From positions 1 through 33,630 of the forward strand of contig CAJONB010000017.1 in NCBI GenBank assembly GCA_905235715.1: a stretch of 33,630 nucleotides of DNA, in the 5' to 3' direction. Both the position numbers and the translations under genes were made by a program. Below are positions 1 to 33,630 of this stretch, piece after piece. Below the pieces are notes generated by a model. That model was not told the DNA's origin and did not search any database. It saw only the letters and a list, made by a program, of their open reading frames with translations. Origin of the DNA: an uncultured Ruminococcus sp. Lineage in GTDB: Bacteria; Bacillota; Clostridia; Oscillospirales; Acutalibacteraceae. Numbering within the stretch: the first letter of the stretch is position 1; every line of letters starts with the position of its first letter.

Positions 1-297
1 TATTCTATTTGTAAACTGCTTAAATATATCTTCAAAAGCAGATGACAAAATCTTAGACCGCTGCTGTACGAAAGCTGAAGCGGACGGTATTTTGGTATCT
101 CCTGAGAAAGCATCAATTATTTCGTTGTTCAAAGATTTTGAGCTGAACCCCAAAACAGTTTTTATCACTTTACCCATCGAAAGTTTCCTCCTTCTGGTAA
201 AATCCTTTTCAGGATTTCGGCAGTATTCTCTGGGTGATTGGCAAACTGTTTTAATGCACTTATTCAATGTGGCTTTGATTCTTTTAATTTGGTTCAT
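1..297 (-). CDS. IS4-family transposase, N-terminal part (runs off the left edge)
   Basis: Minus-strand frame from ATG at 297 is open to position 1 and reads MNQIKRIKATLNKCIKTVCQSPREYCRNPEKDFTRRRKLSMGKVIKTVLGFSSKSLNNEIIDAF...ASAFVQQRSKILSSAFEDIFKQF. The 'DFTRKRKL...SLNNE...SAFVQQR' pattern is typical of IS4-family transposase N-termini. RBS AAGGAG lies upstream. Absent from the ORF track because it has no stop inside the window. Confidence 0.8.
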   Translation of the reverse strand, partial: MNQIKRIKATLNKCIKTVCQSPREYCRNPEKDFTRRRKLSMGKVIKTVLGFSSKSLNNEIIDAFSGDTKIPSASAFVQQRSKILSSAFEDIFKQFTNRI

Positions 298-346
298 CGT
301 GCTTTACTCCTTGTAATTAAGATTGGATTTAACTCCTAATTACAGG

Positions 347-381
347 GGCTGAATCTGTTCGATGTTCGAACAGATTCAGCC
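347..381. other. Perfect 16-bp stem / 3-nt loop inverted repeat near the transposase 5' end
   Basis: GGCTGAATCTGTTCGA-TGT-TCGAACAGATTCAGCC. Confidence 0.7.
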
Positions 382-435
382 GCACTTTTCTTTTGATTTG
401 TCAAGTCTTTTTACTAAAATTTTCAAATAATCTTC

Positions 436-474
436 AAAAAAATACCCCGTACCCTTATTTGAGTACGAGGTATT
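436..474 (-). terminator. Putative intrinsic terminator on the minus strand
   Basis: Minus strand: AATACCTCGTAC-N10-GTACGGGGTATT followed by a T run (plus-strand A run 436-442). Confidence 0.5.
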
Positions 475-614
475 ACTCCTTGTTGTCTTAACTTAATGAT
501 ATTGCCTTCGCGGGGAAAACGGCTGATATTCGCGAAAGCATTCAAATACATATTTAAGACTGAGCGGACAGAAACAGTCCTTTATTAACAGAAACAGAAA
601 CCTAGATACAAAGA

Positions 615-1727
615 GTGATTCTATTGCATAATTTAAAGATAAAATTTCATAAGTGGTTTTTATCCAAACCGGGCAAAAGCGCTGTCCATGAGATAGATAT
701 TTTGAATCTCCGGACGCTGTATTATATGTCGCTGACAGCGTTCATTCTCAATATCCTGACGTGGGTGGTTTTTCTTCTCACACAAGCGCCGGGAGCCGAC
801 AGGCTGATGGTGTTCATCATTATCGCTGTGGGTATCCTGTTGTGTGTCGCAGGCTTTTTCAGCGCACGGAAATTCCTGAACATGGGTGAAAAAATTGCCG
901 AGCATCATACCGCGGTAAATATTTTTACCTGCACGTTTTATGCCCTGCTGATTATCTGGGGAATGTTCGCGTCGCTGCCGGCATTTATCCGCGGCGAGCA
1001 GATAATCATCTTCTTCCTTGTCGAAATTTCCTTTGTATTGTTTGCACGGCTCCTGCCGGTTGTAACGACTGCGATTGTACTCCTCTCCTATCTGATTTAT
1101 GACATCGTGCTGAGCGTATGGGTAAAGCCCGGGATGATTAACCACTATTTCTTTGCGATGCTGGCGCTGATATCCGTTGTCGGCGCGGTAATCAGCTACC
1201 GCCTATTCGTCGTTTTCATCGTCGAGAAAAATAACGCGAAGCTCATCAACGAATCGCTGGAGATTATCGCGAACCATGACAGCGCGACGCGGCTCCAAAA
1301 CCGCTACGCGCTCAATAAGAATATTTCCGAATATGTCGACGCGGATATCTGTCTGGCGATGGGAGATATTAACAACTTTAAGATGGTAAATGATACCTAC
1401 GGTCATCAGACGGGCGACGAGGTTCTCGAGAAATTCTCCGATATTATGCTGAATACCTTCGGCCGTGAAGAGGTCTACCGCTACGGCGGCGACGAGTTCC
1501 TGATTGTCAGACTTACCGGCGACTATAACGCCTTTTGCAAAAAGCTCGTGTCGTTGAACAAGAAGTTCGGCAAAATCAACATCAGTGGTACAACGACGCC
1601 GTTAAGCTGCAGCTTCGGCAGCGTCAAGGCGCATCCGATGAATCAGGCGGAATTCATGGAACTGATTTCCGAGGCGGACAAAAAGCTGTATGAGGAAAAG
1701 AACAGATTGAAAAATCCGCATACATAA
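615..1727 (+). CDS. Membrane-bound GGDEF diguanylate cyclase
   Basis: About six hydrophobic N-terminal segments, then a GGDEF domain with intact YRYGGDEF. No RxxD I-site at the canonical position. GTG start is uncertain. Confidence 0.9.
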   Translation: MILLHNLKIKFHKWFLSKPGKSAVHEIDILNLRTLYYMSLTAFILNILTWVVFLLTQAPGADRLMVFIIIAVGILLCVAGFFSARKFLNMGEKIAEHHTAVNIFTCTFYALLIIWGMFASLPAFIRGEQIIIFFLVEISFVLFARLLPVVTTAIVLLSYLIYDIVLSVWVKPGMINHYFFAMLALISVVGAVISYRLFVVFIVEKNNAKLINESLEIIANHDSATRLQNRYALNKNISEYVDADICLAMGDINNFKMVNDTYGHQTGDEVLEKFSDIMLNTFGREEVYRYGGDEFLIVRLTGDYNAFCKKLVSLNKKFGKINISGTTTPLSCSFGSVKAHPMNQAEFMELISEADKKLYEEKNRLKNPHT

Positions 1728-1885
1728 GCTGCTTTAATGCTTTTTTAAAAATCCTTGCTCAGCTGCTCTATCAGGAAAAAATCAGCAATAGCGCGTCAGG
1801 CATTGATATAATCACTAAAATCATGTAATCATTGTTATTACTTTGCTGTATGAATATACAAAAAGTCTGAAATTGTCATAAATGC

Positions 1886-1914
1886 TTGATTTCGCGCGCT
1901 TTTTATGTTAAAAT
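1886..1914 (+). promoter_or_regulatory. Putative sigma-A promoter for the pel-like operon
   Basis: TTGATT (1886-1891), 17-nt spacer, TAAAAT (1909-1914) with a TGn extension, just upstream of the riboswitch aptamer. Confidence 0.6.
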
Positions 1915-1923
1915 GTTTGCGAA

Positions 1924-2003
1924 TAACAGGGCAAACTATTTGAAAAAATAGGACGCAAAGCTACGGTGTCTAAGCGATTTCGTATGACCGACCGGCTGCA
2001 CAA
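1924..2003 (+). promoter_or_regulatory. Cyclic-di-GMP-I (GEMM-I) riboswitch aptamer
   Basis: ACAGGGCAAACUAUUUGAAAAAAUAGGACGCAAAGCUACGGUGUCUAAGC...AUGACCGACCGGCUGC matches the GEMM-I layout: CAGGGCAAAC, P2 hairpin with GAAA-type loop, GGACGCAAAGC.ACGG, GUCUAAG...AUGAC. Confidence 0.88.
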
Positions 2004-2024
2004 AATGTGCGGCCGGCTTTTTTT
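1992..2024 (+). terminator. Intrinsic terminator (riboswitch expression platform)
   Basis: CCGGCTGCACA-AAA-TGTGCGGCCGG 11-bp stem (one G-T) followed by a T7 run (2018-2024). Its 5' arm overlaps the 3' end of the aptamer. Confidence 0.8.
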
Positions 2025-2111
2025 GTTTGCTTATCCTGCCGCAGCTGCGTATAACCGTATGGAAAGCTTCTTTTCAGAGGCGGTTCATCATACGATGAAA
2101 ATGGGTGTTTT

Positions 2112-4256
2112 ATGAGAAAATACAATGTGCTTTTAACGGGAAATATCGACGCCGGTGTGTGGACGGTTGCCGACTGTCTTGAGGACGGCCGCTGTAACGT
2201 CACGGTCGCAGGCGAGGATATCGCGCCTAAGGATAAAAAATACAACAACCGCTACTTTGACCTTGCGTCGGATGAGACCCGGCTTTCTGCCATCTACAAG
2301 AGCGGAAAGTTCGATACGGTCGTGTACTTCCTGTCCGCTAAGAGCGAATCGGCTCAGTATGATATCAGCGGTGAAAGCAAGCTCGGAAAATACGCCGACG
2401 ATTTTATCTGCCATATCGGGTTCGTTACGGCGCACACCGAAATTTCTCAGCTGATACTGGTCACCGATCAGAGCGTGTTCGGCGAGGAGCAGAAAAAAGC
2501 CGAAACGACTATCCCCGACCCTGAATCCTTTGAGAGCAATCTCATGCTGATTGCAGAAAACGAGCTTGACCATATCAAGCGCAAGGAAGGCGCTCTCAAA
2601 AAGCTGTTGGTGCGCGTACCGCATCTGTATAATCCCGGCCCCGTGAGCGGATTTGCAAAGGATTTCAGCGCACCCTTGACAGCAGACCGCAGCACTCTTT
2701 ATCTCCCCGGTACTCCCGATAAGCAGTGTCAGCTGCTCAGTACAGAAGATTTCGGAAAATTCCTGCTTTTGGCAATCACCGAACAGTCGCAGGGCATTAT
2801 GCATACAAAGGGACCCGAATCCGTCTCTTACCACGAGCTGAAAAAATTCTTTGAACAGTATGACTATTCGGTCGTATACATGGGCAAGGACAACCGTCAG
2901 CTGTGTCTTGAGGGCACGCGGGCACGCAAGGAGCTGGGCTTCGTGGCAGGAGGAAACTTCCGCGAAGACCTCTATCTGAATGAAGAGAAAACCGCGATAC
3001 AAAAGCACACCGACCGGCTTAAATATATCCGCAAGGCGCTCAGCAAGCTCCTGCCGTGGATAGAGACCGGTATCGGCGCGGTGCTTATGGAGCTGCTGTG
3101 CCGCCTGACCGCACAGAATACCGTTACCGCCTTCATCGACGTCAGGCTGCTGTTCGCCGTTATCATCGGCAGCGCTCACGGCGTCTTCTTCGGCTGGCTT
3201 GCAGGCGTTATCGCCTACATCTCCTTCGCGGCGGCTTACCTCTTTAACGGCGGTCAGATATGGGACTTGCTGCTTAATCTCGATAACTGGCTGCCCTTTG
3301 TCCTGTACATCCTTGCGGGCGGCATAACGGGCTATCTCAAGACCACACACGACGACAAGCGTCAGGAGCTTTTAGAGGAGAAGGAGCGTGTGGAAGGCGA
3401 GCTGAGCTATCTGCAGGAGGTGCATCAGCACACCTGCGATATGCGCGATATGCTGATGGAGCAGGTCGTCAAATCCCGCGACAGCTACGGCAAGATCTAC
3501 AACATGGTCAACGAGCTGAACTCCGTCTATCCCGACGAGATTCTCTTCCGCGCGCTGCGTATCTTTGAGGACGTCCTCTCAAACCGTACCGTGTCCATCT
3601 ATATCCGTGAGAACGGCACGCGCTTTTTGAGAAAGCTGGTCGAATCGGAGACCACCGGCAACACGGCAAATTCGATGAACCTGAACAATTATCCGGAGCT
3701 GATTGAATATATCGACCGCAGAGAGCTTTGGGTCAACAAGAGCTTTGACGGGAATTATCCTGCCTACTGTCTGACGATGCGCTATGATGAGAATAAGGAG
3801 TTCGTCATCATTCTGTGGAACGCAGAGCCGAACCAGTATTCGAAGTATTATGAGAACCTGCTGATAATCGTTTCGCGCCTGACCTGTATGGCGCTGGTCA
3901 AGGCGGTGGAATTCAACGAGCTTCCCGACCGCTACGTCGGCAATACGAAATTCCTCAAACAGGAGGAGTTCGTCCACTCGTGGCTGACGCGCCGTCAGAT
4001 GAAGTCCGAGAAGGTCGGCAGCTATGTTATCTTCCGCTTTTCCGCCTCGCTGCCCGACGACGTGCTGAGCGAACGCTTCAGCCGCGTTGTCCGGTCGCTG
4101 GATATTGCCGGAAAGATGGACGACGGCACGCGCTATATCCTGATGATGCAGGCGAGCGAAAAGGACGCGGACATCATTCTGAAGCGTTTAGAGAACGCAG
4201 GCATAGCGGCTTATGTAACGAATGAAAAAGCGCTTGCACGCTATTTAGATAACTGA
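2112..4256 (+). CDS. pelD: SDR/NAD-epimerase-like - PelD fusion (TM segments, GAF, degenerate GGDEF; c-di-GMP receptor)
   Basis: N-terminal epimerase-like fold, four TM segments (~res 315-415), coiled coil, GAF-like region, C-terminal degenerate GGDEF with RSLD-IAGKM-DDGTR at I-site spacing. Followed by PelE/DUF2194/PelF/PelG genes. Confidence 0.75.
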   Translation: MRKYNVLLTGNIDAGVWTVADCLEDGRCNVTVAGEDIAPKDKKYNNRYFDLASDETRLSAIYKSGKFDTVVYFLSAKSESAQYDISGESKLGKYADDFICHIGFVTAHTEISQLILVTDQSVFGEEQKKAETTIPDPESFESNLMLIAENELDHIKRKEGALKKLLVRVPHLYNPGPVSGFAKDFSAPLTADRSTLYLPGTPDKQCQLLSTEDFGKFLLLAITEQSQGIMHTKGPESVSYHELKKFFEQYDYSVVYMGKDNRQLCLEGTRARKELGFVAGGNFREDLYLNEEKTAIQKHTDRLKYIRKALSKLLPWIETGIGAVLMELLCRLTAQNTVTAFIDVRLLFAVIIGSAHGVFFGWLAGVIAYISFAAAYLFNGGQIWDLLLNLDNWLPFVLYILAGGITGYLKTTHDDKRQELLEEKERVEGELSYLQEVHQHTCDMRDMLMEQVVKSRDSYGKIYNMVNELNSVYPDEILFRALRIFEDVLSNRTVSIYIRENGTRFLRKLVESETTGNTANSMNLNNYPELIEYIDRRELWVNKSFDGNYPAYCLTMRYDENKEFVIILWNAEPNQYSKYYENLLIIVSRLTCMALVKAVEFNELPDRYVGNTKFLKQEEFVHSWLTRRQMKSEKVGSYVIFRFSASLPDDVLSERFSRVVRSLDIAGKMDDGTRYILMMQASEKDADIILKRLENAGIAAYVTNEKALARYLDN

Positions 4257-4281
4257 CACAAATCATTTACAGGAGATTCTT

Positions 4282-5505
4282 ATGAGCCTGATTACTGTTA
4301 TCATCGTATTGATAATACATCTTATCCTGCTGCTCCTGCTCAGGCTGATTGCGTCCACGAAGGTCTACTTCGGCAACATCAACCTGCTGTGGGCGGCGCT
4401 GATACCGATTTTCGGGCCGGTAGCCGGACTGTTTATCGTGTTTTCGAGCGGCAAAGACCGCGACTATGACGAGCTGTACCGCATCGTCAACGGAACAACC
4501 AACGATGACTACGACTTTCGCCGTGTGAACGGAGATTTTCTCTCTGCCGAGGAGGTTTTTATCCTCAACAACGCCGCCGACAGGCGCAAGACCATGCTGG
4601 GACTTTTACGGCAGGATATCACGCCGTATATGGATATCTTAAAGCTCGCGAGTACCAACGACGACGTCGATACGGCGCACTATGCGACCACGTCGCTGAT
4701 GCAGATACAAACGGACTTTCAGAAGGACATGAGCCTGCTCGGCGCTATCGCCTCGCGCAAGGACGCGACGCTTGAAGACCACAAGCGCTACGCCGAGGTG
4801 TTAGCGTCGTATCTGGAAAATCAGTTTTTGGAAGAAAAGCTGCTGCGGCGTCATCGCCTTTTGCTCGACCAGGAGCTGAAGCTGCTGATGGAGCAGTACG
4901 GCTGCTATGACTATGACAAAGAGTATATCGAAAACCTTATCATGCTGGAGGATTACAGCAAGGCGACGGAGTTCTGCGACCGGCTTCTTGACGAAGGTGA
5001 GCCGCGTGAGGAAATCTACTTTCTGCGTATCCGCCTGTATATCATCCAGCAGGATGAAAAAGGACTGGTGAGGTTCGCGCGTAAGCTTAAAAACAGCGAG
5101 AGAACCTTCTCGCCGGATTTGCAGGAAGAGCTGAACTACTGGCTTGAGGATACAAATCGTCTTGTCGAATCAGATTACCGGACGGTCATGAACAGTGCAA
5201 TCCCCCGCCCGGTCGAGAACACGGCGGTTGACAGCAATCCCGTCACCGAGCCCGTGGAGCTTACGCAGGAAAGCAATCCTGTCACCGAGCCCGTGGAGAT
5301 TACGCAGGAAAGCAATCCCGAAATTACCGGCTCGCCGCAGGATGAGAACGTCATTGTCATGAATGACATAAAGGAGCAAAGCTCTGAAAATGTCACTCTG
5401 ACGCAGACCGGTTCCCGCAAAAAGATTCTCCTCACCGCCCTCGGTGCAGCGAGCGTCATCCTCGGAGCAGTCCTGCTGTTCCGCCCCCGGAAAAAGCGGA
5501 ATTGA
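4282..5505 (+). CDS. PelE-like membrane protein with TPR-like helical repeats
   Basis: Two N-terminal TM segments, helical repeat region, C-terminal TM; position between PelD-like and DUF2194/PelF genes. Confidence 0.6.
   Translation: MSLITVIIVLIIHLILLLLLRLIASTKVYFGNINLLWAALIPIFGPVAGLFIVFSSGKDRDYDELYRIVNGTTNDDYDFRRVNGDFLSAEEVFILNNAADRRKTMLGLLRQDITPYMDILKLASTNDDVDTAHYATTSLMQIQTDFQKDMSLLGAIASRKDATLEDHKRYAEVLASYLENQFLEEKLLRRHRLLLDQELKLLMEQYGCYDYDKEYIENLIMLEDYSKATEFCDRLLDEGEPREEIYFLRIRLYIIQQDEKGLVRFARKLKNSERTFSPDLQEELNYWLEDTNRLVESDYRTVMNSAIPRPVENTAVDSNPVTEPVELTQESNPVTEPVEITQESNPEITGSPQDENVIVMNDIKEQSSENVTLTQTGSRKKILLTALGAASVILGAVLLFRPRKKRN
5235..5318 (+). repeat. Two ~42-bp tandem copies (SNPVTEPVE[LI]TQE) within the PelE-like CDS
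   Basis: Consecutive near-identical 'agcaatcc[ct]gtcaccgagcccgtggag..tacgcaggaa' units. Confidence 0.85.
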
Positions 5506-5743
5506 TTCCGTCTTTCCGCCGTATATAAATGGATGCTTTTACTGACGCTCCGGCTGCGGTGCGGGATATTTGCCCCTGACCCTTTCCGGCGGCGGGCAGT
5601 ACTTCTTTGCGGAGTTGCCTATCGGTACGGAATATGACGTTACCAAGGCTGCAAGCAACAACTACGCTTCCTATGAAACAATACAACTTATGACATAAAT
5701 CGTTTTACCGGCAGGAACCTATGTCAAGAAAGGAGGAATCAGC

Positions 5744-7612
5744 GTGACAAATGAACAGATTCTTAACAAAACCGCCAAAAAGAAAAAGAATATCTTCTTT
5801 ACTCCGTGGCTTGCTATTCCGCTGATCCTTATGGTGGTGCTGGTGTTCGTGGCGATGCTCTATTCATCGGGCAGAAGCTATAGGATAAAGGAACAGCAGG
5901 TAGGTATGGTCGATGACGGGTTTGTACCCGAGTATGATGGGTTGAGCGAGAAAGCCGATATCCTCGTGATGTATGACTCGACGCGCACCGAATCCTCCCG
6001 GCGCTACTATGAATCGGTAACGAAGGTGCTCAACACCATCCGCCTCGACTATCAGGCGTGCGACGTCAGCACCGATAAGCCCCGCCCCGGAAAAGAACAG
6101 CTGGTGCTGTTCTGTGTTCAGGACTTTGACAATTTCAGCGCGGATGATTTCGACCGCTTTGTAAAGTGGATGAAAACCGGCAATATCGTCTTTTTCTGCA
6201 CCCCTGACTTTACCTCGGGCTTTTCGGCAATCTATCCCTATATGGGCATCAATTATGTCGACGAAAAGGAAATTGTGATTGATGATATTTATTTCAACGA
6301 CGACATTCTCCCCGGCTTAAAGGGCGAAACGCTCGAGAACACGAATCTGCTCGACGTGACGTCGCTGTGTCAGCTCAAAAAGGGCTGTAATGTTTCGATG
6401 ACAGAGACCGGTCATAACGCGCCGCTCTTGTGGGATTATAAGACCGACACCAGCTATGTGACGGTGAACAACAACAGCCTGCTCGATTCGAAGAATGTCA
6501 TCAACGGACTGTTGGCGCATATCATTGTCAAGCACGTCGGCACTCACGCATGGCCGATTCTCAACTCGATGATGGTATTCATCGACGACTTTCCGGCGCC
6601 TCAGCCCGAGGGCTTTGACGAGCGCTTAAAGGAGCAGTTCGGCTATGATACCCAGAGCTTCTTTATGAATGTATGGTGGCCGGATATGAAGGCGCTCGCC
6701 GAGAAACACGGCGTCAAGTACAACGGCGTTTTCATAGAAACCTACAACAAAAACCGTATTCCTCCCTTTGAACGCGGCTACGCGAGCGTTCTGATTAAAT
6801 ATTATGCCGCGGAGCTGCTGAACAGCGACGGCGAGATTTCCCTGCACGGCTACAACCATGAGTCCCTGATTCCCGAGGGCTTCCCGAACAAAGACGGTTA
6901 TCACGGCTGGGAAAGTGAGGAGAATATGGAGATCGCGTGCGAAACAGTACGCGATTATGCCAAGGAGCTTCTGCCCGACTACACTTTCACGTCTTATGTT
7001 CCGCCCTCCAACTATTTTTCGGAGGAGGGGCTTAAAGCGCTGAAACAGGCGTGTCCCGACATCAAAGTCATCTCGTCGCTGTACTATACCGACGAGACCG
7101 ACACCGCCTATCAGGAGGAATTCAGCGAAACAGAGGACGGTATCGTCAATGTTCCGCGTATTACCTCCGGCTTTGATATGGGACCCTTTGACACATTATT
7201 GGCGTTCAGCACACTGTATGAGGACGGCGCGTTCTCGCACTTCATCCATCCCGACGACGTGCTGGACGACGACCGCGGCGCGGCGGCAGGCTGGCAGGCG
7301 ATGAGCGAGGCGCTGGATAAATCTCTCACCCAAGTCAAAAACGGTTACCCCATGCTGCGCGGCATGACGGCGACCTCCTGCGGCGGTGCGGTACAGCGCA
7401 CACAGCGTGCAAAGGTGACGACAGAAGAAAAACAAGACGGCGACCAAAAATACATCGCCGTTGAGATAGAGAATTTTTATGACGAGCAGTGGATTGCGCT
7501 CTACACCGAGGGCGAGATTGACTCGGTCGAAGGCGGCGAGCTGTATCAGACAGGCGACCACGATTACTGGATTTGCTGCAAAAGCAGCAGCGTAAAGGCT
7601 GTGCTGAAATAA
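5744..7612 (+). CDS. DUF2194 protein, polysaccharide-deacetylase-like (PelA-like)
   Basis: GTG start with AAGGAGG RBS; N-terminal TM; 'MVFIDDFPAPQPEGF', 'LHGYNHES', 'FTSYVPPSNYFSEEGLKAL' resemble a deacetylase-like barrel. Located immediately before pelF. Confidence 0.7.
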   Translation: MTNEQILNKTAKKKKNIFFTPWLAIPLILMVVLVFVAMLYSSGRSYRIKEQQVGMVDDGFVPEYDGLSEKADILVMYDSTRTESSRRYYESVTKVLNTIRLDYQACDVSTDKPRPGKEQLVLFCVQDFDNFSADDFDRFVKWMKTGNIVFFCTPDFTSGFSAIYPYMGINYVDEKEIVIDDIYFNDDILPGLKGETLENTNLLDVTSLCQLKKGCNVSMTETGHNAPLLWDYKTDTSYVTVNNNSLLDSKNVINGLLAHIIVKHVGTHAWPILNSMMVFIDDFPAPQPEGFDERLKEQFGYDTQSFFMNVWWPDMKALAEKHGVKYNGVFIETYNKNRIPPFERGYASVLIKYYAAELLNSDGEISLHGYNHESLIPEGFPNKDGYHGWESEENMEIACETVRDYAKELLPDYTFTSYVPPSNYFSEEGLKALKQACPDIKVISSLYYTDETDTAYQEEFSETEDGIVNVPRITSGFDMGPFDTLLAFSTLYEDGAFSHFIHPDDVLDDDRGAAAGWQAMSEALDKSLTQVKNGYPMLRGMTATSCGGAVQRTQRAKVTTEEKQDGDQKYIAVEIENFYDEQWIALYTEGEIDSVEGGELYQTGDHDYWICCKSSSVKAVLK

Positions 7613-7634
7613 TGGGGAAGGGAAGTGGATTTGC

Positions 7635-9086
7635 ATGAAAATTTGTCTTGTATGCGAGGGCTGTTATCCGTATGTTGCCGGCGGCGTTTCGTCGTGGGTA
7701 CAGGATATGATCAAGGCGATGCCGCAGCATGAGTTCATTATCTGGGCAATCGGCGCGAACGAGAGCATGAAGGGACAGTTTGTGTATGAGCTTCCCGAAA
7801 ACATTATCGAGGTACGCGAGGTGTTCCTCGATTCGATGCTCAGCACGCGCAGAACGCAGATGAGCGTCATCTCGCTGACCGACGAAGAAACCGTGCAGAT
7901 TTACAAAATGCTGACCTGTGAGGATCCCGACTGGGATATCATCTTCGACATGTTTAAAGAGGGCGGAATCGACCCGATTGACTTCTTGCTCGATCCGTCC
8001 TTCCTGAGGATTCTCAAGGCCGTGTGCGCGGAAAAATACCCGCACCTGCCGTTCACGGACTACTTTTGGACGGTCCGCTCGATGTTTTTGCCGCTGCTGT
8101 ATCTGATTCACAGCGAGCTGCCCGAGGCGGACTTATATCATTCCTGCTCCTGCGGCTATGCGGGCATGCTGGCGGCGGCTGCGGCAAAGCACTACGACAA
8201 GCCCTATATGCTGACGGAGCACGGTATCTATACCCGTGAGCGCGAGGAAGAGATCCTGCGTGCCGGCTGGGTCGCTCCGATGTTCAAGATTCTGTGGATT
8301 GAGCTGTTCTATATGTTTACCCGGTGCGCCTACGACGCGGCTGACATCGTGACCTCGCTTTTCAATTACGCAAGTCACGCGCAGCGCGAGCTGGGCTGCG
8401 ACGGTAAAAAGCAGCTGGTCGTGCCCAACGGCGTCAACACCGACGTTTTCTCCGTTGTGCCGCCGAAGAAGCCCGACGGCTACATCGACATCGGCGCTGT
8501 TGTGCGAATCGCGCCGATCAAGGATATCAAAACCATGCTCTATGCCTTTGCGCGCGTGGAACAGGAAACCGACAGGATCCGCCTGCATATCATCGGGCCG
8601 ACAGAGGAAAATCCCGAGTATTATCAGGAGTGTGTGACGCTTCTCGAAGAGCTGGGACTGAAAAACGCCTTCTTTACGGGACGTGTCAACACCGCGGAGT
8701 ATCTTGAAAAAATAGATTTCACCCTGCTGTCGAGTATCTCGGAGGGTATGCCTTTGGCGACGCTCGAGAGCATGGCGGCAGGACGTCCCGCAATCACCAC
8801 AAACGTCGGCTGCTGCTCGGAGCTGCTTTTCGGTACCGGCGATACCTTCGGAGAAGCCGGAATCTGCGTACCCGCGATGCACCCAAAGCAGCTTGCGGAC
8901 GCGATACTGCGCATGGCGTCCGATCCCGCGCGTATCGAGCGCATGGGCAGTAACGGCAAGAAGCGCGTCCTTGCTTACTTCCGTCACCCCGATATGATAC
9001 AGAAGTATCTGGACGCATACGATAAAACGATAGAAAACTATCATATAAGGAAGGAAACACAATGGCAGGAATCGGATTCGAACTGA
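7635..9086 (+). CDS. pelF: PelF, GT4-family glycosyltransferase
   Basis: MKICLVCEGCYPYVAGGVSSWVQDMI...ISEGMPLATLESMAAGRPAITTNVGCCSELL; characteristic PelF N-terminus (DUF3492) plus GT4 domain. Confidence 0.92.
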   Translation: MKICLVCEGCYPYVAGGVSSWVQDMIKAMPQHEFIIWAIGANESMKGQFVYELPENIIEVREVFLDSMLSTRRTQMSVISLTDEETVQIYKMLTCEDPDWDIIFDMFKEGGIDPIDFLLDPSFLRILKAVCAEKYPHLPFTDYFWTVRSMFLPLLYLIHSELPEADLYHSCSCGYAGMLAAAAAKHYDKPYMLTEHGIYTREREEEILRAGWVAPMFKILWIELFYMFTRCAYDAADIVTSLFNYASHAQRELGCDGKKQLVVPNGVNTDVFSVVPPKKPDGYIDIGAVVRIAPIKDIKTMLYAFARVEQETDRIRLHIIGPTEENPEYYQECVTLLEELGLKNAFFTGRVNTAEYLEKIDFTLLSSISEGMPLATLESMAAGRPAITTNVGCCSELLFGTGDTFGEAGICVPAMHPKQLADAILRMASDPARIERMGSNGKKRVLAYFRHPDMIQKYLDAYDKTIENYHIRKETQWQESDSN

Positions 9087-10609
9087 AAAAAGCCTTCAAG
9101 GGCAACAGCATCTCCAAAAAGGTTTGGGGCTATTCCTGCGCGTCCATCGTCGTCGGAGGCCCGACCATTCTGGTGATTGTCGTGCTGATTGTGTTGGAAC
9201 AGATTGCGAACAGCTCTACCGACGAGGGCTGGTATGTTCTTCTGGCGTTGATTACCTATGCGATGATCGGCGCTCTGCTGACCGCCTCGATATTGACGCA
9301 GGTGCTCGCACGATGGTCTGCCGACCATCTGTTCACCAAAGAATATGACAGGATTCTCCCCGCGAACTACGGCGCTTTTCTTATTTTGATTGTGCCGTTC
9401 GGTATACTTGCGGCGCTGCTGCTGTCTACCGCCGACGCGGTGACGCTCCACGATAAAGTCATCACATGGTGCGTATGGGCGCTGATGACGATGATTTATA
9501 TCCAGATGGGCACTATCACGGCAATCAAGAAATATGTCAGCCTGGTGCTGTGGTTCACCATCGGCGTTATCGCCGTGATTCTCTCGGCGCTGCTGTTTAT
9601 CCACGTGCTGCACATCTACCATATCACCTCGATTCTGCTCGCGCTGTTCATCGGCTACGGTATCATCTTCATCGGCTATACGCGCAGCCTGCATATCGAA
9701 TTCCCTCCGGGACACGGCAGTATCTTCCGCTTTGCCGAGTATATGGATAAATATAAGGCGCTGATTGTCTGCGGCTTCTTCGGCATCGCTATGTCGTTCG
9801 TGCATATCGTTATCATGTGGTATACGAGCGATTACAGCGAACAGGTGACGGGGCTGTTCTACCGCGCGAGAGTGTACGACGTATCGTCCTTCTATGCCTT
9901 TCTCGTCGCCGTACCGACCAACGTGCTTTTCGTCGTTTCGATGGAAACGCGGTTCTATGAAAAATTTCACGCTTACTTCTCGGCGGTATCGTCGAACGGA
10001 ACGCTTGAGGACGTCAAGAACGCGCGCAACGATATGATCCACGCGCTGAAAACAGAGCTGCTGCGGCTGGAGCTGATTCAGCTGATCGTCTTGATTGCCT
10101 ATATGGCGCTGATGCGGTTCTATCTGGAAACCATCGGCTTTACCCAGACGCTTCTGATTCTCTTTTTCCTTTTGTGTATCGGCTATGCGGCTCAGGGTAT
10201 CGGCGCAAGCATGGTATTGCTGATGCTGTATTTTGACGACCGGAAGGGCGCGATGCTCACGGCGCTTTCGGGCTTTACCGCCTCAGCGGTTATGACGCTG
10301 ATTTTTACCCCTTACCCGAATTTGTACGGACTTGGTTACGCAATCGCGGGACTGGTGATGTTCCTCGTCGGTCTGATACGCATCAACTTCTTTATCAAGG
10401 ACGTGGACGACTACGTCTTTGCACGTCAGCCGATATTTGAGATTGAGAGAAACAACGCCTTTCTGCGATATGTATATCATCTTGATGAACGCGCTTTGGA
10501 AAAGGAAAAGAACTTTATCAGACGCAGGAGAAAATTTGGCTTTGATAAAGATAAGCTCCGCGAGATTGAACTGGAGGAGCTTCAGGAAAGAGTGGAGGAA
10601 AAATCATGA
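9062..10609 (+). CDS. pelG: PelG, multi-pass exopolysaccharide Pel transporter/flippase
   Basis: MAGIGFELKKAF...SYASIVVGGPTIL-type PelG N-terminus and many TM segments. Overlaps the 3' end of pelF. Confidence 0.9.
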   Translation: MAGIGFELKKAFKGNSISKKVWGYSCASIVVGGPTILVIVVLIVLEQIANSSTDEGWYVLLALITYAMIGALLTASILTQVLARWSADHLFTKEYDRILPANYGAFLILIVPFGILAALLLSTADAVTLHDKVITWCVWALMTMIYIQMGTITAIKKYVSLVLWFTIGVIAVILSALLFIHVLHIYHITSILLALFIGYGIIFIGYTRSLHIEFPPGHGSIFRFAEYMDKYKALIVCGFFGIAMSFVHIVIMWYTSDYSEQVTGLFYRARVYDVSSFYAFLVAVPTNVLFVVSMETRFYEKFHAYFSAVSSNGTLEDVKNARNDMIHALKTELLRLELIQLIVLIAYMALMRFYLETIGFTQTLLILFFLLCIGYAAQGIGASMVLLMLYFDDRKGAMLTALSGFTASAVMTLIFTPYPNLYGLGYAIAGLVMFLVGLIRINFFIKDVDDYVFARQPIFEIERNNAFLRYVYHLDERALEKEKNFIRRRRKFGFDKDKLREIELEELQERVEEKS

Positions 10610-12387
10610 GAAATGCTAAATATTATATCGTTGTTATCTGCCTGTTGCTGGTGGCGGCGCTCGGCTTCTATACGCTGATTCCCGCAATGGGACTGAATGA
10701 TGACGTCAATGCTGACGCAGCGGCGGACGGGGCGAACTCCGACGAGAGCGCACGTACCGTTTCAATCGACAGCAAAAGCGATTTTCATGAAGATAACTCA
10801 ATCTACGACTATGACCATACCAAGGTCGATTACTTGTATGTTACCGTTAAGCAGGGCACCGAAGCAGAGGGCACCAATCATACCTTTGACGAGGTGAACT
10901 CCTACCGCAACCTGCAGGGCATGACGGGCGTTGAGAAAATTCTCGCGAACGCCATCGTCAAGGTCGGCGATAAAAACGGGCCTCTCCCGGGAGAGCTTGG
11001 CTATACCGAGGACGCCGCCAACGCGACCATCAATGTCCGCGGACGAACCTCGACCGGTTATCAGTGGAAGTCATACAAGCTCAAGCTGTTTAAGGACGAG
11101 GACAAGTGGCACGGCTCGCGGACAATCGCGCTGAACAAGCATCCTGCCGATTTGACGCGCCTGCGCAATATGATGTACTTCGACCTTGCCTCTCAGGTGC
11201 CGTATCTGACGAGCCTGCGGACGCACTTCGTCCATCTTTATATCTGCGACGATACGAAGTCCGGCGACGGAAGCGGCGCATATAAGGATTACGGTCTTTA
11301 CACACAGATCGAACAGCCTAACAGCACCATGCTTCGTGAGCACGGTCTGTCCTCGGGCGGCGCGCTTTACAAAGCGAACATGAACGAGTTCTTCCGCTAC
11401 AAGGATTACATAAAGCTCGCGACCGATTCGGACTATGACGAGGATAAGTTCAACGAGGTGCTAGAGGTCAAAACGACGCAGGATCACTCTAAGCTGATTG
11501 CGATGCTCGACGCCGTGAATAACTATGAAATACCGATTGAGGACACGATTGAAAAATACTTTGACGTAGACAACCTGCTCAGCTACATTGCCTTCAATAT
11601 CATCATGGGCAACCCTGACTCGAACGCGCAGAACTACTATATCTACTCCCCTGTCAACAGCGAGAAGTGGTATGTTCTGCCGTGGGACGGCGACGCGTGT
11701 CTGCGCTACTATGAATACGACGCGACGGATAACCTTTACCGTGAGGGCGAGTGGTCAAAGGGTATCAGCAACTATATGTCGGTGGGGCTGTACCAGCGTA
11801 TGTTCCAGCAGCCGGAATACAGAGAGATGCTGACCGAACGCATCGAATATCTGCACGACAATATCGTCAACAAAGAGACCGTCGGCGCACTGATTAAAAA
11901 GTACCGCGCGGTGGTCGATCCGTTTATGGAAGTCGATCCCGACAAAACCTCGCTGAGAATGGATCTGGGGCTGCGCGACGATATCCTCAACCACATGCCC
12001 GACGATGTTGAAAATGCCTATCGGTATTATTACGAATCTCTCGACAGGCCTATGCCGTTCTACCTCGCCGACGTCGAGAATGTGAAGGGCAAGCTGGAGT
12101 TCACTTGGGACCCCTCAATCAGCTTCAACGACGAGGTCATCACCTATCGCTTCCAGGTATCCGATTCACCGAGCTTTACAAAGAAATCCATTTTGGTGGA
12201 CAAAACGACCTTCAACGTCAAGTATCAGACCGATATGCTCAAAGAGGGGATGTACTTCTTCCGCGTGATTGCGACTGACGAGAGCGGCAACGAAGCGTAT
12301 GCCTTTGACGAATATTCAAGCGAAGGTATCTATAACGGTATCAGAATGTTCACGGTCGACGATAAGGGAAAGGTGGCGACGCATTGA
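10606..12387 (+). CDS. CotH-kinase family protein with C-terminal fibronectin-like region
   Basis: Signal anchor; 'TINVRGRTSTGYQWKSYKLKLF', 'YVLPWDGDACLRYYEYD'. ATGA overlap with pelG. Confidence 0.85.
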   Translation: MRNAKYYIVVICLLLVAALGFYTLIPAMGLNDDVNADAAADGANSDESARTVSIDSKSDFHEDNSIYDYDHTKVDYLYVTVKQGTEAEGTNHTFDEVNSYRNLQGMTGVEKILANAIVKVGDKNGPLPGELGYTEDAANATINVRGRTSTGYQWKSYKLKLFKDEDKWHGSRTIALNKHPADLTRLRNMMYFDLASQVPYLTSLRTHFVHLYICDDTKSGDGSGAYKDYGLYTQIEQPNSTMLREHGLSSGGALYKANMNEFFRYKDYIKLATDSDYDEDKFNEVLEVKTTQDHSKLIAMLDAVNNYEIPIEDTIEKYFDVDNLLSYIAFNIIMGNPDSNAQNYYIYSPVNSEKWYVLPWDGDACLRYYEYDATDNLYREGEWSKGISNYMSVGLYQRMFQQPEYREMLTERIEYLHDNIVNKETVGALIKKYRAVVDPFMEVDPDKTSLRMDLGLRDDILNHMPDDVENAYRYYYESLDRPMPFYLADVENVKGKLEFTWDPSISFNDEVITYRFQVSDSPSFTKKSILVDKTTFNVKYQTDMLKEGMYFFRVIATDESGNEAYAFDEYSSEGIYNGIRMFTVDDKGKVATH

Positions 12388-13151
12388 TTTTCAACTTCAA
12401 TAAGACGCCGCAGAAAAACGCGAAATTCCGCCATGAGCTGAAATATTTTCTCAACTGGCAGGAAGCGGAGCTTCTCCGTGCCCGCCTTGCTCCGATTATG
12501 GAGCGCGACCCGCATGTCAACGAGGACGGCGAGTATCTGATTCGCTCGCTGTACTTCGACGATTACTTCAACTCGGCTTATATCGAGAAGGAAGCGGGTA
12601 TTTACGCAAGAAAAAAGTACCGTATCCGTATTTATAACTACAGCGATTCCGTCATTTCCTTTGAGCGGAAGATGAAGCACGACCAGTATATCTATAAGCA
12701 ATCCGCAAAAATCACACGCGAGGAATGTGACCGGATTCTTGCAGGAGATTATGCCTTTCTGGAGAAAAGCAGCAATCCCTTCAAGCAGGAGCTTTATGTA
12801 GAACTGCAGTCGCGGCTGCTGCGTCCGAGAGTCATGGTCGACTATGAACGCGAGCCGTTTATCTACCGGGCGGGCGACGTCCGAATCACCTTTGATAAGC
12901 ACGTCAGGGGAAGCGGCTTTTATGACCTCTTTGACCCGGACTTGCCCGTGACCGACGTCGTTCCGCGCGACAAGGTGGTGCTGGAGGTGAAGTTCACCCA
13001 GTTCCTGCCTAATGTGATACGTAAGGTGCTTCCGCCGAAATCCGCGGAGAACTCCGCTATATCAAAATTCATACTCTGCTGTGACGTTGCGCCGAAAGAA
13101 GCTGAGTCCTTCACGATATGCGCGCAAAACTCAGCCATGAAGCCTGTATAA
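12384..13151 (+). CDS. VTC-domain (polyphosphate polymerase-type) protein
   Basis: FRHELKYFLNW...YLIRSLYFDDYFNSAYIEKEAG...RKKYRIRIYNYSD...FERKMK...SRLLRPRVMVDYEREPF; overlaps the CotH stop. Confidence 0.88.
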   Translation: MIFNFNKTPQKNAKFRHELKYFLNWQEAELLRARLAPIMERDPHVNEDGEYLIRSLYFDDYFNSAYIEKEAGIYARKKYRIRIYNYSDSVISFERKMKHDQYIYKQSAKITREECDRILAGDYAFLEKSSNPFKQELYVELQSRLLRPRVMVDYEREPFIYRAGDVRITFDKHVRGSGFYDLFDPDLPVTDVVPRDKVVLEVKFTQFLPNVIRKVLPPKSAENSAISKFILCCDVAPKEAESFTICAQNSAMKPV

Positions 13152-13167
13152 ACGAAAGGGGATATTT

Positions 13168-13845
13168 ATGAGTGTAAGTGATTTTATCAAGGATTCCATG
13201 ATGGAATTCTTCCAGACAGGATTGACCGTCGGCAGCGTTGTCAGTGCGATTGCGCGTCTGCTTGTCGCGCTGGCAATCGGCTTTGTCATCTATCTGCTGT
13301 ATAAGGCGAGCTTCCGCGGCGTCGTATACAGCGAATCCTTCGCGATGAGCTTGGTCGGTATGACGCTCGTCACCAGTGCGATGCTCGTCGCCATCAGCTC
13401 TAACCTGGTACTGTCGCTGGGCTGCGTCGGCGCGCTGTCGATCGTGCGTTACCGTACCGCAATCAAAAGCCCGATGGATTTGATGTTTCTGTTCCTGTGC
13501 GTCGGCGTCGGCGTTTGTATCGGTGCGGGCATGATTTACATTGCGGTGATTGTCGTGGCGCTGTTTGCCCTGCTGCTGCTGATTATGGCGAAGTCAAGAA
13601 GCAACGAGGAGCTGTACGTTCTGATTATTCATTATACGGGCGCGGATATCACCGAAAAGATTCAGAGCATCTTAGGCGATACCAAGTATAAGATCCAGTC
13701 TACCACGATTCGGAAAAACGATGTGGAGATGGCGGTAGAGGTTCGTGTCAAGAATAAGAATCTGGCGTTCACGGAGGATATTTCGGCGCTTGAAAACGTC
13801 AACGACATGACAGTCGTTCAGTATAACGGCGACTATATCGGATGA
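13168..13845 (+). CDS. DUF4956 membrane protein
   Basis: About four TM segments with 'SLGCVGALSIVRYRTAIKSPMDLMFLFLCVGVGVCIGAGM' typical of DUF4956. RBS GAAAGGGG. Confidence 0.85.
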   Translation: MSVSDFIKDSMMEFFQTGLTVGSVVSAIARLLVALAIGFVIYLLYKASFRGVVYSESFAMSLVGMTLVTSAMLVAISSNLVLSLGCVGALSIVRYRTAIKSPMDLMFLFLCVGVGVCIGAGMIYIAVIVVALFALLLLIMAKSRSNEELYVLIIHYTGADITEKIQSILGDTKYKIQSTTIRKNDVEMAVEVRVKNKNLAFTEDISALENVNDMTVVQYNGDYIG

Positions 13846-15179
13846 TGGTATTGAAGAAAACGCGGCTTTACTCTTTGCTGCTTATCATTTGCCTGATTTT
13901 TTCCGCTTGCTCTTCAAATACGAATACAGATACAGAAACTGTCACAGAGCTGACGTATGAAAAGGGAGAAAGCTCCGCCTTGAATCCGTACAAAGGCTTT
14001 GTCGCATGGGCGGATGAGGACGCGGAGAGAAACATGGACTTTTCCCTCGTGTACGTCGATATCCTGTGGAGCGAATTCGAGCAGGAAGAGGGCGTGTATG
14101 ACATCGCCGCATTAGAAGAAAAATACCACTTCTCCAAATGGCGCAAAGAGGGTAAGAAAGCCGTTTTCCGTATCGTGCTCGACAGCCCCGGCGACGAACG
14201 CCATATAGATATTCCGAAATGGCTGTATGATATGACCGGCGACGGCGTGTACTACGATATTTCCTACGGTATGGGCTACTGCCCCGATTATGCAAATCCC
14301 GTGCTTATGGAAAAGCACCGTCAATTGCTCAAAGTGCTGGCACAACGCTACGGAAAAGACGACTTTTTGGCGTACATTGAGCTTGGCTCTCTCGGCCATT
14401 GGGGAGAGTGGCATATCCACGAAGATATCGGACTTCAACTGCTCCCTGAGGTATATGAAGCCTATGTCGGGCAGTACCTTGAGGAATTCCCCGGGAAAAA
14501 GCTGCTCATGCGCAGAACGTTCAGGATTGCCGGCGAAAACGGAATCGGTCTTTATAACGATTCGTTTGCACGCGAGGGCGAGACAAACCGCTTCATCGAC
14601 TGGATTAAAAACGGCGGAGATTATGAGGACGTACCCGACGCGCTCACCCCGATGCCCGATGCGTGGAAGAACGCTCCCCTCGGGGGCGAAATCAGCAGCT
14701 CCATAGACCGCATGGCGGCGTTAGACGACGCCGATGCGCTGATGAAAACGCTCAAAGCGCTTCACGTCACCTTTATCGGCCCTACAAACTGGCTGGGCAA
14801 GGAGCTCAGCGATGAGCAATTAAAAGAAGAAAAGCGGATAGCCGACGCACTCGGCTACGACTTCTATGTCAGCGGTGTGACGATCCGCAGCAAGGGCGGG
14901 GAGAAAACCTGCGATATCGAGCTTGAAAACGCCGGCTGCGCGCCGCTGTACTATCCCTATGACATTCATATCAAGCTGACGGGGGAGGAGTATGAGGAAG
15001 AGCGTACCCTTCAGGAATACGACCTTACCGCGCTGCTCCCGGAGAATTCGATTACAATAAGCTTTCCTCTGCCGCAAGAGGCTGAATCATTATCGATCGC
15101 ACTGATGAATAATGACAGCGACGGTATCTATCTCTCAAACGATACCGAACGTGACGGCTATTGGCAAAAACTGTTTTAA
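13842..15179 (+). CDS. Lipoprotein with DUF4832/DUF4874-like glycosidase-type fold
   Basis: Lipobox 'LIFSACSS'; 'NPYKGFVAWADED...VYVDILWSEFEQEEGVYDI...GSLGHWGEWH'. Confidence 0.7.
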   Translation: MMVLKKTRLYSLLLIICLIFSACSSNTNTDTETVTELTYEKGESSALNPYKGFVAWADEDAERNMDFSLVYVDILWSEFEQEEGVYDIAALEEKYHFSKWRKEGKKAVFRIVLDSPGDERHIDIPKWLYDMTGDGVYYDISYGMGYCPDYANPVLMEKHRQLLKVLAQRYGKDDFLAYIELGSLGHWGEWHIHEDIGLQLLPEVYEAYVGQYLEEFPGKKLLMRRTFRIAGENGIGLYNDSFAREGETNRFIDWIKNGGDYEDVPDALTPMPDAWKNAPLGGEISSSIDRMAALDDADALMKTLKALHVTFIGPTNWLGKELSDEQLKEEKRIADALGYDFYVSGVTIRSKGGEKTCDIELENAGCAPLYYPYDIHIKLTGEEYEEERTLQEYDLTALLPENSITISFPLPQEAESLSIALMNNDSDGIYLSNDTERDGYWQKLF

Positions 15180-15190
15180 CGGAGATTGCT

Positions 15191-17146
15191 ATGATGAAGA
15201 TAATGGAAAAACAGAATAAGATTGCAGAGCTGATTCTATCGGTGATGATTGCGCTGTATACAATAGCGATGCTTGCGCTGGGTGCGGCAGGCGGCGAATT
15301 CTTCTACGTCGGTATGACGGACGCAGAACGCATCGTTTTCTGGCTGGTAACAGCCGTCGGCGTATGCGCATTCTTTCTGGCGGCGATTCAGGAGCTGCGC
15401 TTTAACGGACGGCAGCCGTACCGTATGTTCTGTATGCTTACGGTATGCGTCGGCTTTATTCCGCTGATTGCGGACGCCTTCAGCATACTGCAGGGCAGCG
15501 ATATCCTGCTGCGCGTTGCGCTGGGATTTGTTGCGTCGGGCATGATACTGGCAAGCATCAGCCGCCGCAACAGCCTGATTGCGTTTGCGGCAATTGTGCT
15601 GACGCTGCTTTCACTTGTACTGCCGCGCTCCGAACCGCTTATGAGAGCATGGGCCATTTTGCTGTTCCTGCTGCCGGTTCTCTCTGCCGCGTTCACGCGC
15701 GATTTTGCAAAAAAGCAGGTCTTTATCCGCATCCCATGCAGCTTTGTCTGTGCGGCGCTCTGTATTACGGGCTATGTTTGGAACCGCAGCTTTTATGCAA
15801 TCGCGGCGGTTGCGTGTATACTGTACGTCGGACTGTGTATTTGGCTCAATGCAGGCGTGCTGAAGCGCATGGCAGAGCAGGAAAAGGCGGCAAATTTGAA
15901 GCCCGCGCCTGCTTTGGAAGCTGTGACAGCAGCGCCGGTATCCGAAACGATTGCAGAACCCCTTCCCGAAAGCAATACAAAAGCGGCTCCTCCGGCGGCT
16001 GAGCCCGCGCCGGCGGCGCCCGCCGAAATTGCTGTTCCGGTACAGCCTGAGACGGTCGCAGAAGCTCCTTCGGCAGCGGTCACGGAGACAAAGGAAGCTC
16101 GTATTGTTGCCGAAAATATCGTACAGGAGCTTGCACTGACAGATAAATTTGACGGCGTTGTCGCCTTTCTGCTGGACAAGGACGGTACATGGTACCGCTA
16201 TGTGCGGTCAAAGCAGGATATCCTGCCGTGTGACGACAGCCTGAATCCGCTCCTCGAAAGCCTGCTCGAAAAAGATAAGCGCGAATCTGTCGTCCAAGCA
16301 ATCAAGACACAGGACTCCTGCAAGATTCCGTGCCGTATGTGGGACAACCGGCAGAATGTGTATACCGATGTTCTGATCCAATCCGTCACCCGACCCGACG
16401 GGCGCAAATATGTTTTGATTTTCAATACCTCCGCCGCTATCACACAGGAGAATGAGAGAGTCGCTGTGCTGGAGCAGGAGGTTGATAAGCTGAACGCATT
16501 CATCGACGCAAAGTACCAAGACGAACGGCGTATTTTCTTCGCGGTCAATGAGTTCCTTATCTCGCTGATTGAGCGCCGCAGTGAAGAATCGGTCAAGCAT
16601 CTGAACAACATCTCGCTCTGTACCGCTATCCTGATGAAAAAGGCGCAGGAGCTGTATCCCGAGATGGGAATTACCGATGAATTTATCCGCGACGTATCCG
16701 ATGCGTCAATCTTCCACGACGTCGGCAAGATTGAGGTGCCTGACGCGGTACTGACGAAGAAAGGCAGATTCACTCCCGAAGAATATGAGGAGATGAAGAA
16801 GCATACTGTCTACGGCGGCGAGATTATCAACCGTATGCCCTACGCCAAGAGCCAGGAGCAAATCATGAAATACGCCTATGAAATTGCCATCAAGCACCAT
16901 GAGCGTGCCGACGGCAAGGGCTATCCGCTCGGACTGACGGAAAAGGATATCCCCTTCTATGTCCAGGTTGTATCGCTTGCCGATGTATTTGAGGCGCTGG
17001 TATCCAAGCGCGTCTACAAGGATGCCATCCCCTTTGAAAAGGCCATCCAAATGATTGAAAACGGTGAAAGCGGAGCCTTCTCCGATAAGATTATCAAGTG
17101 CCTTGAGGCTTCGCGCGAGGAACTGAAAAACGTTCAGCTGGCATGA
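15191..17146 (+). CDS. Membrane HD-GYP protein (predicted c-di-GMP phosphodiesterase)
   Basis: TM segments, Ala/Pro-rich linker, then 'HDVGKIEVPD...GRFTPEEYEEMKKHTVYGGEII...HHERADGKGYPLGL'. Start moved to ATG 15191 (RBS GGAG) from the track start 15161. Confidence 0.87.
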   Translation: MMKIMEKQNKIAELILSVMIALYTIAMLALGAAGGEFFYVGMTDAERIVFWLVTAVGVCAFFLAAIQELRFNGRQPYRMFCMLTVCVGFIPLIADAFSILQGSDILLRVALGFVASGMILASISRRNSLIAFAAIVLTLLSLVLPRSEPLMRAWAILLFLLPVLSAAFTRDFAKKQVFIRIPCSFVCAALCITGYVWNRSFYAIAAVACILYVGLCIWLNAGVLKRMAEQEKAANLKPAPALEAVTAAPVSETIAEPLPESNTKAAPPAAEPAPAAPAEIAVPVQPETVAEAPSAAVTETKEARIVAENIVQELALTDKFDGVVAFLLDKDGTWYRYVRSKQDILPCDDSLNPLLESLLEKDKRESVVQAIKTQDSCKIPCRMWDNRQNVYTDVLIQSVTRPDGRKYVLIFNTSAAITQENERVAVLEQEVDKLNAFIDAKYQDERRIFFAVNEFLISLIERRSEESVKHLNNISLCTAILMKKAQELYPEMGITDEFIRDVSDASIFHDVGKIEVPDAVLTKKGRFTPEEYEEMKKHTVYGGEIINRMPYAKSQEQIMKYAYEIAIKHHERADGKGYPLGLTEKDIPFYVQVVSLADVFEALVSKRVYKDAIPFEKAIQMIENGESGAFSDKIIKCLEASREELKNVQLA

Positions 17147-17273
17147 TACTGATTTTCAATAAAAACTCGATGATTATTAGAATAAATATCATATCGGATA
17201 ATGAGCGCCAATCGACCGTTCTGTCCGTTCGGCGCCCGGATTGAAATAAATTCAAAGAACCAAGTCGTTTTTA

Positions 17274-17302
17274 TTGAAGTCGAATTATTCTTGTGATATA
17301 AT
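17274..17302 (+). promoter_or_regulatory. Putative sigma-A promoter for small STAS gene
   Basis: TTGAAG - 17 nt - TATAAT. Confidence 0.6.
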
Positions 17303-17364
17303 ATTTCAGAGAAGCCGGCACCGTTCTCACCTATACAAAAAGTAAAGCTCAAGGAAGGGATTGT

Positions 17365-17613
17365 ATGTTTTCGTTAACGGGAAAAATCGATTCATCCAAC
17401 GTCGCCGAGTGGGAGAAAAAGCTGCTCGCGGAAAAGCCGACCGAAATCGACGCGTCACAGCTCACGTATGTTTCCTCGGCAGGGCTGAGAGCCTTGCTCA
17501 GGCTCAGACAAGAAGTGGGCGGGGTTTCCGTTTTCAACGTCAGTCCATACGTGTATGAAATCTTTGATGTAACGGGCTTTACTCAGCTTTTTAATATTGA
17601 GAAAATAAAATGA
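17365..17613 (+). CDS. Small STAS-domain protein (anti-sigma factor antagonist-like, short N-terminus)
   Basis: 82 aa; 'ASQLTYVSSAGLRALLRL...YVYEIFDVTGFTQLFNI'. Confidence 0.8.
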   Translation: MFSLTGKIDSSNVAEWEKKLLAEKPTEIDASQLTYVSSAGLRALLRLRQEVGGVSVFNVSPYVYEIFDVTGFTQLFNIEKIK

Positions 17614-17640
17614 CTCTAACACTGAAAATACAGTAAAAAA

Positions 17641-17673
17641 GGGGCTGTCGCACTAAGAAAATGCGACAGCCCC
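17641..17673. repeat. GGGGCTGTCGCA hairpin repeat, copy H1
   Basis: ggggctgtcgcactaagaaaatgcgacagcccc; same family as 19196-19227 and 30263-30294. Confidence 0.85.
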
Positions 17674-17679
17674 TCATTG

Positions 17680-18071
17680 TGTCATCCTGAGCATTAGCGA
17701 AGGATTTTATACTAAACTCAAATAAAAAGTAGCCAATCTTAACGGTCTGATTTCTGCAATACTTCGTTGACGTCGTCGCTCGCCGTACTCACTGAGAGCG
17801 GTCAGGTATGACCACTCTCGTGCTCATGTGGCGGCTCCTCCTCTCCCCAACACGCGGGGCGTGTCGGGGACCCCGAAAATTGACAGGCGCCAGCCTGCCT
17901 GCGTCCTTCGCCTCGTCTTGCAAAAATCATCCTCGTTAATCTAAGTCCACCTTTTAATTGAGATTAGTATTATCGTGCTCGTGCAATCTATCCAAAGGAT
18001 TATACCTATCATGTGTCATCTGACCGAAAGGTGAGCACTTTCAAATTCTTCGGCAAAGCCTCAGAATGACA
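17680..18071. repeat. MITE-like composite element with imperfect TGTCATyCTGAGC terminal inverted repeats, containing repeat modules A and B
   Basis: Left end tgtcatcctgagcattagcgaagg; right end ...cttcggcaaagcctcagaatgaca. Confidence 0.65.
17772..17903 (+). repeat. 132-bp multi-hairpin repeat A, copy 1
   Basis: 125/132 identical, gapless, to the reverse complement of 29909-30040. Contains GAGAG.GGTCA/TGACC.CTCTC and CCCC.ACACG/CGTGT.GGGG hairpins. Confidence 0.92.
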
Positions 18072-18072
18072 T
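17981..18072 (+). repeat. ~92-bp repeat B, copy 1
   Basis: Similar (~85%) to the reverse complement of 30134-30224. Confidence 0.8.
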
Positions 18073-18106
18073 TTTTCATTTTGCGACAGCCTCGTGTTCC
18101 TTTTCC

Positions 18107-18658
18107 TCAAGGTTTGATATTATCAATCGCCGACTGTACGATTGCTTCTGCGTCAAAGCCGTCGACGTCGAGCATTTCCGCCTTGATCAGCTCGGTTTCC
18201 TCGATGCCGAAATTCGCGGTTGCCAGTTGTCTGACATAATGATAGCTGTAGTCGGGGACGAAGGGACCGCCCGCGGTCGTGACATAATACAGCTTTTTTG
18301 CCTTGCATAAGCCGTGCTGTCTGCCGTCGGCGCCGAATTTTGTCACGATACCTACGACATAAATGTTTTCAAAATACGCTTTCAGTATCGCGGGGAACGA
18401 CAAATCCCAGAACGGCGCGGAAATCACAATGCAGTCCGCCGCCGCGAAGGCTTTTGCATAGCGGAACATTGGGTCGCTGTAATTGCCGCTTTTCACCAGC
18501 TCCGTTCGCTTGTTCAGGCTTTCGCCGTCGAGCGGCTTGAGGTCTTCGCCCGGCAAATACAGTTCTTCAAAGGGCTCGCCGATTTTATCGAGCAGCGCCC
18601 GCGCGATTCTGTCGGTGCGTGATGCTTCTCTGACGCACGCATTGATATAAAGTACCAT
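18107..18658 (-). CDS. Flavodoxin-like fold NAD(P)H:FMN/quinone reductase (azoreductase-like)
   Basis: MVLYINACVREASRTDRIARALLDKI...DCIVISAPFWDLSFPAILKAYFENIYVVG...YYVTTAGGPF. Confidence 0.8.
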   Translation of the reverse strand: MVLYINACVREASRTDRIARALLDKIGEPFEELYLPGEDLKPLDGESLNKRTELVKSGNYSDPMFRYAKAFAAADCIVISAPFWDLSFPAILKAYFENIYVVGIVTKFGADGRQHGLCKAKKLYYVTTAGGPFVPDYSYHYVRQLATANFGIEETELIKAEMLDVDGFDAEAIVQSAIDNIKP

Positions 18659-18729
18659 TTTCTGCTCCTCTGACGGAGTTATCTCCGTGCTTTCTTTCGT
18701 GATTTTACCGGTGACGGTAATGCTACAAT

Positions 18730-18759
18730 ATTATAAGTCCGTATCGGTGCATTTGTCAA
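18730..18759 (-). promoter_or_regulatory. Putative sigma-A promoter for the flavin reductase
   Basis: Minus strand TTGACA - 18 nt - TATAAT (both consensus hexamers). Confidence 0.7.
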
Positions 18760-18834
18760 ATGAATCTTGTCACAATCCCGCCGCGCCGTGCGGTGAAAAA
18801 AAGAATGGCTTTTGAGAAATATTTGCGGATTTGC

Positions 18835-18864
18835 TTGATTTTGGGTGCCGGATACTGATATAAT
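18835..18864 (+). promoter_or_regulatory. Putative sigma-A promoter
   Basis: TTGATT - 18 nt - TATAAT upstream of the 18892 ORF. Confidence 0.55.
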
Positions 18865-18891
18865 AGAGAAAATAAAAAGGAGGATACTGTT

Positions 18892-19176
18892 ATGAAAATG
18901 AAAAGAATATTGACCACGGTTATCGGCACCGTACTTGTTTTTGGAATATATACACTCTTAGATTTTCTCTATTCTACCTTTATCAGTCATTCTGCGTTTA
19001 CGTTTGATACCGGCTCTAACCTGATTACGCCTGTTGTTGTCGGCGTACTGATTTTCGGTGTGCTGATACCCATGAACGACAAGGATATGGATAAGTCAAA
19101 GATCAAGTACGAGGGAATTAATGAAAAACGCCACCATAAGGCGCCCGCTGAGGAAGAAGAAAAAGAAAACCGTTGA
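18892..19176 (+). CDS. Small two-TM hypothetical membrane protein
   Basis: 94 aa, two hydrophobic segments and a charged tail; RBS AGGAGG, promoter upstream and hairpin downstream. Confidence 0.65.
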   Translation: MKMKRILTTVIGTVLVFGIYTLLDFLYSTFISHSAFTFDTGSNLITPVVVGVLIFGVLIPMNDKDMDKSKIKYEGINEKRHHKAPAEEEEKENR

Positions 19177-19195
19177 ACGGAAAATACTCAACAGC

Positions 19196-19227
19196 GGGGC
19201 TGTCGCATTTCCTTAGTGCGACAGCCC
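19196..19227. repeat. GGGGCTGTCGCA hairpin repeat, copy H2 (possible terminator)
   Basis: ggggctgtcgcatttccttagtgcgacagccc followed by tttt. Confidence 0.85.
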
Positions 19228-19347
19228 TTTTACGCGGCGGATGTTCTTTTGCGATTATCACAATACCTTGTAGGGACGATTGAGGACGGCTACAAGATAT
19301 GACTTTATCAAATGCGCGGAAAATGCTCCGTTTTTCGGCAAAACCTA

Positions 19348-19376
19348 TTGAAATAAAAGGCTTTGTGTGCTAATAT
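19348..19376 (+). promoter_or_regulatory. Putative promoter of the MATE-ATPase gene
   Basis: TTGAAA - 17 nt - TAATAT. Confidence 0.5.
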
Positions 19377-19418
19377 GAAACAAAAGCATATTTTAATAGA
19401 TTGGGAAGGGTTTCTTTT

Positions 19419-21191
19419 ATGAACGGAAACGGAAAAATCATCACAAAGCTGTTCCGCGGAACGGTCATCAGTATTATCGCGGCGACCGTAGCGGCGATGA
19501 TCGGCATTGTGGTGGACGGTATTGTTATCGGTCGTTTTTTGGGTGAGGACGGCATGGCGGCGTATACGCTGGTAATGCCCGTCGTCAATCTCGCCACCGC
19601 GTTCAGCGGAATTTTGGCGACAGGCTCACAGGTACTCTGTGCGCACCATCTGGGTGCGGGCGATAAGACGAAGGCGCGAAAATCATTCACGGCTTGTATG
19701 ATCATCACCGTCGCCGTTTCGGTGATTCTGATGGTAGGCATCCTTCTGTTCAAGGAGGAGATCTGCGTCATTCTCGGCGCTAAAACCGATGTTCTGCTGA
19801 AGGGCTCGACGGATTATCTGCTCGGCGTCATGTTTGCGCTGCCGTCGGTACTGTTCCTCTTTGAATTCAACGCCCTGATGCGCCTTGACGGCGACGCGAA
19901 CCGCGTTGTCGTAGCGGTTGCCGTGATGACCGCGCTGGATATCGCGGGCGATTTGCTGAATGTGCTGGTTTTTAAGGGCGGACTGTTCGGCATGGGTCTT
20001 GCCACCTCCATCAGCTACGGCATCGGACTGATTATCATGCTCCTGCATTTTACCAAGAAGGATATTATCTTCAAGCCGTATTTCAAGGGAATCAAGTTCA
20101 AGGACTTCGGCGAAATCTTTGTCACCGGCTCCTCGTCGGGGGTCGGCTCTGCTTCGGCAATGATGCGTGTTGCGATAATCAACCGCATTCTGGTCGGCGT
20201 TGTCACCACGGCATTTGCCAGTACGGCGCTGGCGGCGTTCGGCATTGTGAATACGGTCATTAATCTCGTTTCGTCCATCATGGTCGGCGTCGGCATGACC
20301 TGTGCGACAATCGCGGGTCTGATGATAGGCGAGCAGGACCGTTCCGCTATGATCTCGCTGATTAAGGTGACGGTCAGAACCGCGCTGCTGATGGGCGCCG
20401 GCTTTGCAATCGTACTCTTTGCGGGAGCGAATTGGATTGCGGGTGTTTTCAGCGAAAGCAGCAATCCCGAAATGATTTCCCTTGCCGCGAGAGGCTTGCG
20501 GTTCTACGCGGTCGCGATTCTTCTGTACGGCGTCAACAACGCCTTTGTAAACTATACACAGGGCTTAAAGCGGATGGCGATTTCCAACACCTACTGCTTC
20601 CTGCAGAACTTTGTATTCATCATCGTTCCCGCGCTGGCATTATCCGGCATCATAGGCACCGACGCGGTATGGGCGTCGTTCATTATCGGCGAGGTGCTGA
20701 CGATGCTCGCGATTTTCGGACTGGCGGCACATTACAAGCACGGTTTTCCTCATACATACGACGATTTCCTTTTCCTGAAGGAACCGTTCGGCATTGCGCC
20801 CGAGAACGCCTTTGAATTTTCTATCGAGAATCAGGACGCCGTGATTCCTGCTTCCGAGGCGGCGCGCGATTTTTGTGAGAGTCACGGAGCAACGCCGAAG
20901 CAGGCGTATCTGATGTCCCTCTTTGTTGAGGAGCTGTGCAACAACGTCATCGAATTCGGCTTTGCCGACGGCAAGAAGCACACCATTGAAATCCGTATCC
21001 TGAACACGGAGGACGGCTGGATTCTCCGCTACAGGGACAACTGCAATGCGTTCGACCCGGTCGAATGGCTCAAGCTCCATGAACAGGACGACCCGACTGC
21101 CAATATCGGTATCCGTATGGTCTGCGGTATGGCGAAGGACGTCAAATATCTCAGCACCATGGATTTGAACAATCTGACCGTTTATCTTTAA
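19419..21191 (+). CDS. MATE-family transporter fused to a C-terminal RsbW/SpoIIAB-like HATPase domain
   Basis: Twelve-TM MATE-like region; C-terminal ~140 aa with N-box 'LFVEELCNNVIEFGF' and 'ILRYRDNCNAFDP...NIGIRMVCGMAKDVKY'. Start at ATG 19419 preceded by GGAAGGG. Confidence 0.85.
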   Translation: MNGNGKIITKLFRGTVISIIAATVAAMIGIVVDGIVIGRFLGEDGMAAYTLVMPVVNLATAFSGILATGSQVLCAHHLGAGDKTKARKSFTACMIITVAVSVILMVGILLFKEEICVILGAKTDVLLKGSTDYLLGVMFALPSVLFLFEFNALMRLDGDANRVVVAVAVMTALDIAGDLLNVLVFKGGLFGMGLATSISYGIGLIIMLLHFTKKDIIFKPYFKGIKFKDFGEIFVTGSSSGVGSASAMMRVAIINRILVGVVTTAFASTALAAFGIVNTVINLVSSIMVGVGMTCATIAGLMIGEQDRSAMISLIKVTVRTALLMGAGFAIVLFAGANWIAGVFSESSNPEMISLAARGLRFYAVAILLYGVNNAFVNYTQGLKRMAISNTYCFLQNFVFIIVPALALSGIIGTDAVWASFIIGEVLTMLAIFGLAAHYKHGFPHTYDDFLFLKEPFGIAPENAFEFSIENQDAVIPASEAARDFCESHGATPKQAYLMSLFVEELCNNVIEFGFADGKKHTIEIRILNTEDGWILRYRDNCNAFDPVEWLKLHEQDDPTANIGIRMVCGMAKDVKYLSTMDLNNLTVYL

Positions 21192-21221
21192 ACAAGCAAG
21201 CGATAAATTAATTTTTACTTA

Positions 21222-21296
21222 TGTCATTCTGAGGAGCAAAGCGACGAAGAATCTTTATAGTCCATCGAAAGCTCCTTCACTTTGCTCAGGATGACA
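21222..21296. repeat. Short MITE-like element with the TGTCATyCTGAG terminal inverted repeat
   Basis: tgtcattctgaggagcaaagcgacgaaga...ctccttcactttgctcaggatgaca; near-inverted ends. Confidence 0.75.
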
Positions 21297-21361
21297 GAGC
21301 AAAAATATTAATACTATTCACTACAATAAAAATTTTTATTATATCCAAAGGAGAGACAGCT

Positions 21362-21658
21362 ATGACAATCAACACAAAACGCGAAGGAAATAAACTCTAC
21401 GCCCAGGTCAAAGGAAGAATCGACACCGTTACCGTCAGCGAGGCGGAGCGTATTCTCACTTCCGATCTTGACTCGTTAACCGAGCTGACGCTTGATTTCA
21501 AGGAGCTCGATTATATTTCATCCGCAGGACTGAGATTACTGCTTTCCCTGCAAAAAACGCTGGGCAAGCAAGGCTCAATGAAGCTGTTGAACGTGAACGA
21601 AACCGTTATGGAAATTTTTGAAGTCACGGGCTTCTCAGATATTCTGACCATTGAATGA
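21362..21658 (+). CDS. STAS-domain anti-sigma factor antagonist-like protein
   Basis: 98 aa; 'VKGRIDTVTVSEAERIL...LDYISSAGLRLLLSLQ...MEIFEVTGFSDILTIE'; RBS AAAGGAG. Confidence 0.88.
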   Translation: MTINTKREGNKLYAQVKGRIDTVTVSEAERILTSDLDSLTELTLDFKELDYISSAGLRLLLSLQKTLGKQGSMKLLNVNETVMEIFEVTGFSDILTIE

Positions 21659-24600
21659 GGCACGAAATGACTGATATTATTGAGCTGTTAGAGCAATATA
21701 CAAAAGAAAAGCCCGGCGCGGCAATCTTGTTCGATGAGGTTTATGCAAAGGGCATTACATACGCACAGCTCGACGACATGAGCGGACGTGTCTATGCTTA
21801 TCTCAAGGAGAAGGGCATCGGGAAAGAGGACTTTGTCCTGATTGATCTGCCCCGCGGCATTATGCCGGTTATCGCGATGATCGGCGTGTGGAAGGCGGGC
21901 GCGGCATGGGCGCTGGTCGAGGATACCTATGCGCCCGAGCGTATCGCCTATATCCGCGAGGACTGCGGCTGTAAGGCGGAGCTTTGCACGGCGGTCTGGG
22001 ACGAGGTCATGCATACCGAAACTCGCGAGGGTCACGAAAAGGTTGACCCGCATGACGCGGCGTATGCGATTTACACCTCCGGCACGACAGGCAACCCCAA
22101 GGGCGTTCTGCATGAATACGGCAATCTCAGCAGGGCGATTGAATCCATAGCGCTGAATGGAGAGAATCCCTTTAACAGCAAGGACAGACTGGCGCTGCTT
22201 GCGCCGATGAACTTCGTTGCTTCCGTTATCGTTATCCTTAAGGCGCTGAGCATCTTCTGCGGTAAGATATTTGTCGTCAGCTACGCCACCATCAAAAACC
22301 CGATGGCGCTCAAAAAATTCTTTGTCGAGAAGCGCATTACCATCACGTTCCTGACACCTTCCTATGTCCGTATGCTCGGCAATACGACAGGCCCGTTCCT
22401 GAGAATGCTGTTTGTCGGCAGCGAGCCTGCGAACAACGTTTATAATAAAAATCTCGATTTAATCAATATTTACGCCGCGTCCGAAAGCGGCTTTGTCGTC
22501 GGCGTGTTCAAAATCGACAAATCGTATGAGACCTGTCCCATCGGCAAGCCCGAGCTGGATATGAAAATCACCCTGCTGTCCGAGGACGGCGACGAAGAGG
22601 TCGCCGAGGGCGAGATGGGCGAGCTTTGCTTTGAGAATCCCTATGTCCGCGGCTATATCAATCTGCCTGAGGAAACCGCAAAAGCATTCCGCAACGGCGT
22701 CTATCACACCGGCGATTTGGCGCGGCTGAATCCCGACGGTAACTACGTCCTGCTGGGACGTTCCGGCGATATGATAAAGATTAACGGCAACCGTATTGAG
22801 CCGGCGGAAATCGAAGCCGCCGTCAAGCAGGTGCTGGGAATCGACTGGGCTGCCGCGCGCGGCTTTGAGGAAAACGGTAAGAGCTATCTTTGCGCGTACT
22901 TCACCGAGGACGTCACCGTTGACGGCGAAAAAATGCGCGCCGAGCTTTCCAAGCGCCTGCCGTATTATATGATTCCCGCCTACTATATCAAGATTGACAG
23001 CGTTCCGCTGAAGCCGAACGGCAAGATGGACCGTAAGGCGCTGCCGGAGCCCGATACCAAGGACTTCAGAACCGAGTACGCCGCGCCGACCAATGAGGCC
23101 GAGGAAAAGCTCTGTCACGCGATGGAAGCTGTTTTAAAGGTCGAGCAGGTCGGTATTCACGATGATTTCTATGAGATGGGCGGCGATTCGCTCGGCTCGA
23201 TTCAGCTGGTGACCGAGAGCGGCTTGCCGGGGCTGAATGCAGGCGAGATTTTCCGCGGCAGGACCCCCGAAAAAATCGCGCAGCTCTATCTTGAAGCACA
23301 CGCGAATGACGACGGCGAATCTCCCGACGTCAAAAATGCCCGTTCAATGGAGCAGGATCATCTGCTGACCGCCGAGCAGCTTTACATGGTCGACTACCAG
23401 CTTTATACGCCGAAGTCCACGATGTACAACCTGTTCACGATGATGAAGTTCGACAAGGATATGTTCGACATGGAGAAGCTCGCGGACACCATGCGTACGG
23501 CGATTAAGCATCACCCCGCCCTGCTGACCACCTTCCACTTTAACGACGACGGCGAGATTATTCAGCGTTACACCCCCGAGGTGCTCCGTGACATCCCCGT
23601 CGAAAGAATCAGCGAATTTGAGTTCAACACCATCAAGGACACGCTGGTACAGCCCTTCAAGGTCATCGGCGGTACATTGTATCGCTGCCGCGTATTCGAG
23701 ACCGAAAAGAACGGCTATGTGTTCTTTGACGTCCATCATACCCTTTTCGACGGCACCTCGTTAAAGGTGTTCATGGGCAACGTCGGCAAGTTGTATATGG
23801 GCATGATGCCCGACCCCGACTACTACTATCTTATGCTCAGCAACCGTGAGGCAATGGAAAAATCCGATTTCTACGAGGAAAGCAAGCGGTACTTTGAGGA
23901 GCATTTTGACAATATTGAATGGTCGGCATATCCCGACGTCGACCACGATTCCCGCGCGAATGAAATGGGCGAGCTGTTTTCGCCGATCGGCATCGTACAG
24001 CCGCTGCTTACCGCGATAGAACGCCGCTACAAAATCAGTCGCAACGAGTTTTTTATCACCGTTGCCGCACTTGCAATTTCCGTATACAACAAGAAGAACG
24101 ATATCAAGCTGGCGTGGATTTATAACGGCCGCGAGGATGCACAGATGATGACCAGCGTCGGACTGCTGTTCCGCGAGTTGCCTGTCGGCTTGCATTTGAG
24201 AGATGACCGCACGCTGCGCGATGTGTTCGCCGACGTGCATGAACAGGTGCAGAAGGGCATCGAGCATAGCTGTTATCCCTACCTCGACGTTCATAATACG
24301 GTCGCGACAGAAGAGGTGGCGTATCTGCTGTATCAGCAGGATATCCGCGATATGGACGGTTTGGACGGCATGGATGTAGAGACCATCGACATCCGCCAGA
24401 ACCAGGCGGCGTCACAGACGATTCTCGATATGGAAATCCTCGATGGCTCCGACGGTCTGGTTCTGATGATTGACTACGCCGCAAGCCGCTACAAGGACAG
24501 CTCCATGGAGGCGTTTAAGAATATCTTCCTGAAAATCGCGCAGTCGCTTGTTACCCAAACCTCACAAAAGGACGTTACCATCGGCGAAATCCGCAGTAAG

Positions 24601-24660
24601 GTTCAGGATAACTCCAATTTCTTTATCAAGATTATGAGTGTTCTCAGGAGAAAGAAGTAA
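21655..24660 (+). CDS. Single-module NRPS-like protein, A-T-C architecture
   Basis: A3 'IYTSGTTGNPKGV', A7 'YHTGDLARL', A8 'GRSGDMIKINGNRIEPAEIE', A10 'PNGKMDRKAL'; carrier 'FYEMGGDSLGSIQL'; condensation 'VHHTLFDG'. No thioesterase domain. Confidence 0.9.
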   Translation: MRHEMTDIIELLEQYTKEKPGAAILFDEVYAKGITYAQLDDMSGRVYAYLKEKGIGKEDFVLIDLPRGIMPVIAMIGVWKAGAAWALVEDTYAPERIAYIREDCGCKAELCTAVWDEVMHTETREGHEKVDPHDAAYAIYTSGTTGNPKGVLHEYGNLSRAIESIALNGENPFNSKDRLALLAPMNFVASVIVILKALSIFCGKIFVVSYATIKNPMALKKFFVEKRITITFLTPSYVRMLGNTTGPFLRMLFVGSEPANNVYNKNLDLINIYAASESGFVVGVFKIDKSYETCPIGKPELDMKITLLSEDGDEEVAEGEMGELCFENPYVRGYINLPEETAKAFRNGVYHTGDLARLNPDGNYVLLGRSGDMIKINGNRIEPAEIEAAVKQVLGIDWAAARGFEENGKSYLCAYFTEDVTVDGEKMRAELSKRLPYYMIPAYYIKIDSVPLKPNGKMDRKALPEPDTKDFRTEYAAPTNEAEEKLCHAMEAVLKVEQVGIHDDFYEMGGDSLGSIQLVTESGLPGLNAGEIFRGRTPEKIAQLYLEAHANDDGESPDVKNARSMEQDHLLTAEQLYMVDYQLYTPKSTMYNLFTMMKFDKDMFDMEKLADTMRTAIKHHPALLTTFHFNDDGEIIQRYTPEVLRDIPVERISEFEFNTIKDTLVQPFKVIGGTLYRCRVFETEKNGYVFFDVHHTLFDGTSLKVFMGNVGKLYMGMMPDPDYYYLMLSNREAMEKSDFYEESKRYFEEHFDNIEWSAYPDVDHDSRANEMGELFSPIGIVQPLLTAIERRYKISRNEFFITVAALAISVYNKKNDIKLAWIYNGREDAQMMTSVGLLFRELPVGLHLRDDRTLRDVFADVHEQVQKGIEHSCYPYLDVHNTVATEEVAYLLYQQDIRDMDGLDGMDVETIDIRQNQAASQTILDMEILDGSDGLVLMIDYAASRYKDSSMEAFKNIFLKIAQSLVTQTSQKDVTIGEIRSKVQDNSNFFIKIMSVLRRKK

Positions 24661-26321
24661 TGACACAGTACAGCTCCGCGCAGGAAGCTATCCGCGCTTC
24701 CTACGGTGAGAATATGCCGCTAGACGGCGAATATGACCCCTCTCTTGCCGCGAAGTGCGTCAACGGCACCTTCGTCGGCAAAGAGAAGGACGGCGTTGCG
24801 GTTTATCGCGGGATTCCGTTTGCAAAGCCCCCCGTCGGCACACGGCGGTGGAAACGTCCCGAGTCTGTCGAGGCGCGGGAGGGCGTTTTTGAGGCTTATT
24901 ATAACGGCAAAACGCCGATTCAGACAGAGTGGCCGAGCGAGCAGGCGTCCTACTACCCGCAGGGTGAGGACTGCCTGTATCTGAACCTTTGGACAAGCCG
25001 CGAATATACCGGTACCGATAAGCCCGTCATGGTGTTCTTCCACGGCGGCGCCTACGGCTGGGGCGGTACTGCCGACCCGCTGTATGACGGCCTCAATTTC
25101 GTCAGGGAGAATCCCGACATCATCATGGTCACCGCCGCTTACCGCACAGGCTTGATGGGCTTTGTGGATTTGTCGTACCTCAAGGGCGGCGAGGACTATC
25201 CCGACGCGCCGAACCTCGGAATTCTCGACCAGATTGAAGCGCTGCGGTGGGTGCGCGATAATATCCGCGCCTTCGGCGGCGATCCCGGTAACGTTACGAT
25301 TTTCGGCGAATCCGCGGGCGGCGGCAGTGTGTCGCTCCTGCCGGTTATCCCCGAGGCAAAGGGTCTGTTCCGCCGCGTGATTGCCGAGAGCGGCTCTGTC
25401 GCGCTGACCTATTCCAAGGCGGAATGTAAGGAATTTACCCTCCAATTGGTCAAGGCGAGCGGCGCGCGCTCTATGGACGAGCTGCTGGCGCTGAGCGAAA
25501 AAGACCTCTTTCGCGTGAACGAGAAGATTAATTTGTACAACAACTTCCCGCAGCGCGACGGCAGACTTATCCCAAAGGACCCTTATGCGGCGTACCGCAG
25601 CGGCGCGACCGCCGATGTGGATATGATTCTCGGCACCAATTCCAACGAAATCAATTACTGGGTCGGAGAGCTGGGCGGAATCGTTCCGTTCCGCTTCGGA
25701 ATGCCGATTAAATACGAAAACGATTTGCGCCTGCTGAGCAAGGAGGACAAGAAACGCGCCAAGCTGTTTATGTCCCTGCGCAAGGGTCACGAGCTTTGGA
25801 AAATCGCGGAGTTTTATAACGAGCTGATGTTCCGCCTGCCCGCGATCCGTCAGGCGGAGCTGCATACCGTCAACGGCGGTAAAGTATATATGTATTACTG
25901 GACCGAGCCTTCGACGCTCCGCTTCAGAGGCGCGTGCCACGCCGTCGAGCTTGCCTACGTGTTCGGTAATACGCAGGAAACGATTTATACCGGTCAGCCT
26001 GCCGACAAAGAGCTGTCGAAGAAGGTCATGCAGATGTGGGCGGGCTTTGCCCGCTACGGCAATCCCTCGATTGACGGCTTTGAGTGGCAGCCCTATGATG
26101 TAACGGAGCGTCCGACCGCGTTGATTTCAAAGAATTTGACAATGCATAACGATGTGCTGTCCAAACAGCGCGGGCTGCTGATGCCGCTTACGCGCTATAT
26201 GATTAACGCGTCGTATATGTCGCTGGACTATAATGTGCCGTTTACACGCAGGACAATCGGTATCGCCGCGGGAATCACGACCTTCGTCGCGAGCGCCATC
26301 ATCGGTAAGCTGAAGGGGTAA
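24660..26321 (+). CDS. Type-B carboxylesterase with C-terminal hydrophobic anchor
   Basis: 'GEDCLYLNLW', 'VFFHGGAYGWG', 'FGESAGGGSV', 'GACHAVELAYVFGN'; C-terminal 'IGIAAGITTFVASAIIGKLKG'. Start overlaps the NRPS stop. Confidence 0.9.
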   Translation: MTQYSSAQEAIRASYGENMPLDGEYDPSLAAKCVNGTFVGKEKDGVAVYRGIPFAKPPVGTRRWKRPESVEAREGVFEAYYNGKTPIQTEWPSEQASYYPQGEDCLYLNLWTSREYTGTDKPVMVFFHGGAYGWGGTADPLYDGLNFVRENPDIIMVTAAYRTGLMGFVDLSYLKGGEDYPDAPNLGILDQIEALRWVRDNIRAFGGDPGNVTIFGESAGGGSVSLLPVIPEAKGLFRRVIAESGSVALTYSKAECKEFTLQLVKASGARSMDELLALSEKDLFRVNEKINLYNNFPQRDGRLIPKDPYAAYRSGATADVDMILGTNSNEINYWVGELGGIVPFRFGMPIKYENDLRLLSKEDKKRAKLFMSLRKGHELWKIAEFYNELMFRLPAIRQAELHTVNGGKVYMYYWTEPSTLRFRGACHAVELAYVFGNTQETIYTGQPADKELSKKVMQMWAGFARYGNPSIDGFEWQPYDVTERPTALISKNLTMHNDVLSKQRGLLMPLTRYMINASYMSLDYNVPFTRRTIGIAAGITTFVASAIIGKLKG

Positions 26322-26323
26322 AC

Positions 26324-27169
26324 ATGGTAGAGAGAATCGCTAATCTGGAGTTTTGGAAAATTATCCTTATCGTTGCGGCAATCATTGCCGTAACCGCCTT
26401 AGTGATATGGGGCTTGCTGCGCCTGAACCGTTATATCTTCAAGCGGATTCAGAAAAAGCACAACGGCTTGCAGATTGTGTATTTTGAAAAAATCAGCGGC
26501 GCAATCATCCTGATTGGCGGCGTGATTCTGGTGTTCTCAATCATCGGCGGCATCGAAAACGTCTGGAAAACGCTTCTCGGCGGAACCGCAATCATCAGCG
26601 CCGTGCTGATATTCGCCGCGCAGGATGTTGTCAAGGATACCGTCGCGGGGCTGATGATATCAATCAATAAGCCGTTCGAGATAGGCAACCGCATTGAACT
26701 GGAGGACGGCACGGCGGGAATCGTCAAGGATATGACGATGCGCCACGTTGTGCTGTTGGGACTGGATACCCAGTATTATGTGATTCCGAACAGCAAGCTG
26801 AACGCGATGAAGCTGAAAAACTACAGCTATCATGTAGAGACCCGTTCCGCTAACTTTAACTTTTACGTTGCCTATACCACCGACGTCAAGCAGGCGATGC
26901 GCGTCATCAAGGACGCGATCATCAGCTCTGAATACAGTATCCCGGGCAAGCAGACCGCGCACGGCGCTGACTATGCCGAGATTTATTTTATGAGCTTTGA
27001 GGAGAGCAGTCTGCGGATGGCGACGACGGTATATTTCAACTCGGATACCCCCTCCGAGATACTGATATCGGACATCAACCTGCGCGTTAATCAGGCGCTG
27101 GCGGATAACGGTATCGAGATCCCGTACAACTATATCAACGTCATTCAAAAATCTGAGCAGGACGAATAA
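26324..27169 (+). CDS. MscS-family small-conductance mechanosensitive channel
   Basis: 'LIFAAQDVVKDTVAGLMISINKPFEIGNRIELEDGTAGIVKDMTMRHVVLLGLDTQYYVIPNSKL'. Confidence 0.9.
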   Translation: MVERIANLEFWKIILIVAAIIAVTALVIWGLLRLNRYIFKRIQKKHNGLQIVYFEKISGAIILIGGVILVFSIIGGIENVWKTLLGGTAIISAVLIFAAQDVVKDTVAGLMISINKPFEIGNRIELEDGTAGIVKDMTMRHVVLLGLDTQYYVIPNSKLNAMKLKNYSYHVETRSANFNFYVAYTTDVKQAMRVIKDAIISSEYSIPGKQTAHGADYAEIYFMSFEESSLRMATTVYFNSDTPSEILISDINLRVNQALADNGIEIPYNYINVIQKSEQDE

Positions 27170-27191
27170 ATATAAGAAAAGATAAAAATAT

Positions 27192-27230
27192 CCCCGAACC
27201 GTATCGCTTGATAGGGTTCGGGGTGTTTTT
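27192..27230. terminator. Bidirectional intrinsic terminator between convergent genes
   Basis: CCCCGAACCgTATC-GCTT-GATAgGGTTCGGGG with T-rich tails on both strands. Confidence 0.85.
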
Positions 27231-27231
27231 A

Positions 27232-27384
27232 TTACTGCTTTTTATGCTGCGCGGGACAGCCGCTGCACTGACAGCAGTCGCCGCAGCAGCCCTTGCCTTT
27301 CTTCTTGTTCCTGATGATGACGCATACCGCGAGGACGACGGCAATCGCGACCAGAGCGATAATCAGAATATCCCATAGATTCAT
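27232..27384 (-). CDS. FeoB-associated Cys-rich membrane protein
   Basis: MNLWDILIIALVAIAVVLAVCVIIRNKKKGKGCCGDCCQCSGCPAQHKKQ; ATG at 27384 overlaps the FeoB stop (TAATG). The track's 81-aa start is too far upstream. Confidence 0.85.
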   Translation of the reverse strand: MNLWDILIIALVAIAVVLAVCVIIRNKKKGKGCCGDCCQCSGCPAQHKKQ

Positions 27385-29729
27385 TACGCGCCTCCCGCGA
27401 GGATGAATATTAAATGTACTACGGATGCGGCGACCCATGCGATAGCGCATTGCCAGACGATAATGCCCGCCGCCCATTTTGCGCCCAGCTCACGCTTGAT
27501 GGAGGCAATCGCCGCCACGCACGGCGTGTACAGCAGCGAGAACACCAACAGCGAAGCTGCCGCAGCGGGAGCCATCATTACAGCCGCGTTCTCGCCTAAG
27601 AGGACTTTCATCGTTGATACTACGCTTTCCTTTGCCATAAAGCCGCTGATCAGCGAGGTGCAGATACGCCAGTCGCCCAGCCCGAGCGGCGCCATGATCG
27701 GCACGAACAGTCCCGCAATCATCGCAAGGATGCTGTCCTCCTGATTATCCACCAGATTCAATCGCAGGTCAAAGCTCTGCAGCAGCCATATCACGATGGT
27801 TGCAATCAAAATAACCGTGAACGCCCGCGTCAAAAAGTCCTTTGCCTTTTCCCACAGAAGCTGCATGACATTTTTCAGCCCGGGGAGCCGGTAGCTCGGC
27901 AGCTCCATGACAAACGGAACCGCCTCGCCCTTGAAGAGCGTTCCCTTCAAAAGGAACGCCGCCAGAATTCCAATCAGGATTCCGAGCAGATACAGGCCCG
28001 TCATAATCAGCGCCTTGTGCTGCGGGAAGAACGCGTCGACAAAAAAGGCGTAAATCGGCAGCTTTGCCGAACAGCTCATAAACGGCGTCAGCAGAATCGT
28101 CATTTTTCTGTCGCGCTCGCTGGGTAAGGTTCTGGTCGACATGACCGCGGGAACGGTACAGCCGAAGCCAATCAGCATGGGGACGATACTTCGTCCCGAC
28201 AGACCGATTTTTCGCAGCAGCTTATCCATGAAGAACGCGACGCGCGCGATATAGCCGCTGTCCTCCAATAGGGACAGAAAGAAAAACATCGTCACGATAA
28301 TCGGCAGAAAGCTCAGTACGCTGCCCACACCCTTGAAGATTCCGTTAATCAACAGTCCGTGAATGACCTCGTTGACGTTAGCGGCGGTGAGCGCCCGGTC
28401 GACCACATTCGTCAGCGCTTCGATTCCCGTATTCAGCCAGCCCTGCAGGGTGCCGCCGATGACGTTGAAGGTGAGGAAGAACACCGCGCCCATAATCAGA
28501 ATGAACATCGGGATTGCTGTCCACTTGCCTGTCAGGAGCTTGTCGATTTTATCGCTGCGGATGCTCTCCTTGCTGACCTGCGGCTTGGTGACAGTCTGCG
28601 CGCAGACCTTGCCGATAAAGGAAAAGCGCATATCGGCGATTGCCGCGCTGCGGTCAAGTCCGCGTTCCTTTTCCATTTGCAGGACGATATGCTCGATGGT
28701 TTCTTTCTCGTTTTGGTCGAGCTTGAGCTGTTCCATAATCAGCGGGTCGTTTTCGATCACCTTGCTCGCGGCGAAGCGAATCGGGATTCCCGCGCTTTTT
28801 GCGTGATCCTCAATCAGGTGACAGATACTGTGAATACAGCGGTGGATTGCGCCGCCGTGATCGGATTCGTCGCAGAAATCCTGTCTCAACGGCTTTTCCT
28901 GATAGTGAGCGATATGTATCGCGTGTTTCACAAGCTCGTGAATACCCTGATTTTTAGCCGCGGAAATCGGCACGACAGGTACGCCGAGCATTGCTTCCAT
29001 TCCGTTGACGTCGATCGTGCCGCCGTTTGCGTGTATCTCGTCCATCATATTCACCGCGACCACCATCGGAATATTCATCTCGAGCAGCTGCATCGTGAGG
29101 TAGAGGTTCCGCTCGATATTGGTTGCGTCTATGATATTGATGATTGCCTGCGGCTTTTCATTCAGCACAAAGTTGCGGGATACGATTTCCTCGTTGGTGT
29201 ACGGCGACATCGAATAAATGCCCGGCAGGTCGACGACTAAGGTGTCGGGATGCCCTTTGATCATTCCGTCCTTGCGGTCGACGGTAACGCCGGGGAAATT
29301 GCCGACGTGCTGATTCGAGCCTGTGAGCTGATTGAACAGCGTGGTCTTGCCGCAGTTTTGGTTTCCGACGAGGGCAAAGGTCAGCGTCGTTCCCTCGGGG
29401 AGCGGATTACCGCTGCCCTTCGGATGGTACTTGCCCCCCTCGCCGAGTCCGGGGTGTTCTATCTTTTTCTTCTTTGTCTTTTGTTGGGGATTCGCCTTTG
29501 CCTCGGCTACCGGCTCAATTTCGATTTTTTCGGCGTCGGCGGTGCGGAGCGACAGCTTGTATCCGCGTATTGACAGCTCCATCGGGTCGCCCATCGGAGC
29601 GTATTTCACCAGCGTGACCTCCACGCCCGGTATCACGCCCATATCCAAAAAATGCTGCCGCAATCTGCCTTCGCCGCCAACCGACAGGATGATTGCCGAT
29701 TGACCGATATTCAACTCTTTTAATGTCAT
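27384..29729 (-). CDS. feoB: Ferrous iron transport protein, FeoA-FeoB fusion
   Basis: N-terminal FeoA-like domain, then 'GNQNCGKTTLFNQLTGSNQHVGNFPGVTVDRK', 'DLPGIYSMSPYTNEE', and FeoB membrane motifs ('GCTVPAVMSTRTL'). Confidence 0.95.
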   Translation of the reverse strand: MTLKELNIGQSAIILSVGGEGRLRQHFLDMGVIPGVEVTLVKYAPMGDPMELSIRGYKLSLRTADAEKIEIEPVAEAKANPQQKTKKKKIEHPGLGEGGKYHPKGSGNPLPEGTTLTFALVGNQNCGKTTLFNQLTGSNQHVGNFPGVTVDRKDGMIKGHPDTLVVDLPGIYSMSPYTNEEIVSRNFVLNEKPQAIINIIDATNIERNLYLTMQLLEMNIPMVVAVNMMDEIHANGGTIDVNGMEAMLGVPVVPISAAKNQGIHELVKHAIHIAHYQEKPLRQDFCDESDHGGAIHRCIHSICHLIEDHAKSAGIPIRFAASKVIENDPLIMEQLKLDQNEKETIEHIVLQMEKERGLDRSAAIADMRFSFIGKVCAQTVTKPQVSKESIRSDKIDKLLTGKWTAIPMFILIMGAVFFLTFNVIGGTLQGWLNTGIEALTNVVDRALTAANVNEVIHGLLINGIFKGVGSVLSFLPIIVTMFFFLSLLEDSGYIARVAFFMDKLLRKIGLSGRSIVPMLIGFGCTVPAVMSTRTLPSERDRKMTILLTPFMSCSAKLPIYAFFVDAFFPQHKALIMTGLYLLGILIGILAAFLLKGTLFKGEAVPFVMELPSYRLPGLKNVMQLLWEKAKDFLTRAFTVILIATIVIWLLQSFDLRLNLVDNQEDSILAMIAGLFVPIMAPLGLGDWRICTSLISGFMAKESVVSTMKVLLGENAAVMMAPAAAASLLVFSLLYTPCVAAIASIKRELGAKWAAGIIVWQCAIAWVAASVVHLIFILAGGA

Positions 29730-29778
29730 TTGATTCCCTCAATCTCATACGGTTTGCTTATGCTAATCTGTCCTTGCA

Positions 29779-29807
29779 ATTATACAACATCCGTCAGTGG
29801 ATTTCAA
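29779..29807 (-). promoter_or_regulatory. Putative sigma-A promoter of feoAB
   Basis: Minus strand TTGAAA - 17 nt - TATAAT. Confidence 0.65.
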
Positions 29808-29908
29808 TAGGAAAAGCAATGAAACACACGGAATCTGAATTATACTAATATTCAATAAAAAGATTTAAAGAGATATTAGCGGAAAATTTCACAGAGCGCG
29901 GCGGAGGG

Positions 29909-30040
29909 CGCAGGCAGGCTGGCGCCTGTCACTTTTCGGGGTCCCCGACACGCCCCGCGTGTTGGGGAAAGGAGGAGCCGCCACACGAGCACGAGAGTGG
30001 TCATGCCTGACCGCTCTCAGCAAGTTCGGCGAGCGACGAC
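29909..30040 (-). repeat. 132-bp multi-hairpin repeat A, copy 2 (inverted relative to copy 1)
   Basis: Reverse complement matches 17772-17903 with 7 mismatches and no gaps. Confidence 0.92.
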
Positions 30041-30133
30041 GACAATAAAGCTATGCGGAATTTTCCGCAATAGATGTTAAAGGATTTTATGGAATATTAG
30101 TATTAGTCATCAAAATGAGGTAAAGGATACGAA

Positions 30134-30224
30134 ATGTCATTCTGAGCAAAGCGAAGAATCTTAAAGTACTCACCTTTCAGTCAGATTACACATGATAGGT
30201 GTAATCATATTGGATGGTTTGCAC
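30134..30224 (-). repeat. ~91-bp repeat B, copy 2
   Basis: Reverse complement similar to 17981-18072. Confidence 0.8.
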
Positions 30225-30256
30225 GATAAGATCCTTCGCTGAAGCTCAGGACGACA
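30135..30256. repeat. MITE-like element with the TGTCATyCTGAGC terminal inverted repeat, containing module B
   Basis: tgtcattctgagcaaagcgaagaatctt...aagatccttcgctgaagctcaggacgaca. Confidence 0.7.
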
Positions 30257-30262
30257 CTCAGA

Positions 30263-30294
30263 GGGGCTGTCACATTTCTTAGTGCGACAGCCCC
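30263..30294. repeat. GGGGCTGTCGCA hairpin repeat, copy H3
   Basis: ggggctgtcacatttcttagtgcgacagcccc, immediately downstream of the 30333 gene. Confidence 0.85.
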
Positions 30295-30332
30295 GGGTTG
30301 GGAATGATAGAGCGTCATCTATCAGGGGATAT

Positions 30333-32930
30333 TCATTTGTTTTCGGTAATGATTCCGTCAAAGGGGACGTCGGAGTTCCAGCAGCAGATATCCGCAACGC
30401 TTTCGACCGAGATTTGCGGTATCGCGCAGAATGCGAATACAATCGGCGCGGTCGGCTCGGCAATCGGCACACCATTTTCATCATAGTTGTTGGTGTTGAT
30501 GACGGAGGGATTTGTGTACAGGAGCTGATTGCCGACGAGCGCGATGTCGTAGAGGTCCGCCTTTGAACTGTTGTCGTTTCCCTGCCCGATCATGACGAGC
30601 ATGGCGTTTTTTGCAAAGAACGCACTGTCGTAGATTTCCTCTTTATCAAAGCCGGGCAGGAAGCGGTTGAACTCTGCGCGGCTTCTGAGCAGCAGCAGCC
30701 AGCCTTCATCGCTGCTCTGTAATCCGAAGCGGTTCCAATCGTTATACGTGTACGTCGGAACCGTTACCGTCAGGGGTGTTGACTGCAGGGGCCTGCAAGA
30801 CCATCCGGCTTCAAAGACGCTTGACATGGTAGGGCGGGAGGTGTACGGAGTAATTTCCGATTGCGGCACGCCGACGGTGTAGGTATCCAGCGACCGGAGA
30901 TGGATTTCGTATACGCCGTCAAGGTCGCTTTTCTTGATTTTCAGAATCTCGCAGGAACGAAGCGGCGTTTTGCTGCTGCTGCCGGCCATTGTATCCTCGG
31001 TAACATATACCTCGAGCGATTTTCCGTCGGTATATACGCTCATGATGTGCGCGGACTGATACGGGTGGATATATTCAAATATCAGGTAAGCATAATCCTC
31101 AAAGGGATCTTCGCTCTCATCGGAGGGAACAAGTACGCCGTTTTGATAGATGACAGGTCGGGTGGGAAGAGCTATGTCGGGAGCGAAGTATCTCCACTGA
31201 GTCGGGTTGTAAGCAACGCTTGCAATATAGTCGGTAGAAGCAGCTTCGTCCAGCCACTCGCTGAGGCTGTATTCTGTATACGAATACAGCTTACGGAAGT
31301 TTTCGGGATGGTCAACTGTCTCAGACGAAGGAATGATTTTGTTCCAGTAGGAGCCGTAAGTGGTGAGATTAACTTGACTGTAGTCGGGGTCGTCCCAGAG
31401 AGCGGTGCTCTTGACGCCCGAAAATTCACTGCGCTTGACCTTTTGCACGTCATAGTATATGTTAGATGCCGGTAACGCCACCATCTCGGGGTATCCCACA
31501 TCGGCTTCGCCGTACAGGGTATCGCCCTTGACGGCAAGATTCGACAGACTTAATGTCATATTGTAATTGCCGAGTTGAAGCACCAGTACGACAAGGGCGT
31601 TTTCTTTAAAGAATTGCTCGTCATATTCAGAATAGCTTTGATTCGGTAACAGCTTCAGTAATTGCTCCTGATTGTTGACAACAGCGAGGTAGCCGACGAA
31701 AAAGTCATTTTCACGCATTTCTTCCGGGACGATTTCAGAAAATGCAGGATTCTCGATATCGTTATATTTACCGCAGAAGGCTTTCTCCGACTTGATAAAG
31801 CGGAAGCCCTGCGCCACGGCGTCGGCGGGTCTTGGAAGAGGTTTCTTATAACTCACGGCGTTGACGACCATATCCAAAATTTCAGGCTCGACGCGCGTGA
31901 TGTTGATTTGAATATCCTTGATATCGTCAAGAAACGCCTTGGAGATTTCGACACACGCAAAGCGGTGACAATCGACGCTCGGAAATGCTTCCGGATTCAC
32001 ATAGCTGAAATCGACGTTCAGCACTCCTTCGCTGTCGATAGACGCGCCCTCGAAGGTCAGCGGATAGCCAAAATTCGGATTCAGCGCAAGCAGACAGCTT
32101 TTCTCGAAGAAGCTGTCGTCATACGCGTCGAGAATCATTTTTTCGTCCTCCTTATCGGGGTTGAGCTGAGAGAGGCCGGTCACGATGTATTTTTCCTGAT
32201 AGCTTTCGCCGTTATCGAAAATTTTTGCGTCCCATGCGAGCTTTGCGTCAAGAAAATTCGGCAGCTCGGCAATCGCGCGCTGAACCTTTGTCGCGTCAAC
32301 AATCGTGAAGTCGCCGTCGCGGTCGTAGTCGGTCGTGTTATAAACGGGATAGCCGAAGAAATAATCTGTCGATATGATTTCCGCAAAGGGATTCTCCTCC
32401 AAATCGGCGATAAAGCGCTGCATACGCGTCGCGTCGAGGATGGTCAGCATACGGTCACGGTCGGCGTCGCCGAGCAGCTGTACGCCGCACTCGGCTGCCG
32501 TGCCTCCGCTGTCCGGCGCCATGCCGTTCCATGCGTCGCGCAGACCGCTGAAATCGCGGCTCCATGCGTCGGTCAGGTCGTAGAACGCGCCGGATTTTAC
32601 GTCATACACGCCATAGCCGCTTTTGAACGGCTCGCTGTTGACGTTCGCCCAAATCAGCTTGTTGCCGACGGCGGCGAAATGATAATTCGGCGCAACGTCC
32701 TCTGGGTTCAAATCTTTCAGCCCACCGCGGAACAGTACCCAGTCATCGGCGCTGTACAACTCGGCGTAGTAATACTGTTCGGGCTGATAAATCGTTTCGT
32801 CAAGCTCCATGTCGTTGAGAAGCAGCTTGAACTTGTCCTCGACGCTCAGATCCTTTGCCGCAGAAACGGTCAGCGGCAGACAGGAAAGCATCAGAATGGC
32901 TGTCAGCAGGATAGAAAGAATTCGTTTCAT
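30333..32930 (-). CDS. Secreted protein with internal dockerin-like domain and three copies of a 'YDxxFFxKNALLVL' module
   Basis: Signal peptide MKRILSILLTAILMLSCLPLTVSA; dockerin-like 'GDADRDRMLTILDATRMQRFIADL...TDYDRDGDFTIVDATKVQRAIAEL'; RBS AAAGGAG. Confidence 0.85.
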   Translation of the reverse strand: MKRILSILLTAILMLSCLPLTVSAAKDLSVEDKFKLLLNDMELDETIYQPEQYYYAELYSADDWVLFRGGLKDLNPEDVAPNYHFAAVGNKLIWANVNSEPFKSGYGVYDVKSGAFYDLTDAWSRDFSGLRDAWNGMAPDSGGTAAECGVQLLGDADRDRMLTILDATRMQRFIADLEENPFAEIISTDYFFGYPVYNTTDYDRDGDFTIVDATKVQRAIAELPNFLDAKLAWDAKIFDNGESYQEKYIVTGLSQLNPDKEDEKMILDAYDDSFFEKSCLLALNPNFGYPLTFEGASIDSEGVLNVDFSYVNPEAFPSVDCHRFACVEISKAFLDDIKDIQINITRVEPEILDMVVNAVSYKKPLPRPADAVAQGFRFIKSEKAFCGKYNDIENPAFSEIVPEEMRENDFFVGYLAVVNNQEQLLKLLPNQSYSEYDEQFFKENALVVLVLQLGNYNMTLSLSNLAVKGDTLYGEADVGYPEMVALPASNIYYDVQKVKRSEFSGVKSTALWDDPDYSQVNLTTYGSYWNKIIPSSETVDHPENFRKLYSYTEYSLSEWLDEAASTDYIASVAYNPTQWRYFAPDIALPTRPVIYQNGVLVPSDESEDPFEDYAYLIFEYIHPYQSAHIMSVYTDGKSLEVYVTEDTMAGSSSKTPLRSCEILKIKKSDLDGVYEIHLRSLDTYTVGVPQSEITPYTSRPTMSSVFEAGWSCRPLQSTPLTVTVPTYTYNDWNRFGLQSSDEGWLLLLRSRAEFNRFLPGFDKEEIYDSAFFAKNAMLVMIGQGNDNSSKADLYDIALVGNQLLYTNPSVINTNNYDENGVPIAEPTAPIVFAFCAIPQISVESVADICCWNSDVPFDGIITENK

Positions 32931-32974
32931 GTTTTTGCTCCTTTCTATAGGCTCCCTTGCGGAAAGGAAGATTT

Positions 32975-33630
32975 TTAGTCGGTAAATTCAACCAGATTGA
33001 CAAAATCCGATAAATCGGACTTATTCAATTCATAGATGACAGTGTAGATTTGCTCGGGGTTCTCGCTGTCGGTCGTAATATAGTAGCCGACAGGCTCGTT
33101 GTTTCCGATACAGAGCGTGCCGCCGTCCATATACGCGTCCTTGACGGATTTGATCCAGTGGTAATTCGCGTCGCGGTTCATGTGGATGTACAGCGCGTGG
33201 GTCTTGAAGTAGCTGTCGTCAAAGCGGCTGTCGTCCGTACCCGTCAGGCGGATGAACTGCTTGCGATTACACACCAGCGCGGAGATACCGCCCTGCTTTC
33301 CCGGCGGGGAATAGGGGAAGGATTTTGCATTGTAATAGGTGTTGTAGCCGTTTGCAATACAGCGGATGGAGATTTGCCGCGCGGAGGATGTCAGCGGATA
33401 GCCGCTTTGGATACCGCCATTGTAGGGGAGATAGCTGTCGGCGGTGAATACGGGAGGCTCGGTTTTCGGCGGCTGTGTAGGCGCTACGGTCGGCTGAGGC
33501 TTCGGGGCTTCGGTCGGAACAGCAGGCTGTGCCGGCTTCGGCTTTACGGTCGGCGAAGTACGGCGCGGTGTGGTGGGAGAGGTTGTTTTCTTTTCTGCCG
33601 GAGCTGCTTTATTTTTCTCTGAGGGAATTA
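32975..33630 (-). CDS. C-terminal part of a secreted/cell-surface protein with a Pro/Thr-rich linker (5' end beyond the window)
   Basis: Minus-strand frame is open from the right edge: ...APAEKKTTSPTTPRRTSPTVKPKPAQPAVPTEAPKPQPTVAPTQPPKTEPPVF...ISALVCNRKQFIRLTGTDDSRFDDSYFKTHALYIHM... The track shows only the last 99 aa. Confidence 0.8.
   Translation of the reverse strand, partial: IPSEKNKAAPAEKKTTSPTTPRRTSPTVKPKPAQPAVPTEAPKPQPTVAPTQPPKTEPPVFTADSYLPYNGGIQSGYPLTSSARQISIRCIANGYNTYYNAKSFPYSPPGKQGGISALVCNRKQFIRLTGTDDSRFDDSYFKTHALYIHMNRDANYHWIKSVKDAYMDGGTLCIGNNEPVGYYITTDSENPEQIYTVIYELNKSDLSDFVNLVEFTD

Follow-up and report, generated by a model that had tools for sequence, protein, structure and literature searches.

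A predicted c-di-GMP-I riboswitch with an overlapping terminator upstream of a clostridial-type pel operon

Introduction

The Pel exopolysaccharide is switched on after its machinery has been made, by the binding of c-di-GMP to PelD. Matrix control in gut Firmicutes has, to our knowledge, been little studied. In the clostridial pel loci described by Whitfield (2020), an extended PelD is accompanied by CotH, polyphosphate polymerase, DUF4956 and DUF4832 proteins, and residues R363, D366 and R395 of B. cereus PelD are required for c-di-GMP binding (PMC7112168). Two riboswitches offer the nearest parallels to the leader studied here. In Bc2, upstream of the Bacillus thuringiensis cap gene, a c-di-GMP-I aptamer is followed by an intrinsic terminator and c-di-GMP gives read-through, which makes it a validated ON switch (PMC4933901). 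The pilM riboswitch of Geobacter metallireducens, a GEMM-Ib member with a weak P1, is an experimentally supported ON switch in which aptamer and terminator exclude each other and the ligand-pairing cytosine (C75 in pilM, equivalent to C87 in Cd1) is captured by the terminator (PMC9262584).

Here we analyse a stretch of 33,630 nt from an uncultured Ruminococcus sp., hereafter the window, in which a c-di-GMP-I aptamer and an intrinsic terminator precede a pel operon. The operon has the gene set and order of the Gram-positive pelDEADAFG loci of clostridial type, including the SDR-like PelD N-terminus and the RxxD motif, but differs from the published loci by a diguanylate cyclase gene upstream and an HD-GYP gene at its end (PMC7112168). 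Unlike the leader in the window, Bc2 controls one collagen adhesin gene rather than a polysaccharide operon, and its target is not a c-di-GMP receptor (PMC4933901). The pilM riboswitch differs in its ligand, cGAMP, and in controlling pili, the specificity base being G in the window (PMC9262584). The riboswitch class, the ON logic and the operon type are already known, whereas the pairing of a riboswitch with pel was not found reported: the term riboswitch has 0 occurrences in PMC7112168, and none of the open-access papers searched describes pel under the control of a riboswitch, most subscription papers being outside the scope of that search.

Results

The preliminary description had proposed a Pel-like exopolysaccharide operon, and the annotation bears this out: the operon is of the clostridial pel type, and the scores of PelF (332 bits) and PelG (330 bits) make both sequence-based identities unambiguous (Table 1). 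The gene at 4282-5505 is a candidate pelE by gene order, and the DUF2194 protein is a candidate deacetylase by domain resemblance. The tail of the PelE-like protein is marginally LPXTG-like (LTQTG, a TM segment and a basic end; PF00746 at 20.2 against 20 bits). The HD-GYP protein carries the motifs HDVGK and HHERADGKGYP. No strong plus-strand terminator was found between 2112 and 17146, which is consistent with a single transcript for this region; a gap of 239 nt at 5505-5744 could accommodate a further start. Elsewhere in the window, an unusual run of genes at 19401-26321 encodes a MatE transporter-HATPase_c_2 fusion, a STAS protein, an A-T-C NRPS and a carboxylesterase.

Table 1. Features of the leader and pel locus, with their positions in the window
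Feature	Position	Strand	Basis or remarks
Membrane diguanylate cyclase	615..1727	+	PF00990 92 bits
Promoter-like -35/-10 pair, TTGATT-17-TAAAAT	1886..1914	+	9/12 matches, TG before -10
c-di-GMP-I (GEMM-I) aptamer	1920-2003	+	Rfam RF01051, 66.2 bits
Intrinsic terminator	1992..2024	+	stem 1992-2002/2006-2016, U-run 2018-2024
pelD-like, 714 aa	2112..4256	+	SDR/epimerase-like N-terminus, TM segment, GAF, degenerate GGDEF, RSLD predicted I-site
pelE-like membrane/helical-repeat protein	4282..5505	+	position/synteny only
DUF2194 protein, candidate PelA-type deacetylase	5744..7612	+	PF09960 400 bits, PF10096
pelF glycosyltransferase	7635..9086	+	NF038011 PelF equivalog 332 bits, cutoff 100
pelG	9062..10609	+	PF16933 330 bits
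cotH-like kinase gene	10606..12387	+	PF08757 207 bits
VTC-domain (polyphosphate polymerase-like) gene	12384..13151	+	PF09359 124 bits
DUF4956 gene	13168..13845	+	PF16316 34 bits
DUF4832 gene	13842..15179	+	PF16116 53 bits
HD-GYP protein, candidate c-di-GMP phosphodiesterase, last gene	15161..17146	+	PF13487 95 bits

As a single sequence the PelD-like protein gave nothing useful in Pfam, NCBIfam or PDB searches, and its domains were detected with profiles built from a 13-sequence alignment. With these, the N-terminus proved SDR/epimerase-like (best PDB match 3m2p, E 2e-22), the C-terminus matched GGDEF-domain structures (best E 0.003) and a GAF domain was matched in relatives only. R661xxD664 aligns with the RxxD lying just before the GGEEF motif of 7e6g, in a weaker profile match. 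This RxxD (R661, D664) is invariant in all 13 PelD homologues, as is G667, with R692 almost invariant, and the spacing of 661, 664 and 692 nearly equals that of 363, 366 and 395 in B. cereus PelD. The protein is thus predicted to carry a c-di-GMP I-site. A structure prediction of the C-terminus from two sequences reached a mean pLDDT of 50 and was not usable.

Searching the whole window with Rfam cmscan returned one above-threshold match, which secures the GEMM-I aptamer proposed earlier: RF01051 is matched over model positions 1-87 of 87 and scores 66.2 bits, where the gathering threshold is 35 (E 5e-11). In Vc2 numbering, G1930, A1957 and C1999 correspond to G20, A47 and C92, the last being the ligand-pairing cytosine; all three predicted c-di-GMP contact bases are present, as are a GAAA tetraloop (1942-1945) and, in the Rfam alignment, its receptor strands CUAAG and UAUGA. 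The specificity position 20 is a G, as in the c-di-GMP type, where the cGAMP class (GEMM-Ib) carries an A, which leaves the window aptamer outside GEMM-Ib. The Rfam pairs of P3 are 1959-1962/1994-1997, 1965-1967/1991-1993 and 1968-1970/1986-1988. P1 is reduced to almost nothing, a single U-A pair at position 14/93, so affinity could be low; Cd1 likewise lacks P1 (PMC9262584). The RNA can be assigned to the c-di-GMP-I class and would be expected to bind c-di-GMP.

The promoter-like pair described earlier does exist as a sequence at 1886-1914, from which transcription would start at about 1920-1922. Its standing as a promoter is plausible but unproven: with only 9 of 12 matches, and about 1.5 such sites expected by chance in the leader stretch, it is weak on its own. 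The GC-rich 11-bp terminator with a T7 run that had also been claimed was recovered at 1992-2016, with 8 G-C pairs, an AAA loop, C2017 and then U7 at 2018-2024 (-20.2 kcal/mol). Terminators of at least 10 bp and at least 7 G-C pairs with a T-rich tail arose in 3 of 20,000 dinucleotide shuffles of 1730-2111, and this is the only one of such strength on either strand of the window. On the shuffles, together with the compensatory changes given below, a chance co-occurrence of terminator and aptamer is rejected. The leader elements lie close to the PelD-like start, as had been stated, the 714-aa ORF beginning at 2112.

The terminator 5' arm includes nucleotides 1992-1997 of the P3 3' strand, that is six of the seven nucleotides of its lower part, as well as C1999, the predicted ligand-pairing base; the claim that this arm shares bases with the 3' side of the aptamer therefore stands. 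No separate or competing antiterminator was found in the leader, the aptamer 3' strand being shared directly. Since the arm takes both P3 nucleotides and C1999, the bound aptamer and the terminator are predicted to be mutually exclusive. When the growing transcript was folded, P2 and P3 were formed until about 2014 (P3 paired with ends at 1994-2014) and the full terminator appeared at 2016. The terminated fold reaches -32.5 kcal/mol versus -16.3 kcal/mol for the aptamer, the latter being the value of a truncated fold (1920-1998). With the terminator about 16 kcal/mol more stable, switching, if real, has to be under kinetic control, with little time for binding; such control has been modelled for pilM (PMC9262584).

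To place this layout among relatives we surveyed GEMM-I aptamers, which were found in 35 of the 200 family genomes and 17 of the 60 genus genomes searched. Across 61 aptamers drawn from family and genus genomes and from pel loci, automatic scoring placed the C92 equivalent within the terminator 5' arm in 41; as five of these look like poor folds (L002, L004, L010, L014, L020), 36-41 is a fair range. Pairing of C92 was itself a selection criterion, and the evidence consequently lies in neighbouring positions which change with pairing kept. Among the 41 overlapping aptamers, one such position is U-A in 22, C-G in 9 and U-G in 5, and another is C-G in 23, U-A in 3 and A-U in 3. The overlapping layout recurs in every one of the other five pel-linked aptamers (L024, L029, L129, L130 and L165, the last from another family). 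It is not the only arrangement in the family, as the terminator follows the aptamer in L005, L008 and L022.

The survey yielded other variants. Within this Firmicutes family, an A at position 20, typical of cGAMP-binding GEMM-Ib, was seen in L005, L007, L008, L009, L015, L020, L030, L051 and L078. In L063, L067, L068, L070, L071, L073, L076 and L077, C-G (TGCCAAAC ... GACGGAAAG) replaces the conserved G21-C46 pair; these aptamers are genus-specific and often tandem. GEMM-I also lies directly before VTC and DUF4956 genes in L018, L025, L055, L057, L059, L064 and L065, loci in which no further pel genes were detected nearby and terminators overlap the aptamer likewise.

The cyclase encoded upstream of the leader has an intact YRYGGDEF motif and lacks an RxxD I-site before it; a degenerate GGDEF motif was considered and rejected, as the sequence reads GGDEF. 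It is 44% identical over its length to a diguanylate cyclase of L088 whose gene adjoins a GEMM-I aptamer before unrelated genes. Family searches of the genome (1.81 Mb in 152 contigs, 95% complete) matched one GEMM-I, that of this locus; two GGDEF proteins, the upstream cyclase having the only intact motif found; one HD_5 protein, encoded by the HD-GYP gene of the operon; and no PilZ protein. The second GGDEF match, at L139:1348-3086 on contig 139, is a response regulator that carries degenerate GGDEF and EAL domains; a frame change, reflecting either decay or an assembly error, splits its EAL part. On these counts most recognisable c-di-GMP parts sit in the pel locus, although missing sequence could hide more, and the locus resembles a self-contained module for this signal.

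PelD-like proteins were matched in 19 of 398 family genomes. The sequences of L131 and L133 stop at pelD. Where the DNA ahead of an examined CotH-type cluster could be read, GEMM-I lies upstream on the same strand in five (the window, L101, L102, L129, L130) and is absent from four (L031, L132, L134, L135). In L101, L102, L129 and L130 the aptamer is some 3 kb away from pelD, with a coiled-coil-like gene and an HD-GYP gene in between. At the class level, 13 of 393 genomes besides that of the window match PelD and only L165, from another family, has GEMM-I, located upstream of pelD with an overlapping terminator. Riboswitch control of pel as a general trait of Clostridia is rejected on this single case among 13 class relatives and on its absence from the four clusters above. 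The nearest pel relative, L031, whose PelD is 66% identical, lacks a riboswitch, its pel genes being preceded by an unrelated gene. The window aptamer groups with those of its genus-mates rather than with other pel-linked aptamers (support 0.65, from short sequences). This grouping and the L088-like cyclase suggest repeated recruitment of the riboswitch to pel, from which we weakly infer that the pairing may have arisen more than once. In L132:8767-11568, L134:333-3125 and L135:16165-18969, an HD-GYP domain is fused to the PelD N-terminus (930-934 aa), so that a single protein is predicted to be both esterase and receptor for c-di-GMP.

Discussion

The leader probably acts as a transcriptional c-di-GMP-I ON riboswitch governing the pel operon. 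The ON direction is a prediction drawn from the mutual exclusion of aptamer and terminator, following the logic of the validated Bc2 and of pilM. RNA polymerase would start near 1920 and the aptamer would fold first. With c-di-GMP bound through contacts to C1999 and G1930, P3 and C1999 would be locked, the terminator 5' arm would be unavailable and pel would be transcribed. Without ligand, the emerging 3' arm (2006-2016) would capture 1992-2002, including C1999, the resulting hairpin would precede U7 and transcription would stop after about 104 nt. Having allowed transcription, c-di-GMP would then activate synthesis through the predicted I-site of the PelD-like protein, which the operon itself encodes; the same signal would act twice. 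The c-di-GMP would most likely come from the upstream cyclase, and the terminal HD-GYP protein would probably act as a brake in a putative feedback; the product of the operon is likewise predicted to be Pel. Against the ON reading stand the weak promoter, the near-absent P1, the more stable terminator, the riboswitch-free L031 and the precedent of Bc1.

That precedent introduces an alternative we regard as unlikely, namely that the aptamer binds c-di-GMP but hardly regulates, either because termination is constitutive or because another promoter starts inside or after the leader. In Bc1, a GEMM-I RNA with terminators, c-di-GMP is bound and expression is unchanged (PMC11218506), and both the weak match of the leader promoter and a terminator far more stable than the aptamer would suit such a case. 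Yet the exact overlap is retained with compensatory changes at many loci, six pel-linked ones among them, which would be difficult to account for if the overlap had no function, and promoter-like matches within the operon do not exceed what chance would give. An OFF switch, in which ligand would favour termination through an alternative pairing, is very improbable. The class does include a validated clostridial OFF switch, Cd1 of C. difficile (PMC9262584), and the terminators of L005, L008 and L022 are positioned after the aptamer; however, the Cd1 aptamer and terminator are able to coexist (PMC9262584), whereas those of the window cannot, its terminator needing C1999 and P3. Least probable of all is 3',3'-cGAMP as the ligand, for although the fold and ON layout are as in pilM (PMC9262584), the specificity position is G and not A, and the locus holds the predicted c-di-GMP I-site of PelD and an ordinary GGDEF cyclase.

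Returning to the ON switch, a wider reading is possible but tentative: the locus would be a private circuit of one cyclase, an RNA switch, a PelD receptor and an HD-GYP esterase, in a genome with few other recognisable c-di-GMP parts, gating Pel at both transcription and the synthase, and such riboswitch control would have arisen independently more than once through local riboswitches or cyclase-plus-riboswitch cassettes. If c-di-GMP also gates transcription via RNA, a single molecule would govern the pathway at two points, when the Pel proteins are produced and when they work. Such double gating would mean a sharper threshold and no idle synthase, a design that is testable. With so little other c-di-GMP machinery in its genome, this bacterium would offer a simple natural system for a dedicated second-messenger circuit.
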